Assembly (NCBI GenBank): GCA_903863035.1
Contig: CAIPAT010000134.1
Span: 1-64,000 of the forward strand
From: an uncultured Lentisphaeria bacterium
GTDB lineage: Bacteria > Verrucomicrobiota > Lentisphaeria > Victivallales > Victivallaceae
Direction: 5' to 3'
DNA: 64,000 bases
The position numbers and the translations under genes were made by a program. Shown here one piece after another: positions 1 through 64,000 of the stretch (the first letter of the stretch is position 1; every line of letters begins with the position of its first letter). Under the pieces are notes generated by a model. It did no database searches. It was given only the letters and a program-made list of their open reading frames with translations, and was not told where the DNA came from.

Positions 1-771
1 TAAAGCCGGTCCGACGACCGGCGCTCCCAGGGATGGGCAATTTAAAACTTGCAAAACATGTGTCCAAAATGAGGTGACGCAGTGTCCAAAATAAAAGAAT
101 GTGACTGGTGACTGGTGACTGGTGACTGGTGACTGGTGAATGGTGAATGGTGACTGGTGACTGGTGACTGGTGACTGGTGACTGGAAAGGCAAAGGAAAA
201 CGGTTCTGCTCAGCAGTGTCCAGATTGTGCAAAATGGGGAAAGCCCGCGGATGCGGGAGTTGAGGGTTTTGCCCCGCTTGCGGGTCCCGCGACTGCGGGA
301 GAGAAAAGGGGCCAAGTGGAAAGTATGAAACCATAAAATACCTCCCAGACCTCCCAGTCTTCACAGTACTCCCAAACACATTGTGCAGGACTGGTGTCTC
401 CCGCGACTGCGGGAAGGGTAAGCGGTGTCCAAAATAAAACATTATGCCAGTTTTGCCAAAACTGGCAGAATAAGGCGTTTTTGGCAAAAATGCCATACAA
501 CGGCAAAACTGGTCTGCACAGAGCCTGTCCAGAATGTCCAGGTCACGATGTACATATTATGAAAAAGTGTTGTGCGAAGCATGTGTCCAAGATGTCCAAA
601 ATGTCCGGGAGTCTCCATGCGGGTACGGGAAGATGCGCAAGAGTCCAGAATATGGATCTCCATCCGGCGACAGATCAAGTAATGATGCCTGCTTGAATTA
701 TTAAAAATGGACTGTATGTTTGTTTTGAAATTTGTGACAATGCATTAAAAAATTAAATGAATGAGGATAGC
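1..771. other. Gene-free repeat-rich region
   Basis: I find no credible gene here. The open frames in this stretch read through repeats and have no ribosome binding site. The segment carries a heptamer tandem array (listed separately), three copies of a short palindrome of the form CCCGCNNNTGCGGGA (about 245-259, 286-300 and 401-415), a 19-bp palindrome CCAGTTTTGCCAAAACTGG at 447-465, and many degenerate copies of TGTCCAAAAT or TGTCCAGAAT (for example near 60, 82, 214, 425, 524 and 587-610). It looks like a graveyard of small intergenic repeats rather than regulatory DNA for the next gene. Confidence 0.6.
101..185. repeat. Heptamer tandem repeat (GTGACTG)n
   Basis: About twelve head-to-tail copies of the 7-bp unit GTGACTG, two of them changed to GTGAATG. 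A related heptamer, TGACTCC, makes up most of the 45-bp repeats at 22354-22487. Short tandemly repeated heptamers are known from cyanobacterial and other intergenic regions. The function is unknown; polymerase slippage explains the growth of such arrays. Confidence 0.9.
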
Positions 772-1452
772 ATGAGAAAGTATCTGTCTGTAATGTCAGC
801 GCTGGTTTGTTTAATGTGGATAACCGGTTGTTCATCGGTTGAAAAGAAAGAAGATAACGACAGCAAAGTAAAATGTGCTGATGATAAGTCGAAGCAGGAA
901 AAAGCCGCTGCTGCCGATCTGGCTAAACGCAAAGAACAGGCCGAAAAATTGATGCCGGTTTTGAAAATAGGCGAGACCGTCACCCGTTTTTCTGAACAGA
1001 TGAAAAAGCTTCAGATGGATATGCTGGCCCGCCAGCTTAAGGCCAGGCCGCCTCAGAATGCTGAAGAAATTAACAAAGCGGTAAATGAGTTGATAAATAA
1101 AGAAGTGAACTGGGATAAGTTGAAAGACCAGTTTGTCAACTTATACGCTGAAGCTTTTACAGTGGAAGAACTTGATGCGCTTATCAAATTTTACGAATCT
1201 CCAATCGGCAGGAAACTCGTTGATAAGCAGCCGGATATTCAGCAGAAATCCATGCTGGCAACACGCAAACTGCTGGCCGATACCACGCAAAAAGTCCATA
1301 AATTGACTATGGAGCTAGTTGAAAAGCAGCAGAAAGCCGCCGCCGCGAAAGCTGCGGCAGAAGCTCCGGTAAAAGATCCTACAGCACAAACATCACCGCC
1401 GCTGCCGGTTCCAGCGGCACCCGGAGCCAAAAATGTCATACCGTTGAAGTAA
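772..1452 (+). CDS. Putative lipoprotein with DUF2059-like domain
   Basis: A 226-residue exported protein. The ATG at 772 is preferred over the in-frame ATG at 757 because GAGG lies five bases before it, and the protein then begins with a clean lipoprotein signal (MRKYLSV, hydrophobic stretch, lipobox ITGC near residue 19). After a charged, Lys-rich linker comes a helical region whose core (EELDALIKFYESPIGRKL, about residues 138-155) matches the DUF2059 pattern seen in many small periplasmic proteins. The tail is rich in Ala and Pro. Its role is unknown. It stands alone, 96 bases before a methyltransferase gene on the same strand. Confidence 0.7.
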   Translation: MRKYLSVMSALVCLMWITGCSSVEKKEDNDSKVKCADDKSKQEKAAAADLAKRKEQAEKLMPVLKIGETVTRFSEQMKKLQMDMLARQLKARPPQNAEEINKAVNELINKEVNWDKLKDQFVNLYAEAFTVEELDALIKFYESPIGRKLVDKQPDIQQKSMLATRKLLADTTQKVHKLTMELVEKQQKAAAAKAAAEAPVKDPTAQTSPPLPVPAAPGAKNVIPLK

Positions 1453-1548
1453 TTATAGATATGGTGACGGCACACAATTGCCGACACTTTTTCGTATCTG
1501 AATAATTCTCCGGTTGCGGACTGAACAAATTTAAAAGTTAAGGCCTTT

Positions 1549-2427
1549 ATGGAAAATCATCTTGCGATAAAAGATATCATCGGGCGGAAACTTCCGCCTG
1601 TGCCATGGACGGAAGGCGAGAAAATTCCCTGGGATGAGGCGCGGTTCAGCCGCCGTATGTTGCAGGAGCATCTTTCCCAGGATCACGACTGGGCAAGCCG
1701 CAGATTTTCAATTATAGACCGGCACATTAAATGGATATTTCAGAATTTGCTGGATAAACAACCCGGTAAGATTCTGGATCTGGGCTGCGGTCCAGGTCTT
1801 TATACTTTCCGGCTGGCGGCAACTGGATGTGAATGTAAAGGCATAGATTTCTCTCCGGCTTCGATTGAGTACGCCAATGCTCAAGCCGGAACTGCGCAGA
1901 TAAAACCGGATTATGTGCTGGGTAATATCAAAACCGTTGAATACGGCTGTGATTTTGATCTGGTCATGCTGCTGTTCGGGGAATTTAACGTTTTCTCGCC
2001 GGAGGACGCGACAAAAATCCTTGAAAAGTCTTTTAATGCGCTGAAGCCCGGCGGTATACTGCTCATTGAGCCGTCAGCATTCGAATATGTTAAAACTGTC
2101 GGCACGAAAGGCTTGTTTTGGAGCGGCGGTGTTTCCGGTCTGTTTTCCGACAGTCCGCATCTGGTATTGAAAGAAACATTCTGGATTGAAAAGCAGCGCG
2201 TTGCGGTTGAACGTGTTTTTATCATTGATGCCGGAACCGCCGAAGTCACGCGCTGTTCCACTTCGATTCAGGCGTACAAACTGGACGATCTTAAAGCAAT
2301 GTGTTTGCGGGCGGGATTTACGGATGTCAGGAAATACGATACCCTGGCCGATACCGGACGCGACGCTCTTGCCGGCTTTTTCGCGCTCACTGCTGTAAAA
2401 CCGCAAATAACCCCAAAAGAGGTTTGA
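1549..2427 (+). CDS. Class I SAM-dependent methyltransferase
   Basis: A 292-residue soluble methyltransferase of the Methyltransf_11/25 type. The SAM-binding glycine motif ILDLGCGPG lies at about residues 75-83, followed by the acidic end of strand 2 (GIDFSPASIEYA). Motif IV appears as DLVMLLFGEFNVF and a post-motif as LKPGGILLIEP. The substrate cannot be read from the sequence. Family relatives include small-molecule and quinone methyltransferases. The stop is four bases before the start of the CorA-family gene, so the two are probably co-transcribed. Confidence 0.8.
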   Translation: MENHLAIKDIIGRKLPPVPWTEGEKIPWDEARFSRRMLQEHLSQDHDWASRRFSIIDRHIKWIFQNLLDKQPGKILDLGCGPGLYTFRLAATGCECKGIDFSPASIEYANAQAGTAQIKPDYVLGNIKTVEYGCDFDLVMLLFGEFNVFSPEDATKILEKSFNALKPGGILLIEPSAFEYVKTVGTKGLFWSGGVSGLFSDSPHLVLKETFWIEKQRVAVERVFIIDAGTAEVTRCSTSIQAYKLDDLKAMCLRAGFTDVRKYDTLADTGRDALAGFFALTAVKPQITPKEV

Positions 2428-2431
2428 GCTT

Positions 2432-3367
2432 ATGAAGACCTATATGAGAATTAAGGATGGCAAGCTTCTGCCGGACGCTGACGGCGGTGAAGTGATTCTC
2501 TATGAAAAGCCGACGGCGGACGAACTCGCGGAGCTGGAAACTATTCACGAAATTGATGAACACGACTTGCGGTCGGCTACGGACAAAGACGAGATCGGCC
2601 GTTTTGAATACCAGGAGAAATGTGTAACCATCATTCTGAAAGTGCCGAAGAACTATTCCGCTGCCGACAATCTGCTGTTCAAAGTTCTTTCGATAGGACT
2701 GTTTGTCTTCAAAGACAAGTTAATAATCATAACGGCGGAGCACGTTTCGCTGTTCGAGTCCAAAATGTCGAACAACGTCAGAACTATTTCAGATGTGCTG
2801 ATCAAAATAATCCACTCGGCGATTACTCATTTCATTTCGCATCTTAAGATAATCAACATGATTTCTGATGAAATAGAAACCAAACTGAATCAATCCATGG
2901 ACAACAAGTATTTTCTGAATATGTTCACTTTGGAGAAAAGCCTCGTTTATTTTCTGAATGCGATCAATGACAACTCGACAGTTCTCGACAAACTGAAAGT
3001 CAGCGCCGCAAGGATCGGGTTCAGCAATGATAATGTCGAGACTTTAGATGACATCGTGATTGACAACAAACAGTGCCAGTCGCTGGCGAATACTTACACC
3101 AACATTCTTTCCGGACTGATGGATGCCCGCGGCTCGGTGGTAGGCAACAACCTGAACGTCATGATGAAGAATTTGAATGCGCTTGTTATATCAATAGCAC
3201 TGCCGACATTTTTCACCGGCGTCGGCGGCATGTCAGAAATGACGAATATGTGCCATCACATCGGCATCAACCCATTTTTCGGTTACCTGACATTCTTCGT
3301 GCTAATGGTACTTTTTGGTGCCTCGGTTTTCATTTTTATAAGAAAATATGATAAAATATGGCGTTAA
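2432..3367 (+). CDS. CorA-family divalent cation transporter
   Basis: A 311-residue protein with the CorA layout: an acidic N-terminal cytoplasmic domain, a long helical region rich in Asp, Asn and Lys (about 130-245), and two C-terminal membrane helices (about 250-272 and 282-303). The motif at the end of the first membrane helix is GVGGMSEMTNM, so the classic GMN ion-selectivity signature is GMS here; this variant occurs in some CorA-family branches. It may therefore move Mg2+, Co2+, Ni2+ or Zn2+, and the ion is not certain. It follows the methyltransferase gene by four bases and converges on the phosphoesterase gene. Confidence 0.8.
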   Translation: MKTYMRIKDGKLLPDADGGEVILYEKPTADELAELETIHEIDEHDLRSATDKDEIGRFEYQEKCVTIILKVPKNYSAADNLLFKVLSIGLFVFKDKLIIITAEHVSLFESKMSNNVRTISDVLIKIIHSAITHFISHLKIINMISDEIETKLNQSMDNKYFLNMFTLEKSLVYFLNAINDNSTVLDKLKVSAARIGFSNDNVETLDDIVIDNKQCQSLANTYTNILSGLMDARGSVVGNNLNVMMKNLNALVISIALPTFFTGVGGMSEMTNMCHHIGINPFFGYLTFFVLMVLFGASVFIFIRKYDKIWR

Positions 3368-3374
3368 ATGGATA

Positions 3375-4115
3375 TCAACAACCGCGGGAGAGTCGTTCTG
3401 CTAAAGCCACAGGCAGTCCTGCCTGGCGGATTTTCTCCTGCGTGGCAGCGACATCGTATTCGACCCGGACCGGAATAACTTTCCTGGTGCTGGAATCATA
3501 AACTGCCGATGAACTGCGCCAGTCAGAATCACGGGGCTGACCGACAGCACCAGGATTGACCAGATATTTCACATTGGCTTCGCAAAGTTCTTTCTCTTTC
3601 AGCATTTCCATGACGATGCCGCCTTTGCGGTAAGTAAAGAGCAGCGGGATGTGGATATGACCGCAGAACGCAATATCGGTTTCTTGCAAATAGAAATGGA
3701 AAAGCGCGGTTTTCTGGTCCAGGACATAGGGCCAGTATTCGCCGTCCATCGTTTCCATTGAAGCATGAACAAACTGTAAATTGTCCAATTTTAACGCATA
3801 CGGCAGTTGCCGCAGCCATTCAATCTGGTCTTTATGCAGCATGGTCCTGGTCCATAAAATAGAGTTGCGAACATAATCCTGGACATTCCAGTCTTTCCCG
3901 TCGGATGTGTCAGCCGTATATGCATCGTGATTGCCCTTGAGCGACTGTATGTTATGCTTTCTGACAAAATCGATGCATGCAGACGGCGACGGCCCGTAAC
4001 CGACGATATCTCCGAGCGAAATGATTTTGTCGCAATTGCATTTAAGCAACCCCTCATAAGAGGCGGTCAACGCTTCTATATTGCTATGTATATCGCTAAT
4101 TATTCCATATCGCAT
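3375..4115 (-). CDS. Calcineurin-like metallophosphoesterase
   Basis: A 246-residue protein of the Metallophos_2 (YfcE-like) group. All metal-binding motifs are present in order: SDIHSN at residues 7-12 (D-x-H), LGDIVGYGP at about 35-43 (GDxxG), KGNHDAY at about 60-66 (GNHD) and CGHIHIP at about 150-156 (GHxH). The family hydrolyses phosphodiesters or phosphomonoesters with two metal ions; the substrate is unknown. It is transcribed alone and converges on the CorA-family gene with a 7-base gap. Confidence 0.85.
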   Translation of the reverse strand: MRYGIISDIHSNIEALTASYEGLLKCNCDKIISLGDIVGYGPSPSACIDFVRKHNIQSLKGNHDAYTADTSDGKDWNVQDYVRNSILWTRTMLHKDQIEWLRQLPYALKLDNLQFVHASMETMDGEYWPYVLDQKTALFHFYLQETDIAFCGHIHIPLLFTYRKGGIVMEMLKEKELCEANVKYLVNPGAVGQPRDSDWRSSSAVYDSSTRKVIPVRVEYDVAATQEKIRQAGLPVALAERLSRGC

Positions 4116-4584
4116 AACTAATCCATATCACCCTGATCATAAAATCCATTAATAATTTAACAACACTCCATCTAGATTATAAGGCTTAATACTGAAATAT
4201 TCCAGTATGCAAAAATTATTTTTGAATGGTTAAACAGAATTAATGAAAAAACACACTAATGGCTTGCAGTTGAAAAATGCGAATTGCTGTTATAGTTTAA
4301 TGATCAAATCAATAAAAATTTTCTGCCGTTCAGGCTATCCCCGATGCAAGCATACTGGGTATTACGCACGAACTCCCACGTTCTTCGGACTGGTCGAAAA
4401 TTTATTTTAGCATCTGCGATGCAGAGCATCGGGGAATCAACCCATCTTTATGATTAAATTAAAGAGGTAAAGAAAGAAATAGAATATAGTTAACCTTCGC
4501 AGTATGCGAATACTTCTTCGGTTTGTTGCGCTATAACCTGGCTTTTGCAAATGCTGGTTATAGGAGTTTTTGATCGGCAGATAA
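4116..4584. other. AT-rich gene-free spacer with two hairpins
   Basis: No supported gene in this 469-base gap between two minus-strand genes. A 60-codon minus-strand frame at 4437-4619 overlaps the XRE gene in another frame and shows no family features. Two inverted repeats are visible. One is TCCCCGATGC (4338-4347) with its complement at 4426-4435. The other is CTATAACC (4531-4538) with GGTTATAG (4556-4563), just downstream of the XRE gene. Neither is followed by a convincing T-run, so I do not call them terminators. Confidence 0.5.
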
Positions 4585-4959
4585 TTATTGCTCGATTTCC
4601 TGAGACAGTCCGGACGCATTCGGGATATTCTTCACGATATGGTCATACAGCGCCCAGCGTTCCTCTTCTGAAAGCATCCTGATTTTCCCAAGGATGCGTT
4701 TTCCAGCACTGTCGAATCCGCGGCAGAGGCAGATGTCGTCGTTTTCCGAACCGGTATTCATCAGTGCTTCATCCAGTATGGCGACAGAAACTCCGAACGC
4801 CTGGGCAAATTTGATAATTTTATCCAGTTTCGGGTTTTCTTTCCCGCTTTCATAGTCAGATATCTGACCCTGAGGAATTCCGGTCTTTTTCTCGAGCATC
4901 TTCTGTGTCCAGTTATTCAACTTGCGCAGTTTCTTGATTTTAGCGCCAATTTCTGACAT
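4585..4959 (-). CDS. XRE-family helix-turn-helix regulator
   Basis: A 124-residue DNA-binding protein. Residues about 8-62 form a Cro/CI-type helix-turn-helix (IKKLRKLNNWTQKMLEKKTG, then GQISDYESGKENP). The rest is a short acidic and charged segment with no recognised ligand domain, so it may be a simple repressor or antitoxin-like regulator. The start is well set: AGGAGGA lies seven bases before the ATG. No partner toxin gene is seen beside it. The sugar cluster starts 312 bases away on the other strand, so it could control that cluster, but nothing proves this. Confidence 0.85.
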   Translation of the reverse strand: MSEIGAKIKKLRKLNNWTQKMLEKKTGIPQGQISDYESGKENPKLDKIIKFAQAFGVSVAILDEALMNTGSENDDICLCRGFDSAGKRILGKIRMLSEEERWALYDHIVKNIPNASGLSQEIEQ

Positions 4960-5271
4960 ACTTAAATCCTCCTCGATTTAATTATATCTTCTTTGTAACA
5001 ATTATTATACACATAAAAACAGGAAAAGGCAATTATTTTTTCAGATAGAGATTGTATAGATAAACCGATATCGACAAAAGATTTTTTCCGCGGAAATAGA
5101 AAGCAACGACTGTGGAAGCTCATTCCCCCCCAATCTGTTTGGGATATTTCCTTTAAATAAAGTTGATTTTTATTTTGCGGACACTTAAATTACAGAATCC
5201 GGGAAAACCGGACTGTTCATGAAAATCATAAATTTCTGATGTTCGGATTATTTTTGGAAAAGGGCCTGCTT
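4960..5271. promoter_or_regulatory. Divergent intergenic region before sugar cluster
   Basis: A 312-base AT-rich region between the divergent XRE regulator and rfbF. It must hold the promoters for both, including the one for the 13-gene sugar cluster. I cannot place -35 and -10 boxes with confidence. No coding sequence is seen. Confidence 0.4.
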
Positions 5272-6087
5272 ATGAAGAAGATAGAAGCAACGAAAGAAAT
5301 GCCTCCGGTAATGATACTCTGCGGGGGGATGGGCTCACGGCTCCGGGATGTGACGGAACTGCTTCCCAAGCCGATGGTACCTATCGGAACTCAGCCTATC
5401 GTCTGGCACATCATGAAAACTTATGCTGCATTCGGGGTAACCAGATTTATCCTCTGCCTGGGGTACAAACGTGAATGTTTTATTGATTATTTTCTGAAAT
5501 ATCACGCCTATGCCGCCGACATCACTGTTTCTCTCGGGCAGCACGGCAAAATCGCCTACCACAATCATTCAGGAGAGGAAGAGTGGGAGGTTACGCTGGC
5601 GAATACTGGTTTGGAAACGATGACCGGCGGACGCGTCGTTCGCGCCGGGCAGTATCTCAAGGACAGCGACGAAGATTTTTTTCTAACTTATGGCGATGCG
5701 GTGGCAAATATAGATATTCAGGCCTTGTATCAAGCTCATCTGAAGCATGACCGGCTGTTGACGCTTACGGCAGTCCACCAGGCCGGCCGGTTCGGCGAAA
5801 TAGAATTGGATGGCAACCAGGTCAACCGGTTCAACGAGAAACCGCCGAATGAGGGCTATGTCAACGGCGGGTTCATGGTTTTGAAAAAAAGTTTTATTAA
5901 ACGTTATATCTCCGAACACGAGGATGTTTTTTTTGAACATGCTCCGATGATAAATGCTACCGCTGACCATCAGGTTGAAGCTTACAAACATGAAGGTTTC
6001 TGGCAATGCATGGATACCCCCCGCGAACACAGTTTGCTTAATGCCCTGTGGCAGGCGGGTAAAGCCCCGTGGACGGAGGCATGGTAA
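5272..6087 (+). CDS. rfbF: Glucose-1-phosphate cytidylyltransferase
   Basis: A 271-residue enzyme that makes CDP-glucose from glucose-1-phosphate and CTP, the first step to all CDP-6-deoxy and 3,6-dideoxy sugars. The nucleotide-binding loop is MILCGGMGSRL near residues 14-24, followed by LLPKPMVPIG. The later motifs LTYGDAVANID, NEKP and WQCMDTPRE are typical of RfbF. The ATG at 5272 is preferred to the one at 5239 because of the purine-rich GGAAAAGGG upstream and because the family starts close to the nucleotide loop. The stop TAA touches the ATG of rfbG, so the two are translationally linked. Confidence 0.93.
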   Translation: MKKIEATKEMPPVMILCGGMGSRLRDVTELLPKPMVPIGTQPIVWHIMKTYAAFGVTRFILCLGYKRECFIDYFLKYHAYAADITVSLGQHGKIAYHNHSGEEEWEVTLANTGLETMTGGRVVRAGQYLKDSDEDFFLTYGDAVANIDIQALYQAHLKHDRLLTLTAVHQAGRFGEIELDGNQVNRFNEKPPNEGYVNGGFMVLKKSFIKRYISEHEDVFFEHAPMINATADHQVEAYKHEGFWQCMDTPREHSLLNALWQAGKAPWTEAW

Positions 6088-7176
6088 ATGTTCGGCAATA
6101 TTTATTCCGGAAAAAGAGTACTGGTGACCGGGCATACCGGCTTCAAGGGTTCATGGCTGGTGTTATGGCTGAAGAAACTTGGCGCGGAAGTTGCAGGTTA
6201 TGCCCTGCCGCCGCCGACAACGCCCAGCCACTATGACCTGCTCTCGCCGGATATAAATTCTGTAAACGGCTGCATTCTCGACCCGGAAAAAATGGACAGG
6301 GTATTTATTGATTTTTCCCCGGAGATTGTTTTCCATCTGGCAGCCCAGCCGCTGGTCAGGCTGTCATACACCCAGCCGAAGGAAACATTTGAAACCAATG
6401 TGATCGGCACCGTTAATGTACTTGACGCCTGCCGCCGATGCAGTTCGGTGCGGGCAATTGTCAATATTACCAGTGATAAATGTTATGAAAACCGCGAATG
6501 GGTGTGGGGTTACCGTGAAAATGACGCGATGGGCGGTTATGATCCGTACAGTGCCTCCAAGGGCTGCGCCGAATTGGTTGCCTCCTCCTATAGAAATTCG
6601 TTTTTCAACCCGTCGGAATACGGACGTAAGCATCATACGCTGCTTGCCAGCTGCCGCGCGGGCAATGTTATCGGCGGCGGGGACTGGGCGGCTGACCGGC
6701 TTATTCCGGATATTATGAAAGCTGCCGCACAGGGCAAGGCCGCAGATATTCGCAATCAACATGCAGTGCGTCCCTGGCAGCACGTGCTGGAGCCGCTCAG
6801 CGGCTATCTGCAGCTTGGACAGAAACTGCTGGAAGGCAAGCCCGAATTTTCCGGCCCCTGGAATTTTGGCCCGGATGACGCCGAAGTCATTGCGGTTCAT
6901 GAGGTAGTGGAACGAATGAAACTTGCCTGGCCTGATGTCAATTACTCCGTGCCTGGCAACCTGGAACAGCCGCATGAAGCCGGACTGCTTAAACTGGACT
7001 GTTCCAAAGCCGCGACATTCCTGAAATGGCATGGAGCCTGGGATAGCGCGACGATTTTTGCCCGTACCGCCAACTGGTACCGTGAATTTTATGAAAACAA
7101 TGCAATTCTTTCTGAAGAAGATATCGAACTTTATATTAAAGCCGCGGAAGGGCAGCATCTCGAATGGACAAAGTAG
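6088..7176 (+). CDS. rfbG: CDP-glucose 4,6-dehydratase
   Basis: A 362-residue short-chain dehydrogenase of the extended type that converts CDP-glucose to CDP-4-keto-6-deoxyglucose. The NAD loop is VTGHTGFKGSW (about residues 13-23). The catalytic pair is YDPYSASKG (YxxxK, about 151-159), and the Thr/Ser of the triad lies in NITSDKCY. The RPWQHVLEPLSGYL segment is typical of this dehydratase group. It starts directly after the rfbF stop and overlaps rfbH by 13 bases. Confidence 0.93.
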   Translation: MFGNIYSGKRVLVTGHTGFKGSWLVLWLKKLGAEVAGYALPPPTTPSHYDLLSPDINSVNGCILDPEKMDRVFIDFSPEIVFHLAAQPLVRLSYTQPKETFETNVIGTVNVLDACRRCSSVRAIVNITSDKCYENREWVWGYRENDAMGGYDPYSASKGCAELVASSYRNSFFNPSEYGRKHHTLLASCRAGNVIGGGDWAADRLIPDIMKAAAQGKAADIRNQHAVRPWQHVLEPLSGYLQLGQKLLEGKPEFSGPWNFGPDDAEVIAVHEVVERMKLAWPDVNYSVPGNLEQPHEAGLLKLDCSKAATFLKWHGAWDSATIFARTANWYREFYENNAILSEEDIELYIKAAEGQHLEWTK

Positions 7177-8513
7177 CTAAAGCGGAAAAACTGAAGCAGA
7201 GTATTCTGGAACAGGTAAAAGAATATTACCATCTGGTACATGACAGTTCCAGCAGAGAATTTATTCCGGGCCAATCAAAAGTCAATTACGGCGGGCGGGT
7301 TTTCGATGAACACGAAATGGTCAATCTGGTGGATTCCAGCCTGGAGTTCTGGCTTACCTACGGGCGTTACTCCCGGGAATTTGAACAGCGGCTGGCGGAA
7401 TATCTGGGTATCAGGTTTGCGCTGCTGGTAAATTCCGGATCTTCCGCCAATCTGCTGGCGTTTATGGCATTGACTTCTCCGCTGCTGGGTGACCGCAGGA
7501 TTGAAAGAGGCGATGAAGTTATTACTGTCGCGGCGGGCTTCCCGACAACCGTTTCGCCAATCATCCAGTATGGCGCGATACCGGTTTTTGCTGATGTGGA
7601 ACTGGACACCGCCAATATAGACATCAAATGCCTGAAAACCGCGCTTTCGCCTGCAACTAAAGCCGTGATGCTGGCGCATACGCTGGGTAATCCATTCAAT
7701 ATCAACGCAGTTAAAGAATTTTGCGGGGAAAATGGTTTGTGGCTGATCGAGGACAATTGCGACTCGCTGGGTTCGCGTTATGACGATGCGTTCACCGGTA
7801 CCTTCGGCGATATCGGCACTTCCAGTTTTTATCCGCCGCACCACATGACGATGGGTGAGGGGGGCGCGGTTTATACCGATGACCCGCTGTTGAATAAAAT
7901 CATGCTCTCCATGCGTGACTGGGGCCGTGACTGCTGGTGTGAAAGTGGCAAAGATGATACTTGCAAGTGCCGTTTTGCCAGACAATATGGAACGCTGCCT
8001 TTCGGTTACGATCACAAATATGTGTACAGCCATTTCGGATATAATCTGAAAGTTTCGGATATGCAGGCTGCGGTCGGCTGCGCCCAGCTTGAAAAAATCC
8101 CGGATTTTGTGGAAAAACGCAAACACAATTTCCGGAGGCTGTTTGACGGTCTCAACGCGTTTGAGCAATACCTTATTCTGCCGCGCGCACTGCCGGAAGG
8201 CGTTCCGTCATGGTTCGGTTTTTTGATTACTCTGCATGACGGAATCAACTTCAGCCGTAACGAAATTGTTGAATATCTTGAAAAAAACAAGATACAAACC
8301 CGGAATCTTTTCGCCGGGAACTTGACCCGGCATCCATGTTTTGATATACTAAAGGCGGGCAGTGATTTCCGGATAGCAGGCAAACTGGATAATACGGACA
8401 AAATAATGAAGGACAGTTTCTGGATCGGCTTGTATCCGGGAATGACGAATGAAATGCTGGATTACATGATTCTTAAAATCAGCGATTTTCTTAATCAGGG
8501 AGGAAAGAATTAA
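7164..8513 (+). CDS. rfbH: CDP-4-keto-6-deoxyglucose 3-dehydratase (E1, RfbH)
   Basis: A 449-residue PMP/[2Fe-2S] enzyme that removes the C3 hydroxyl of CDP-4-keto-6-deoxyglucose. Two diagnostic features are present. The usual PLP lysine of the aminotransferase fold is replaced by His (SFYPPHHMTMGEGG). The iron-sulphur cysteines have the exact E1 spacing C-X57-C-X1-C-X7-C, from the Cys of EDNCDS to those of DCWC and DDTC. E1 normally works with a flavin/FeS reductase (E3, ddhD/RfbI) to complete 3-deoxygenation; no E3 gene lies in this window. The gene overlaps rfbG by 13 bases. Confidence 0.93.
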   Translation: MDKVAKAEKLKQSILEQVKEYYHLVHDSSSREFIPGQSKVNYGGRVFDEHEMVNLVDSSLEFWLTYGRYSREFEQRLAEYLGIRFALLVNSGSSANLLAFMALTSPLLGDRRIERGDEVITVAAGFPTTVSPIIQYGAIPVFADVELDTANIDIKCLKTALSPATKAVMLAHTLGNPFNINAVKEFCGENGLWLIEDNCDSLGSRYDDAFTGTFGDIGTSSFYPPHHMTMGEGGAVYTDDPLLNKIMLSMRDWGRDCWCESGKDDTCKCRFARQYGTLPFGYDHKYVYSHFGYNLKVSDMQAAVGCAQLEKIPDFVEKRKHNFRRLFDGLNAFEQYLILPRALPEGVPSWFGFLITLHDGINFSRNEIVEYLEKNKIQTRNLFAGNLTRHPCFDILKAGSDFRIAGKLDNTDKIMKDSFWIGLYPGMTNEMLDYMILKISDFLNQGGKN

Positions 8514-8599
8514 GGATGAATCGTTTCCGCAGTTTTGGCCGGGAACAGTACGGACATAATCAGTGAATTAGCACAATATATTAAACCAAGGATGGAAAG

Positions 8600-9418
8600 A
8601 TGTCAGTTAAAAATGTTTTTATCACGGCCGAAATAGGGATAAATCATAATGGGGATATGGACATTACCAAGCGGCTGATTGACGTGGCGGTGCTCGCCGG
8701 ATGCAGCGCCGTAAAGTTTCAGAAGCGCACGATTGATAAAGTTTATACCCGTGAATTTCTCGATACCGCGCGCCAAAGCCCCTGGGGAACGACTCAGCGC
8801 GCGCAAAAAGAAGGTCTCGAATTCGGCAAGGCGCAATATGATGAAATCGACCAGTATTGCAAAGAGCGCAATATTGACTGGTTCTTCTCCGCCTGGGACG
8901 TGGATGCCCAGATATTTATGCGGCAGTACAACCTGAAGTATAATAAAATAGCGTCGCCGGTGCTGACGACCCTGCCCATCCTTGAAGCTGTCGCCGAAGA
9001 AGGCAGATATACATATATCGCCACCGGCATGAGCACCTGGGAGGAAATCGACGCGGCGGTGGAGATCTTCCGGAAGCACAAATGCCCGTTTGAACTGTTG
9101 CACTGTGTCTCCATCTATCCGATGGAACCCCATGAAGCCAACCTGTTGCTTATTCCGGAATTGCGCAAACGCTACGGTTGCGATGTCGGCTATTCCAGCC
9201 ATGAACTGGGTAATACCGCCACGCTGGGCGCGGTTGCGCTGGGAGCGGTCTCGGTTGAACGGCATATTACGCTTGACCGTAAAATGTACGGTTCCGATCA
9301 AAGTTCATCAGTGGAACCGGCAGAACTGATAACCATCGTCAAAGAAATACGGACGATGGAAAGCTGTCTTGGCACCGGAGTGCGCACCTTTACTGAACGG
9401 GAACTGTCTACCAGGAAA
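8600..9418 (+). CDS. NeuB-like PEP-dependent sugar condensing enzyme, no SAF domain
   Basis: The reading frame runs to the TGA at 9431-9433; the recognised enzyme domain spans this interval. It resembles N-acetylneuraminate synthase: AEIGINHNGD at residues 10-19, AVKFQKRT, a FFSAWD strand, IATGMSTWEEI, LLHCVSIYP, VGYSSHELG and VERHITLDRKMYGSDQ. The family condenses PEP with a sugar aldehyde to give a 2-keto-3-deoxy acid. At 277 residues the protein is about 60-70 shorter than usual and lacks the C-terminal SAF/antifreeze-like domain that closes the active site in the sialic acid enzyme. GGATGGAAAG precedes the ATG. No CMP-sugar synthetase is nearby, so a normal CMP-nonulosonate pathway is unlikely. 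It is followed by a thiamine-diphosphate enzyme and a KdsC-like phosphatase. Confidence 0.82.
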
Positions 9419-9555
9419 AAAATGCGCGGCTGAGAACGATTCTCCGACCGCCTTTTTTTGCCGTTATTAAAGTTACAGACCCTTGCGCTTCGGAAAAACA
9501 ATAATATTGTAAACCGGAAAAGCATTTAAACAAAACTATTTACAGTGTGCCGGAT

Positions 9556-11340
9556 ATGATAAAACTTTCAGATTATTTGATGAATTTTTTAGTGTCGAAA
9601 GGGGTCAGTCAGACTTTTATGCTGCCTGGCGGTGGTGCGATGCATCTTGACGACTCGCTTGGAAGAAACGGCAAATTGAATTATGTGTGTTTTCTGCATG
9701 AGCAGGCGCTGTCCATCGCCGCGGAGGCTTATGGACAGCACACTAACACTCCCGGCGTCGGAATTGTCACGTCGGGGCCGGGCAGCACCAACACCGTGAC
9801 TGGCGTCGCGGCCGCTTTTATCGATTCCACCCCTTGTTTTTTCATATCCGGACAAGCGAAACGCGCTGATTTGAAAATTGGCACCGGTGTCCGGCAGATG
9901 GGATCTCAGGAGGTGGATATTGTTTCAATTGTCTCCCCCATCACAAAATATGCAGCGATGGTGCTTGAGCCTGCTGAAATCCGCTATCACCTGGAAAAAG
10001 CATGGCATCTTGCTACTACCGGACGCATGGGTCCGGTATGGCTTGACATCCCGCTTGACGTACAGGCGGCAATAATTGATGAAACCGCGCTTCGCGGTTA
10101 TATTCCGGACGCGGTTTCGGCGGCAGAGGACAACGTTTCTTCAGCGGCAGATCAGATCGTCAGTATGTTGAAATTGTCGAAGCGTCCGCTTATTCTCGTC
10201 GGCAACGGGGTTAAACTATCCGGTGCGCAGGATGAATTATACCAGTTTGCGGAGAAAAACTCCATTCCGGTGCTGCTCACCTGGAAAACGATAGATATGT
10301 TCGACTACAGCCATCCGCTCAATTTCGGCAGTCCGGGATTGATGGGAAACCGGGCGGCTAATTTTATTGTCCAGAATAGTGATCTCCTGTTGATTATGGG
10401 AAGCCGACTGGACCCCAGCATCACTGCGTTTAATAGCGCGGACTTCGGACGCAATGCCCAAAAAGTTATGGTGGACATTGATGAGGCTGAAATCCGCAAG
10501 ATAAAGAATATTACCCTGCCGGTCGTCGCCAACGTAAAACATATGCTGTTGGAACTGAATGCAAAACAGAGCGAACTCTCTCCTTCCGGCAACACCGGCT
10601 GGCTGGCGTATTGTACCGGGCTTAAAGTCAAATACCCGGTCGTGCTCGACGAATACCGTAAATGCACAGACGGAGTTAATCTTTATGTATTCACGGATGA
10701 ACTGTTCAAGCAGCTTACCGCCGATGATGTGATTGTTCCGGAAAGTTCCGGTGCTGCAGGCGAAGTCACCTATCAGGCGATGCGCGTGAAACTGGGGCAG
10801 AAGATCAAGAACGCTGCAGGCCTAGGCTCGATGGGGTTCGGACTGCCGTATTCAATCGGCGCCTGTATTGCCAATGACTGCCGGCGTACGATTTTAATCA
10901 ACGGCGACGGCGCGTTTCAGCTTAACATTCAGGAACTGGAAACCATCGTGCGGCTGAAGCTGCCGGTGAAGATGTTCATATGGGATAATAATGGTTACGG
11001 CAGCATCATGGCAACCCAGCGCAATCTGTTCGGCGGGTTTTATGTCGGTTCCGACCCGTCCAGCGGACTTACGCTGCCGGATGTTTGCGCCGTGGCGAAA
11101 GCCTATGGAATACGGACGGAAACGGTCGAAAAGCAGGATACGCTGGAAAGTACAATAACGCGGGTTCTCGCGGGAAAAGATCCAGTGCTTTGCCGGATAC
11201 GGGTCGCTCCGTCGCAGGTTACCGCGCCGCGCGTACAGGCAATTAAACTGCCGGACGGCAATATGATGTCTAAGCCGCTTGAAGACATGTGGCCTTATCT
11301 GGATGAAGCGGAAGTGAAAAATAATATGAAAGGGGTCTGA
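9556..11340 (+). CDS. Thiamine-diphosphate enzyme, acetolactate synthase-like (YerE-like?)
   Basis: About 594 residues with the three-domain layout of acetohydroxyacid synthase. The N-terminal PYR domain has the catalytic Glu in LHEQALSIAAEAYG, followed by GIVTSGPGSTN. The middle domain begins near RPLILVGNGVK. The C-terminal PP domain has the ThDP motif INGDGAFQLN...WDNNGYGS. I place the start at the ATG 9556 (MIKLSDYL); a GTG at 9547 is also in frame. No regulatory subunit is present and it sits in a CDP-sugar cluster, so amino-acid synthesis is unlikely. A known precedent is YerE of Yersinia, a ThDP/flavin enzyme that adds a two-carbon branch to CDP-3,6-dideoxy-4-keto-hexose. Decarboxylation of a keto acid made by the NeuB-like enzyme is another option. 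Confidence 0.8.
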   Translation: MIKLSDYLMNFLVSKGVSQTFMLPGGGAMHLDDSLGRNGKLNYVCFLHEQALSIAAEAYGQHTNTPGVGIVTSGPGSTNTVTGVAAAFIDSTPCFFISGQAKRADLKIGTGVRQMGSQEVDIVSIVSPITKYAAMVLEPAEIRYHLEKAWHLATTGRMGPVWLDIPLDVQAAIIDETALRGYIPDAVSAAEDNVSSAADQIVSMLKLSKRPLILVGNGVKLSGAQDELYQFAEKNSIPVLLTWKTIDMFDYSHPLNFGSPGLMGNRAANFIVQNSDLLLIMGSRLDPSITAFNSADFGRNAQKVMVDIDEAEIRKIKNITLPVVANVKHMLLELNAKQSELSPSGNTGWLAYCTGLKVKYPVVLDEYRKCTDGVNLYVFTDELFKQLTADDVIVPESSGAAGEVTYQAMRVKLGQKIKNAAGLGSMGFGLPYSIGACIANDCRRTILINGDGAFQLNIQELETIVRLKLPVKMFIWDNNGYGSIMATQRNLFGGFYVGSDPSSGLTLPDVCAVAKAYGIRTETVEKQDTLESTITRVLAGKDPVLCRIRVAPSQVTAPRVQAIKLPDGNMMSKPLEDMWPYLDEAEVKNNMKGV

Positions 11341-11343
11341 CCT

Positions 11344-11811
11344 TTGACGATAAAACTGGTATTATTAGACATAGACGGCGTATTGACTGACGGCAAGGTC
11401 TCGGTGGATTCCAACGGCAACGAATCGAAAACGATTGATTTCAAGGATATTGACGCGGTGTTTGAATTGAAACGCCGCGGATACAAAGTCGGGTTGATCA
11501 CCGGAGAGGCAACCCCGATTACGCTGTTCTTTAATGCACGCTTCAAGCCGGACTTCTTCTATAACGGGTGTAAAGACAAACCGGCGGCAATTGATGAAAT
11601 TTTAAGGAAAACCGGCTGTGTGCTTGAAGAAGTCTGCTACGTCGGAGACGGCAAATACGATATCCCGGCGATTAAACTTGTCGGTTTGTCGGCTTGTCCG
11701 TCAAATGCGATTCCTGCAGTCAAGGAACTTGCAACGGTTCATCTGGCGGCGCGCGGCGGCGACGGATGTGTATGGGAGTTGCTGGAATGGATTATAAACA
11801 GGGAGAAGTAA
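11344..11811 (+). CDS. KdsC-like HAD phosphatase
   Basis: A 155-residue C0-type HAD hydrolase like 3-deoxy-octulosonate-8-phosphate phosphatase. The nucleophile motif is LLDIDGVLTDG at about residues 7-17, motif II is LITGEA, and the last motif is VGDGKYDIPAI. Such enzymes work on phosphorylated 2-keto-3-deoxy sugar acids and fit downstream of a NeuB/KdsA-type synthase. The start codon is TTG at 11344, three bases after the preceding stop, with AAAGGGG upstream. The stop overlaps the next ATG (TAATG), so it is part of a coupled operon. Confidence 0.85.
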   Translation: MTIKLVLLDIDGVLTDGKVSVDSNGNESKTIDFKDIDAVFELKRRGYKVGLITGEATPITLFFNARFKPDFFYNGCKDKPAAIDEILRKTGCVLEEVCYVGDGKYDIPAIKLVGLSACPSNAIPAVKELATVHLAARGGDGCVWELLEWIINREK

Positions 11812-12938
11812 TGCCCATGAACAATATGACAGGCAGCGATCTGCAAGTACGAAACCATATTATCGAACTGCTTGCAAAAAGAAGAAACTATCAGCAGGAG
11901 CTCATAGACCTGACCGGGCGATATCAGTATGTGGTGTTTTACGGCATTGGTGAAGTTTTTAATACTATGATAAGCACCTGGGAAGAGTGTATCGGCAGAA
12001 AAATTGATTACTGCTGCGATAGCGATAAGGCAAAATGGGGTAAATGTTTTCGTGGAATCAAGTGTATATCCCCGGAAGAGTTGACCGCTATAAAAGATAA
12101 ATGCGCAGTGTTTGTTACTATTGGTGAATTCAAACCGGTATTTAATTTTATGACTGAGCGCGGCTTCCCTTCAGTTAACCTGATCTTCAAATACGACCTG
12201 GCGGCCTCCTGCTTTTTATCGAGTCATGACCACAATGAAATCGCAGACCGCCTCTGTAAAGTTTACAGCTGTTTATCCGACCGGCAGTCCCAAAAGGTCT
12301 TTAATTCCATTGTCGCCAGAGTTTTAGGTGACGGGAAGAATATTGAAATCATGGTGGATGTCTGCGAGAAGCATCAGTATTTTCCGGCAGATATAATCAA
12401 ACTTTCAGAACATGAAAGTTTTGTTGATATCGGAGCATTCAACGGGGATACGCTCAGAGACTTGACCGCACGCACCCATGGAAAATTTGATCAGGTCTTT
12501 TCGTTTGAACTTGATGCGATCAATTTCAAAGCATTACAGGAAAATGTCCGTCTGATGCCGGAATGTGACCGGATTAAAATCTACAATGTTGGAATATGGG
12601 ACAGTGAATGCGATATCACTTACAGCATTGGCCAATCCCAAAGCACTGTCGGCGCAGGCGAAGCTCACGGACATGTGGTCAGGCTGGACGACGCGCTTAA
12701 AAACGAAAAAATAACTTTTATAAAAATGGATATTGAAGGGGCGGAGCCGCAGGCGTTGCGCGGATCTCAGAATATCATCAGGTCGCAGAAACCGATGCTT
12801 GCAATATGCATTTACCATGATTTCAAACATCTGTGGGAAATCCCGCTATATATAAAAGAACTGGTTCCTGAATACAAAATTTATTTGCGGCACCATACCA
12901 ACCTTGAGTACGAAACCGTCTGTTACGCGATCATTTAG
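11811..12938 (+). CDS. FkbM-family methyltransferase with extra N-terminal domain
   Basis: A 375-residue protein. The ATG at 11811 overlaps the previous TAA and has GGGAG six bases upstream; the longer frame reading back into the phosphatase gene is not used. The C-terminal half is an FkbM (Methyltransf_21) domain: SFVDIGAFNGDTLRDL (SAM loop), VFSFELDAINF, ITFIKMDIEGAEPQAL and LAICIYHD. These enzymes usually O-methylate sugars. The N-terminal ~170 residues contain a Rossmann-like start (VVFYGIGEVFNTMI) and DYCCDSDKAKWGK, as in small nucleotide-binding domains found beside glycan methyltransferases. The exact acceptor is unknown. Confidence 0.82.
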   Translation: MPMNNMTGSDLQVRNHIIELLAKRRNYQQELIDLTGRYQYVVFYGIGEVFNTMISTWEECIGRKIDYCCDSDKAKWGKCFRGIKCISPEELTAIKDKCAVFVTIGEFKPVFNFMTERGFPSVNLIFKYDLAASCFLSSHDHNEIADRLCKVYSCLSDRQSQKVFNSIVARVLGDGKNIEIMVDVCEKHQYFPADIIKLSEHESFVDIGAFNGDTLRDLTARTHGKFDQVFSFELDAINFKALQENVRLMPECDRIKIYNVGIWDSECDITYSIGQSQSTVGAGEAHGHVVRLDDALKNEKITFIKMDIEGAEPQALRGSQNIIRSQKPMLAICIYHDFKHLWEIPLYIKELVPEYKIYLRHHTNLEYETVCYAII

Positions 12939-12952
12939 CCAGGAGCAAAGCC

Positions 12953-14002
12953 ATGCAGGAAAAAGAAATTGAAAACACCAAACGGGCCAAATTGCGGCAG
13001 GAAAAACCGCTGGTATATGACAAGGTGATAAAAATAGCCGAACGGCACCAGCAGGGTATCGCCACTCCGATTATTGATATAGCCTATAACTATGCCTGTA
13101 ATTTGAAATGCCAGCATTGCACCGCGGCGCGGTTCGCGAAGAAAGAACGGAAACTGACTCCGTCCGACTTGAAGAAACTCAGCGACGAAGCGGATGCACT
13201 CGGGCTGTGCCAGTTCTGTCTTTCCGGTGGCGAGCCGTTGATCTTCAAAGATCTTGACGAAGTGATCAAGGCAATGCAGCCGGACAAATTTCATCTGGCG
13301 ATGAGCACCAACGGTCACTTCATGACCCCGGAGATGGCGCGGCATTTAAAAACGCTCGGAGTGGATAAAGTCAAAATCAGCCTGGACGATTACGACGAGA
13401 AGCGGCATAATGAGAATCGCAACAGCGAGGGCGCATATCAGAAAGCGATCAATGCCATGCTCAATGCCAAGGCCGCCGGTTTGAGCGTAGTCATCCAGAC
13501 CGTCGTCACCCACCAGAATTGCCGGACTGACCGTCTGATCCAGATGGCTAAATTCGCGCAGGAAAACGACTTTACGGTTGATGTGCTGGTCGCCAGGGCC
13601 ACAGGCGCCTGGGAAGGCAAACATGAAGTCCTGATTGATGAAGCAGACGCGGAATTCCTCAGGAAAGCGCATGAACAGTATCCTGTGCTGCATCGCGATA
13701 CCTTCCCGTCCTACGGCATCAACAAAGGCTGTGGTTGTGTTGATTCGACCTTGCACGTAACTCAATATGGCGACGTGACGCCATGTGTTTATATTCCGAT
13801 CGCCATCGGCAATATTTTTGAGGAAAGTCTGGCAGATATTATCAAACGCGGCCAGAGCATCAAATGTTTCCAGAAATACAGCAGTTTGTGCCTTTCCGGC
13901 GAAGACCGCGAGTTTATAAACAAGTATATGTCCAAATCATACGGCAAACCGCTGCCGATTAATTGGACGGAAGCCTTTGACGAGGAAGATTTTGCGAAAT
14001 GA
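12953..14002 (+). CDS. Radical SAM enzyme (first of pair)
   Basis: A 349-residue radical SAM protein. The 4Fe-4S motif is CNLKCQHC (CxxxCxxC) near residue 48, followed by the SAM-contacting CLSGGEPLIF. The C-terminal part has further cysteines (GCGCVDST, DVTPCVYIPIAIGN, SSLC) that resemble a SPASM/Twitch extension for auxiliary clusters. Such proteins act on peptides, sugars or antibiotics; here, between sugar genes, a radical deoxygenation, epimerisation or C-C change of the sugar is plausible. The end overlaps the second radical SAM gene by four bases (ATGA). Confidence 0.85.
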   Translation: MQEKEIENTKRAKLRQEKPLVYDKVIKIAERHQQGIATPIIDIAYNYACNLKCQHCTAARFAKKERKLTPSDLKKLSDEADALGLCQFCLSGGEPLIFKDLDEVIKAMQPDKFHLAMSTNGHFMTPEMARHLKTLGVDKVKISLDDYDEKRHNENRNSEGAYQKAINAMLNAKAAGLSVVIQTVVTHQNCRTDRLIQMAKFAQENDFTVDVLVARATGAWEGKHEVLIDEADAEFLRKAHEQYPVLHRDTFPSYGINKGCGCVDSTLHVTQYGDVTPCVYIPIAIGNIFEESLADIIKRGQSIKCFQKYSSLCLSGEDREFINKYMSKSYGKPLPINWTEAFDEEDFAK

Positions 14003-15033
14003 TCAGGTACACTGAACTGAAATCAACCAACCGGCAGAATCTCATGGAGATACTGCCGTTGCAAAAGCCGTTCACTGTCCTCATTGAACCGTCAAGTTGC
14101 TGCAATTTCAAGTGCGTTCAGTGTTTTCAGGGCATTAAAGAAGACAATTACTTTACCCGCAACCGGATGAATATGCCGCTTGAGCGGTTCCTGAAGATTA
14201 TTGCGCAATTACAAGCCTGGGAAGGTCCCAAACTCAAAGTTCTGAAACTCAGCTTGTATGGCGAGCCGCTGATTAATCCTGACTTCTGTGAAATGCTGAG
14301 AATCGCCAGAGAAGCGGATATCGCCGAACGGATTGAAACCACAACCAACGCCTCGCTGCTGACTAGCGCCATTGCGGAAAAACTGGTTGAATACCGGCTG
14401 GATTACGCCAGAGTGTCTATTTATGCGCCCGACCAGCATAAGCATGAGAAGATTACCGGTTCAAAAATGGACATCAACTCCATCCATGAGAACCTCCGGG
14501 TATTGCAGGAAATCAAAAAGCAGCACAAGTCAGAAAAACCGTTCGTCAGCGCCAAAATGCTGGATACATACGGCGAAGACAATGATCGTTTCATTCAGAT
14601 ATATCAGGATGTGGCCGATGAATTGTATATTGACAAGCCGCATAGCTGGATTAAAACCGGCAACGCCGATTTTATGAAAAATTACTATCAGGATGGTATC
14701 GGTGCAGCGGTAGAAGATATTAAACAGCACAGTACCAGACGAGTCGCCTGTCCTATGGCGTTTACCACCATGGTTGTCCGCAGCAACGGCGATGCTGCTC
14801 CTTGTTGCGTGGATTTTATTGGAGGCACCAATCTGGGCAACATTGATGAGCATAATATGCGGCAAATCTGGGAATCAGACCGCTGGCTCGAATTTCAGAA
14901 GATGCAGTTAGAAAACCGCAAACATGAAAATTATTCATGCGCCCGGTGCGATATCTATCTGAGTGATCATTATACCAGAGACAACATAGACGGCTTTCCG
15001 GTTGAGAAATTGCGTCGGAAAAATTTCAATTAA
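13999..15033 (+). CDS. Radical SAM/SPASM enzyme (second of pair)
   Basis: A 344-residue radical SAM protein with CCNFKCVQC (CxxxCxxC, about residues 34-42) and a clear SPASM C-terminus: CPMAFTTMVVRSNGDAAPCC, then GNIDEHNMRQIWES and CARCDIY. SPASM cysteines bind extra 4Fe-4S clusters. It overlaps its neighbour by four bases and shows only distant likeness to it, so the pair may work in sequence or as a complex. The substrate is unknown. A glycosyltransferase gene starts 12 bases downstream. Confidence 0.86.
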   Translation: MIRYTELKSTNRQNLMEILPLQKPFTVLIEPSSCCNFKCVQCFQGIKEDNYFTRNRMNMPLERFLKIIAQLQAWEGPKLKVLKLSLYGEPLINPDFCEMLRIAREADIAERIETTTNASLLTSAIAEKLVEYRLDYARVSIYAPDQHKHEKITGSKMDINSIHENLRVLQEIKKQHKSEKPFVSAKMLDTYGEDNDRFIQIYQDVADELYIDKPHSWIKTGNADFMKNYYQDGIGAAVEDIKQHSTRRVACPMAFTTMVVRSNGDAAPCCVDFIGGTNLGNIDEHNMRQIWESDRWLEFQKMQLENRKHENYSCARCDIYLSDHYTRDNIDGFPVEKLRRKNFN

Positions 15034-15044
15034 AGAGACTGAAC

Positions 15045-15995
15045 ATGGACAAGAAGAAAATCAGTATTGTCAGCGGTTGTTACAATGAGGAAGGCAACCT
15101 GCAGGAATTTTATGACCGGACAGTAAAAACGCTGTCCCTGTTCCCGCAGTATTCATACGAGATCATCATGGCGGACAATTGCTCAACCGACAGCAGCCGG
15201 GATATTCTGCGGCAGCTTGCCGCAAAAGATAAAAATTTCAAAGTGATTCTTAACGCTAATAATTTCGGTCCGGTCCGGTCCGGGTATAATGCTTTTCTGC
15301 AGGCATCCGGCGATGCGGTGGTGCTCATGAGCTCAGATTTGCAGGATCCCCCGGAGATGATTGCCGATTTCATCCGCAAATGGGAGGAAAATTATCAGGT
15401 GGTTGTGACCAGAAAAGGCAAAAGCAAAGAAAATCCATTGATGTTTCTCATCCGCCGTTTCTATTACCGGTTGCTGGCAAAATTTTCCGATACCGATCAT
15501 ATCATTCAAAATTTCACCGGGTTTGGGCTTTACAGCCGTAAATTCATGGAGGCTCTGAAACGTTATCATGACCCCAATCCGTATTTTCGCGGCTTTGTCA
15601 GCGAAATCGGATTCAAGAGGACCGAAATAGAATTTGTTCAGCCGCAACGCAAACATGGCCGGTCCAAGCATAATTTTTTCTCTCTGTATGACATGGCGAT
15701 GTCGGGGTTTGTCAATCATTCCAAACTGCCGCTGCGCCTGGCAACGTTTTTCGGGTTCTGTCTGGCGGGGTTGAGTCTGTTACTGGCATTCGGCTATCTG
15801 ATTTATAAGCTTCTCTACTGGGATACTTTTACGCTTGGCCTGGCGCCGCTGGTCGTTGGTTTATTTTTCTTTTCGGCAGTACAGTTGATTTTTATCGGCA
15901 TTATCGGCGAATATGTCGGGGCGATCCTGACTCAGGTAAAAAACCATCCGCTGGCGATTGAAGACGAAAAGCTTAATTTTGAAAATAAGGATTGA
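15045..15995 (+). CDS. GtrB/DPM1-like family 2 glycosyltransferase
   Basis: A 316-residue polyprenyl-phosphate glycosyltransferase. The GT2 domain has SIVSGCYNEEGNL at the start, MADNCSTDSS, and the catalytic SSDLQDPPEMI near residue 92. Two C-terminal membrane helices (about 232-258 and 263-295) place it at the inner membrane. GtrB-type enzymes load one sugar from an NDP-sugar onto undecaprenyl phosphate, and GtrA then flips it. A GtrA gene lies one gene downstream at 17140. It overlaps the C-methyltransferase gene by four bases. Confidence 0.88.
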   Translation: MDKKKISIVSGCYNEEGNLQEFYDRTVKTLSLFPQYSYEIIMADNCSTDSSRDILRQLAAKDKNFKVILNANNFGPVRSGYNAFLQASGDAVVLMSSDLQDPPEMIADFIRKWEENYQVVVTRKGKSKENPLMFLIRRFYYRLLAKFSDTDHIIQNFTGFGLYSRKFMEALKRYHDPNPYFRGFVSEIGFKRTEIEFVQPQRKHGRSKHNFFSLYDMAMSGFVNHSKLPLRLATFFGFCLAGLSLLLAFGYLIYKLLYWDTFTLGLAPLVVGLFFFSAVQLIFIGIIGEYVGAILTQVKNHPLAIEDEKLNFENKD

Positions 15996-17140
15996 TAAAT
16001 ATGCCGGTTTGCGCTTGCAGGGTCTGCGGTAAAGCTTTTTTTGAAAAGCCGTTATTGCATTATGGAAATATGCCGAAAGCGGCGCAGAATTTTCCGGATG
16101 CGGCTTCGCTGGCGGCAGAGACAGGCGCCGATCTGACGGTGTGCCAGTGTGCCGGCTGCGGCCTGGTGCAGTTGAACAACGAGCCGGTGCCCTACTATAA
16201 AGAAGTAATCCGGGCCGCGGCAGTTTCCGCGGTAATCAAAGATTTAAAAACCAGACAGTTTGCCGGTTTCATTGATAAATATTCTCTGCAAGGTAAAAAA
16301 ATAATCGAGATCGGGTGCGGTCGCGGCGAATTCCTGTCGCTGCTGCAAACACTTGATGTTGATGCTTATGGTCTCGAATATTCCGAACCATCAGTTTCGC
16401 AATGTGTAAAAAACGGGCTTAACGTATCATGCGGATACCCAGACCGCGAATCCGGGGTGTTGGCGGACGGCCCCTTTGACGCTTTTTTACTGCTGATGTT
16501 CCTGGAACATATGCCTGACCCCAATTCTGCGCTGAAAGCAATCTATGACAATTTGGCGGACGGGGCGGTCGGACTGGTTGAAGTGCCTAATTTTGACATG
16601 ATGCTGCGCAGCAAGTTATTCTCTGAATTTATCGGTGACCATCTGTTGTATTTTTCGCGTGAAACTTTGCATATTGCCTTGAATATGAATGGCTTCGAAG
16701 TTATTGAATGCAGCGAACTGCGCGATGATTACGTTATTTCCGCTGTGGTGAAAAAACGCGGGAAACTGGATATTTCCAGCTTCTATGACTATCAAACTGA
16801 AATTGCTGCCGGAATTAACGGATATATTGACCGTTTTGGAGAAAAAAAAGTGGCAATATGGGGAGCCGGACATCAGGCGCTGGCCATCATCGCGTTGACG
16901 AAAATAGCGGATAAAATTAGATATGTCGTTGATGCCGCGCCATTTAAACAGGGCAAATTCACTCCGGCAACTCATTTGCCGATTGTTGCGCCGGACTACC
17001 TCCGCGCTGATCCGGTCGAGTCGGTGATCGTCATGGCCGCCAGTTACTCCGACGAAGTAGCCGGAATTCTGCGCCGGCAGTTCTCCCCGCAGATAAAGAT
17101 AGCCATCCTCAGGGATTTTGGACTGGAAATAGTTGACTGA
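15992..17140 (+). CDS. NDP-sugar C-methyltransferase (TylC3/NovU type)
   Basis: A 382-residue three-domain enzyme. It starts with a zinc-binding Methyltransf_13 domain (CRVCG at residues 7-11 after the first Met, then CQCAGCGLVQL), continues with a SAM domain (IIEIGCGRGEFLSLL, about 103-117) and a GDHLLYFSRETL segment matching the H-x-x-YFS active-site region of sugar C-methyltransferases, and ends in a Methyltransf_14 domain with a second Rossmann-like loop (VAIWGAGHQALAI). The family methylates C3 (or C5) of NDP-4-keto-deoxy sugars through an enolate, so the cluster probably makes a methyl-branched sugar. It overlaps the genes on both sides. Confidence 0.85.
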   Translation: MINMPVCACRVCGKAFFEKPLLHYGNMPKAAQNFPDAASLAAETGADLTVCQCAGCGLVQLNNEPVPYYKEVIRAAAVSAVIKDLKTRQFAGFIDKYSLQGKKIIEIGCGRGEFLSLLQTLDVDAYGLEYSEPSVSQCVKNGLNVSCGYPDRESGVLADGPFDAFLLLMFLEHMPDPNSALKAIYDNLADGAVGLVEVPNFDMMLRSKLFSEFIGDHLLYFSRETLHIALNMNGFEVIECSELRDDYVISAVVKKRGKLDISSFYDYQTEIAAGINGYIDRFGEKKVAIWGAGHQALAIIALTKIADKIRYVVDAAPFKQGKFTPATHLPIVAPDYLRADPVESVIVMAASYSDEVAGILRRQFSPQIKIAILRDFGLEIVD

Positions 17141-17625
17141 TGCAAAGGTTAATACAAAAATATCATCATTTGCGTGCGGAATCCGGCAGAATAACCAGAT
17201 TTCTTATCACCGGAGTCTGGAATACTCTCTTCGGTGTTATAGTGTACATTGTTTTATATGAAGGCCTCAAACAATGGGTTAATTATCTGGTGCTGATGAT
17301 TCCAAGCAATATCCTGGCGATTACTAATGCCTATATTTGCTACAAGTTGTTTGTGTTCAAAACTCGCGGTAATGTCGTCCGCGAATATTTACGTTTTTAT
17401 GTGGTCTACGGCGGTGCGATGCTGCTGGGGTTTGTGCTGATGTTCTGTCTGGTTGACGGGCTCGGCCTGAATCCGGTCATCGCCCAGATTTTATGTGTGC
17501 CGATCTCGATAGCATTCAGCTACTGCAGCCACCGCAATTATTCTTTCCGCAAACCTAAGGATAAAGCGGATAACGATGATGACTCCGGCAAAGCATCGCC
17601 GGGAGGAGAGAAAAACAATGAGTAG
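17140..17625 (+). CDS. GtrA-family flippase-like membrane protein
   Basis: A 161-residue protein with four membrane helices (roughly 22-44, 48-72, 90-112 and 117-136) and the GtrA pattern RFLITGVWNTLFG near the start and SYCSHRNYSFRK near the end. GtrA proteins are thought to flip undecaprenyl-phosphate-linked sugars across the inner membrane. It pairs with the GtrB-like glycosyltransferase at 15045. The ATG shares a base with the preceding TGA. The C-terminal tail is acidic and overlaps the next gene by eight bases. Confidence 0.9.
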   Translation: MQRLIQKYHHLRAESGRITRFLITGVWNTLFGVIVYIVLYEGLKQWVNYLVLMIPSNILAITNAYICYKLFVFKTRGNVVREYLRFYVVYGGAMLLGFVLMFCLVDGLGLNPVIAQILCVPISIAFSYCSHRNYSFRKPKDKADNDDDSGKASPGGEKNNE

Positions 17626-18658
17626 AAATATTTCCAGTGAAGATTTCGCAGATATTCTTCAGCGTCTTACCCCTTTGCGGGATAAGTTACGCGGTAAACG
17701 CATATTTCTCTCCGGCGGCACCGGGTTCTTCGGCAAATGGCTGCTGGAGAGTTTTGTGTTGATCAACCGCCAGTATGCGCTTGGCGCAGCGCTGACGGTG
17801 CTGTCCCGCAATCCGGAAAAGTTTCTATCCGAATATCCTGGATTTCGCGAGTTTCAGGAAATTTCTTTTGTTCAAGGCGATATTCGCAACTTTACTTTTC
17901 CAGCCGGCCATTTTGATTATGTGATTCATGCGGCGACGGAAGTCAGTTTGAAAATGGATCAGGAACGTCCTGAAGAAATGTATTCTGTGATTCTGGAGGG
18001 AACACGGCGCATACTTGATTTCACGGCGACCTCCGGCGCTAAAAAAATGCTTTTTATAAGTTCCGGCGCAGTGTACGGTACCCAGCCGCCGGAATTGGAG
18101 AACATCTCCGAAGACTTCATGAATACCTCTGGTTTCGAGGGCCCGGAATCCGCTTATGGACGTGGAAAACTGCATTCGGAGCGGCTTTGTCTGGAATATG
18201 CCGCCATGGACCGGTTTTACATTACCATCGCCCGCTGTTTTGCGTTTGCCGGGCCGTATCTGCCGCTGGATACACATCTGGCAGTCGGCAATTTTATCAA
18301 AGACTGCCTTGAAAAACGGCCCATAATCATCAAGGGAGATGGTACAGTTTTGCGTTCATATATGTATGCCGCCGATCTGGCGGTATGGCTGTGGACGATT
18401 CTGGTCAAAGGCTTGAATGACAGAGCGTATAATGTCGGCTCGGAGCAGGCGATATCTATTGCCGGACTGGCGGAGGAGATCAACCGGTATTTTGGCAGCA
18501 GCAGCGAAATTAAAATTCTTCAGAGTCCTCTTGAAGGTGTGCTGCCTTCCCGATATGTCCCGAGTACCGGGCGCGCCAGGAAAGAGCTGAACCTGACAAT
18601 GAATTTCCCGCTCAGTCAGACTCTGGAAAAAACCATCCGCTGGTCTCTGGGGCGCTGA
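17618..18658 (+). CDS. NAD-dependent sugar epimerase/dehydratase
   Basis: A 346-residue extended short-chain dehydrogenase. I use the ATG at 17618 because GGGAGGAG lies nine bases upstream; the ATG at 17576 is inside gtrA. The NAD loop is IFLSGGTGFFGKWLLE (about 28-43), the Ser of the triad lies in FISSGAVYG, and the catalytic pair is in SAYGRGKLHSE (YxxxK). It could reduce or epimerise the 4-keto group of the CDP-sugar, like the last step of abequose, paratose or tyvelose synthesis, or act as a YerF-like reductase. It is the last gene of the 13-gene run. Confidence 0.85.
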   Translation: MSRNISSEDFADILQRLTPLRDKLRGKRIFLSGGTGFFGKWLLESFVLINRQYALGAALTVLSRNPEKFLSEYPGFREFQEISFVQGDIRNFTFPAGHFDYVIHAATEVSLKMDQERPEEMYSVILEGTRRILDFTATSGAKKMLFISSGAVYGTQPPELENISEDFMNTSGFEGPESAYGRGKLHSERLCLEYAAMDRFYITIARCFAFAGPYLPLDTHLAVGNFIKDCLEKRPIIIKGDGTVLRSYMYAADLAVWLWTILVKGLNDRAYNVGSEQAISIAGLAEEINRYFGSSSEIKILQSPLEGVLPSRYVPSTGRARKELNLTMNFPLSQTLEKTIRWSLGR

Positions 18659-18696
18659 TATCGGGCAGCGTTCTCAACGCAAGTAAAGATGACGGA

Positions 18697-19275
18697 TCAA
18701 AACGATTTTCTGCTGTCCGGGTTGTAGTAATCATAATTCTTTTCGGCATATTTTACGATGCCTTTGGCAGTCACCGGGTCAAACGGTCCGGGGACCAGCA
18801 CCCATTCGGTTTCTTCATCGGTAATGACTTCCGGTGTGAACGACTTATAATACATGCCGTCGAGCATTACCGCGATCTCGGAATGCTGGAAATTCACCAC
18901 CATGTTCATCCATCTCATTTTGCCGCGCCGACTCAGATTCAAAGACAGATCGTAGAAGTCTTTCTGGTCTTTCCGCTCAATCATCTTAGCCCGCATTACT
19001 TCGCGGCTGGAAACGAAAAAGTTGGAGTTGATATATAATTTCTTGCCGTCGAAAGTAACAATTTCCTTTTCAATTGACTCCGCTCTGGGGTACTCCACCA
19101 CCTGATGAAAAGTCATTGCATATTTTGGCTCATATTTGCTGGACGAGGGTGACTCGGCAGACGAGGAATCAGACTTGCTTCGTCCAAGCACGTCATCCCA
19201 GGTAAGATTCAGACTTTCACATCCAGCCGCCGCAAACACGGCAAATATTACAAGCAGTTTCATTATGCGAAGCAT
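18697..19275 (-). CDS. Putative lipoprotein of unknown function
   Basis: A 192-residue exported protein. It begins with a short signal (MLRIMKLLVIFAVFAAAGC) that has a lipobox AAGC and Cys at residue 19, followed by a Ser-rich linker. The remainder is a compact alpha/beta region with two strands of the type LYINSNFFVSSREVM and EIAVMLDGMYYKS. I do not recognise a family. It converges on the sugar cluster, 38 bases from the epimerase stop. Confidence 0.7.
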   Translation of the reverse strand: MLRIMKLLVIFAVFAAAGCESLNLTWDDVLGRSKSDSSSAESPSSSKYEPKYAMTFHQVVEYPRAESIEKEIVTFDGKKLYINSNFFVSSREVMRAKMIERKDQKDFYDLSLNLSRRGKMRWMNMVVNFQHSEIAVMLDGMYYKSFTPEVITDEETEWVLVPGPFDPVTAKGIVKYAEKNYDYYNPDSRKSF

Positions 19276-19470
19276 TTTATATCCTCATTAAGTTACAGTT
19301 TTCAGATCGCTCCAGGCGAGCCGTATTTATAAAAAATTCTAAAATTATAAGATACTATTTGCGACGTTTAAAGCAAATTTAAAAATACATTAATGCGTTA
19401 TTTCCGGCAGAAAAAGTGGTTATTCAACTTGTCCTGAGTTACTTCGCGGATTATACTCTGCTCGTATATT

Positions 19471-19509
19471 TTAAAAATTTCAGCAGTGTAGAGTATTTAG
19501 TTTAAATCA
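19471..19509. repeat. 39-bp repeat shared with dnaA upstream region
   Basis: This segment (TTAAAAATTTCAGCAGTGTA followed by GAGTATTTAGTTTAAATCA) closely matches 41266-41303 in front of dnaA, with about five differences. It lies about 65 bases before the 44-codon membrane protein gene. Both copies are within an upstream region, so a regulatory site or a dispersed repeat are both possible. Confidence 0.65.
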
Positions 19510-19572
19510 GAACTTATAATTTTCCGCCGGAGACCGTATTTCCCGGATGGAAAATAAAATGCAGGAGGCAAT

Positions 19573-19707
19573 ATGCCGCAGGAAATAGGGGACTGGTCAA
19601 TAACCGCGGCTTACTGGTTGAATATCATCGCGATGATTATATGCATCATTTACGGCATAATTAACATAAGCCGCAAGGATGAGGATTCCTCACGCGGCGG
19701 CCGCTGA
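19573..19707 (+). CDS. Small membrane protein, symporter accessory-like
   Basis: A 44-residue protein. AGGAGG lies four bases before the ATG. One membrane helix with the pattern AYWLNIIAMIICIIYG (about residues 13-28) is followed by a charged tail (NISRKDEDSS). The W...AYWL...C.IYGI.N pattern matches the 'symporter small accessory protein' family, short proteins normally encoded directly before a sodium:solute symporter. No symporter gene follows here. The family call rests on memory of the pattern and is moderate. Confidence 0.65.
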   Translation: MPQEIGDWSITAAYWLNIIAMIICIIYGIINISRKDEDSSRGGR

Positions 19708-19746
19708 CCGGTATATGAGTCAGCGGTAAAACTTTATCGGGGTGCC

Positions 19747-19861
19747 GAAGGCCTCGAAGAGTGCGAATCCAAACTAAAAAGATCGCAACCGCTTTGCGGA
19801 TAGTGTCTTGCGTCCGTCTTTTTCCGTTCCTTCTTCAGGCGATATTCATATCGCCAATCAG
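19747..19861. repeat. Dispersed ~115-bp repeat, copy A
   Basis: Starts GAAGGCCTCGAAGAGTGCGA and ends GCGATATTCATATCGCCAAT. It is highly similar to copy B at 38842-38962; only a middle stretch of about 25 bases differs. The blocks GCAACCGCTTTGCGG and CGATATTCATATCG also occur, in reverse orientation, in the 250-bp element at 20507-20756. It looks like a small non-autonomous repeat; no protein is encoded. Confidence 0.8.
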
Positions 19862-19983
19862 TTTAGAATATTAATTTTAAAACCTGCATTTGCATATTTT
19901 TTTTTGTACAGTATAATAGTCCATAATTCGTGCTACATAAACCAGACATGAATTGAGTCAAATCAACAAAGGAGAACTTAATA

Positions 19984-20247
19984 ATGGATGTCAATGTCAA
20001 AGCAGAAATCTATGCGGATGGTATCGGTCAAATTCATTTTGCGGGCGGAATGGTAAGATTCGATTTTGTTACTCTCCAGCCGGATGCCGATGGCAAGAAT
20101 GAACCCACTCCGCTGTGCAAAGAACGCATCATTATGCCGCCGCAGGGTTTTCTGAACGCCTTCAATTCTATGCAGAATCTTATTGACAAGCTGCTTGAAG
20201 CAGGCGTTCTTCAGAAAAACGCCCCCGTCGCGGACAATAAAAAGTAA
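19984..20247 (+). CDS. Small conserved protein of unknown function
   Basis: An 87-residue soluble protein. AAGGAG sits about eight bases before the ATG, and a clear rho-independent terminator follows at 20277-20312, so this is a real single-gene transcript. The sequence has the look of a small beta-strand protein (VKAEIYADGIGQIHFAGGMV, VRFDFVTLQP) followed by an amphipathic helix (GFLNAFNSMQNLIDKLLEAG). I do not recognise a named family with certainty. Confidence 0.8.
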   Translation: MDVNVKAEIYADGIGQIHFAGGMVRFDFVTLQPDADGKNEPTPLCKERIIMPPQGFLNAFNSMQNLIDKLLEAGVLQKNAPVADNKK

Positions 20248-20276
20248 TTTTCCCACGATAATCCAATGATTTATAG

Positions 20277-20312
20277 ACTGACCCGCATATTTTTTATGCC
20301 GGTCAGTTTTTT
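20277..20312 (+). terminator. Rho-independent terminator
   Basis: Stem ACTGACC (20277-20283) pairs with GGTCAGT (20301-20307), extended inside by GCAT/ATGC, and is followed by six T residues. It closes the 87-residue gene. Confidence 0.85.
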
Positions 20313-20452
20313 ATTTTCAAGCTTAATTTTGCAGAGTATAGGATAAAAGACAGGCAGGACGCCGTAAGGATTTTTATATTATCTTATGAAAAACAGTTGC
20401 AAAAACCTAACGGTGGGATATAATTATTTATTGAAATAATGAAAGGTTAATG

Positions 20453-20962
20453 ATGCCGGTAATATTTCGTTATAAAAACTTTCAAATTCGCATTTATACC
20501 GATTCACAATCTTAGAGTAAGCAACGACAAGAGCAATTTTGAGAATTATTTGGGAACAGCGACGGAAGCCCGATATGAATATCGAGGAACGGAGCTGTTT
20601 TCAAATAAACGCAAAAGGGCCTTGCCGCAAAGCGGTTGCGTTTCCGCCATGCCGGATACATGCTGTACGAGTTCAGTCGCTACCCTGGTAGCGCCAGCCT
20701 CATCCAGCCCATCCCGGCAAAGGCGGAATTCGCAATCTTTACTTGCTCTAAGATTGCGATTCGGTATTAGTTCCGTAATGAAGAAGGCCGCAGGCATGTT
20801 CATGCGATAAGTGCGGACGTAAATGTAAAGATTTGGCTGGAACCGGTTATCGAAATTGCCGACATAAAAGGGCATATTAATAAAACGATACTCAATGAAC
20901 TTTTAATCGAGGTAAAACGCCATGAGCAAGAATGCAATGATCTCTGGGACGATTATGTCTAG
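20453..20962 (+). pseudogene. DUF4160 gene interrupted by an insertion
   Basis: The N-terminal part starts at the ATG 20453 (AAAGG six bases before) and reads MPVIFRYKNFQIRIYTD, the usual opening of DUF4160 proteins. It meets TAG at 20513. The C-terminal part is found from about 20771 to the TAG at 20960 and reads NEEGRRHVHA, then VNVKIWLEPVIEIADIKG and NDLWDDYV, the conserved HVH and WLEP core and tail of the family. The two halves are split by a 250-bp element. Even with the element removed, a frame change remains, so the gene has decayed further. DUF4160 genes commonly sit directly before DUF2442 genes in toxin-antitoxin-like pairs, as here. Confidence 0.82.
20507..20756. mobile_element. 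MITE-like 250-bp element inside DUF4160 gene
   Basis: Perfect 11-bp inverted ends CAATCTTAGAG (20507-20517) and CTCTAAGATTG (20746-20756), extending imperfectly to about 20 bp. The direct repeat CGATTC flanks the element at 20500-20505 and 20757-20762, as expected for a target duplication. No transposase is encoded. The inside contains blocks related to the dispersed repeat at 19747 and 38842, in reverse orientation. It splits a DUF4160 coding sequence. Confidence 0.75.
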
Positions 20963-21338
20963 TCCGGAACTGCTGACGGTTGACCCGCTTGGCATTACCA
21001 TCCGGTTTAACGCTGTAGAATACCGTTTGCCGTATGCCGGATTTCCATGGTTTGAATACTGCCCTATCACTGAATTGAAAAACATTGCCGGTGACCGCTG
21101 GGGGGTTTACTGGCCGGACGCCGACATCGATCTTTCCATTGAATCGCTGGAACATCCGGAAAAACACCCGTGCCGGATCAGTATTGGCGGCTGGCTCCGG
21201 TTGCGTGAAAAAAAGGCGGCGGCAATTTTGGGTAGCATTCGCAGCGTTCGCAAGTCTGCCGCATCCCGGCGCAACGGCAGCAAGGGCGGCCGTCCGCGCA
21301 AAGTTCCGGATTCCACGAAAAAATCCATGGTTATTTAA
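20922..21338 (+). CDS. DUF2442 protein with basic C-terminal tail
   Basis: A 138-residue protein. The core FNAVEYRLPYAGFPWFEYCP and GVYWPDADIDLSIESLEHPE matches the DUF2442 family. The MSKN start agrees with many family members, and GAGG lies about ten bases upstream. The C-terminus carries an Arg/Lys-rich tail with NGSKGGRPRK, an AT-hook-like sequence that could bind DNA. It overlaps the 3' end of the broken DUF4160 gene by 41 bases, the usual gene order for this pair. DUF2442 is often proposed as the antitoxin or regulator partner; here the partner is dead. Confidence 0.85.
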   Translation: MSKNAMISGTIMSSPELLTVDPLGITIRFNAVEYRLPYAGFPWFEYCPITELKNIAGDRWGVYWPDADIDLSIESLEHPEKHPCRISIGGWLRLREKKAAAILGSIRSVRKSAASRRNGSKGGRPRKVPDSTKKSMVI

Positions 21339-21519
21339 GATTTACAGATTTCTGTCTTCGATTTATTTTCTCATTTTTTTTGTTTGATACTTTCTTTTTT
21401 CTCCATATAACATTATTGTATAAAAGTACGCCCTCATTGTGTAGTGACGGGCTGGGTTGCTTTTTAAGTATATGGTTCGGTGAAAATTCCGGACAGGCCC
21501 AATTACAATGGTGTTTGAG

Positions 21520-22551
21520 ATGTATAAGCTGGAAGAAAAAGTTTTCGTTGATGGAATGCAGCAGGCGCATGTCTTTGCTGCGCATTTCAGCTTATGCACT
21601 GGTCAATCAGCCGATCTTGCCCTTATTGACCCCGTGGCGATGGACATTACGCCGGTTATTGGCGATTTTGATACTCGTCGGTTCGAATTTGTTAAAGTTA
21701 ACAGTGAGCATGGTTTTAACCATGTTGCTGATTATTTTGTTTTCGATTCTGAATACAATCCGGTTCACGTTATTTCCCGCGGCAATGCGGGGCATTTGAT
21801 TCAGGACGACAAGGCGATTGCCGCTGCGTTTAGCGCCGGCCACTGTGAACTGTTTAAGTCCTGGAACAATGTCCTGACAGAGACTCATAGAGTGAGCGGA
21901 GCCGGTGCGGTTTCAATTAATTCGCATTCCTTATTAACCGGTAACTGCGGTAATAATTTTTCATCCGCCGTTAATAATGACGGCGGTGTGTTCAAGCTGG
22001 TTTTGGACAGGATGGAGACAAATATTACCATCACGGTCAACGGAATGATGAATAAGAGCCTGGCCGTCAGGCTTGATTCTGCAAACGCGGTTCGCCGTTT
22101 TTATGTTGACGCTGAAATTTCGGTAAACCGGCTCAACATTAATTTAATTAACGGTCATGCCGGTACAGGCAGCGACGGAAGAAATATTGCAAATAATTCT
22201 GCATTCAATAACGCCATCGCTGGAAAACAATCCACCGGTGGCGTTGTCATTTTAACCACAGAGACATCCCGCAGCGCGGGACTAACCCGAGAGTTAGCAA
22301 GACACAGAGAAATCCAAAGTGAATGTTTGTGTTCCGTACAGGCATCCGCTTTCGTTCCCATTCTGACTCCTGACTCCTGTCTCCTGACTCCTGTTTCAGT
22401 TCCCATTCTGACTCCTGACTCCTGTCTCCTGACTCCTGTTTCAGTTCCCATTCTGACTCCTGACTCCTGTCTCCTGACTCCTGTTTTCAAAAATAATAAT
22501 AATAACATATTCGAGAATATAACATTGAGGTGTGCAAATGTATCAACTTGA
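21520..22551 (+). pseudogene. Decayed paralogue of the giant protein N-terminus
   Basis: An open frame of about 343 codons. It begins MYKLEEKVFVDGMQQ, clearly related to the opening of the next gene (MYQLEERILFDGAA, a LEPR-XLL-like motif). A segment with HVADYFVFDSEYNPVHVISR and GNAGHL resembles the IHIISHGNDGL part of DUF4347, but the domain is incomplete. Later sequence shows no repeat structure, and the 3' end is made of three 15-residue repeats (VPILTPDSCLLTPVS) that are simply the translation of a 45-bp DNA repeat. The frame runs 14 bases into the giant gene. I interpret it as a shortened, decaying copy; expression as a real protein cannot be excluded. Confidence 0.6.
22354..22487. repeat. 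Three 45-bp tandem repeats of TGACTCC heptamers
   Basis: Copies begin at 22354, 22399 and 22444. Each consists of GTTCCCATTC followed by TGACTCC-type heptamers and TTTCA. The heptamer resembles the TGACTGG unit at 101-185. The 45-bp period keeps the reading frame open, which gives an artificial 15-residue protein repeat. It ends 50 bases before the giant gene. Confidence 0.92.
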
Positions 22552-25500
22552 AGAAAGAATTCTCTTTGACGGTGCTGCTGTAGCGGCGGTAGTGGTAGCG
22601 AACCAGCAGGCGCATGACGCCAGCAAAGATGCTGCCCCAAATAACCAGAACCAGGACCAGAACAACAACCAGAACAACAACCAGAACCATAATCAGGATC
22701 AACAGTCACAACCAACTAATCCTCATACTCAAAGTCACAGCGATATAACCAAGCCTAATCCGAATGGTATCACGCAGCAGCACACTGGCGTGGATAATCT
22801 TCTCGCGCAGGCGCTTAGCCTTGATCCGGCCGCCGCGCCGACTCATAGCAGCGCCAATGCCGAACAGCATGTAAGCGTCATGGTCATTTCCACTTCGCTG
22901 GAAAACGCTGATGCCGTTGCTTCGCTTGCCGACGCCAATACAATTGTAGTTAAATACGATTCCCATAATACCACTTCCGCTCAACTTCTCCAGCAAATCA
23001 ATGAATCTCTTCATGGCAAGAAAGCCGACTCTATCGCATTCCTGTCAGAAGCAGGAGAGGGGCAGTTAAGCCTGTTTAAGGATGGTAAAACCACTGTTGC
23101 CTCGCTGAGCGACAGCAACCAGCAGCAGTTCTGGCACGGGGTTGAAGGAATGCTTGATTCGCACGGCAGAGTTGACTTTCTGGCATCCAGTCTTGCGGCA
23201 ACCGATGCTGGCAGAAACCTGGTAAGCGAAATCGCGCATATTACCGGTCATGAAACCGCGGCCAGCACCGATTTGACCGGCAGTACAGCAAAAGGCGGCG
23301 ACTGGAACCTGGAATATACCGCCGGCGGAAAAAATGCTCACCAAGTCGACATTACTGAAACTTACCTCAACCGGAATATTCTTGATTCCTTTACTTCGGT
23401 TATTCCGGCCGACACGATGCAGCACGAAGTGGCGTTCATTGATTCTTCAGTAATGAGTACTGAAGAGATAGTCAATGCAATTAAGAGCATGGGTGAAAAT
23501 GTTGATATTGTAATGTTGAGCAAAGGCGATGCTTTTGCGCAAGTTACTAAATATTTGCAGACCCAGAGCAATATTGACGCCATCCACATCATTTCCCACG
23601 GCAATGACGGCCTTTTCAGCCTTGGCGATACTGTGGTCAATTCTGATTTTGTCCAGACGCACCAGGCGGAACTCGCCGCATGGGGAAAATCCCTGACCGC
23701 GAACGGGGATATTCTGCTGTACGGCTGCGATGTCGCCGCTGATGCCGGCGGTAAAGCTTTTATTCAGCAGTTTGCCCATGCCACCGGAATGGATATTGCG
23801 GCGTCAACCGATTCCACCGGAGCGAAGGGAAACTGGAATCTGGAATATTCGGTTGGGCATATCAATACAGCCGCAATTACCGTTTACTCGTACCATTATT
23901 CACTGACTGATTATGTGGTTTCTTCCGCCAACGACTCCGGCGGAGGAACGCTTCGTGCAGCGCTTACTTCGGCCGACAGCGGCGATCAGATTGTTTTTAC
24001 TCTGAATAGCGGGTCCCAGATTACTTTGGCTTCCGCATTGTCCATTGCGCAACAAAACTTGACGATCAACGGACTGCTCAGCGACGGGGTACACAGTATT
24101 ACCATCAGCGGCAATGGTAACCGGGTTTTCAATATCTCCGGGTCGGCGTTTATTTCCAATATGACGCTTATTAACGGTTTCTCCGCTACTAACGGCGGCG
24201 CGGTTTATGTGGCGCAGAATGCGGCGGCGGTCTTTAACAATGTTGTGTTCGACAATAATGCCGCCACCGGTTCCGGCGGCGCGGTTTATGTTGACGGCAA
24301 GGCCCCGACTGCGGTTTCCGGCATTTACGGAGTTTACACCAACCCCGGTTATGCCGAATTCAACAACGTTACTTTTACGAATAATACAGCAGCAGCCAAT
24401 GGCGGCGCGATTGCCAACCTCGGCGATGTGCTGATTAACCGCAGCTCCATAGGGGATGTCGCTGGCAACACGGCGACTGTTCTCGGCGGCGGCCTTTATA
24501 ACCTAGGCCGTGCCCTGATTGTTGACTCCAATATCGCTGACAATCAAGCGCAATTAGGCGGCGGCATCAACAATGGCGGCTTCTATGATGACGGCACTAA
24601 CTTTAATCCGGTGCTGGCGACGCTGTCAGTTGAAAATTCCGCGATATTCGGCAATACCGCGACCGCGGGCGGTGGAATATTTGAATTTTCCGGCCAGAGC
24701 TATATCCAGAATTCCACCATTGCCGCCAATCATGCTTTTGCCGATGGCGGCGGAATTTATCAGGACGGCGGCAATATGACTATTTCCGGCGCGACAATCG
24801 CTTATAATGCGGCTGCAACTTATCACGGGTATTATATGAGCGCTAACCCCGGCATACTGAACAATACTCCGACGCTGATGATCGACAACAGTATTATCGC
24901 CTATAACAGCGCAGTCGCCAATACCGCGCCATACCAGGATTTTTATAATTCTCCAGTCACTCCCGGAACTGTACTGTCGGCGGGACATAACCTGACCGGA
25001 ACCTCCAACTTCGCATTCAGCGGAACCGGAGATCAAACTCAAAATTATGTGACAGGTATCGCCATTTTCGCCGAAACCACGCCTGGCGACCACGGGGGCT
25101 GGAGCTACACGCTGGCGTTGAATAACGCCGTTGGCAACAAGGCGCTGAACAACGGCTCCAATGACGGGCCGAGCCTGTACGACCAGCGCGGCTACCGGAT
25201 TAACGGCACCCGTGATATCGGCGCTTATGAATTAAACGGCGGCGTGGCCCGCAATACTTACAACGGCCTTTATTATGCCACGATTCAAGCCGCAGTTAAC
25301 GCCGCATCCGATCCGCAGATTACGGAAATAGAACTGGTCGGCACCCGCATCTTGAATGACTCTGATATTACCGTCAATTATGCGTTAGTGATTAAAGGCA
25401 TGGGCAGCGACAAAACGGTTATTGATTTTAACAAGAATCACAGCATGACGGTATCCGACGGGCTGGTGACTTTGATTTCAGTCTCTATGAGCGATCTGGC

Positions 25501-28500
25501 GGTTAAGAACGGAAGGGCTGCAAACGGCGGAGCGATCAACAACCTTGAAAATCTGGTGCTGAACCGGGTTGACCTGTATGACAACATCGCTACCGGCTCC
25601 GGCGGTGCGATTTATAACCAGCTTGGCGCTATGGTGATGGCTGACCGGGCTAATTTATACCGCAATGCCGCGGCTGTTGACGGTGGTGCCATAGCCAATT
25701 ACGGCGATATCAGTCTCAATAACTCCAATATTTACGGCAACAGCGCCGTGAACCGCGGCGGTGCGATAGCCAGTTTCGACAACGGCAGCCAGGCCGTGGA
25801 TTTGACGGTCACCAACAGCGCGATATTCCTGAATGCGCTTTCCGGCGGTGCCAGTCTTGGCGGCGGCATTTACGCCGAATCCAACTTCGAACTGACCAAT
25901 ACCACAATTGCCCATAATACCGCCATTGCCGGCGGCGGGGTTTATACTTTTGGCGCTGGCACCCGCAATATGACCAACGTTACGGTGGCTTACAACGTTA
26001 CCAGCAGCGTTACGTCGGGCGGCATTGATATTAACGGCAGCGGCTCACATCTTTTTGTAAACGTGCTGTCATCTAATAATAGCATTGCCAATGCTGCTAC
26101 TTCCACTGTGGCCACCGGTAATAATTTTGCATGGAACTGTCAATTCATTACTGGCGCTTATTTTGCCTCCTCCGTTATGGGCGACCACGGCGGCTGGAGC
26201 TACACGCTGTCCACGGCTAATGGCGCTTCGATCATTGATGCCGGAACCAATTCAGGCGCATTGTCTTACGACCAGCGCGGATATGATACTAACGGTACCC
26301 GCGATATCGGGGCGTTTGAATATAACGGATACGTCGCGTATGTCCACGGCAAAACGGCAGACACGCTCAACAAACTGATCGGCCAATCCACTATCCAGGC
26401 CGCGGCCAACTACTATAAATATTATGATGTTACGATTGATAACGTCAATACTGTTACTCTGGTGAATACCCGGATTCTGGAAAACAATATTAATGTCAAC
26501 GCCTGGCGGAACGCCAGCGGGTCTAACTTTGAAGTGGGACGCACAATATACATTGAAGGCAGCCGTTTCGGCGGCACCGTAATCAGCGCCGGCAACCTGG
26601 GCAGGGTTATGAATGTCAGCGGCACAATGAGCACTGCACCAACCCCGGCGGAAGTTGTCGGAACGGTTTATCTCAGCAATCTGACGCTGGCGGACGGTTT
26701 TTCCACTTCGACTAACGTCGGGAGCGGTGCGCTGAGAATTAATCATGCAACGGTTCATGCCACGAATGTCACCTTTAAAGATAACTTTACGATGGGTACC
26801 GGCGGGGCGGTTTCTCTAGTTAAAGGAACCAGTAATACGGTTAATTTTACTGCGGACCAGTCTTTGTTTGCCAACAATATTGCGATTGGCGACGGCGGCG
26901 CGATTTACAATCTTGCAAGCTCCGGACCCGCCATTACAGCATCGACTTTCGCCGATAACCTGAGCTTCGGTACCGGCGGCGGGATTGCCAATTATACCGC
27001 GATTACGCTTGCCAACAGCACCTTGTCCTATAACTTTTCAATGGCGGCGGGCGGCGGAATTTATAACGGGGTTTTCGGTTCCGACAAGGGTGCGTTGAGT
27101 GCAAGCTCGGATTTGCTGGCGAAAAACCGTTCGACCGAAAGTTATGTTATCGCAAATAACAAATCAAACGTTGCGACTTATCACTGTCTAGGTTACGACT
27201 ATAACCTGAGCGATCTGACCAGTACAGGGGCGACATTGAGCGACGGCGGCCATAATCTGGTGGAATATCAGAACGGCGTATGGATTGACGCAGCCAATAA
27301 GCCTGCCGTTGTTGTCAATCTTCCCGTCGGGCGCGGCGCCAATTTTTTCCAGTTTACCGGCGCAAATCTTTCCGGAGCGGATGTTTATGACTACACTAAG
27401 GTTACAAATCTTTACAACATTACCGGTCCGCAGAGCAATATTTTTGAAACCGGCAAGCTGCAGGATCATGGCGGCTGGAACTATACAATCGCCTTGAGCC
27501 ATAACAGCGTGGCACTGGATAAAGGCTCCGGAACTGGTGATGACCAGCGCGGCTACGGTTACAATCTGGTCCGCGACATCGGCGCATACGAACGGGTCGG
27601 GATTGTGGCAACCAACAGCAGCACCGGAGAAAAATACGCGACGGTTCAGGAGGCAATTAATAATGCAGTGTCCGGCCAGACCATTCAACTGGTAAATTCG
27701 CGGATTATGGAATCTAATATTCTGGTTGACCGCAGCATCACGATTCAAGGGGTGCTTGAATACGGCAATGGTGATGAAACTGTCAATGAAACGATGATTG
27801 ACGCTGACTATAACGGGCGCGTGCTGCTCAATAAATCAACTTCGGCCAATTGGAACCTGAATTACATGGTGCTCAACCGCGGCCTGGTTTTCCAGAACGG
27901 CGGCGGAATCGGCGACCAGGCGGCCGGTAACGGCGGCGCGATATTTACCGCCGCCGCGCTGTCCATGACCGGGGTGACAGTTACAGCTTCATTTGCCCAG
28001 GTGTCCGGCGGCGGGGTATATTCGGTTAACAATTTAACGATATCAGGCGGCATTGATACTACTTTTGCAACACCGGGGTTCATGGGCAACTCCGCAGGCC
28101 TGTCCGGCGGCGCGGTTTTTGTCAATAACACCAATGGCACTTTCGGATTCAGCGCAAGCAGTGTTACGTTCCGGCATAACAGCGCTAAGTTCGGCGGCGC
28201 GGCATATCTCATCGGCACTATGGATAACGGCGTTGCGCCGTCATTCTCCAGTGTTACTTTCTTTGGCAACCGCGCCAACCGGGGCGGTTCGCTGAATATT
28301 GATAACCCTACTGGTCAGGTCTCCATTAACGGCGGCTCCTTTAAATATGACAGCGCCAGCGATGTCGGCGGCAGTATTTTTGTTCAGGCCGATCAGAAGG
28401 TTCTCCTGCAGAATCTGCGCATCGACAGTGCGTTTGCCTTTAATGACGGCGGCGCGATATACTTTGACGGATTATCCTCCACGACCAGCACCCTGGAGAT

Positions 28501-31500
28501 TTACGACACTACAGCAGAAGCCACTTCGGTGGATTCTTATTATGCCGAAAATTACGCGCTGACCGGCAATGGCGGCGCGATTTACATGACGAATGCCGGA
28601 TTGCTGCATATACATGGGACTACAGGCAATCCGCTAACTGACGTTTCTTTTGATTCAAATGCCACGATCGGGGCTAATTTATCCGTCGGCAATACTGTAA
28701 AAGGCGGCGCGATCTATTTTGACGGCATCGCCAAAGGCACCAGTAATATTTTGATCGAAAATTATGTATATTTCGGGTATAACAACTATGTGACACCAGT
28801 AATCGGGAATAACGACGGCGGCGCGATTTACATGGAAAATGCGGGAACGCTGACCGCGTATTTCAGTGTTACTTTCAATCACAACGGTGACAGCAGTTTT
28901 TTTTCGGCTACAACTTTAACCCAGCACGGCGGCGCGGTTTACGCCATTAACACCGGGGCGGTTTCATTTACCACGGCGATTAAATTCGACGCCAACAGCG
29001 CCCAGCTCAGCGGCAGCGCGGTCTATCTGGAAAATACCGGCAATGTGAACTTCGGCTATGTGGAGGCCGCGTTTAATAATCAATATATATCCAGTAACTC
29101 TGCGGCGTTTTATATCAAGAACGCCGGCGATGCAACCGCAGTTGGCGGCGCGGCGATCAGTTTCTCGGATTTCGACGCTTACAAAAACAGCGCAGGCGTA
29201 CTGTACATCGTAAATGACGCTAACGCCAGCGTTACGATTGCCACTTCCAGCTTCTATAATAATAATTACAAAAATAATGCGAATATTCAAGGCGGCGGGA
29301 TTTATGTGGACAAGGCTTCTATGACCGTGACCAACAGCACGTTTGCCTACAACGATAGCGACGGCGCGATCTATATGGGGGCTGGCAGTCTGACGCTGAA
29401 TTACACCACTTTCGCTTATAACGACGCAACGGACGGCGCTTATGCGGTCCATATTGCCGGCAGCACGGCTTCCACGCTGACGATTAACAACAGCATAATC
29501 TGGCATAATGCCACTGCGCCGACCCTGTCTGTCATCAAAATGGATGCGAACTCGACGTTTAATAAGGGCGTAAATAATCTCTACCAGTATTTTGACCAGA
29601 TCTCAATTAACGGCAGTAATCCGGTTGCAGGCGCATTAAGCGTTATCACCGCTTACGGGTCGCTTAGCACTGCCGCTGTGCTGGAAAGCGGCACGAATAA
29701 TATCATCGGCAACGATGATATAGTTACCAGAGCGTTCATCAACGCCAATACCTGGCTGAGCACTGATATGCGCTACCATGCCAACTACCTGACCCATGCC
29801 CTGGCGCTGGAGTCAGTCAACAGCATTGCTTACCGTTACATTAAAGCCGGCGTTGAAACCAGGGCAGGCAGCGCTGATCCGGGAACAGTTACTACCGACC
29901 AGCGCGGCAACAGCCGCAAAGGGTTCCATTTTGACACTGCCACCAATCTTTGGGTGGAAAATGCCAGCGGTTCCTCCATCGGCGCGTTCGAGCCGTTATT
30001 TTACATGACAGTCAATGATAAAGGCGACTTGACTTACGATCCTTTCCGGACTATTTTCAGCGGCCCGGCGGAAAACACGTCATTTAAAGTGGCGGCGGCG
30101 GCAGGTTCGATCAATCTGCGCGAAGCCTCTTACTGGATCGATAATTTTGATACGGCCAATGATCCGTTCGACCCCAACCGCTATGTCAAATTCAGCGCGG
30201 CGACTTTCGCGACCACCGCCGGCAGCAACAATACCATCAACTTGAACGCAAGCGCAGGGGCTTTGCAGATCCGCACCGATCAGATTATCGGCATGATCAA
30301 CGGTTATGCGGGGCAGCCAGGTTTTGTTGCGGACAACAGCTATATGGCGCAGGATTCATTTGCGCGGATTACGCTTGACGCCGGCGGCGTCAAGCGTGTC
30401 GTTACGATAACGGATAACTCTGAATTCAACGGTTTTACCTGGCACTCTCATGCCGGCTTGAACAATCTTACTCTGACCCACGGTTATACTGACGGCAACA
30501 ATAAATACGAGTCTGATTTTGGTCGTGGCGGCGGAATTAATATCATTAGCGGAAATGCGCTGATCATTAACAATGTGGTGGTCAGCAATTCAACGGCGTC
30601 GAATGCCAATTTCCCGTCTAACAGTGATGCCAGCAGCGAAGGGCTGGGCGGGGGGATTTATAACTCGGGTACATTAACGGTCAATGACTCCACAATTACC
30701 GGCAATACCGCTACTGGCACCAGAGTAAAAGTTACCACCAATTTTGTGGCGCTGGGCGGCGGAATTTACAACGATGCCGGAATCATCACGATTTCACGTT
30801 CGCTGATCGCCGGCAATCTTGCAAGCGGATTCGGCTATAGTCCCGGCGCTCCGACTTATGATCCGGTCAAGACTTCAGGTACCGGTGGCGGGTTGTATAA
30901 TGATGGGGGCAATATGACGGTAATTTCCTCAACCGTCAGCGGCAATACTACCTTGCATAGCGGCGGCACATCGGCGATGTACGACGGCGCCGCGATTACG
31001 GTAAGGGCCGGCACAATAAGCCTTTATAACTCCACCGTGGCCAGGAATATTATTGAGCCCGCCGACGGTAGCGGCTCGGCGGTTTACCGGCTTGCCGGAA
31101 CGCTGAATATCCGCAGTTCGATACTGGCTGATAATTTTATCAACGGCTCCTTCCAGCAGCGGCGCGATATTAACACCAATAGCGGTGCTCTCGGTCAGGA
31201 TTCCTACAATATCATTGGCTGGTACACTGGCTTTACTCCGGCTGTCACAGATAAAACCGGTTCGTTGGATGACGGCAAGGTTACCGACCTGAATCTGGAT
31301 ACGACCTTGAAGTATAACGGCGGCAAGACCATGAACTACCGGTTGATGCCCGGCAGCGTGGCGTTTGGCTTTGCGGATTCCAGTCTCCTGCCCGCAGGCA
31401 ACGATTACAGCGATCAGCGCGGCATCAACCGGGCGCAGATGGCCGGCACCGGCAATAAGTGGAGCGCCGGCGCTTATGAAGCGCTGACCTATGTTACGGT

Positions 31501-34500
31501 CAAGAGCAATACCGACCCGGCTTCAACCGCCGATTACGGCTTTGATTTTGCCAGGGATGTCCAGGGCTGGCAGAATAATTTACGCGCCGCTGTAGCTCTG
31601 GCCGACGACAAGGCCTCGATCAGGATCGGATATCAACTGGATTCTGTCGATCCGTTTGGCGTCACCCCGGTGTTTACTCTGGTTTCCGGACAACTGGTCA
31701 GCCCCAACGGCATTACCATTGACGGCCGGATAATGACAAAGTATTTCTATCTTGACGGCGGAATCACCGCGGGCAACAACGGCCAGCGGGTATTGACTTA
31801 CAACAACAGCGGTTTTAACGCCAACTTCATTTATTCCGGCGATACCGCTGGGGTTACCATTCTGCGTGAAAGCAATCTTTCGGGCGGGTTTAATTACTAT
31901 TACATCGACGCTACCACCGGCAATAATGTATATGTTGACCGGAAAATTACTGCCGCCGCGACAGTAACTCTCGTTAATTCCAGCCCTGGCGGCTATTCCG
32001 CCGCGTACAACTACTGGACCGGCAGCGGCGCCGATGCCGCCAACGGCAAAACGGTTATCAATGAAGGCGGCACATTTGTCTATTACACCAGCCAGGCCGA
32101 TGGTTCATATATCGCGATGGACAAAGCGGTAGTTGCCGCGGCTCTGGTCAACATCAATACTTCGGCGGCGCCAGTTGCCATAGCAGGAAGCAATCTGACC
32201 ATCGACGCCCAGAACAATGCAGCGAATAAATCAAGAGCGTTCGTCTTCTCCAATGTGTCGGTGCCTACCGCCCGTGACATTACATTGATGAATATGAATA
32301 TCATCAATACGGTGGCTGACAACACCACCTATGCCGGGGCTGGCGGCGCGATCTATTCCACAGAAAATCTGACTCTGAATAATGTCACGATCAAACATTC
32401 CTCGGCATTCTCCTCCGGTGGCGCGATCTATTCCAATTCCGGAAATCTGACACTGACTAATGTAACCATTGGTGATGTTGCGGCATCTTCCGCAGATGTT
32501 ATTTCACAGTATGGCTCCGGCGGCGGCGTGTACGCTGAAGCCGGGAATTTAACTGCCACCAATACCAATATTTATCATGCCCAATCCGCCGTTTCCGGCG
32601 GTGGAATTTATTTGAAATCCGGCACTATGACTCTGAATACAGTAGTGGTGGAAAATTCTAAAGCCGTAAACTTTGGCGGTGGGGTTGCATTTGACGGTAG
32701 CAGTGTTAGTGTCACCAATTCCTATTTCAATTCGAATGTGGTTACTGATAATGTCGGCGGCGGCCTGCTCGGCACCGCAGGCTTCGGCGGTGGCATGTAC
32801 ATTAAGGCCAGCGGTAGTGTGACAATCGATACCACTACTTTCGGTAACAACCAGGCCGGTGTTGCTGGTGGCGGAATCTATATTAACGGCGGCAGCACAT
32901 CCATAATTAACTCGACGATTGCCAATAATATGGCGGCAACCAACGGTGGCGGAATTTATTTTAACTCGACTAACGGTCTTAATCTTACTTATGTGACAGT
33001 GGCGAACAATATCGCCGGCTATCAGCAGACCGGCGGCAGCGATACACAGTACGACGGCGGCGGCATCTATATGAACAGAGGGACGCTGTCAATGGTTGAT
33101 ACCATCGTCGCGCAAAACTTCCACAATACGGCAACGGTGGAAGACGTCACCACATCAATAAAGCGCAGCGACCTCCATCTGACGGTCAGCGCCGCCTACG
33201 GCAGCGTCACGTACAATGTTATCGGGGCCTATAACAGCGCTCCATCCGGAACCGGAAATCAATTCATGGACGTGGTCGGATGGGTTAATCTGAAATTGAG
33301 TAAAGACTTGATGATGGCCGGCGGAAAGGCTATTGTCTATGTCCAGAACGGCAGCATCGCCCAGGGCAACGGCCTTTATTATAAGAGCCCGGGCGTACCT
33401 TATGCGGTGACAGACGAACGCGGTGTTAATCGCGTCACCGGTCTGGCCCCCAACGGCCCGACAATCGGCGCTTATGAAAAGGCGATCGTCACCTATCTGC
33501 TGAAAAATCCCAATACTGATGTAACGATTGCCTCCAATTGGAAAAACTCGGTGAATTCGGCGGATTATAACGGGGACTTTACCGATTTGGACACGATTTT
33601 CAAAATTGCGGTTTCCGGCGCCAGGATCGGCGATCCGGCGTCTGTCTGGACGATCGGCCAGTATGCTTCCATGGAAGTGGCTACCGGCGGGGCTTTTACT
33701 GTTGCAGGAACCAAGACACTGACGTTTACCGCCGGCGCGATCACCGGTACCGGCCTGCTGACGATTCAAGGGGTTGCCGGCGGTACTTTGTCTGTCGGCA
33801 GCACGGCCACCGATAACGCCACGCTTGAATTGAATACAGCCAATAGCAATATATCCGGATTAAGTTTTTCAATTGATCCCAATGCGCTGCCCAACACGAC
33901 GGTTAAATATACCTATAACGGCACCGGCCTTGATGCGCAAAGTATTAAAGCAGGCACCTATGGCAATCTGTATATTGCCAGCGGCACTAAAACCTTTGCC
34001 GGAGATATAACGGTGCAGAATACGCTGACCGTGGAGAACACGACTGTTAATGCGGCGACTCGTAATATTACGCTTACCAGAAACGGCGGCGGCGCGGCTG
34101 ATGCTTTACTGGTTAATACGGCCACAGTCAATGCGGCCAGCATTACGATTGTCGACAATAGCGGCAACAACCGGACAACCCTGAATAACGCGACCGTCAA
34201 TGTCACGAACGGTTTCAGCACCGGGGACAGTCTGGTCAATAACAATAGTGCAATTATTGCCGCAGGCGGCAATATTGTCGTCTTTGACGATCTGTCGTTC
34301 ACCGGTGCCGGCGCACATGTTATCAGCGCTTCCGCCGGCAACATTTCCGCCGGAACGCTTACAGGGACGGCTGCCAATGGAACTCTGAACATGAATGCCA
34401 GCGGCAGCATCGGGATTGCCGGAGCGGTTAATCTGGTGCCCGGCGCCGGTACCTTTACCGGCAGCATTACTTCCACAGGCGCGGGAATCTCCTTTGGCGG

Positions 34501-37189
34501 CAGCCTCAACGACACCGGAGTGAACCTTTCGGCAAATACCTTTGTTAATATTGCCGGCAATGCCGCATTGTCCGGGGCTGATATTACTGCAACGAATGGC
34601 AATATCATCCTTGGCGGCAATTTGACCATGACCGGCAATCTGTCCGCCACAACCGGCTTGATTACAATTGCCGGAGCCGCAGATATTACCGGCAACATTA
34701 CCGCCGGCGGCTTGTTAAGTGTCGGCAATCTGAAGCTGACAAACGGTATGGCTGCGATTACTAATGCGGTTACGCTTGGCTCCAACCTCACGTTGAATGT
34801 TGCCTCGTTGACTGCCGGAAGCGATATTACTTTCAGCTCCGGTTCCGCAACTATTAACGTCATCGGCAATGGTTCCAGCGCGATTAAGACTGGCGGCGTG
34901 ATTAAAAATTATGCCTCGGTTGCCACCGGCCCGACGATTAATGTCGGCGGGGCGACCGACAGTTCAACGCTGACAGTCGAATTTACCGGGGCTAATACCG
35001 ATATCGCTTTGTACGACAGCACAAAACCAGCCGGAACATGGAATTGGGCTTATGACGTGGACAATGCCACGGTCAACGCTTCCAGCGAATTGCGTTTTGT
35101 CACTACCGGGATTGCCGGAGCTAACATTACCGGTGGCGCCAATACTATTGCTGGAACGCTTGGCATTACTGCCAACCAGATCGCTCCGCTGAATATTACC
35201 CTTGACAGCGCCAGTCTTTATCTTAAAAGTACGGAGGCGATCGAATTGGCAGGATTGTCCATCAACGGCTCGATTACCTTTGACGGAAACGTCAAACTGG
35301 TAAATAACGATACGGTTACAGTTACTTCTAATAACGGCGCGGTAAACTTTACCGGTATTTTGGACGGCAACGTCAAGTCGTTGACGATTAATGCTCACAC
35401 CTATGCAACGCTTAATAATTTAAGCAGTCTGGTCAATCTGACGGTCAATTCCGGCGATATCCGGCTTGATGGCGATATCAGTGCTACCGGATTGGTAACG
35501 TTCGGTTCGCCAGTAGTATTGTATAAGACCGCTTCCATTACCGCTGCTTCGCTTTCCGCGGCTTCGTTCACCGGACATGCCGGCACAGAGAGTTTGACGC
35601 TTAGTATTGTCGACGGCAGTGTGTTGAATACTTCCAACCTGATGAATCTGACCCTTCAGGGTACGGGAACTTATACTGCCGGATCTATTTCACTGACCGG
35701 CAGCCTGACCAACTATGCGACGGCAACGGCGAGCGTTGCGATTACGCTGGGCGGCAACCTGACCAACAGCGGCATGCTGACGGCGGACGGAATTGTAACG
35801 CTGGCCGGCAGCCTGACCAACAGCGGTGTCGCTAATTTTAATGCGGCTGTAAATGCAGGCGGCAACATGCAGATCAGCGGCGTTACTACTTTCACCGATG
35901 ATGTGACCGTCGGCGGAACAACTACCATCAGTTCCGCTTCCATAACTATCAATAATGGTAAAACCCTGTCTACCGGCGGCCTGACGCTTAATGCCAGCGG
36001 CAGCCTGAATGTCGGAACCGGCAACTTTAACATTGCCGGAGATTTGAACAACGCGGGCAATCTGGTCTCGGCCGGAGTACTGAACTTTAACGGAACCGCG
36101 CCCCAGAGCGTCAGCCTTACCGGGAGTACCAGTCTGCACAATGTCGCCATAAACAATACCGTAAGCTCCGGAGCCGGAGTTCAATTGCTCACCGGAATGA
36201 CCGTTGATAATTTTACCTTCACCGCCGGCAAGTTCAACATCGCCAATAGTGTGTTGCAGGTTCTGGATTATGTAAATGGAGCAGCTTACGGCGAGAACAA
36301 TTATTTTGTGGTCGGCTCCAGCGGCACGCTGAAACTTACGGTACACAGTCGCGGTCTGGCTACTGAGTTCTGGATTGGCAGCAGCGCTTATGCCAGCAAA
36401 GTAGCTATTTCCGGCGTTGCCGTCGATACGGTTTTCGGAATCGGCACATATGGCAATGTTACCGGGCAGGGTACTGTAAACGGTCAGACCATTATCGGCA
36501 TCGCGACTGCGGTAAACCGCACATGGGTCATTAACGGGCCTGGAACTTACGATGCTGCTTTCGCCTGGAATAATGCCGAAGGCCCTGCCGTCGGCACAAC
36601 CGCCGCTCTTTCCACTTATCAGATATTCCGCTGGGTTACTGTCGGCGGTTCCACTGTTTCCAGCTCAGGCAACATGAACATGACCGGCGTTATGCCGCTA
36701 AGCGGATCCGGCACATTCGCGATTGCCGCACCCGGAACCAATTTTGATTATCCGGGTTCATTCAAAGGATTGAATGACAACAATGCCAACAGCGGAGGTT
36801 TCAGCTATCCGTCAATCGCGGTTAATAATCCGCCGTCTGAAGGGGAATACTCCTTCGATATGATGCAGTTGTATCTGGCCGAAAGCCCGCTGGGCAATCC
36901 GCTGGGCGTAGCTATTCCCGGTACCGGTACTGATATTGGCGGCGAATACGCCAATGATTTCCTGACCATCACCACCGGTAGATCCGTTTACGGCTCTCCG
37001 AACGGCGAAAATGGCGTCAATACGGAATGGATGCCGGAAGAGGAAAGAGAACCAGACCCGGTTGGTGAAGAAATTGACCGGCAGCTTGAAGATTTCTTCA
37101 CCGAACTCGCCGATGGCAGTAAACATGAAAAGCACCCGGCATTCAAATCTGAAGTGGAAATTATGCTGGATAAAGTGCTGGCAAGCTGA
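22538..37189 (+). CDS. Giant beta-helical surface protein with DUF4347 domains
   Basis: 4883 residues. The ATG at 22538 follows GAGG by seven bases. It opens with a LEPR-XLL-like motif (YQLEERILFDGAA), then a Gln/Asn-rich linker (about 35-65). Two DUF4347 domains follow, at about 110-270 and 296-470; the second has IHIISHGNDGLFSLG and LLYGCDVA. From about 475 to 3650 there are dozens of Pmp-like beta-helix repeats (GGAIY, GGGIY with short Asn/Thr-rich strands), divided by six closing motifs D(Q/E)RG...GA(Y/F)E (near 25183, 26269, 27541, 29898, 31414 and 33414), like choice-of-anchor Q domains. From about 3650 to 4700 come haemagglutinin-like Gly/Thr/Asn repeats. The last 120 residues are acidic, with no autotransporter barrel, LPXTG or PEP-CTERM seen. 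Probable adhesin or cell-surface polymer; the export route is unknown. Confidence 0.85.
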   Translation: MYQLEERILFDGAAVAAVVVANQQAHDASKDAAPNNQNQDQNNNQNNNQNHNQDQQSQPTNPHTQSHSDITKPNPNGITQQHTGVDNLLAQALSLDPAAAPTHSSANAEQHVSVMVISTSLENADAVASLADANTIVVKYDSHNTTSAQLLQQINESLHGKKADSIAFLSEAGEGQLSLFKDGKTTVASLSDSNQQQFWHGVEGMLDSHGRVDFLASSLAATDAGRNLVSEIAHITGHETAASTDLTGSTAKGGDWNLEYTAGGKNAHQVDITETYLNRNILDSFTSVIPADTMQHEVAFIDSSVMSTEEIVNAIKSMGENVDIVMLSKGDAFAQVTKYLQTQSNIDAIHIISHGNDGLFSLGDTVVNSDFVQTHQAELAAWGKSLTANGDILLYGCDVAADAGGKAFIQQFAHATGMDIAASTDSTGAKGNWNLEYSVGHINTAAITVYSYHYSLTDYVVSSANDSGGGTLRAALTSADSGDQIVFTLNSGSQITLASALSIAQQNLTINGLLSDGVHSITISGNGNRVFNISGSAFISNMTLINGFSATNGGAVYVAQNAAAVFNNVVFDNNAATGSGGAVYVDGKAPTAVSGIYGVYTNPGYAEFNNVTFTNNTAAANGGAIANLGDVLINRSSIGDVAGNTATVLGGGLYNLGRALIVDSNIADNQAQLGGGINNGGFYDDGTNFNPVLATLSVENSAIFGNTATAGGGIFEFSGQSYIQNSTIAANHAFADGGGIYQDGGNMTISGATIAYNAAATYHGYYMSANPGILNNTPTLMIDNSIIAYNSAVANTAPYQDFYNSPVTPGTVLSAGHNLTGTSNFAFSGTGDQTQNYVTGIAIFAETTPGDHGGWSYTLALNNAVGNKALNNGSNDGPSLYDQRGYRINGTRDIGAYELNGGVARNTYNGLYYATIQAAVNAASDPQITEIELVGTRILNDSDITVNYALVIKGMGSDKTVIDFNKNHSMTVSDGLVTLISVSMSDLAVKNGRAANGGAINNLENLVLNRVDLYDNIATGSGGAIYNQLGAMVMADRANLYRNAAAVDGGAIANYGDISLNNSNIYGNSAVNRGGAIASFDNGSQAVDLTVTNSAIFLNALSGGASLGGGIYAESNFELTNTTIAHNTAIAGGGVYTFGAGTRNMTNVTVAYNVTSSVTSGGIDINGSGSHLFVNVLSSNNSIANAATSTVATGNNFAWNCQFITGAYFASSVMGDHGGWSYTLSTANGASIIDAGTNSGALSYDQRGYDTNGTRDIGAFEYNGYVAYVHGKTADTLNKLIGQSTIQAAANYYKYYDVTIDNVNTVTLVNTRILENNINVNAWRNASGSNFEVGRTIYIEGSRFGGTVISAGNLGRVMNVSGTMSTAPTPAEVVGTVYLSNLTLADGFSTSTNVGSGALRINHATVHATNVTFKDNFTMGTGGAVSLVKGTSNTVNFTADQSLFANNIAIGDGGAIYNLASSGPAITASTFADNLSFGTGGGIANYTAITLANSTLSYNFSMAAGGGIYNGVFGSDKGALSASSDLLAKNRSTESYVIANNKSNVATYHCLGYDYNLSDLTSTGATLSDGGHNLVEYQNGVWIDAANKPAVVVNLPVGRGANFFQFTGANLSGADVYDYTKVTNLYNITGPQSNIFETGKLQDHGGWNYTIALSHNSVALDKGSGTGDDQRGYGYNLVRDIGAYERVGIVATNSSTGEKYATVQEAINNAVSGQTIQLVNSRIMESNILVDRSITIQGVLEYGNGDETVNETMIDADYNGRVLLNKSTSANWNLNYMVLNRGLVFQNGGGIGDQAAGNGGAIFTAAALSMTGVTVTASFAQVSGGGVYSVNNLTISGGIDTTFATPGFMGNSAGLSGGAVFVNNTNGTFGFSASSVTFRHNSAKFGGAAYLIGTMDNGVAPSFSSVTFFGNRANRGGSLNIDNPTGQVSINGGSFKYDSASDVGGSIFVQADQKVLLQNLRIDSAFAFNDGGAIYFDGLSSTTSTLEIYDTTAEATSVDSYYAENYALTGNGGAIYMTNAGLLHIHGTTGNPLTDVSFDSNATIGANLSVGNTVKGGAIYFDGIAKGTSNILIENYVYFGYNNYVTPVIGNNDGGAIYMENAGTLTAYFSVTFNHNGDSSFFSATTLTQHGGAVYAINTGAVSFTTAIKFDANSAQLSGSAVYLENTGNVNFGYVEAAFNNQYISSNSAAFYIKNAGDATAVGGAAISFSDFDAYKNSAGVLYIVNDANASVTIATSSFYNNNYKNNANIQGGGIYVDKASMTVTNSTFAYNDSDGAIYMGAGSLTLNYTTFAYNDATDGAYAVHIAGSTASTLTINNSIIWHNATAPTLSVIKMDANSTFNKGVNNLYQYFDQISINGSNPVAGALSVITAYGSLSTAAVLESGTNNIIGNDDIVTRAFINANTWLSTDMRYHANYLTHALALESVNSIAYRYIKAGVETRAGSADPGTVTTDQRGNSRKGFHFDTATNLWVENASGSSIGAFEPLFYMTVNDKGDLTYDPFRTIFSGPAENTSFKVAAAAGSINLREASYWIDNFDTANDPFDPNRYVKFSAATFATTAGSNNTINLNASAGALQIRTDQIIGMINGYAGQPGFVADNSYMAQDSFARITLDAGGVKRVVTITDNSEFNGFTWHSHAGLNNLTLTHGYTDGNNKYESDFGRGGGINIISGNALIINNVVVSNSTASNANFPSNSDASSEGLGGGIYNSGTLTVNDSTITGNTATGTRVKVTTNFVALGGGIYNDAGIITISRSLIAGNLASGFGYSPGAPTYDPVKTSGTGGGLYNDGGNMTVISSTVSGNTTLHSGGTSAMYDGAAITVRAGTISLYNSTVARNIIEPADGSGSAVYRLAGTLNIRSSILADNFINGSFQQRRDINTNSGALGQDSYNIIGWYTGFTPAVTDKTGSLDDGKVTDLNLDTTLKYNGGKTMNYRLMPGSVAFGFADSSLLPAGNDYSDQRGINRAQMAGTGNKWSAGAYEALTYVTVKSNTDPASTADYGFDFARDVQGWQNNLRAAVALADDKASIRIGYQLDSVDPFGVTPVFTLVSGQLVSPNGITIDGRIMTKYFYLDGGITAGNNGQRVLTYNNSGFNANFIYSGDTAGVTILRESNLSGGFNYYYIDATTGNNVYVDRKITAAATVTLVNSSPGGYSAAYNYWTGSGADAANGKTVINEGGTFVYYTSQADGSYIAMDKAVVAAALVNINTSAAPVAIAGSNLTIDAQNNAANKSRAFVFSNVSVPTARDITLMNMNIINTVADNTTYAGAGGAIYSTENLTLNNVTIKHSSAFSSGGAIYSNSGNLTLTNVTIGDVAASSADVISQYGSGGGVYAEAGNLTATNTNIYHAQSAVSGGGIYLKSGTMTLNTVVVENSKAVNFGGGVAFDGSSVSVTNSYFNSNVVTDNVGGGLLGTAGFGGGMYIKASGSVTIDTTTFGNNQAGVAGGGIYINGGSTSIINSTIANNMAATNGGGIYFNSTNGLNLTYVTVANNIAGYQQTGGSDTQYDGGGIYMNRGTLSMVDTIVAQNFHNTATVEDVTTSIKRSDLHLTVSAAYGSVTYNVIGAYNSAPSGTGNQFMDVVGWVNLKLSKDLMMAGGKAIVYVQNGSIAQGNGLYYKSPGVPYAVTDERGVNRVTGLAPNGPTIGAYEKAIVTYLLKNPNTDVTIASNWKNSVNSADYNGDFTDLDTIFKIAVSGARIGDPASVWTIGQYASMEVATGGAFTVAGTKTLTFTAGAITGTGLLTIQGVAGGTLSVGSTATDNATLELNTANSNISGLSFSIDPNALPNTTVKYTYNGTGLDAQSIKAGTYGNLYIASGTKTFAGDITVQNTLTVENTTVNAATRNITLTRNGGGAADALLVNTATVNAASITIVDNSGNNRTTLNNATVNVTNGFSTGDSLVNNNSAIIAAGGNIVVFDDLSFTGAGAHVISASAGNISAGTLTGTAANGTLNMNASGSIGIAGAVNLVPGAGTFTGSITSTGAGISFGGSLNDTGVNLSANTFVNIAGNAALSGADITATNGNIILGGNLTMTGNLSATTGLITIAGAADITGNITAGGLLSVGNLKLTNGMAAITNAVTLGSNLTLNVASLTAGSDITFSSGSATINVIGNGSSAIKTGGVIKNYASVATGPTINVGGATDSSTLTVEFTGANTDIALYDSTKPAGTWNWAYDVDNATVNASSELRFVTTGIAGANITGGANTIAGTLGITANQIAPLNITLDSASLYLKSTEAIELAGLSINGSITFDGNVKLVNNDTVTVTSNNGAVNFTGILDGNVKSLTINAHTYATLNNLSSLVNLTVNSGDIRLDGDISATGLVTFGSPVVLYKTASITAASLSAASFTGHAGTESLTLSIVDGSVLNTSNLMNLTLQGTGTYTAGSISLTGSLTNYATATASVAITLGGNLTNSGMLTADGIVTLAGSLTNSGVANFNAAVNAGGNMQISGVTTFTDDVTVGGTTTISSASITINNGKTLSTGGLTLNASGSLNVGTGNFNIAGDLNNAGNLVSAGVLNFNGTAPQSVSLTGSTSLHNVAINNTVSSGAGVQLLTGMTVDNFTFTAGKFNIANSVLQVLDYVNGAAYGENNYFVVGSSGTLKLTVHSRGLATEFWIGSSAYASKVAISGVAVDTVFGIGTYGNVTGQGTVNGQTIIGIATAVNRTWVINGPGTYDAAFAWNNAEGPAVGTTAALSTYQIFRWVTVGGSTVSSSGNMNMTGVMPLSGSGTFAIAAPGTNFDYPGSFKGLNDNNANSGGFSYPSIAVNNPPSEGEYSFDMMQLYLAESPLGNPLGVAIPGTGTDIGGEYANDFLTITTGRSVYGSPNGENGVNTEWMPEEEREPDPVGEEIDRQLEDFFTELADGSKHEKHPAFKSEVEIMLDKVLAS

Positions 37190-37216
37190 TTTTTAAATAT
37201 TTCCCGGAAAAATTGT

Positions 37217-37256
37217 AAAACCTCCTGCGGAATTAAATTTTGCAAGAGGTTTTTTA
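37217..37256 (+). terminator. Rho-independent terminator after giant gene
   Basis: AAAACCTC (37217-37224) pairs with GAGGTTTT (from 37246), with a further TGC/GCA inside, and the stem runs into a T-run. It ends transcription 28-67 bases after the giant gene stop. Confidence 0.85.
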
Positions 37257-37385
37257 TTTTTCAGGATGTAATTTAATCGTATAGGAATTTGTATTTAATT
37301 AATGTAGGTCAGACATTTTGCCGGCAGGAATGCCCGCGCTGCATTACAAAAAAGTCCCGGCACAGCCGGCTATGTTCACAGAATA

Positions 37386-37466
37386 GAGGTAATTGCAAAA
37401 ATAGTCAGAATAAAACCGGATTTTAGTTCGAATTTCATTCTAAATTCTGGATTCATGCAAAACTTG
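37386..37466. repeat. Dispersed repeat, inverted relative to 43121-43228
   Basis: Starting GAGGTAATTGCAAAAATAG, then TCAGAATAAA, TTTTAGTTCGAA, TTCATTCTAAATTCT and GATTC..GCAAAAC, this 81-base segment matches in reverse complement the DNA just after dnaA (43121-43228), where the copy is about 25 bases longer. No coding content. A short relic of the same family follows the dnaA fragment at about 43510-43545. Confidence 0.65.
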
Positions 37467-37513
37467 AGTTGCAAATGGGCTCAATATACAGGATAAATTT
37501 TGGAGGGTTAAAA

Positions 37514-38644
37514 ATGGATATGGGGAAATATTCCGGTCAATCGAAGAACGAGCTTGATACGCCATGCCTTACGCTGGATATAGATATCTTTGAAGACAAT
37601 CTGGCGTTGATGCGCGACTTTGTCACGGCATCCGGTAAAAAACTGCGTCCGCATGTGAAAACGCATAAATGTTCGGAGATCGCAAAACGGCAACTGGCAG
37701 CCGGTGGTTGCGCCGGTCTGTGTGTCGCCAAGGTTTCGGAGGCCGCAGGGCTGACTGCCGCCGGCCTTACTGACATCCTGATCACTTCGCCGGTGGTGAC
37801 TGTTCAAAAGATATCCGCGTTGATGGAAAGCGCGAAAATTGCCCGGGTTATGACTGTGATTGACAACCGGGATAATGCTGATGCGCTTAATCTTGCGGCA
37901 GGCGAAAGCTGCCTGAAACTTAAAGTCCTGGCGGACGTCAATCCGGCAATGGGGCGTACCGGAGTTGCTTGTGAAGAAGCGCTGGAACTGGGCAAATATA
38001 TTGCCTCGCTTCCTAATCTGGAGTTGATGGGGATTCAGTGTTATGCCGGAAATATCCAGCATATTGGAAGTTTTAAGCAGCGTCATGAGAGTTCTCTGCT
38101 GGTGATGCGTCAGGCGGCAGAAGTTTTCCGGCAATTTAAGCTGGCCGGCTTGAATGGTGTGATTTTCACCGGAACCGGCACTGGGACGTTTAATATAGAC
38201 AGCGAAATTCCGGAAATGACTGATTTTCAGGTTGGATCGTATTGTGTTATGGATGCGGAATATTTGCAGATCGGCGGCAGCGCAAACCCTGAACGGTTCG
38301 ACTTGTTCAAACCTGCGTTATCGCTGCAGACTTCGGTGATCAGTGTCAATCAGCCGGACTTTGTTACGGTGGATGCCGGACTGAAGGCATTGTATTATAC
38401 CCCGCATGCGCCTCCGATAGTGTTGAACCAGGCCGGCAGCGGCTGGAAATATGAATGGTTCGGTGACGAACACGGACGGATTTATTTCCCCGAACTTTGT
38501 ATGAAACCGGCACTTGGCGGCAGAATCGAATTGAGCGCATCGCATTGCGATCCGACAATCAATTTATTCGACAGTATGTGGATCATCAAAGATGACATTG
38601 TAATCGACTGCTGGAAGATCGACCTGCGCGGGTGCTGCCGTTAG
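37514..38644 (+). CDS. DSD1/D-threonine aldolase-type PLP enzyme
   Basis: A 376-residue fold-type III PLP enzyme. The ATG at 37514 is preferred (GGAGGG seven bases upstream) over 37469. The PLP lysine is in LRPHVKTHK (about residues 48-56), near the start of an alanine racemase-like barrel. FTGTGTGTFNID is the phosphate-binding loop. The C-terminal SASHCDPTINLFD supplies the His and Cys that bind zinc or manganese in D-serine dehydratase and D-threonine aldolase. It is either a D-serine ammonia-lyase or an aldolase for D-3-hydroxy amino acids; the sequence does not separate these. Confidence 0.85.
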   Translation: MDMGKYSGQSKNELDTPCLTLDIDIFEDNLALMRDFVTASGKKLRPHVKTHKCSEIAKRQLAAGGCAGLCVAKVSEAAGLTAAGLTDILITSPVVTVQKISALMESAKIARVMTVIDNRDNADALNLAAGESCLKLKVLADVNPAMGRTGVACEEALELGKYIASLPNLELMGIQCYAGNIQHIGSFKQRHESSLLVMRQAAEVFRQFKLAGLNGVIFTGTGTGTFNIDSEIPEMTDFQVGSYCVMDAEYLQIGGSANPERFDLFKPALSLQTSVISVNQPDFVTVDAGLKALYYTPHAPPIVLNQAGSGWKYEWFGDEHGRIYFPELCMKPALGGRIELSASHCDPTINLFDSMWIIKDDIVIDCWKIDLRGCCR

Positions 38645-38975
38645 CGGGCAGTTTGCATCCGCGGGGAGGGTATCCAATAGCTATCAAGTTAAGGAATCTT
38701 GAACTGAATATCCAATAACCAACACGGAATATCCAATGTCCAAGCTTGCTCCAGTCCTTCCCCGGTTGGAAATTGAACAATAGATTGCGAAGATTTTGAG
38801 AATTGGTTCGTATTCTGAGAGGCTGCCGATACCGAGGTATCGAAGGCCTCGAAGAGTGCGAATCCAAACTCAAAAGATCGTAATCAAGCAATTGCTGGAC
38901 GAGTGTCTTGCGTCCGTATTTTTCCGTTCCCTCTTCAGGCGATATTCATATCGCCAATCAGTCGGATCGAAATAT
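38645..38975. other. Repeat-filled spacer between convergent genes
   Basis: No gene seen. 38671-38745 holds several degenerate copies of AATATCCAAT (TATCCAATAG, AATATCCAATAACCAA, AATATCCAATGTCCAA), a kind of simple dispersed repeat common in PVC and cyanobacterial genomes. 38842-38962 is copy B of the ~115-bp dispersed repeat. Confidence 0.7.
38842..38962. repeat. Dispersed ~115-bp repeat, copy B
   Basis: Matches 19747-19861 over almost its full length: GAAGGCCTCGAAGAGTGCGA at the start, AGTGTCTTGCGTCCGT and TTTTTCCGTTCC in the middle, and TCAGGCGATATTCATATCG near the end. The central ~25 bases differ. It abuts the 3' end of the methyltransferase gene at 38976. Confidence 0.8.
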
Positions 38976-39818
38976 TTATTTTTTTGAATACCGTGCGAAA
39001 ATACCGGCGGGGAGCAGTTTGCCGTCGTTTTCGGGAACGGTCATTTCTCCGGATTCGGCGAGGCCGTCAGTGCCGAAAACATCGGACAGGATGCGTCCAA
39101 GCACCAGCGGGGAAAAGCCCGGAGAATGGCAGCTCAAAACAATGAAAAAGGGACGGGATGCATCGATGAGTTCTTTACATGATTCCAGCAGTTCGGAGAT
39201 CTGGTCTTCCATTTTCCAGACCTGCCCCTGCGGACCGCGGCCGAATGACGGCGGATCGAGTGCGATGCCATTGTATTTGCTGCCGCGGCGGACTTCGCGG
39301 GCAATGAATTTCAGGACATCATCGGCAATCCAGCGAATATGGTCCGGCACCTGCGGGTTCAGAGTCATGTTCTGCCGTCCCCAGTCAATCATGCCCTTGG
39401 ATGCATCAAGATGACAGACCTCCGCGCCGGCTTCGGCCATTGCCATGGAGCCGATGCCGGAATAGGCGAAAAGGTTGAGCGTTTTTGGCGTATTTGCGAA
39501 GGATGCAATGGTCTTTTTAATCCATTCCCAGTTGTCGTATTGTTCGGCAAAGAATCCCAGATGTCCGAAGTTGGTCGGCTTCACCGTCAGCTTAAAACCG
39601 CCCCATTCGGTAATCCAGCTTTCCGGGACGCCGCCGTTCTGCCAGGTCCACTTGCCGCTGCCGCTGGAATTGCGTTCATATACGCCATGTGCTTTTTGCC
39701 ATTCGTGAGCAGGCAGCGACGGTTTCCAGAACGCGTTTAACGCGGGACGGATCAGGCGGAAACTTCCGACCTGTTCCAGTTTTTTCTTATCGCCTGAGTC
39801 GAGTAGAATATATTTCAT
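38976..39818 (-). CDS. SAM-dependent methyltransferase, RlmI/K-like
   Basis: A 280-residue protein of the Methyltrans_SAM group. FLAEQ-type text GFFAEQYDNWEWI precedes the SAM loop LNLFAYSGIGSMAMAEAG (about residues 114-131), followed by LDASKGMIDWGRQN and the catalytic-site motif ALDPPSFGRG (about 186-195). Relatives methylate cytosine or guanine in 23S rRNA (RlmI, RlmK/L), but this one has no PUA domain. It starts two bases after the nagA stop, so the two form an operon on the minus strand. The rRNA substrate is an inference. Confidence 0.83.
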   Translation of the reverse strand: MKYILLDSGDKKKLEQVGSFRLIRPALNAFWKPSLPAHEWQKAHGVYERNSSGSGKWTWQNGGVPESWITEWGGFKLTVKPTNFGHLGFFAEQYDNWEWIKKTIASFANTPKTLNLFAYSGIGSMAMAEAGAEVCHLDASKGMIDWGRQNMTLNPQVPDHIRWIADDVLKFIAREVRRGSKYNGIALDPPSFGRGPQGQVWKMEDQISELLESCKELIDASRPFFIVLSCHSPGFSPLVLGRILSDVFGTDGLAESGEMTVPENDGKLLPAGIFARYSKK

Positions 39819-39820
39819 AT

Positions 39821-41041
39821 TTATTGTGGTTGTTGCTCGGAGTTTTCAGATTCTTTAAAACGGTTGTCGGCGTCATATACGATCTTGCCGCGGCGTACAG
39901 TAAGCAGCGGACGGTTGGTGAGTTTTTCGAAGAACGCCAGGTCGGCCCGTTTGCCCGGCTGGAGCAGTCCGCGGTCATTAAGGCGGAGCGAATTTGCCGG
40001 GTTCAAGGTGACGCACGCGGCGGCTTTGGTTTCCTCCATATCGGAGAACGTCATCAGGCTGTGCCAGCCGGTATCAAGCAGGGTGGTGGTTCCGGCAAGC
40101 AATCCGGTATTGGTTCTGGAAATGCCGTCTTTGACGTATATTTCCGAATTGCCGATATGGTACTTGCCGTCTTTGAGTCCGGCAGCCTGAGTCGAGTCGC
40201 TGATCCCGATGACCTTGTCACTGAGTTTGCAGCGACAGGCCAGGTCAATAATTCTAGGGTGCAGATGCATGCCGTCAAGAATCAGTTCAATGGCTACGCG
40301 CTCGTCGGTCAGCGCGACCGCCGTCAAGGTGATGTCACGCTGGTGCAGCGGCGGCATACCGTTGAACAGATGCGTGCAGCAGGTGGCCCCGGCGTCAATC
40401 GCCTTTAACGTAGCCTGCTCGTCGGCGTTGCTGTGACCCATTGACGGCAGAATCCGGTTTTCCCTCAGCAGTTCAATCAAACGGATTGAATCATGAAGCT
40501 CAGGGGCGAATGTCATTTTCTTGATGAATCCTTTGCCGGCGGCAATCAGTTCACGGGCTAATCCCAGGTCAATATCCCTGATGTCATTCTGGATTTGCGA
40601 ACCGCATTTTTCGCGGTTGAGGAAAGGCCCCTCCAGGGAAATTCCGATCTGGTCAGCGCCTTCGAGCTCCCATTTCATCATATCGGACAGAATCGACAGA
40701 TTGTACAGCATCCTGTCGACAGGTGCTGAAACCACCGTGCAGAGAAATGAGGTCAAACCGTGTTCAGCCAGAGTTCTGCTCATGGCATTGATCGAAGACC
40801 CCTGGTCGTCTGCGGTGGAAGAGTCAAATCCGCCCGCTCCGTGAATATGAGTATCAATGAAGCCGGGAGTGGCATAGGCATTTTCCAGCTCGAAAATTTC
40901 CAGTTCGGCATCACGGGAAAACGCTGAAGCGCCGCCGACTGCCAGGATCTTCTCATTTTCGCAGAGAATACCGCATCTTTCGATTTTCTTGACCGGCGTC
41001 AGGCAGTAGTCGGTCAAATATAGTCTTCGTTGTCTTTTCAT
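39821..41041 (-). CDS. nagA: N-acetylglucosamine-6-phosphate deacetylase
   Basis: A 406-residue amidohydrolase that turns GlcNAc-6-phosphate into glucosamine-6-phosphate and acetate in amino-sugar use and cell-wall recycling. Metal and active-site motifs are present in order: GFIDTHIHGAGGFD (about 59-72), ISLEGPF, MGHSNA, CTHLFNGMPPLH and GISDSTQAAGL (catalytic Asp, about 280-290). The start at 41041 is supported by family length. It heads a two-gene unit with the methyltransferase. A GH20-type hydrolase at 43859-47455 could feed GlcNAc into this step. Confidence 0.92.
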   Translation of the reverse strand: MKRQRRLYLTDYCLTPVKKIERCGILCENEKILAVGGASAFSRDAELEIFELENAYATPGFIDTHIHGAGGFDSSTADDQGSSINAMSRTLAEHGLTSFLCTVVSAPVDRMLYNLSILSDMMKWELEGADQIGISLEGPFLNREKCGSQIQNDIRDIDLGLARELIAAGKGFIKKMTFAPELHDSIRLIELLRENRILPSMGHSNADEQATLKAIDAGATCCTHLFNGMPPLHQRDITLTAVALTDERVAIELILDGMHLHPRIIDLACRCKLSDKVIGISDSTQAAGLKDGKYHIGNSEIYVKDGISRTNTGLLAGTTTLLDTGWHSLMTFSDMEETKAAACVTLNPANSLRLNDRGLLQPGKRADLAFFEKLTNRPLLTVRRGKIVYDADNRFKESENSEQQPQ

Positions 41042-41721
41042 ATTTTACGGGTTCCGCTTTCATTGGTTAACAAAGCAAATAATTGCCTGTGATTAATATA
41101 ATGCACAGCTTTTTCAAAACAATTCTTTTCATTACCAATCAGTTATAATTTATATTAGAAAATCTTTCGAATTATACTTGTTTTCCTGCCGATTTCTGAT
41201 AAAATCTAATCATACTATGCACGGTTGAGAATTTAAAAAATAGACGCTCGGCCAGCAATCGATTGTTAAAATTTTCAGCCGTGTAGAGTATATGTTTAAT
41301 TCAAGATTTCAGACGAAAATATTTTTGATTTTTTTTTGTTTTGTTTGTTTGAATATTGTTTAAAACTGATTAGATTGAGTAGCGTTGCCCGCGGGGGTTG
41401 TAATTAACGACTGTTAATAACCTGTTAATAAGTTATTGGCGAGTCTTGAAAATATTTTGTAAGTTTCTGGTTTTGTAATACCTTATGATAACTTGCGAAA
41501 AATCTTTCATTAAAGCTTCTTTTACAATCTCCGCTTTGACTGAATATGAGTGTTTATTACGCTCAAATATTGGCTGAGGCAAAGATTTCAGCAGTGTTGC
41601 GCTTGAGATTAAATGTTTGTTTTGAGACGGCTTATTATTGCCTGAGGATGTTTTAGATTGGGGCTTCGGGTAATTATAGATATATTTATGTTAATAACTT
41701 TGGGGAATTAAGGGGATATTC
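41042..41721. promoter_or_regulatory. AT-rich region upstream of dnaA with repeated TGTTAATAA
   Basis: No gene in these 680 bases. Three copies of TGTTAATAA occur on the plus strand: 41412-41420, 41423-41431 (11 bases apart, one helical turn) and 41689-41697 just before the dnaA ribosome site. The complement TTATTAACA differs from the E. coli DnaA box TTATCCACA at two positions. 41266-41303 is a copy of the repeat at 19471, and a weaker relative occurs near 41585. The region may hold dnaA autoregulation sites or origin sequences; this is inference. Confidence 0.5.
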
Positions 41722-43098
41722 ATGAGGCAGCATGATAAATGCGGGTTACTGCTCACGTGGACAAAAACCTGCGAATTATTGAAAAAACGTCTTCATCAGG
41801 CGACATTCGAACAATGGTTTGGCAGTATTGTTCCAGTCCGCTTAGACGGCGAACAGATAGTACTGGGGGTTTCCGATGATTTCTTTGCTGATTGGCTCAA
41901 AGAAAATTTTGGAGATATTCTGACTGATGCTTTGAGCGAATCCTCCGGTCAAAAGTTTTCTTTTACTCTGGAAACCGGGCATGTCAATGTTGATGAAATC
42001 AAGGAGTCAGCCGAAATAGACGCAGAAGCTGAAGCGGCCAGCCCGGCTGAAGATTTCAGCAAAAACCGCACCAATTCCAATGGATCGGCCAGACATACTT
42101 TCGCGAACTTTGTAGTCGGTGAGGAAAACCGCTATGCGTATGCCGCCGCCAAGACTGCGGCCGACACTCCCGGCGTATATAATCCGCTGTACATCTATGG
42201 CGGTACCGGTATCGGCAAAACCCATCTGCTGCAGGCCGTGGCCAATCAGGTGCTGGAAAGAAACAGTCGCGCTGTAGTTAAATACGTCACCTGCGAAGAA
42301 TTCCTTAACAACTATGTTGATTCTTTGCGCAACAAACGTCACTCCGAATTCCGCAGTTCCGTCCGCAAACTTGATGTGATCCTCGTGGATGACGTTCACA
42401 TGCTGGCGAATAAGACGCAATTGCAGGAAGAATTTTTCAATACGTTCAACTCTCTTTACAATGAAAATAAACAGATCATTCTTACCTCGGATAAACAGCC
42501 TTGCGAAATCATCGGGCTCGAAGACCGTCTGGTTTCCCGTTTCGAATCCGGAGTGACCACCGAGATCAGCGCTCCGGTGTTTGAAACCAGGCTGGCGATT
42601 CTTAGGATGATGCAGGAAGGCCATATTATCAAGATCGAGGATGAAGTCCTGGTTTTTCTGGCGAACCGGATTTCGTCCAGCGTGCGCCGCCTTAAAGGCG
42701 CGCTGCTGCGTCTGGTGGCATTCGCCTCCGCCATGTCCAACCGCAGGATTACGATTGAAGACGCGGAATCACTGCTGCATAAGGTGATCGAAGAGGAAAG
42801 TGCGTCAAAAATCATTTCAATATATTCTATTCAAAAAGCAGTGGCTGATCATTTTGATATCCGGGTCAACGACATTCTCAGTGAAAAACGTCCTAAGAAT
42901 ATTGCTGAACCGCGCATGGTGGCCATGTATCTCTGCCGGAAAATGACCAACCATTCCTTCCCTGAAATCGGGGCGGCATTCGGCAAAAATCACGCCACGA
43001 TCATGAATGCCAACAAGAAGATTCCGGAGCTTTGTGAAAGAAACGAAAGCATGAAGCGTTCGCTGTCCCTCATTCAGCGCCAGCTGCAGCAGTCATAA
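41722..43098 (+). CDS. dnaA: Chromosomal replication initiator DnaA
   Basis: A 458-residue AAA+ initiator that binds DnaA boxes and melts the origin. Domain I (about 5-85) includes TFEQWFGSIVPVRL. An acidic and Asn/Ser linker follows (about 90-125). The Walker A motif GGTGIGKTH is at about 160-168, Walker B ILVDDVHML at about 219-227 and sensor text LTSDKQP at about 253. Domain IV carries the DnaA signature FGKNHATIMNANKKI (about 419-433). The start has AGGGG six bases upstream. No dnaN, recF or gyrB follows, so the classic dnaA-dnaN order is broken. Its last ~145 bases are repeated downstream at 43357-43500. Confidence 0.95.
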   Translation: MRQHDKCGLLLTWTKTCELLKKRLHQATFEQWFGSIVPVRLDGEQIVLGVSDDFFADWLKENFGDILTDALSESSGQKFSFTLETGHVNVDEIKESAEIDAEAEAASPAEDFSKNRTNSNGSARHTFANFVVGEENRYAYAAAKTAADTPGVYNPLYIYGGTGIGKTHLLQAVANQVLERNSRAVVKYVTCEEFLNNYVDSLRNKRHSEFRSSVRKLDVILVDDVHMLANKTQLQEEFFNTFNSLYNENKQIILTSDKQPCEIIGLEDRLVSRFESGVTTEISAPVFETRLAILRMMQEGHIIKIEDEVLVFLANRISSSVRRLKGALLRLVAFASAMSNRRITIEDAESLLHKVIEEESASKIISIYSIQKAVADHFDIRVNDILSEKRPKNIAEPRMVAMYLCRKMTNHSFPEIGAAFGKNHATIMNANKKIPELCERNESMKRSLSLIQRQLQQS

Positions 43099-43120
43099 AG
43101 AGCCTGTTGTAAAATTATCA

Positions 43121-43228
43121 TTTTGCGGGAATCCATAATTTAGAATCTAGAATTCAGAATGAATTTCGAACTAAAATTCTGATTTATTCTGACTCTTTCT
43201 GAATTTTTGCTACTTTTGTAATTACCTC
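43121..43228. repeat. Dispersed repeat copy downstream of dnaA
   Basis: Reverse-complement relative of 37386-37466, with TTAGAATCTAGAATTCAGAA and GAATTTCGAACTAAAATTCT as the best-kept blocks. It sits between dnaA and the duplicated dnaA fragment. No coding content. Confidence 0.6.
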
Positions 43229-43259
43229 CATAATATAAGCAATAAGTCAATTGCAATGA

Positions 43260-43340
43260 AATATTATATACCCAATAATTCAATAGTAGTGTAATATTAT
43301 ATACCCTATATGACAATATATTTGTAACGATATATACCAT
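43260..43340. repeat. AT-rich direct repeats AATATTATATACCC
   Basis: Two exact 14-bp copies at 43260-43273 and 43293-43306, 33 bases apart, and a third degenerate copy (GATATATACCATAATTATAT) from 43329. The stretch is very AT-rich and lies between the two dnaA 3' ends. It could act as an origin melting region or protein-binding sites; this is unproven. Confidence 0.6.
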
Positions 43341-43356
43341 AATTATATCGTCTCAC

Positions 43357-43535
43357 TCCTTCCCTGAAATCGGGGCGGCATTCGGCAAAAATCACGCCAC
43401 GATCATGAATGCCAACAAGATGATTCCGGAGCTTTGTGAAAAGAACGAAAGCATCAAGCGTTCGCGGTCCCTCATTCAGTGCCAGCTGCAGCAGTCATAA
43501 AGAGCCTGTTGCAAAACTCATGTTTTGCAGGAATT
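43357..43535 (+). pseudogene. Partial duplication of the dnaA 3' end
   Basis: This segment copies 42955-43133 at a fixed offset of 402 bases. It covers the last ~48 codons of dnaA, the stop (43498-43500 against 43096-43098) and about 35 bases of 3' flank. Only about six changes occur in the coding part (for example AAG to ATG, ATG to ATC, CTG to CGG). The frame is still open and would encode the end of domain IV, including FGKNHATIMNANK, but no start codon, ribosome site or upstream domain is present. It is a gene fragment from a direct duplication. Confidence 0.93.
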
Positions 43536-43858
43536 CAGAATAAAATACGGATGTATTCTCATTACAGGCAATGTAGAAGACTATGGCTCTGGTATCATGA
43601 TACAGATTGCTATTTCAGAAAAGCGGCGGCAGAGACACAACGTTCAGCAGCATCCAGATTGGCAATTTGTGAATTGAGACATATGCCAGCTAAACTATGG
43701 TCCAGTTTCGACTAGCGGCATGAAATCAACTTCTGCTCGCACCAAGTATTAGGTACGCTTACGAATTGCGTAATACTCAAGGTGCAAAAATCAATAGATT
43801 CGCTCAGGAAGTAATTTCTAGCTAAGCAGTATGAACGCTTATTTGAATCGTAGTCATG
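43536..43858. other. Gene-free spacer with imperfect hairpin
   Basis: No gene found. GCACCAAGTATTA (43739-43751) pairs imperfectly with TAATACTCAAGGTGC (43771-43785). It lies downstream of the minus-strand hydrolase gene but has no T-run, so I do not call it a terminator. Confidence 0.5.
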
Positions 43859-46800
43859 CTATTTTACCTCTCTGAGACTGGCAGCAAGAAGCGCATATGA
43901 TATATATTTATCAACAGATTCAATCTTAAATGAATCTATGACTTTTCCGGGGAACGGATTTACCCATTCATATTGATAAAGAGCTATATCATTGTCGATA
44001 TTTCTTGATTTAGCATAAACGGTTTTCCCTTCCCATATATATCTGGAATCCGCAACATATTTGGCAAAGATATCCCGCTTTAAGCTGGGATCAATCAACC
44101 ATTCGCCAATATTCCATCCGTAATTGATTGAAAATTCAGCCTTTGCGCCGTCAGTATAATTAATGGTATACTTCACAATTTTCTTTCCTTCCAGCGGATC
44201 GGTATAATTCTTGCGGTCCCAGAACGTTCTGCCGTCTTTTTTATCAAGATGCGCGGCATGCAGCAAGATGAAACTTGCCGCTTTCCGGTCTAACTTTATA
44301 GTTGCATTCTGCAAAGCCGCGCTATTTAATAAAAGACAGCCGGCTTGATCATTTATCTTGGCGAATCTGACAGGTATCCCGGCAACTTTATCAACTTTAA
44401 AATCCATGCCGGAAAGATCGTATTCCAGTCCTTGCGAAAACCATCCGTCCGCACCGGCTGCAGTTTTGTTTACAACACCGGCCAAGTCAACCGGGATGAT
44501 CTTCTTATCCGCATAAATCAGCGGTTTCCTGCTCCAGTTCCTCATGATTTGAGTGCCGTAAATCTTGGTATATTTGCGCCATACTTCACTCCCGTCGGCT
44601 GGAAGTCCGTTCCAGCAATTGTTCAAAAACAATGCCTGCGCCATCAAACCGTAACCGCTATTCGATTCGCATCTGGTTTTGCTCAGCCACCAGTGGTAGG
44701 TATAGACCCCGAAGCCATATCCTTTTACTATATTTTCATGTATTCTGTCTTCCTGATACGCTGTCAAAATCTTCCAATTCTCGAATCCCATCTTGTTGAA
44801 TTTGTCAATGGATGGATGGTCAAGGTGAGACCAGTGGCACATAACCACATCGCGCGGAATGTCATTCAGTATCTCCGCACATTTAAATTCATTGAGCCCG
44901 TTGTGATCTTCAGTCAGCATGTCGGTGAACATCAGCATCCTGGCTTCATGTTCCCTGATATATGAATCAAGCTTTTTAATATGTTCCAGATAAATCCGGT
45001 TTTTGGGAATTCCCTGACAATATTTGCAGCGCTTCTCCTCCGGAGTGGAAAACGTCTGCCATCTGACTTCGTCAAGTGAAGTATAGAAATAACGGGGTTT
45101 AAATTCAGAATTCCGGCTGCACATCTTCCAGGCTTCATCATAAAACCCGAACAGTGTTTTGTACGAATCCGGATGCCTAGTGCATATCACCTGCTTGCCT
45201 CCGTCTTCGCGCAATGCGGCGGCAGCGTCATATCTCAGCAACCACCAGTCCATATGGCCGAGGGACTGTATTGAAGGCATTACCGGCATATAGTTGGAGT
45301 TTATAAAATCAATCAGATTACCATATTCCTGAGTATTCCATGAAAGATGGTTGCCGATTTTTATAGTCTGCCACTGATAATAGTCGCCCAGTTCAAAGAG
45401 AAACCCGTTATAGCGGAAATGCATCGGGAACTTTTTCAGCATTGATTCATAGAATGCAATATCGTACTTGGTCGCCGGGTAATAACTGTGCATTGATTGA
45501 CAGAAGAAACGATTTTCCGTTTGCGGCCAGTCAACGACTTTTGCGCTGCATACTTTTGCCGGACCGACTTCTCCAGAAGTCATTTTAACCATATCCAGAA
45601 AGGCATTGACACCATATAAAACACCGCGTTTTTCATTGGCCGCAATCAATATTTTCCCGGGAGTAGTAAGAATTGCGAATCCGTCATACTTTATCTTGCT
45701 GAAATCATTTTCCAGCGACATCCGCCGGATAAGTTCCTTTATCACCGGATCGTCTGCAACTCCGACAACTATTTGCGCCTCATCAATTTGAGGGCAAGCC
45801 GCCAGTTCCACATTGTAAAAATCTTTTAACTCACGGGCCAGCCTGGTTTTACATGATTCGAGACCCTCGCCGACGTATGCTTTCATTGTGGCAGGAAGTA
45901 AAATGTCTCCCGTCTGTTTTTTAAATATTTTCGGCAGTGGGAACAACGACAGTTCGTCAATATCCAACGGTTGAAATGCGGAGAATGCTTCCTCATTAAC
46001 ATTTTCTTCTGCGACAAATACTATCGCTCCTGCATTATCATAACCTGACGCGACAATGTGATACATTCCTGATTTAGTAACTGGAAAACTAAACGTAATC
46101 AGTTGATCCCCAGTCGTGAGCCGACCTGCCAATACGGTCTTGCCGCCATCTGTAGAATAGACCGACACATTATAGAACATATCCGGCGAAGACGGCATTT
46201 TAATAACATATTTACCGTCGCCAATCCGTCCGACAACCAATTCATCTTTATTCTTTTGCAGTCCAGTTTGAGTTTTTCCAAAACTAACCACGCCGAAATC
46301 GTTGACTGCATTCCAGACAGATGTGGTCCAGCCGGAGCGTTCCGGCTTGCCATTGTCATAGCAGTTCCTGGTAATGTTGACCCCGGTAATAAACGGTCCG
46401 TCCGGTGTTTCTCCCAGGAAACGCCATGGCAGAAAAACTTCTGCTTCCCAGCGGTCTTTAAATTTAGCTGATGAGGCAATAATTCCAGATTTATCCAATG
46501 AATTCGTTATGCCACCGAAAAATCCATTGGCATTGACCGAAACTTTCCGGAACTTTCTGGCGGAACGGCCCATATCAATATAAAATTCAATGCTCTCGTC
46601 ATCATAAATCGTTACTGAATTACTTTTATAACCGGCTTTAAGCTTGGACATATCTGATTTAAAACACCGTGCGGCGCAATATAATCCTTTGGCATCGGCA
46701 GTCACAAACGCCTGGGTATTATTGCCGCCAGCAACCGCGTGACTGTCAGACGGCTTTAATCGAGTAATTTTGCCGGTAGACCATGCGTCTTCGTCAATAT

Positions 46801-47455
46801 GCCCGTCAAGCTTGATTCTAGAATCAATATTATACAGAGCACTGACCATTGTTTGCGGAACAGATAGTTTATTCTCTTGCAGAATGTATTCGAAAATAAT
46901 ACCCAATTCCGCAATGTCTACAGTCCCGCTGCCGTGGAAAATCAGATTTACGGCATTTACCGCATCAAAGCTGAATTGCTGATTGGTTTTACACCAGCCG
47001 CCTGGATTCATTTTCAAGATATTCCATTTGCCGTCTCTTACAAGCCCCAGCCCATTGTAAAAACTGTATTTATCACATGCATATTCATATTGGCTGCTTC
47101 CGTCGAGATCTTTGATCCGGTAACGCAGATAAAACCCCGTAACAGGTTTGTTCTGCCATTTTGCTTTATTCTCTTGAAAAAATGCAAGATTGTTAAAGGT
47201 AGCATCTGATTTAACATAGTTCAGCCGGACAAACTCAGGATATTCGGAACCGGTGTCGTGTTCAAAAGAGAGAGTTGCTTTTTTCTCCCCGCCCCATGAA
47301 TTAAGAACCCACTTCTGCGATTGAGCCGCCTGATTGAATTTCATCAGCGGAATGTAAGCTGTTTCATTGTATACATCAGCAAATCCCTTAAATGCAATGG
47401 AACACAAAATCAAAATTAAAAGACGAATAATATATTGTACCCGTGAATTCAGCAT
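43859..47455 (-). CDS. Secreted GH20-like hydrolase with CBM9-like domain
   Basis: 1198 residues. A signal peptide (IIRLLILILCSIAFKGFA) ends near residue 26. Residues about 205-400 form a CBM9-like sugar-binding domain (YNIDSRIKLDGHIDEDAWS to DFGVVSFG). About 520-640 is a GH20b-type accessory domain (IVVGVADDPVIKEL, GVLYGVNAFLDMV). The catalytic barrel (about 650-1010) contains the sequence MPSIQSLGHMDWW and the pair RYFYTSLDEVRW, matching the Asp-Glu catalytic pair of GH20. GH20 enzymes release GlcNAc or GalNAc by substrate assistance. It is the last gene after a LacI regulator and a pseudopilin-like gene. The substrate is probably an amino-sugar glycan, not proven. Confidence 0.8.
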   Translation of the reverse strand: MLNSRVQYIIRLLILILCSIAFKGFADVYNETAYIPLMKFNQAAQSQKWVLNSWGGEKKATLSFEHDTGSEYPEFVRLNYVKSDATFNNLAFFQENKAKWQNKPVTGFYLRYRIKDLDGSSQYEYACDKYSFYNGLGLVRDGKWNILKMNPGGWCKTNQQFSFDAVNAVNLIFHGSGTVDIAELGIIFEYILQENKLSVPQTMVSALYNIDSRIKLDGHIDEDAWSTGKITRLKPSDSHAVAGGNNTQAFVTADAKGLYCAARCFKSDMSKLKAGYKSNSVTIYDDESIEFYIDMGRSARKFRKVSVNANGFFGGITNSLDKSGIIASSAKFKDRWEAEVFLPWRFLGETPDGPFITGVNITRNCYDNGKPERSGWTTSVWNAVNDFGVVSFGKTQTGLQKNKDELVVGRIGDGKYVIKMPSSPDMFYNVSVYSTDGGKTVLAGRLTTGDQLITFSFPVTKSGMYHIVASGYDNAGAIVFVAEENVNEEAFSAFQPLDIDELSLFPLPKIFKKQTGDILLPATMKAYVGEGLESCKTRLARELKDFYNVELAACPQIDEAQIVVGVADDPVIKELIRRMSLENDFSKIKYDGFAILTTPGKILIAANEKRGVLYGVNAFLDMVKMTSGEVGPAKVCSAKVVDWPQTENRFFCQSMHSYYPATKYDIAFYESMLKKFPMHFRYNGFLFELGDYYQWQTIKIGNHLSWNTQEYGNLIDFINSNYMPVMPSIQSLGHMDWWLLRYDAAAALREDGGKQVICTRHPDSYKTLFGFYDEAWKMCSRNSEFKPRYFYTSLDEVRWQTFSTPEEKRCKYCQGIPKNRIYLEHIKKLDSYIREHEARMLMFTDMLTEDHNGLNEFKCAEILNDIPRDVVMCHWSHLDHPSIDKFNKMGFENWKILTAYQEDRIHENIVKGYGFGVYTYHWWLSKTRCESNSGYGLMAQALFLNNCWNGLPADGSEVWRKYTKIYGTQIMRNWSRKPLIYADKKIIPVDLAGVVNKTAAGADGWFSQGLEYDLSGMDFKVDKVAGIPVRFAKINDQAGCLLLNSAALQNATIKLDRKAASFILLHAAHLDKKDGRTFWDRKNYTDPLEGKKIVKYTINYTDGAKAEFSINYGWNIGEWLIDPSLKRDIFAKYVADSRYIWEGKTVYAKSRNIDNDIALYQYEWVNPFPGKVIDSFKIESVDKYISYALLAASLREVK

Positions 47456-47475
47456 TTTTACACCCTGCCATAATT

Positions 47476-48096
47476 TTAATATGTTGCTCTGAAATAACCT
47501 TTGTTAATATCAACAGTAGACCACTTCGGATCATTCCTTATGACAGTACCGACATTACCCTGTACAAATAAAACGTTACTGCCTGAAACATGCCTCATCA
47601 CATCCATGTCTGCAACAACGCTGAGCCGATACCAGTTAGTACCCAATGCCGGACTACCTTCCCCGAGAAGCATCATATAAGCAGGGCGGCTTTTGACATT
47701 TATATGATTGAACGGTTTTGAACGTATATAGTCATTGATTCCGTAACTGTAGCTTGGTATTGTCTTGTTGTAGTTGGCGCACTGAAATACTTTCTGATTC
47801 AGAAAAGCCATGCGATCAACGTCATTGAATCTGATGGCACTATTTAGGTATGGAGTAATGTAAGTAGCCCAAAAATAATCTTTTCCCGCAATCGTATAAA
47901 CGCCAGGCGTATAATATTTACTGTCATTCATGTACATTGCATATGCCAAACCTAATTGTTTAAGGTGACTGGCGCATCTGGCGCTTTTGGCTTTTTCCCG
48001 GGCTTTATTCAAGGCTGGCAGCAGCATTGAGGCAAGAATAGCTATAATAGCGATCACAACGAGGAGCTCTATGAGTGTAAAAATCCTTTTCTTCAT
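47476..48096 (-). CDS. Type II pseudopilin-like protein (PVC type)
   Basis: A 206-residue protein. The ATG at 48096 is nine bases after GGAGG, a better start than the TTG two codons earlier. The prepilin helix [20 protein letters not shown] starts at residue 5, but the residue before Phe is Ile, not the Gly that prepilin peptidase normally needs; this is common in Lentisphaerota copies. After [20 protein letters not shown] comes a globular domain ending in a SNVLFVQGN segment, near the H-x9-DG pattern of this family. Its ribosome site lies in the last codons of the LacI gene, so they are coupled. It may help a secretion or surface system for glycan use. Confidence 0.85.
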
Positions 48097-48098
48097 TT

Positions 48099-49124
48099 TC
48101 AAAATCCTCCTTTATAATTATTTTTTAAACGCACCGTATTTTTTATCATCAAACGTGTTGGAATAGAAAAATTTTCAGGTTTCCAGTCAGGATTTCCGAT
48201 CATTTTCACCAGCAGATCCACTGCCGAATTCATCAACTGCTTTAAATCCTGCTTTATCGTGGTCAGTCTTGGGCGATAGCTAGTCCCCCAGGCAATACCG
48301 TCAATCCCGATAATGTCGAAATCCTCCGGTACTGATTTGCCAATATCCTTGATGGCGGAAATCATTTCTATCGCCGAGCTGTCGTCGAACAACAGGAACG
48401 CTTTGGGATGGCCGGGTTTAATAATTTCACCGACGATTTTGTTTATTCCATCTGTTCCTTCTTCCTGCCGGTATTTTACCGCTTCAATATTGTATTTGCC
48501 GCAAATGGATAAAAATGCTTTTTCTTTATTGTTCCATTGGATGCGGCGCAAGCAGTATCCAATCCGGGTATGACCGTTTCCAGCCAGCAGTTGCACTGCT
48601 TCATTCATCCCAACGCTGTAATCTGAACATATTGAAGAAAGTCCGTCCGCCTGATAGTCCAAGAGCACCATCGGATAATGCTGCTCGATTATTGAGGTAT
48701 ATAGTTCATGATGTTCACACTGTGGACACAGGCCGCCAATCGCGCAAATAATACCATCTGTCTGCCGCTGCAGCAATAACCGCAACGCCCTGCGCTCTCG
48801 TTCAAAATTCCATTTTGAGGCTGACACCAGCATGTAATAATCGTGATTGTCGGCTGCCTCCAGCGCTGTATTCGCCAGTTCCGCAAAAAATGGGGATTCA
48901 ATCCCCCCGACAACCAATCCCAGTGTCATCGTCTTGCCGGTAAAAAGTGATTTTGCGACAAGCGAAGGCTGATAATTTAACTTTTTTGCTATTTCAAATA
49001 TCCGCAGCTTTGTATCGTCTTTTAGCATCCGGGCCAATGGTTTGCGGTTTAATACCAGCGAAACAGTGGATTTGTCTACACCCGCTTCTCGTGCTATATC
49101 AGAAATTGTTGTCCTGCCATGCAT
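48099..49124 (-). CDS. LacI-family transcriptional regulator
   Basis: About 341 residues from the ATG at 49124. A longer frame begins at 49181, but LacI proteins start close to the helix-turn-helix. That motif is [20 protein letters not shown], at residues 4-23, followed by the hinge-region [10 protein letters not shown]. The sugar-binding domain then follows ([45 protein letters not shown]). It probably represses or activates the downstream pseudopilin-like and GH20 genes in response to a sugar. The stop codon lies within the pseudopilin ribosome-binding region. Confidence 0.87.
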
Positions 49125-49392
49125 ATTATAAAACCCTGAGAAAACTATATTAAATCGGTTGAATACAGTTATATTGTACATGTTTCTCTAAATTATGTCA
49201 ACACTAATAAACAAGAAAGAATGAAAATAAATTTGAAAGGTTCACGAATCAAGTCAGTCATTACTTCGCCAATGGCTCGATGCATCATCCACGGAGCGAG
49301 TAGCTTTCTTTGTAATGGGGGATGAGTATGGATGTTCATCAGCGGCTAAAAAATGCAATTTATGCCGCGTTCAAAAAGTGTATTTTACCGTC

Positions 49393-50427
49393 TTATTTGA
49401 GTGGTCCTGGATATTTCACTACGTTGTCGCCGTTAATGGAAATAAACCCGTCACCGCAACGGTAATCCGGCTGCAGCGCTACTTTACCGCCGCCTTCCGG
49501 CAGATCAATGGCGAAAGTCGGAACCGCCAGCGAAGACAGCCGGGAACGGAATTTGCTGAGAATCTCCAGCCCTTTTTCGATGCCGGTAGCAAAATGGCGG
49601 ACACCTCTGACCGGGTCGACATGGAAGAGATAATGCGGCTTTACCTGTATCCGGACAAGCTTGCGGAAAAGCTCTTCAAGAATGGCGGCATCATCATTGA
49701 CGCCGCGCAGCAATACCGTCTGATTGAGTACAGGAATGCCGGCTTTGACAAAATTTTTGCAGGCGGCTGCGGATTCCGGAGTGACTTCGGCCGGATGGTT
49801 GAAATGGGTCATCAGCCACAAGCCGTCAAATCTGGACAGCATACTGACAAGCTCATGGTCAATTCTGTCCGGCCATGTAACCGGAACCCGGCTGCCAATG
49901 CGGATCACGGAAATAGTACCGGTTGAATTCAGTTCAGTTAAGATCTCATGCAGTCTGGCAGTGCTGAGCATAAGCGGGTCGCCGCCGGAAATCAGCACTT
50001 CCTGGATCTGCGGATTGGCTTTAAGATAACGGCAGGCACTTTCAAGCTCCGGGTTGCTGATGTCAGGCAATTCAGCGCCAGTTTTCCATGTGCGCTTCCT
50101 GAAGCAAAAGCGGCATTTGACTGCGCAGCGCCCGGTGGACAGCAGCACGATCCGGTCAGCGAAGCGATGGATGACGCGGGATACCGGCATCTGGGATTCC
50201 TCGGCCAGCGGGTCGTATGATGCGTCAGGATCAAGCAGTTCACCGGAATCCGGCATACACTGTTTCCAGACCGGATCACCGGCCGGGTCGCGGCGATCAA
50301 TCAAGTTCAGATAATAAGGCGTAATCTGAACAGGATAGAGCTGCTCGACAGCGTTGCACTGTTCCGGCAGCACCGCATTCAGGTGCCGCGCCGCTTCAGC
50401 GGCGCTACATATAAACTCATGTTTCAT
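49393..50427 (-). CDS. KamA-family radical SAM aminomutase (EpmB-like length)
   Basis: A 344-residue radical SAM/PLP protein. CAVKCRFCFRKR (CxxxCxxC) lies near residues 99-110, VLISGGDPLML binds SAM, and DLPEGGGKV near 312-320 is conserved in lysine 2,3-aminomutases. It is about the length of EpmB, which makes beta-lysine for elongation factor P, and shorter than clostridial KamA (about 416). No efp or epmA gene is in the window. So either EF-P modification or lysine metabolism is possible. It sits 60 bases after pgi on the same strand. Confidence 0.84.
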   Translation of the reverse strand: MKHEFICSAAEAARHLNAVLPEQCNAVEQLYPVQITPYYLNLIDRRDPAGDPVWKQCMPDSGELLDPDASYDPLAEESQMPVSRVIHRFADRIVLLSTGRCAVKCRFCFRKRTWKTGAELPDISNPELESACRYLKANPQIQEVLISGGDPLMLSTARLHEILTELNSTGTISVIRIGSRVPVTWPDRIDHELVSMLSRFDGLWLMTHFNHPAEVTPESAAACKNFVKAGIPVLNQTVLLRGVNDDAAILEELFRKLVRIQVKPHYLFHVDPVRGVRHFATGIEKGLEILSKFRSRLSSLAVPTFAIDLPEGGGKVALQPDYRCGDGFISINGDNVVKYPGPLK

Positions 50428-50487
50428 AATTTTTGTTTGCCGGCCTTGACCGGCATATCAGGCTTATTGGAACAGGCGGTGCCTGTG

Positions 50488-52065
50488 TCATTTAACGGTA
50501 TATATCCAGGTTTTGCCATTCCAGGTGCGGGAGACCGTGCCGCACGGGCAGTTTAACGCGGACTTGTTGAGCAGTCCGGCGATTTCGATTTCATCGTCGG
50601 GCATGCCTATTTTGGCCGCGATTTCAGCAACGGTACCGGAACAGGCGCCTGCGGAATGCAGTTTTTCAATCACCTGCTGACGGAGATCAAGAATCTCTTT
50701 GGCCGCCAGCTTATATGCCTGAACTCCGGGCTGGTGGAATGCATTGACATGAATCAATTCCGCATATACCGCGACGGCGCGTTCGTAGAGCGCAATAATC
50801 ATGCCCAGGCTGAATTCATCAACCTCGACAATGCTGATCTTCATGACCTGCCGGCCTTTGCCGCGCAGAGCGGCGGCGAGCCCTTCCATGAATCCGTGCA
50901 GATAGTCGCCCATCCTGGTATTGCCGTCAATCGGCAGTGTCATGGAGTCTTTGAGCACTTCAATGAAAGTAACGAAAAAGTCATCGCGTCCGTCATTCAA
51001 CTGCTGGATAAAAGCATGGGCGTCAGTTCCGCCCTTGTTGCCGAAAACGTTCAATCCCTGATGTACGGTGTTGCCGTCAAGGTCTTTCTCCTTGCCGATG
51101 GATTCCATGACGAGCTGCTGGAAGTAGCGGGACAGCAGGATCAACCGGTCGGAATAAGGAACGATGACCATGTTGCGGTCGCCTTTGCCCTTACCGGCAA
51201 TATACCACATGGCAGCCATCAGATAAGCGGGGTTGTCAAGAATGCATTCATTTCTGGTCCAGATATCCATGTGACAGGCCCCGGCGATGAACTTATTGAA
51301 GCTGATCCCGGCAAGCGCTGCAGGCAAATGTCCTACCACGCTGGTTTCGCTGGTGCGTCCGCCGATAGATTCGGCCATCTCGAAAATCCGGAGCCATTTA
51401 TTTGCGCGGGCATATTTGTCCAGTAGACTGTCATTCATTGTGATCGCCGCGGAATGCATGGCAAAATCAACACTTTTTTCCTTATAGAAATTTTCCATGG
51501 AAATCATGTTGTTTTTAGTTTCCTGAGTTCCGCCGGACTTGGAAATATGAAGTATCAGGGCGGTTTCCGGATCAATCACATTAATCACATCGGCAAAACC
51601 GGCGCTGTCGGTATTGTCCAGGAAATATATCTTCAGGTTGCCGCTGCGTTTGGCCTCGGAAAATTCATTCCAGTAAGGACCGTTGATGGCAAACTGCATC
51701 AGTTGCGGACCAAGTGCCGAACCGCCGATACCGTTGATTACCAGCGACTCAAATTTCCTGCCGGTACTGCCTTTGACAGTGCCTGAACGTACTTGCTTTG
51801 CAAAGGTTTCGACTTCGGCATAAATTTTGGACTTGCAGTAATCCATGCGGTCGGTAAAATGAGTGACCCGGCGGTTTTCGTCGGGGTTCTTGATCGCTCC
51901 AGCTTCAAGCCGGACCATTTCCTGATGAGCTTTGCCGAACACTCCTTGCAGGCTGTCCAACTCCGAATCCTCAAACTTCATGCCGGCTGCGCATAATGTA
52001 AAACCGCTGACACCATCGGTAAGCGAGTACTGGTGATTGCGGCTGATCCAATCTTTACTGTTCAT
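50488..52065 (-). CDS. pgi: Glucose-6-phosphate isomerase
   Basis: A 525-residue enzyme interconverting glucose-6-phosphate and fructose-6-phosphate, at the branch of glycolysis and sugar-nucleotide supply. Motifs: VINGIGGSALGPQLMQFAI (about 115-135), ILHISKSGGTQETKNN, GGRTSETSVVGHLPAALAG and DRLILLSRYFQQLVMESIGK. The KGGTDAHAFIQQLNDGR segment holds the conserved His near the active site. GGAGG precedes the ATG by nine bases. A terminator for the upstream operon lies in front of it, so pgi has its own promoter, possibly shared with the KamA-family gene. Confidence 0.92.
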   Translation of the reverse strand: MNSKDWISRNHQYSLTDGVSGFTLCAAGMKFEDSELDSLQGVFGKAHQEMVRLEAGAIKNPDENRRVTHFTDRMDYCKSKIYAEVETFAKQVRSGTVKGSTGRKFESLVINGIGGSALGPQLMQFAINGPYWNEFSEAKRSGNLKIYFLDNTDSAGFADVINVIDPETALILHISKSGGTQETKNNMISMENFYKEKSVDFAMHSAAITMNDSLLDKYARANKWLRIFEMAESIGGRTSETSVVGHLPAALAGISFNKFIAGACHMDIWTRNECILDNPAYLMAAMWYIAGKGKGDRNMVIVPYSDRLILLSRYFQQLVMESIGKEKDLDGNTVHQGLNVFGNKGGTDAHAFIQQLNDGRDDFFVTFIEVLKDSMTLPIDGNTRMGDYLHGFMEGLAAALRGKGRQVMKISIVEVDEFSLGMIIALYERAVAVYAELIHVNAFHQPGVQAYKLAAKEILDLRQQVIEKLHSAGACSGTVAEIAAKIGMPDDEIEIAGLLNKSALNCPCGTVSRTWNGKTWIYTVK

Positions 52066-52087
52066 AAAATGTTGCCTCCATTGAGCT

Positions 52088-52128
52088 TAAATAATAATAA
52101 ACGCGGCGTTCATTCAGCGCCGCCGCGT
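52088..52128 (-). terminator. Rho-independent terminator of the ols operon
   Basis: On the minus strand a 7-bp GC stem (CGCGGCG/CGCCGCG at 52121-52127 and 52102-52108) is followed by a T-rich tract. It follows the TPR gene stop at 52176 and precedes pgi. Confidence 0.75.
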
Positions 52129-52175
52129 AACTATACATTAAAAAGGGAAATATGCCAGACCGGAAATGAGGAATC

Positions 52176-53150
52176 TCAATTATGGCTGTTCTTCTTATTA
52201 TCATTATTAGCCGCAGGGGGCTGTTTATTGAGAAGGCTCTGGAGCTGATCAATTTCTTTCCGGGCGCTTTTCTTGTGTTCAGACCTGGCGTCCTGGATGC
52301 TCAACACGACATTATAGCTTTTAATGGCTTCAGAATATTTCTGTTGTGCTTTCAAGATATTAGCTTCCCCCAGATAGGCTTCGGCGCGCTGTTCCGGCTT
52401 AATGCTTTTATCCCTTTCAATCCAGCAGTAAATCTCCATCGCCTTGCCATACTCTTTCTCCGCCAGCATGCCTCTGGCAGCTTTCATATATGCATTGACC
52501 ATCGTCTGGTAAATGCTTTTTTTGAAATCAGCCGGCAGCGTATCGAGTTCCTGCCGGGTAAAAACTCCAGTGACTCCGGAATAATTTTCCTGCCCGCTGT
52601 AAACCCATACCATAAGTCTTTTTGCATTAAGCTGGTTTGGAACATTGTCCTGGCATGAAGCCAGAGCCTGCTGCGCATAGTCCAATGCCGCGGGATAGTC
52701 TTTTTTAGTGTTCATGGCATGGGCGGCTTTCATCAGGAACCGGTATTTATCGCCGTTTGCAGTTACTTTGCTCATACCGTCATTGCAGTCTTCAATAGCT
52801 TCATCGTATTTTTTGGCGGCAACATGCACGTCCGCCATTTGAAGATATACCCGGTTCCGCTCATTCTCCGGAAGGTCTGGAATATCCAGAATCTGCTCAA
52901 GACACTTCATTGATTCATCAATGTTAGCCATTTTGAGGAAAGCATAAGAAAGATCAAACAGCACTGACACTTCTTCAGACGAAAGCTGTGCGGCGATTAG
53001 CGCTTTGTTAAGTTCAACACTGGCCGCCGGATACTCCCCGGCCTGCATCTTCTGCCGGGCATGAGCATAGATCTGCCTGAAATCTTCTCCGGCAGCAGAC
53101 CATGCAATCATACATATAAACGGTATAATTAATATCAATTTATGCAACAC
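52176..53150 (-). CDS. Exported TPR protein
   Basis: A 324-residue protein with a signal peptide (LHKLILIIPFICMIAWSAAG) and at least six tetratricopeptide-like helix pairs (for example YPAASVELNKALIAAQLS, YDEAIEDCNDGMSKV, YPAALDYAQQALASC, YSEAIKSYNVVLSI). The start appears to be GTG at 53150 with AGGAG about eleven bases before. TPRs hold protein complexes; the partner is unknown. It is the last gene of the five-gene operon beginning with olsB and is followed by a terminator. Confidence 0.8.
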   Translation of the reverse strand: MLHKLILIIPFICMIAWSAAGEDFRQIYAHARQKMQAGEYPAASVELNKALIAAQLSSEEVSVLFDLSYAFLKMANIDESMKCLEQILDIPDLPENERNRVYLQMADVHVAAKKYDEAIEDCNDGMSKVTANGDKYRFLMKAAHAMNTKKDYPAALDYAQQALASCQDNVPNQLNAKRLMVWVYSGQENYSGVTGVFTRQELDTLPADFKKSIYQTMVNAYMKAARGMLAEKEYGKAMEIYCWIERDKSIKPEQRAEAYLGEANILKAQQKYSEAIKSYNVVLSIQDARSEHKKSARKEIDQLQSLLNKQPPAANNDNKKNSHN

Positions 53151-53223
53151 AAATACTCATTCTCCTAATTCTAGCTGATTTATTATATAACCAGCTAATG
53201 ATAAACGCAAAATAAAATTGCCT

Positions 53224-54255
53224 TTATTGCGCAGTTTTTTTCTCCGTCCGCAGCGGAACGGTTCCTCTGGCCGGTGACTTGTTAATCATCCATTTTGCGG
53301 TTTCCGGCAAATGCCTGACCGCACTGAACGATTCATCCCAGTAATAGTATTTATCCGGATTCCCATAAAGCATGTTTTTCGAGAACTCCGCCAGAAGCAT
53401 CTCCGGATCTCGTCCGAAAACCGGAATATTCGAGTCGGGAACAAGCTTTCTCAATTTATTGTTCAAAGCCTGATTTGCAGGCCTGAAATCTTGAAATTCA
53501 GAGGGTTGCAGCATTAATTTTTGTCTGAAAAACGCATTCTTCAGCTCGTCAGCCCAGTCGTCAGGCGGCATGAAAGAATTGATGTCACTATCTTTATAAA
53601 TTCTTCTGCAAGTCAGATCCACTATCCAATGCTGCTGTTCTTTGGCAAGCGCTATCAGAATATACGCCGGAGTACCTTGAGTATCCATCAGCAATACAAT
53701 TTTGGCATCAAGTCCAGCCTGCTCCGCCAGTCCGCAGAAAAGTCTGGCGCGGGCATAAATATCCGGGCAGCCGTTCTCAAGCAGACTGGAAAGCCGGCCG
53801 GCAGCGGAAGGCGCGGCTTTCACAGCCAGAATGAAGCGCAGGATTTCCTCAACAGAAGGTGTTTTTGTGATCTGCGCAACAGTACGTTTCAGTATCAAGG
53901 CATCCCGCCACCTGAAATAGTCAATCTTTGAGAAAAGGGGAGATAAAAGCAGCGGCATGAGTCCCGATTGTTTGCTTAATTTAAGCGCATCCGCCGCTGG
54001 CAGTGGCAACGGATCTTCAGGCACAATCAGCAATGATGCGGCATAAAGAGCCTTCCGCGGATCGTCTTTCTCTACTGCCTGAAGCCATTCGGCGGCCAGT
54101 TTCTGCTCATATTTACGATGGTCGCTTTTGATTTGCGCCAGAGTGACTGCCGGTATTTTTTCGCGCAGCAGAGCTGTAAATACAGTTCCGGCCAGCGCTG
54201 CCGCGGCAAGCATGAAAATTATTCCGGCCCCAATCCGCCTGTTATAAGATGCCAT
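53224..54255 (-). CDS. Membrane-anchored transglutaminase-like protein
   Basis: 343 residues with one N-terminal membrane helix (AGIIFMLAAAALAGTVFTAL). A segment at about 180-240 resembles a transglutaminase/peptidase-like core: ENGCPDIYARARLFCGLAEQ followed by AGLDAKIVLLM and HWIVDLTCRRIY. The Cys, the Arg-x-x-L helix and the VDLT strand match, but the usual His strand is replaced (TPAYILIALA), so the protein may not be an active transglutaminase. It lies between the CobS-like and TPR genes. Function unknown. Confidence 0.6.
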   Translation of the reverse strand: MASYNRRIGAGIIFMLAAAALAGTVFTALLREKIPAVTLAQIKSDHRKYEQKLAAEWLQAVEKDDPRKALYAASLLIVPEDPLPLPAADALKLSKQSGLMPLLLSPLFSKIDYFRWRDALILKRTVAQITKTPSVEEILRFILAVKAAPSAAGRLSSLLENGCPDIYARARLFCGLAEQAGLDAKIVLLMDTQGTPAYILIALAKEQQHWIVDLTCRRIYKDSDINSFMPPDDWADELKNAFFRQKLMLQPSEFQDFRPANQALNNKLRKLVPDSNIPVFGRDPEMLLAEFSKNMLYGNPDKYYYWDESFSAVRHLPETAKWMINKSPARGTVPLRTEKKTAQ

Positions 54256-54285
54256 ATTCAGTTTCTCTGATTAGTTCCAGCGTCA

Positions 54286-55080
54286 TTATGTCCGGCTGAG
54301 AAACAAAACACCGAGCAGCAGGGCAAAAAGTTCAAAGATATATCCGGAAAGACTGATGATATCAATGGTCACACCATTGAGCTTAATCTCGCAGAACCGG
54401 CGAACTGCATTGGCAAAGATGAAAGCCACGGCAAAGGCAATCAGAGAAATGTAGGGAGATTTAAAGAGAATAAACAAAACAAAAAAGCCGGCGACGGCCC
54501 AGATGTGAAGCCGGGTATCGCGATTGACTTCAATAACCGGCAATCCGGTATTCAGCGCCGGAGCGGCAGCCAGATGGCCCTGTATGGTAAATGACAGCAC
54601 CAGCACCGCGATTATCCAGTAATAATAACCGCAATAAAACATCAGGTAAAAGGTAAAAAGTTTTAGCAGCACCGTCAGTACCAGCACCATACTGCTCAGC
54701 GGTCCGGCGGCGTTGCGGACATCATTATCGAGGCTGACCATTGCATGAACCAGCGGTTTTTTAGCAAGCAGCTGGTCAACCAGCGAAACAAATGCGCCAA
54801 GACTGCGGAAAGAATCTTTCAATTCAGTCAGCAGAGTAAGAGCAATGGCAAAAATAACGGCCCCGGAAATCTTCATGGAAAGCATTGAAAGAACTCCGCC
54901 GAAAAAAAGAATGATCAGCCCGGCCACAACTCCAACTACCGGGAAACACATCTGGATCAACGGCGAAAAGACATCTTCTTCAAAGTCTTTTCCCGCTTTT
55001 TTAACTGATGCGGGAACAGGAAGATCAATCAACATCTCCCATGCAGCCGCGAAAGAAGCTATTACAACTTTATGAATCAT
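54286..55080 (-). CDS. Degenerate CobS-like integral membrane protein
   Basis: A 264-residue protein with about six membrane helices and AGGAG seven bases before its ATG. Several segments follow the pattern of adenosylcobinamide-GDP ribazoletransferase (CobS): an N-terminal LPVPAS, CFPVVGVVAGLI (the F-PLVG-G segment), LDNDVRNAAGPLSSMVLVLT (the DxxxGxxG helix) and a final LNGVTIDIISLSGYIFELFA, like GGxTGDxLGA. The HLDGLADT active-site motif is replaced by ELKDSFRSL, so cobalamin synthesis is unlikely. No cob genes are near. It probably carries out a related or lost membrane-transfer reaction within the ornithine-lipid operon; this is inference. Confidence 0.55.
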   Translation of the reverse strand: MIHKVVIASFAAAWEMLIDLPVPASVKKAGKDFEEDVFSPLIQMCFPVVGVVAGLIILFFGGVLSMLSMKISGAVIFAIALTLLTELKDSFRSLGAFVSLVDQLLAKKPLVHAMVSLDNDVRNAAGPLSSMVLVLTVLLKLFTFYLMFYCGYYYWIIAVLVLSFTIQGHLAAAPALNTGLPVIEVNRDTRLHIWAVAGFFVLFILFKSPYISLIAFAVAFIFANAVRRFCEIKLNGVTIDIISLSGYIFELFALLLGVLFLSRT

Positions 55081-55101
55081 CCGCCACTCCTATAGTTTAA
55101 T

Positions 55102-55893
55102 TTAAAAAGCCAGCGCAGTATCCTGCATTTTCACTTTTTCATGCTGCCGTTTTTTGATATTCCAATATTCTTTTTCCAGCAAATTATGAACATATTCGGC
55201 AAGTTCTTTCCGCGACCGGCCTTCTGCTTTGATCGGATGAAGAATATGTACCTCGACATTAATGGACTTATAGCCTAAAATCCGCCAGAGGTGCGGCATT
55301 AAAGTCATGTCACCAAACCATGCTACCGGCAGCCCGTCTTCCATCGGTTCATAATAAGTTATTATCGGCAGTAAGGGATAATCACTCTCTGCAATAGCCT
55401 GGAAAGGCGTGGACTTAAAGGTTCGTATGCCATTTTCGCCGTCAGTACTGGTTCCTTCCGGATAAACCAGCAGCGGAATCCCGTGTTTCATCGTATCCAT
55501 GATTTGCTCAAAAGCATCTATAGATTTCTGCTTTGAACGGCGGTCTATCCAGAGCGGGCGGCTTATTCCAAGATACCATCCGAGAATCGGCCAATTCTTG
55601 ATATCAATTTTCGGAGTAAATCTTATGGGAAAAATCGCGCCATGCACCAAAATATCCAGATATCCCATATGATTAGAAACTATCATTCCGCCTTTAAACG
55701 AATCCGGATCGCCGATAATTTTTACTTTTACATTCAGAATCTTGATAAAACCGCGGCCCCACATGCGTGAGCAATATGTAACCCGCCGAATCGCGCCCCA
55801 ACCGCCAATATGTACAAAAAAAGAAAAAAAACCAGTAAGCGGCAGCCATATACAAATTGCCAGAAGTTTGAAAACACGCCGCAACATCATCAT
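55102..55893 (-). CDS. Acyltransferase, OlsA/PlsC-like
   Basis: A 263-residue membrane-associated acyltransferase. An N-terminal hydrophobic anchor is followed by VSNHMGYLDILVHG (NHx4D motif, about residues 72-85), RPLWIDRRSK, VYPEGTSTDG (EGT motif, about 146-155) and RTFKSTPFQAI. The family transfers acyl groups to 1-acyl-glycerol-3-phosphate (PlsC) or to lyso-ornithine lipid (OlsA). The gene follows olsB by 27 bases, and the olsB-olsA order is the known ornithine-lipid arrangement, so OlsA is favoured. Confidence 0.85.
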   Translation of the reverse strand: MMMLRRVFKLLAICIWLPLTGFFSFFVHIGGWGAIRRVTYCSRMWGRGFIKILNVKVKIIGDPDSFKGGMIVSNHMGYLDILVHGAIFPIRFTPKIDIKNWPILGWYLGISRPLWIDRRSKQKSIDAFEQIMDTMKHGIPLLVYPEGTSTDGENGIRTFKSTPFQAIAESDYPLLPIITYYEPMEDGLPVAWFGDMTLMPHLWRILGYKSINVEVHILHPIKAEGRSRKELAEYVHNLLEKEYWNIKKRQHEKVKMQDTALAF

Positions 55894-55920
55894 TTTAAAC
55901 CTACACTCTTCATCTGATTC

Positions 55921-56730
55921 TTATGAACAAAAATGTCTGAAATATTTTTCCGGCAGACTTGCATGATCGAGCAATACCAGGAAATCGATGGAACCGAATT
56001 CTCTATCCAGCGCCGGAGCACCGCAAATCCCAACACCAAGTCGCAAATAGCCCTTGAACAACGGCGGAATCATATGCAGCAGATTACGCCGGTTATTTAA
56101 TAAATCCTGTACCTTCTCCGCATCCGGCTGCGGTAGAACAAATGCATCCGTCGGAATCGCCCGCAGCACATCAGATAAATTATTCCGCTCTTTAAAGTGC
56201 TCATACAACGCCCAGCCAACCGCTGGTTCCATTGTTTCCAGGCTGACACAGCCCAGGAGGTATCTCAATTTGGAGCGTTTCAGTACTTCAGCAATTCCCG
56301 CCCACAATAGCGCGACCACTGCGCCGTTGCGATATTCCGGCGAGACGCATGAGCGTCCGACTTCAATGGTATTCTCAGATATTTTATCAAGTCCGTCAAT
56401 GTGGTATTCCCTGGATGAGTAAAAACCGATACCGGAACTGGCAACCACCCCGGGATGCATCCGGTAGGTACCGACGATCAAACTGCTTTTCTTTTCAACA
56501 ACAATGAGATGCAGGCAATAGTTATCAAACTCATCACGATCAATCTGTTCCTGTTGTGCGGACGCAAGACATTTTCCCTGTTCAAGACTGAAAACTTCAA
56601 AACGCAGGCGCTGGGCCATCTCAATTTCTTTGTCGGAGTCTGCCATTTTAATCAAAAACTGATCCTTCTCAGCCAACACCGATGGTATACATATCTGTTT
56701 TATCAATTCTTGTAAAGTCATATGCCCCAT
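55921..56730 (-). CDS. olsB: L-ornithine N-alpha-acyltransferase
   Basis: A 269-residue GNAT-fold acyltransferase (Acetyltransf_5) that puts a 3-hydroxy fatty acid from acyl carrier protein onto ornithine, the first step to ornithine lipids. Visible motifs: AQRLRFEVFSLEQG, DRDEFDNYCLHLIVV, VGTYRMHP, EVGRSCVSPEYRNG (about 122-135) and ALDREFGSIDFLVLLD near the end. The start may be 56730 or the ATG at 56721. Ornithine lipids are phosphate-free membrane lipids, often made at low phosphate; no Pho box was identified. It heads a five-gene minus-strand operon. Confidence 0.85.
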   Translation of the reverse strand: MGHMTLQELIKQICIPSVLAEKDQFLIKMADSDKEIEMAQRLRFEVFSLEQGKCLASAQQEQIDRDEFDNYCLHLIVVEKKSSLIVGTYRMHPGVVASSGIGFYSSREYHIDGLDKISENTIEVGRSCVSPEYRNGAVVALLWAGIAEVLKRSKLRYLLGCVSLETMEPAVGWALYEHFKERNNLSDVLRAIPTDAFVLPQPDAEKVQDLLNNRRNLLHMIPPLFKGYLRLGVGICGAPALDREFGSIDFLVLLDHASLPEKYFRHFCS

Positions 56731-56990
56731 TCAAATTTTCTTTTATCTCTTTAAGTAATATGTAAAATAACGGTACTGTGCTAATATTCCAGCAATAAAT
56801 CAAATCATATCATAAAAAAACAGCATGGAAAAATACCCCGGAATCAGTCAGCCTCATTCAGCCGATCCCTCCCCGGCTGCGCGGCCAATGGAAACATTAT
56901 GAATATCTATGAAAAATTAAATCATAAAAACAAAAAATCAAACTCAACGAATAAAAAAATCATTAAGAATTAACCGTTTTTTGCCCGATA
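56731..56990. promoter_or_regulatory. Gene-free upstream region of olsB
   Basis: AT-rich DNA with no open frame of interest. It contains the olsB promoter region, but I cannot place boxes safely. The 162-bp palindrome follows directly at 56991. Confidence 0.4.
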
Positions 56991-57152
56991 AGGAGCTGTC
57001 AAGAAATAAACTTGACAAGTCTCGCGAAATATCCCGAAGAGATTTTGTGAATTGCCGGTAAGGCGCATACCTGAAGGTATGTAACGAACCGGCAAACACA
57101 AAGGCATTCGGGAGAAGCGCGAAGATGTAAAGGTTATTTCTTCACGGCTCCT
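56991..57152. repeat. 162-bp near-palindrome
   Basis: The two halves are imperfect inverted copies of each other, centred near 57073 (GCATACCTGAAGGTATGT). The outer arms are AGGAGCTGTCAAGAAATAA (from 56991) and TTATTTCTTCACGGCTCCT (to 57152); inner blocks GCCGGT/ACCGGC and TTGTG/CACAA also pair. The arms align over about 80 bases with a few indels. It could be a foldback mobile element or a structured RNA located 33 bases downstream of the DUF3047 gene. Its GC content is typical of the region and it encodes nothing. Confidence 0.85.
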
Positions 57153-57185
57153 AAGACATTATCCTCAATTATTGCCTCAGAAAAA

Positions 57186-57890
57186 TCATTTCTTTTCTTC
57201 GGGGACAAATTCCAGATAATCCAGTTCTGCAACAGTATGTGATTTCGTGTATTGGCTGTTGCCGCAAACACTCAAGGCAAATTCTTTTGGAATAACCCCA
57301 TATGCTTTTTTCAGGTCTTCCGCAACATTGCGTTCCTCGGTGTACCATTTGTCGGTTCCGTCATTTTTATTGCGCAGACAGTACCATTTAACATTAACCA
57401 GACCGGCGGCATAATTGACCTGCCCGGTTTCCCCGGCGGGAGTTTCTGCTTCATAACGGTAGGAAACACTTTTCTTACGAACCCAATCATTGAAGCCGAT
57501 ATAGATCGCGACGGCCTGATCATCTTTATCCGGACGGCGTCCATCACCGCCAGGAGGAAGATTTTTAACCCGCCATCTCCAGCGCAAAATCGGAGTTTTG
57601 TTCAGATCCACTTCTTTAGACGGATTGCATACAAGTCCGCCGCTGGCTTTGTTTGCTTCGACAACAAGTTTATTTGTTTTAAGATCATTGTCTTTAATTA
57701 CATAAAACGACGTAGGAGCCACGCCCGGCTTAATTGCGTCCAATTTCCATTGTGCAGGCGAATTCAGTTCATCCTTCTTCTCGGTGTTACTGAAATCTTC
57801 ACGCCAGAAAGCAATATTGCCAGCCATGGACAAATATAAACAGGCGAAGAGAAAGATCGTGCCTGAAAGGATTATTTTAAGCTTCTTCAT
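57186..57890 (-). CDS. DUF3047 exported protein
   Basis: About 234 residues from the ATG at 57890, which overlaps the previous stop as ATGA; a start at 57914 would lie inside the transglycosylase gene. A signal peptide (MKKLKIILSGTIFLFACLYL) is followed by a beta-rich DUF3047 domain: LRWRWRVKNLPPGG, DDQAVAIYIGFND and TVAELDYLEFVP. Members occur in the periplasm of Gram-negative bacteria; the function is unknown. Its coupling to a lytic transglycosylase suggests an envelope role. Confidence 0.82.
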   Translation of the reverse strand: MKKLKIILSGTIFLFACLYLSMAGNIAFWREDFSNTEKKDELNSPAQWKLDAIKPGVAPTSFYVIKDNDLKTNKLVVEANKASGGLVCNPSKEVDLNKTPILRWRWRVKNLPPGGDGRRPDKDDQAVAIYIGFNDWVRKKSVSYRYEAETPAGETGQVNYAAGLVNVKWYCLRNKNDGTDKWYTEERNVAEDLKKAYGVIPKEFALSVCGNSQYTKSHTVAELDYLEFVPEEKK

Positions 57891-58471
57891 GGCTGCATTA
57901 TGCCTCTTTTGCAATATTCCCGATATTTTTTCATTATAGCTTTAACGTAAATCTTAGTACTCTTAATTTTTATCCGGTCCATAACTTCCCCGTCATAAGA
58001 TTCCGGTTTCCAGCTTTGCGCCCGCTTATCCCCTGCATTATAATTGCACAGCGCCAGTTCAGTGCTGTATTTATAGTCCCGCCACTGGACCATCGCCTTT
58101 GCCAGATACCAGGTACCGATTTCAATGTTCAGCTGCGGGGAATACAGCATCCCGGCTGTCGGCAGTTCCACGCCCTGATCCTTTGCCCAGTCCTGTACAG
58201 AAAACTTCTGCATTATTTGCATCAACCCGATTTCTCCGGCCTTGCCGCTGGCAGAAGGATCAAACCGGCTTTCACGATATATCACCGCTTTGACCAGACG
58301 GCTGTCAATCCCGTATTTTCTAGCCGACTGAACAATTAAATGATCATACTTAGTGTCGTCAAGAAATAAGTCTCTGATAACATCGCGATAATACAGCGCC
58401 AGCAATATTCCTGCAACTGCAAGCATAAAAAAGCAAAGCCTGGCAAGTTTTGTTTTTATGCTTTTTCTCAA
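57887..58471 (-). CDS. Lytic transglycosylase (SLT domain)
   Basis: A 194-residue protein with an N-terminal membrane anchor (about 10-28) and an SLT/LysM-free goose-lysozyme-like catalytic domain. The catalytic Glu is in AVIYRESRFDPSASG (about residues 62-76), followed by EIGLMQIM, LNIEIGTWYLAKAM and ALCNYNAGDKRAQ, all family signatures. It cleaves peptidoglycan between MurNAc and GlcNAc with formation of 1,6-anhydroMurNAc. It is short, as in minimal membrane-bound transglycosylases. It is coupled to the DUF3047 gene. Confidence 0.88.
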   Translation of the reverse strand: MRKSIKTKLARLCFFMLAVAGILLALYYRDVIRDLFLDDTKYDHLIVQSARKYGIDSRLVKAVIYRESRFDPSASGKAGEIGLMQIMQKFSVQDWAKDQGVELPTAGMLYSPQLNIEIGTWYLAKAMVQWRDYKYSTELALCNYNAGDKRAQSWKPESYDGEVMDRIKIKSTKIYVKAIMKKYREYCKRGIMQP

Positions 58472-58569
58472 AGCCTCTCCTGTTAAATATCCATAATTAC
58501 GGACAAATCGGCTTTTCTCTTAAAATATAATTAAAATCTTTATCTTTCTATAATCTATAGCGCTGATGA

Positions 58570-58845
58570 TTAATCTGCGTCTTCATCCCCGGGACTGATG
58601 CCGCTCTTTTTATCTTTTGTACTATCACTGCTGCCTCCGGCATTATCTTCATCGTCTTCGCTATCATCAGCGTTTCTATACGCGTCTTCATCTTGATTGT
58701 CGTCATCATTATCAGATTCTTTCACCCCGACCAGAGCCGCTCTTGCTTTGCCGGACATATTGTGACTTCTGTTGATGCTTTTGAAAAAACTGGAATTTAC
58801 GCCGAGAGTTAATGCCAGAACCAGAATCAATGTAAAATTTTTCAT
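58570..58845 (-). CDS. Small secreted acidic protein
   Basis: 91 residues, AGGAGA eight bases before the ATG. A signal peptide (KNFTLILVLALTLGVNSS) is followed by a basic stretch and then an Asp/Glu/Ser-rich tail (SDNDDDNQDEDA, DDSEDDEDN). The tail could bind Ca2+ or surface cations. No family recognised. It follows the next upstream secreted protein gene by 19 bases, so they are probably one transcript. Confidence 0.7.
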   Translation of the reverse strand: MKNFTLILVLALTLGVNSSFFKSINRSHNMSGKARAALVGVKESDNDDDNQDEDAYRNADDSEDDEDNAGGSSDSTKDKKSGISPGDEDAD

Positions 58846-58864
58846 TTTCCAAATCTCCTGTTAG

Positions 58865-59974
58865 TTATTGTGCACTATCCGATTTACCGGTAACTGCCGG
58901 TTTTGCCGCCGGAACCGCTTTGTTCAAAGGTATCGGCTTGCTTGCGGGGACAGCATCAAATTCGCCATCGCCGGCAGGGCTGTCAGGGCCATGCGACATA
59001 AGATAATCCTTGACCTGTTTGTGCAGTTTTTCCGGCATCTGCAAATTAGCTTTGACTTTGCTGCCGTCAGCCTGCACTTTCAATGCATTGCCGACATCTG
59101 CCGCCAATGCGGGATTATCTTTAAATGCAGATGACAGGCCGAGCATCACCATGCCCTGGGCCTGCATTGCCATCATTGCCGCTGAGTTTTGATTTTTGCA
59201 GTCAATGACAGCATCCAGCGCAATATCCTTATGTTCAGAACCATTGAAGTTTAAAGCCATCCCCATCGAATTGAACGGTTGCGCGCTGGCCTGTTCAGGG
59301 TTGGCGCCGGAGTTGGCAGGCTTGGCGGAAGGTGTTGACGGATGATAAACAATCCACGCGATAGCTTGCTGGTTTATTCCTGAATTATCTACAAACTGCT
59401 TACAACTGCCTTTCTTTATCTCATCCATTACCCGGCCTGCTTCCTGAAAATCCGTAATCAAGGCAACATCCGGGTTCAAGTAAAAAACTCCTACCTTTTT
59501 CATATCCCGCTGTCCAAGCATCCCGGAGTCCACTAATGTTTCGCCTACCTTTACTGGTTTGTTTTCCAGGCAATAAACAGTCTGTCCGTTGACTTTTTCT
59601 ACTGTATAATCAATATTGTAGCCGCTTTTCAGTTTGGTTTTCAATAATTCAACAAATCTGGCTTCAGGAATCGTCGCATCCATAATAATTCCCCAGTAAG
59701 CGCGATCCTGGCGTCCGAAAATCACTGCCTGCGGCGGCATATCCTTTATAGAAAGTCCATTCTTTTCCAGTTCTTTTTCAAAAGAAGTATATTTCCCGGC
59801 AAACTCTTTGTCATTCTGGCGCATCTCTTTCACCAGCGGCAGATTCAGCGAATCCGTTACCCGCAATCCCAAAATCAGGTCAGCATTATCGGGAACGAAA
59901 TCCAGCAGATTTACTGCCGGAACATTTGCCAGCACCCCGAAGCACATAATTAAAAACAATCCGGCTTTTTTCAT
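58865..59974 (-). CDS. Secreted protein of unknown function
   Basis: A 369-residue exported protein with a signal peptide (MKKAGLFLIMCFGVLANVPA). AVNLLDFVPDNADLILGLRV near the mature start resembles the opening of DUF3352-like proteins that report a fold with helper strands (VPDNADLI...). The middle holds a long alpha/beta region, and the end is Pro/Ala/Lys-rich with several short repeats of the KP..AVPAAKP type. AAAGGG lies before the ATG. No enzyme motif is visible. Confidence 0.65.
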   Translation of the reverse strand: MKKAGLFLIMCFGVLANVPAVNLLDFVPDNADLILGLRVTDSLNLPLVKEMRQNDKEFAGKYTSFEKELEKNGLSIKDMPPQAVIFGRQDRAYWGIIMDATIPEARFVELLKTKLKSGYNIDYTVEKVNGQTVYCLENKPVKVGETLVDSGMLGQRDMKKVGVFYLNPDVALITDFQEAGRVMDEIKKGSCKQFVDNSGINQQAIAWIVYHPSTPSAKPANSGANPEQASAQPFNSMGMALNFNGSEHKDIALDAVIDCKNQNSAAMMAMQAQGMVMLGLSSAFKDNPALAADVGNALKVQADGSKVKANLQMPEKLHKQVKDYLMSHGPDSPAGDGEFDAVPASKPIPLNKAVPAAKPAVTGKSDSAQ

Positions 59975-60018
59975 TTTTTATCCCTTTTTTGCTACAATAA
60001 TTTGAGTCTGCGTAATTT

Positions 60019-61299
60019 TTAGTTTATCGGATTAACGGCAATTTGATATTTTACCGGTTTCAAAGAACTCTTGACTTTGGCATCCAGTTCGGCCTGGCGT
60101 ACTGTCAGTTTCATGCGCAGATATTCCGCCGATTCTTTTATTTTCGGGTCTTTGTCCGCGTCCGGAAGCTTTGCCAGATCCCGGATATTAGTAATGATAC
60201 CCTTGATCATCCAGGTTTCAAAGTTCTGCTTGATCCAAAGTTCATCCAGGAACAGTTTAAATTGAACCGAGAACGGATTGTCGATAAATTCCGCCGCCAG
60301 ATTGATACCTTTTTCCAGTTCGGTTTTGCTGAAAACCTTTTTCTGACCGCCCCAGCTGACTTCGGCTGTTGCCGACGGCAGATTGCTGACCTTCAGTTCA
60401 AAACGGTTCAAATCCTGCTGAAATGGTACAAACGGCAGGATGCTGACAGTCCCGTTCGGGTCGTCAGGCTTGCCGGTAAAGCAGAACGGATAGCGAGTGC
60501 TCTCGATTTCCGCCATGCCTTGTTTCTGGCTTATAATCGTATGTCCGGCGGACACATTGATCTTACCGTTGAAATCCATATTGATGGCGGCGATCTGCCC
60601 GTCAAACCCCATCGCTTTCAGGAAAGCATATGCCATAAGCAACTGTCCGTCCGCGGCCGGATGAACACCGTCAGTCCCGGCAACATGGAAGCTGTTGCCC
60701 AGTTTGGCCTTAGCCGCAGTCATGGCAGTCATCATCACCGCGTGAATATCGGTAAAACCGACATTGGCGTTTTTCGCTATCTCCTGGTCGATCTGAGCCA
60801 GTTTGCCCAGGTTTTCATTATAAACCGCAGCACTTGGGAAGCGCTTGTAAGTCTCGGAGTCAACTACGCCGGGAGAGCCGACGATGACCTTGACGCCTTT
60901 ATCTTTAAAGAAATCAACGATTTTTTTCATATTGTCACGGTAAATAACCCCAATGGCTTTTTCGTCATACGCCCGATAGCCGCCGTCATTCATCCCGTAA
61001 CAAGTGGTAAGGACCGTCGGTCGCCAGCTCCAGGTGTCGTTTTCCATGCGGACGGCGAAACCAGGGGCGCGTTCGCCGCCCCAGCCGAACTGAAATACTT
61101 TAATATCTTTCAGGCCGGTACAGGCCAGCAGATAGGCTTCAATATAGCGGGAATAAATTTTCTGTTCGGTAATGGAGTCGCCGGCAAGGGCCACGCGATC
61201 GCCGTCTTTGACTATCGGCGCCGCAAAAGTCATGCTGACGGTAACCAGCAACACAACGATAGCCGACACACTACGCCATAACGATATTATCCCGATCAT
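60019..61299 (-). CDS. Secreted SGNH/GDSL hydrolase
   Basis: About 426 residues. I use the ATG at 61299, which has GGAG eight bases upstream; the frame opens at 61314. A signal peptide (LWRSVSAIVVLLVTVSMTFA) precedes block I VALAGDSITEQ (catalytic Ser in GDS), the block II Gly in GWGGERA, block III CYGMNDGG and block V TDGVHPAADGQ (catalytic Asp-His). SGNH enzymes deacetylate sugars or cleave esters. A C-terminal ~170-residue domain is unassigned. Likely acts on acetylated glycans outside the cytoplasm. Confidence 0.85.
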   Translation of the reverse strand: MIGIISLWRSVSAIVVLLVTVSMTFAAPIVKDGDRVALAGDSITEQKIYSRYIEAYLLACTGLKDIKVFQFGWGGERAPGFAVRMENDTWSWRPTVLTTCYGMNDGGYRAYDEKAIGVIYRDNMKKIVDFFKDKGVKVIVGSPGVVDSETYKRFPSAAVYNENLGKLAQIDQEIAKNANVGFTDIHAVMMTAMTAAKAKLGNSFHVAGTDGVHPAADGQLLMAYAFLKAMGFDGQIAAINMDFNGKINVSAGHTIISQKQGMAEIESTRYPFCFTGKPDDPNGTVSILPFVPFQQDLNRFELKVSNLPSATAEVSWGGQKKVFSKTELEKGINLAAEFIDNPFSVQFKLFLDELWIKQNFETWMIKGIITNIRDLAKLPDADKDPKIKESAEYLRMKLTVRQAELDAKVKSSLKPVKYQIAVNPIN

Positions 61300-61359
61300 A
61301 TTAAAATTCTCCATATTTTACATTGCTTATATTATAATATACACGCTTTTCCTGATTTA

Positions 61360-63156
61360 TTAAAGTTCTTTCGCTGTTTCCGGCTTTTTCTCCGGCAGCG
61401 AGACTTTCAAGTGCAATTCGCGGAGCTGCTTCGGCGTTACTTCCGCCGGAGCGTTCATCATCAGATCCTGTGCCTGCTGATTGAACGGGAATGCGATTAC
61501 TTCGCGAATATTAGGTTCATCCGCCAGCAGCATGACGATGCGATCAACTCCGGGAGCGATACCGCCGTGCGGAGGTGCGCCAAGCTTGAACGCGTTGATC
61601 ATTCCGCCGAACCGGCTGTCCACAACTTCAGGCTCGTAACCGGCGATCTCAAAAGCTTTATACATGACATCAGGCCGATGGTTGCGGATAGCTCCGCTGG
61701 ACAATTCAATACCGTTACAGACAATGTCATACTGGTAAGCCAGAATTTCCAGCGGCGGCATATTCATCAGCGCATTCATCCCGCCCTGCGGCATGGAGAA
61801 CGGGTTGTGACTGAATGCCACACTGTTGGTTTCTTCGTCCATTTCGTACATCGGAAAATCAACGATCCAGCAGAATCTGAAAACGTTGGGATCAATCAAT
61901 CCAAGCTGTTTGCCGATCTCGGTACGAACCAGTCCGCCGACATTCATAACCAGACGTTCTTTGTCAGCCAGGAAGAACATGGCATCGCCGTCTTTAATAT
62001 CGCCAAGCTGTTTAAGTTTGTCGATCTCTTCGCGGCTCATAAACTTCACGATCGGGCTTTTTTCTTCGCTGCCGGTCCAGACAATGTAGGCCATGCCTTT
62101 AGCGCCGGCTTCCTGGGCAAATTTAATCAGATCGTCATAGAATTTTCTCGGTTTCCCGGCAACGTCGGAAACTTTAATCGCCCTGACTACGCCGCCATTG
62201 GCGACCGCTCCGGCAAATGCCTGAAAACCACTGTTGACGAATACTTCGGAAACATCAATCATTTCCAGCGGATTGCGCAGGTCCGGCTTGTCTGTTCCGA
62301 AACGCCGTAATGATTCGGCGTACGGCAACCGGATAAACGGCGCCTGGTCAATCTCTTTGGTGCTGAATTTGTTGAAAATGGTCATAAACAGGTCTTCAAT
62401 AACCGCAAAAATCTCATCCTGAGTCACGAAGCTCATTTCCATATCAAGCTGGTAGAACTCGCCCGGGGAACGGTCGGCGCGGGCATCTTCATCCCGGAAA
62501 CACGGCGCAATCTGGAAATAGCGGTCGAAACCGGAGACCATCAGCAGTTGCTTGAACTGCTGCGGAGCCTGCGGCAGTGCATAGAATTTGCCGGGATGCA
62601 GGCGGCTGGGAACCAGATAGTCGCGGGCGCCTTCCGGAGAACTGGCGGTAAGAATCGGCGTCTGGTATTCATTGAACCCCAGCGAAGTCATTTTCCGGCG
62701 CATTTCAGAAATTACCTGCGAACGCAGAATTATATTTTTGTGCAGTTTTTCGCGGCGAAGATCAAGAAAACGATATTTCAGGCGCATAGCTTCCGGAGTC
62801 TGCTCGTCCTTGGCAATCTGGAATGGCAGCACTTCACATTCGCCCAGTATTTCCATGGCTTCCGCGACGACTTCGATCTCGCCGGTAGCCAGCCTGGGAT
62901 TAACGGTTTCCGGAATGCGTGCAACCACAAGACCTTCAAATGACACAACGGTTTCGACGCGCCAGCGTTCCAGCGACTGATAAAACGCCTGCTGCGGATC
63001 AATTACCACCTGCGTAAGGCCGTAATGGTCCCGCAAGTCAATAAAAATCACGCCGCCGTGATCGCGTACACTGTGAATCCAGCCCGCTAATTTAACTTTA
63101 CTGCCGACGTCTCCTTTACGGAGCGCTGAACAATTGTGTGTTCTGTACTTGTTCAT
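61360..63156 (-). CDS. aspS: Aspartyl-tRNA synthetase
   Basis: A 598-residue class IIb synthetase of the bacterial type. The N-terminal OB fold ([20 protein letters not shown]) reads the anticodon. Motif 2 lies in [16 protein letters not shown] and [10 protein letters not shown], the bacterial GAD insertion lies in the middle (about 290-410), and motif 3 is [15 protein letters not shown]. The length fits the family. Whether it is discriminating (Asp only) or also charges tRNA-Asn cannot be told by eye. It is divergent from the MlaE-type gene. Confidence 0.95.
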
Positions 63157-63439
63157 GTTCTTTCTTTTCCGGTTTTATTTTTATACAAAAAGTTTATTGT
63201 CAATTCAGCCGTAAACATTTAAAGTAGCACAAAAATTATTATTTTCGCATCAATTTCTGTTTTTTTTTAATTCTGCAATCTAAATGGAGCTATCTCAGGG
63301 ACAACAAAAGTATTTCCGGAATATACATACTGCACAATGAAAATATCCAGAATCATTAAAAATCCGATGTACCGGATTTTAAAATTCATGAATTCATGAT
63401 AGATTTGATATAACTTTATTTAAAGGGTTGATTATTTTT
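63157..63439. promoter_or_regulatory. Divergent promoter region aspS / mlaE-like
   Basis: A 283-base AT-rich region between the divergent aspS and permease genes. No coding sequence is visible. Promoters for both must lie here, but the boxes cannot be fixed by eye. Confidence 0.4.
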
Positions 63440-64000
63440 ATGGGCAGTCCATCACGTGAACTTGTAGAAAGAATCGGTGCAGCTTCGACCAGCGTCTTCC
63501 GGGACATGATCGAAATGGTGTGCTTTGTGGGTGACTTGTCGAAAGTGTCATGGCGCGTATTGCGCAAGCCGTCCCAGCTTCGATGGAAAGAGACTTTATA
63601 TTATATGGACATGTGCGGCAGCCAGGCCGTGCCGATTGTACTGATGATATGCTTCCTGATGGGCGTGATTCTCGGCTTTCAGGCGGCGGTGCAGATGCGG
63701 AAATTCGGTACTGAGCTTTATGTTGCCGACCTTGTCGGGTTTTCGATTTTAAAGGAACTCGGACCGCTGATGGTGGCGATGATCGCTACCGGGCGGGCGG
63801 GCTCGGCGTTCGCCGCCGAAATCGGCACCATGAAAGTGAATGATGAGATCAGCGCACTGGAAACAATGGGATTCGCCCCCAGCCGTTTTCTGGTCATCCC
63901 TAAAATACTGGCGATGGTAATTGTTTCGCCGGTACTGACGGTTTTTGGTGATGTTATCGGTATCGCTGGCGGGTTCGTAGTCGGGACAACGATGCTGGGT
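63440..64000 (+). CDS. mlaE: MlaE-type ABC transporter permease (cut by window end)
   Basis: The first 187 codons are present from the ATG at 63440; the gene runs past the end of the window. Membrane helices start near residue 63 (PIVLMICFLMGVILGFQAAV), followed by the MlaE/YrbE pattern ELGPLMVAMIATGRAGSAFA, AEIGTMKVNDEISALETMGF and LVIPKILAMVIVSPVLTVFG. The family forms the membrane part of the Mla/Mce ABC system that moves phospholipids between the two membranes, which supports a Gram-negative-type envelope. Partner ATPase and MlaD genes are expected downstream. Confidence 0.9.
   Translation, partial: MGSPSRELVERIGAASTSVFRDMIEMVCFVGDLSKVSWRVLRKPSQLRWKETLYYMDMCGSQAVPIVLMICFLMGVILGFQAAVQMRKFGTELYVADLVGFSILKELGPLMVAMIATGRAGSAFAAEIGTMKVNDEISALETMGFAPSRFLVIPKILAMVIVSPVLTVFGDVIGIAGGFVVGTTMLG

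Follow-up and report, generated by a model that had tools for sequence, protein, structure and literature searches.

A SAF-less NeuB-like synthase beside a YerE-like ThDP enzyme in a candidate operon for C4-branched higher-carbon sugars

Three co-directional genes from an uncultured Lentisphaeria bacterium (GenBank assembly GCA_903863035.1, contig CAIPAT010000134.1) had been grouped as a module in a sequence-only reading of the window, the 64,000-nucleotide stretch of DNA analysed here. Matches to Pfam and NCBIfam bear out this grouping. The first gene (8600..9433, + strand) encodes a short NeuB-like PEP-condensing synthase of 277 amino acids that lacks a SAF domain and is the predicted maker of a 2-keto-3-deoxy sugar acid phosphate. 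The second (9547..11340, +) encodes a YerE-like ThDP enzyme of 597 amino acids, a putative acyl-to-CDP-keto-sugar ligase, and the third (11344..11811, +) a KdsC-type HAD phosphatase of 155 amino acids that putatively acts on a sugar acid phosphate. The gap between the NeuB-like and ThDP genes is 113 bp, versus 7-10 bp in several relatives.

The extent of the module had been drawn too narrowly, because genes for rfbF, rfbG and rfbH (5239-8513), which lie directly upstream on the same strand, were overlooked. The rfbF-like gene (5239..6087, +) encodes a glucose-1-phosphate cytidylyltransferase, which forms CDP-glucose, and its best match is TIGR02623 (278 bits, slightly below the cut-off of 300). 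RfbG, a CDP-glucose 4,6-dehydratase (6088..7176, +; TIGR02622, 476 bits versus a cut-off of 278), and RfbH, a CDP-4-keto-6-deoxyglucose 3-dehydrase (7164..8513, +; NF011936, 711 bits versus 423), both exceed their curated cut-offs, as expected of the CDP-3,6-dideoxyhexose route. By established chemistry, this route yields CDP-4-keto-3,6-dideoxyglucose.

Downstream of the trio, the interval 11694-17140 encodes an FkbM methyltransferase, two radical SAM/SPASM proteins, a GT2 glycosyltransferase and a protein of the sugar C-methyltransferase family, and the same gene order is present at L153, a locus from a distant member of the phylum. The last of these genes (15992..17140, +; PF13489, PF08484 and a sub-threshold match to PF08421) is conserved in related operons, in many of which it lies downstream of the ThDP region. 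It is followed by an SDR-family gene (17576..18658, +; PF01370), whose homologues occur within the same operon at L033, L109, L153, L160, L163, L174-L177 and other loci. Elsewhere in the window, a repeat-rich, adhesin-like ORF of 4885 amino acids (22532-37189) begins with MQMYQLEERILFDGA, and its neighbour (21508-22551) begins with MVFEMYKLEEKVFVDG; these starts suggest an N-terminal sequence motif common to both proteins. The giant gene is immediately preceded by a 45-bp tandem repeat (22350-22486; 3.1 copies, 98% match), and near the start of the window (101-185) the 7-bp unit GTGACTG is repeated in 12 copies.

The claim that the NeuB-like protein keeps the PEP-condensing core and lacks a SAF domain holds. 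PF03102 covers residues 26-261 of 277 (221 bits), and no Pfam match to a SAF domain was found in this protein. Structure prediction had been proposed as a check, and an AlphaFold model of the protein alone (mean pLDDT 95.5) depicts a stand-alone barrel with no domain after it. The nearest folds are 6ncs, the NeuB structure 1xuu and PseI, followed by DAHP and KDO8P synthases. In an alignment to 1xuu, residues E11, K39, Q41, K116, S119, Y173, S199, H201, E220, H222 and D233 match, positions that we take to be those of the NeuB active site, whereas the SAF arginine of NeuB is without a counterpart. The window protein thus has the barrel and the PEP/metal-site residues in common with NeuB/SiaC and PseI, but it lacks their SAF domain and a CMP-sugar synthetase partner, and it scores below both equivalog cut-offs (NeuB, 233 versus 399.65 bits; PseI, 169 versus 340.25 bits). 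The nearest solved structure, 6ncs (TM 0.86, 34% identity), is a barrel of ~285-290 residues, described as a short 'sialic acid synthetase' from Leptospira borgpetersenii. Among 71 short NeuBs, a loop reading RxSPWGxTxRxQK (residues 58-70) is nearly invariant; it could bind the second substrate and is a candidate substitute for the SAF arginine.

The genome of the window (93.6% complete) contains one NeuB, and a search of it returned no SAF domain. This speaks against the possibility, raised in the sequence-only reading, that a separate SAF protein is encoded elsewhere in this genome. The reported lack of a CMP-sugar synthetase is also borne out: none is encoded in the operon of the trio, and the only such enzyme in the genome (the sole CTP_transf_3 protein) is KdsB, which is encoded on another contig within an hldE-kdsB-kdsA-kdsC run. 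With KdsB as the sole CMP-sugar synthetase and no SAF domain, it is unlikely that this bacterium activates any ulosonic acid except KDO with CMP.

The HAD protein had been described as a type that handles 2-keto-3-deoxy sugar acid phosphates, and its matches are in keeping with such a substrate. It shares its HAD type with KdsC and with KDN-9-phosphate phosphatase (3e81, its best PDB match), but falls below both curated cut-offs (TIGR01670, 92.8 versus 106.95 bits; NF058599, 110.2 versus 180 bits). It was rejected as the KdsC of this genome, since the canonical KdsC is encoded beside KdsB and KdsA on the other contig.

The ThDP enzyme carries all three TPP-enzyme domains recognised by Pfam. 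The ThDP motif GDG-N27-NN and the catalytic Glu are present (the window reads GDGAFQ...DNN and HEQA), and relatives are alike. Its best PDB match is 8rph (382 bits, versus 290 bits for the top acetolactate synthase), which is JanthE, a YerE-like enzyme (PMC12188165). Judged by sequence, the window enzyme is closer to YerE-like enzymes, with JanthE as the reference compared, than to acetolactate synthase. The true acetolactate synthase of the genome (738 bits) is encoded elsewhere and forms a distant outgroup in the ThDP tree, and a housekeeping role of this kind was therefore rejected for the window enzyme. Given this acetolactate synthase and the separate KdsC, the HAD and ThDP proteins of the window are extra copies. 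The ThDP gene is encoded together with the genes of the CDP-4-keto-deoxy-sugar route both here, where rfbFGH are upstream, and in many relatives. Decarboxylation or carboligation of the keto acid had been suggested for this enzyme. Carboligation is the best reading. Because the enzyme is YerE-like and lies behind rfbFGH, CDP-4-keto-3,6-dideoxyglucose is the probable acceptor to which the keto acid is joined.

Characterised YerE-like enzymes offer models for such a reaction. In Yersinia pseudotuberculosis, where yersiniose A is made, YerE transfers the acetyl unit from pyruvate to CDP-4-keto-3,6-dideoxyglucose, and its donors are pyruvate or 2-oxobutyrate, with transfer of C3 at most (PMC12247030). 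The window likewise has a YerE-like enzyme beside the route to this CDP-sugar, but adds a PEP-using synthase and a phosphatase, which implies a sugar-acid donor. ErwE, of the erwiniose pathway, adds longer 4-hydroxy-2-oxo acids, and the donor preference of MMAR_2332, from the caryophyllose pathway, is similar (PMC12247030). These two enzymes, likened to the window enzyme by description, are YerE-like and use longer hydroxylated 2-keto acids; in the portions of text that were searched, no NeuB-type synthase is reported for their donors. Literature text searches likewise returned nothing relevant on a NeuB-ThDP pairing. An earlier mention of the pairing in the primary ErwE and JanthE papers or in a survey of more than 200 YerE-like enzymes is possible, as novelty is judged here from a review, a paper on enzyme engineering and these searches.

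A short-NeuB alignment, run against 84,980 genomes, yielded 582 confirmed relatives. The best 80 of these 582, together with 7 further loci, gave 87 neighbourhoods in which neighbours were detected by single-query searches. Many of these short NeuBs adjoin a CMP-sugar synthetase, and in these cases a GmhA-like isomerase and a KdsC-type HAD are often present as well. The absence of a SAF domain, although confirmed, is therefore not peculiar to the module: hundreds of short NeuBs exist, and most of those examined adjoin a CMP-sugar synthetase. A ThDP gene lies within 4 kb of the short NeuB at 13 of the 87 loci, and none of these 13 has a CMP-sugar synthetase there, versus 48 of the 74 loci that lack a ThDP gene (p = 8e-6 in Fisher's test, an optimistic value given the non-independence of related sequences). 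The ThDP label, which also takes in L048 and L080, where the ThDP gene lies further off, changes 6 times on the NeuB tree versus a mean of 14.6 after shuffling, and starred branches force 4 changes. The NeuB-ThDP pairing has therefore been gained or lost several times. Loci L048 and the Caulobacter loci L074 and L080 were rejected as module members because their ThDP genes are too distant from NeuB.

The short NeuBs that adjoin CMP-sugar synthetases, GmhA-like isomerases and KdsC-type HADs (L025-L028, L036, L050, L108 and ~40 further loci) are carried by Pelagibacter, Omnitrophota, Magnetococcales and others. Where tested (L108), the adjoining synthetase is PseF-like. This group apparently represents an uncharacterised ulosonic acid pathway.

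Recurrence of the three genes in other genomes had been named as a critical point, and the grouping is not due to chance. A NeuB and HAD pair near a ThDP gene was found at no fewer than 22 distinct loci besides the window, which come from Bacillota and Verrucomicrobiota as well as from the window's own phylum and other Lentisphaerota. The HAD of Bacillota is a fusion with a GmhA (phosphoheptose-isomerase-like) domain, a hint at an aldose phosphate as the substrate; these ORFs were rejected as CMP-synthetase fusions, since their domains are HAD-GmhA.

Homologues of the ThDP enzyme (E <= 1e-80) are present in 94 of 388 genomes of the window's phylum. The neighbourhoods of 39 loci from this phylum reveal a recurring backbone, rfbF-rfbG-rfbH-[slot]-ThDP. 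The slot is empty at 9 loci (L174-L177, L182, L185-L187 and L190), where rfbH and the ThDP gene are 0-33 bp apart. In the window-type layout, a short NeuB occupies the slot and the HAD gene comes before or after the ThDP gene. At 12 further loci (L164, L166-L173, L178, L180 and L183), the slot holds a protein of ~500-535 amino acids with weak similarity to NeuB, of which one (L171:9804-11375, - strand) is NeuB-SAF-cupin by Pfam and the other 11 were assigned by length and similarity. Some of these loci then carry a putative HAD-like protein, distinct from that of the window type, with a WDVDDVLN motif. By its position between rfbH and the ThDP gene, NeuB-SAF-cupin may constitute a second kind of donor cassette.

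The ThDP tree splits according to what occupies this slot. The NeuB-SAF-cupin clade has support of 98/94, the short-NeuB core of 17 rows has 100/100, and the empty-slot clade has 100/99 with L191 left out. Support for uniting the short-NeuB group with the cupin group is weak (67/69). One enzyme, at L044, is encoded with a short NeuB yet is placed among the empty-slot group. Two JanthE site residues, V121 and P293 (PMC12188165), correspond to Asp/Arg in 11 of 11 empty-slot enzymes, mostly to Ser/Ser in short-NeuB enzymes and mostly to Ile/Cys in the cupin type. Such variation of clades and site residues with layout is as expected if the cassette sets the donor. At L153 and L154, the ThDP enzyme is 69-72% identical to that of the window and the short NeuB is more distant, and thus the cassette has probably been swapped at least once.

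Taken together, the six genes from rfbF to the HAD gene resemble a pathway for an uncommon sugar of the bacterial surface. Alongside the observed gene identities, fold, SAF absence, lack of the usual CMP-synthetase partner, layouts and clade split, we infer every catalytic step of the following pathway. RfbF, RfbG and RfbH would supply CDP-4-keto-3,6-dideoxyglucose. The short NeuB-like enzyme would condense PEP with a phosphorylated aldose to give a 2-keto-3-deoxy sugar acid phosphate, from which the HAD protein would strip the phosphate. The YerE-like enzyme would then decarboxylate the keto acid, and the resulting acyl anion would be added to the CDP-sugar at its C4 ketone. This would give a tertiary alcohol whose long side chain carries hydroxyls but, as in caryophyllose, is deoxy beside the new carbonyl, and the SDR protein, a candidate reductase, would probably reduce this carbonyl. 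Caryophyllose is 3,6-dideoxy-4-C-(D-altro-1,3,4,5-tetrahydroxyhexyl)-D-xylo-hexopyranose, and its C6 side chain lacks the 2'-hydroxyl, i.e. is deoxy at C2' (PMC5706390). This oxygen-free C2' would correspond to the position of C3 from a decarboxylated 2-keto-3-deoxy acid. The GmhA-like partners hint that the aldose could be a heptose phosphate, and the analogy with caryophyllose that it could have four carbons.

We hypothesize, at a probability of about 0.7, that the operon makes a caryophyllose-like, C4-branched higher-carbon sugar as a CDP derivative with a PEP-derived keto acid donor. The sequence-only reading had proposed that a sugar is extended by PEP carbon and the keto acid reused, rather than sialic acid made. 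That this is not ordinary sialic acid synthesis is supported, but the probable acceptor, CDP-4-keto-3,6-dideoxyglucose, was overlooked.

The NeuB-like and HAD proteins could instead make a free ulosonic acid for its own use while the ThDP enzyme makes a yersiniose-type sugar from pyruvate. The empty-slot operons demonstrate that YerE-like enzymes and rfbFGH operate without NeuB, and short NeuBs are mostly paired with CMP-sugar synthetases. We nevertheless regard two parallel pathways as unlikely, because KdsB is the sole CMP-sugar synthetase of the genome, none lies near the ThDP-linked short NeuBs, and cassette-dependent clades and active-site residues are not expected if all these enzymes use pyruvate. 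It is more doubtful still that the keto acid is the donor but another keto-sugar or aldehyde, rather than the rfbFGH product, is the acceptor. Several trio loci lack rfbH within 8 kb, no more than rfbF and rfbG accompany the trio in Bacillota, and CDP-4-keto-6-deoxyglucose likewise has a C4 ketone. However, rfbFGH abut the trio in the window's genus and at L032, L033, L109, L153 and L160, and absent rfb genes may sit elsewhere or past contig ends. A chance grouping of misannotated housekeeping genes (acetolactate synthase, a KDO-type synthase and KdsC) is highly improbable: the NCBIfam names liken the ThDP enzyme to acetolactate synthase and the HAD to KdsC, but all these matches are below cut-off, true copies of acetolactate synthase, KdsA, KdsB and KdsC are encoded elsewhere in the genome, and the grouping is conserved across phyla.

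Beyond the operon itself, we lean towards a route, widespread and so far undescribed, that decarboxylates ulosonic acids, which are normally CMP-activated whole, to provide YerE-like enzymes with acyl donors. Two kinds of cassette, NeuB-SAF-cupin or a short NeuB with a HAD, would be interchangeable next to rfbH and the ThDP gene and lead to monosaccharides of ~12 or more carbons. If true, a function would be given to one group of SAF-less 'sialic acid synthases', and a ligase family with sugar-sized donors would become available for biocatalysis. It would become directly testable how side chains like the one in caryophyllose arise, with a genome signature by which to find more. Bacteria would then be seen to join two separately made sugars by ThDP chemistry to produce long-branched sugars.
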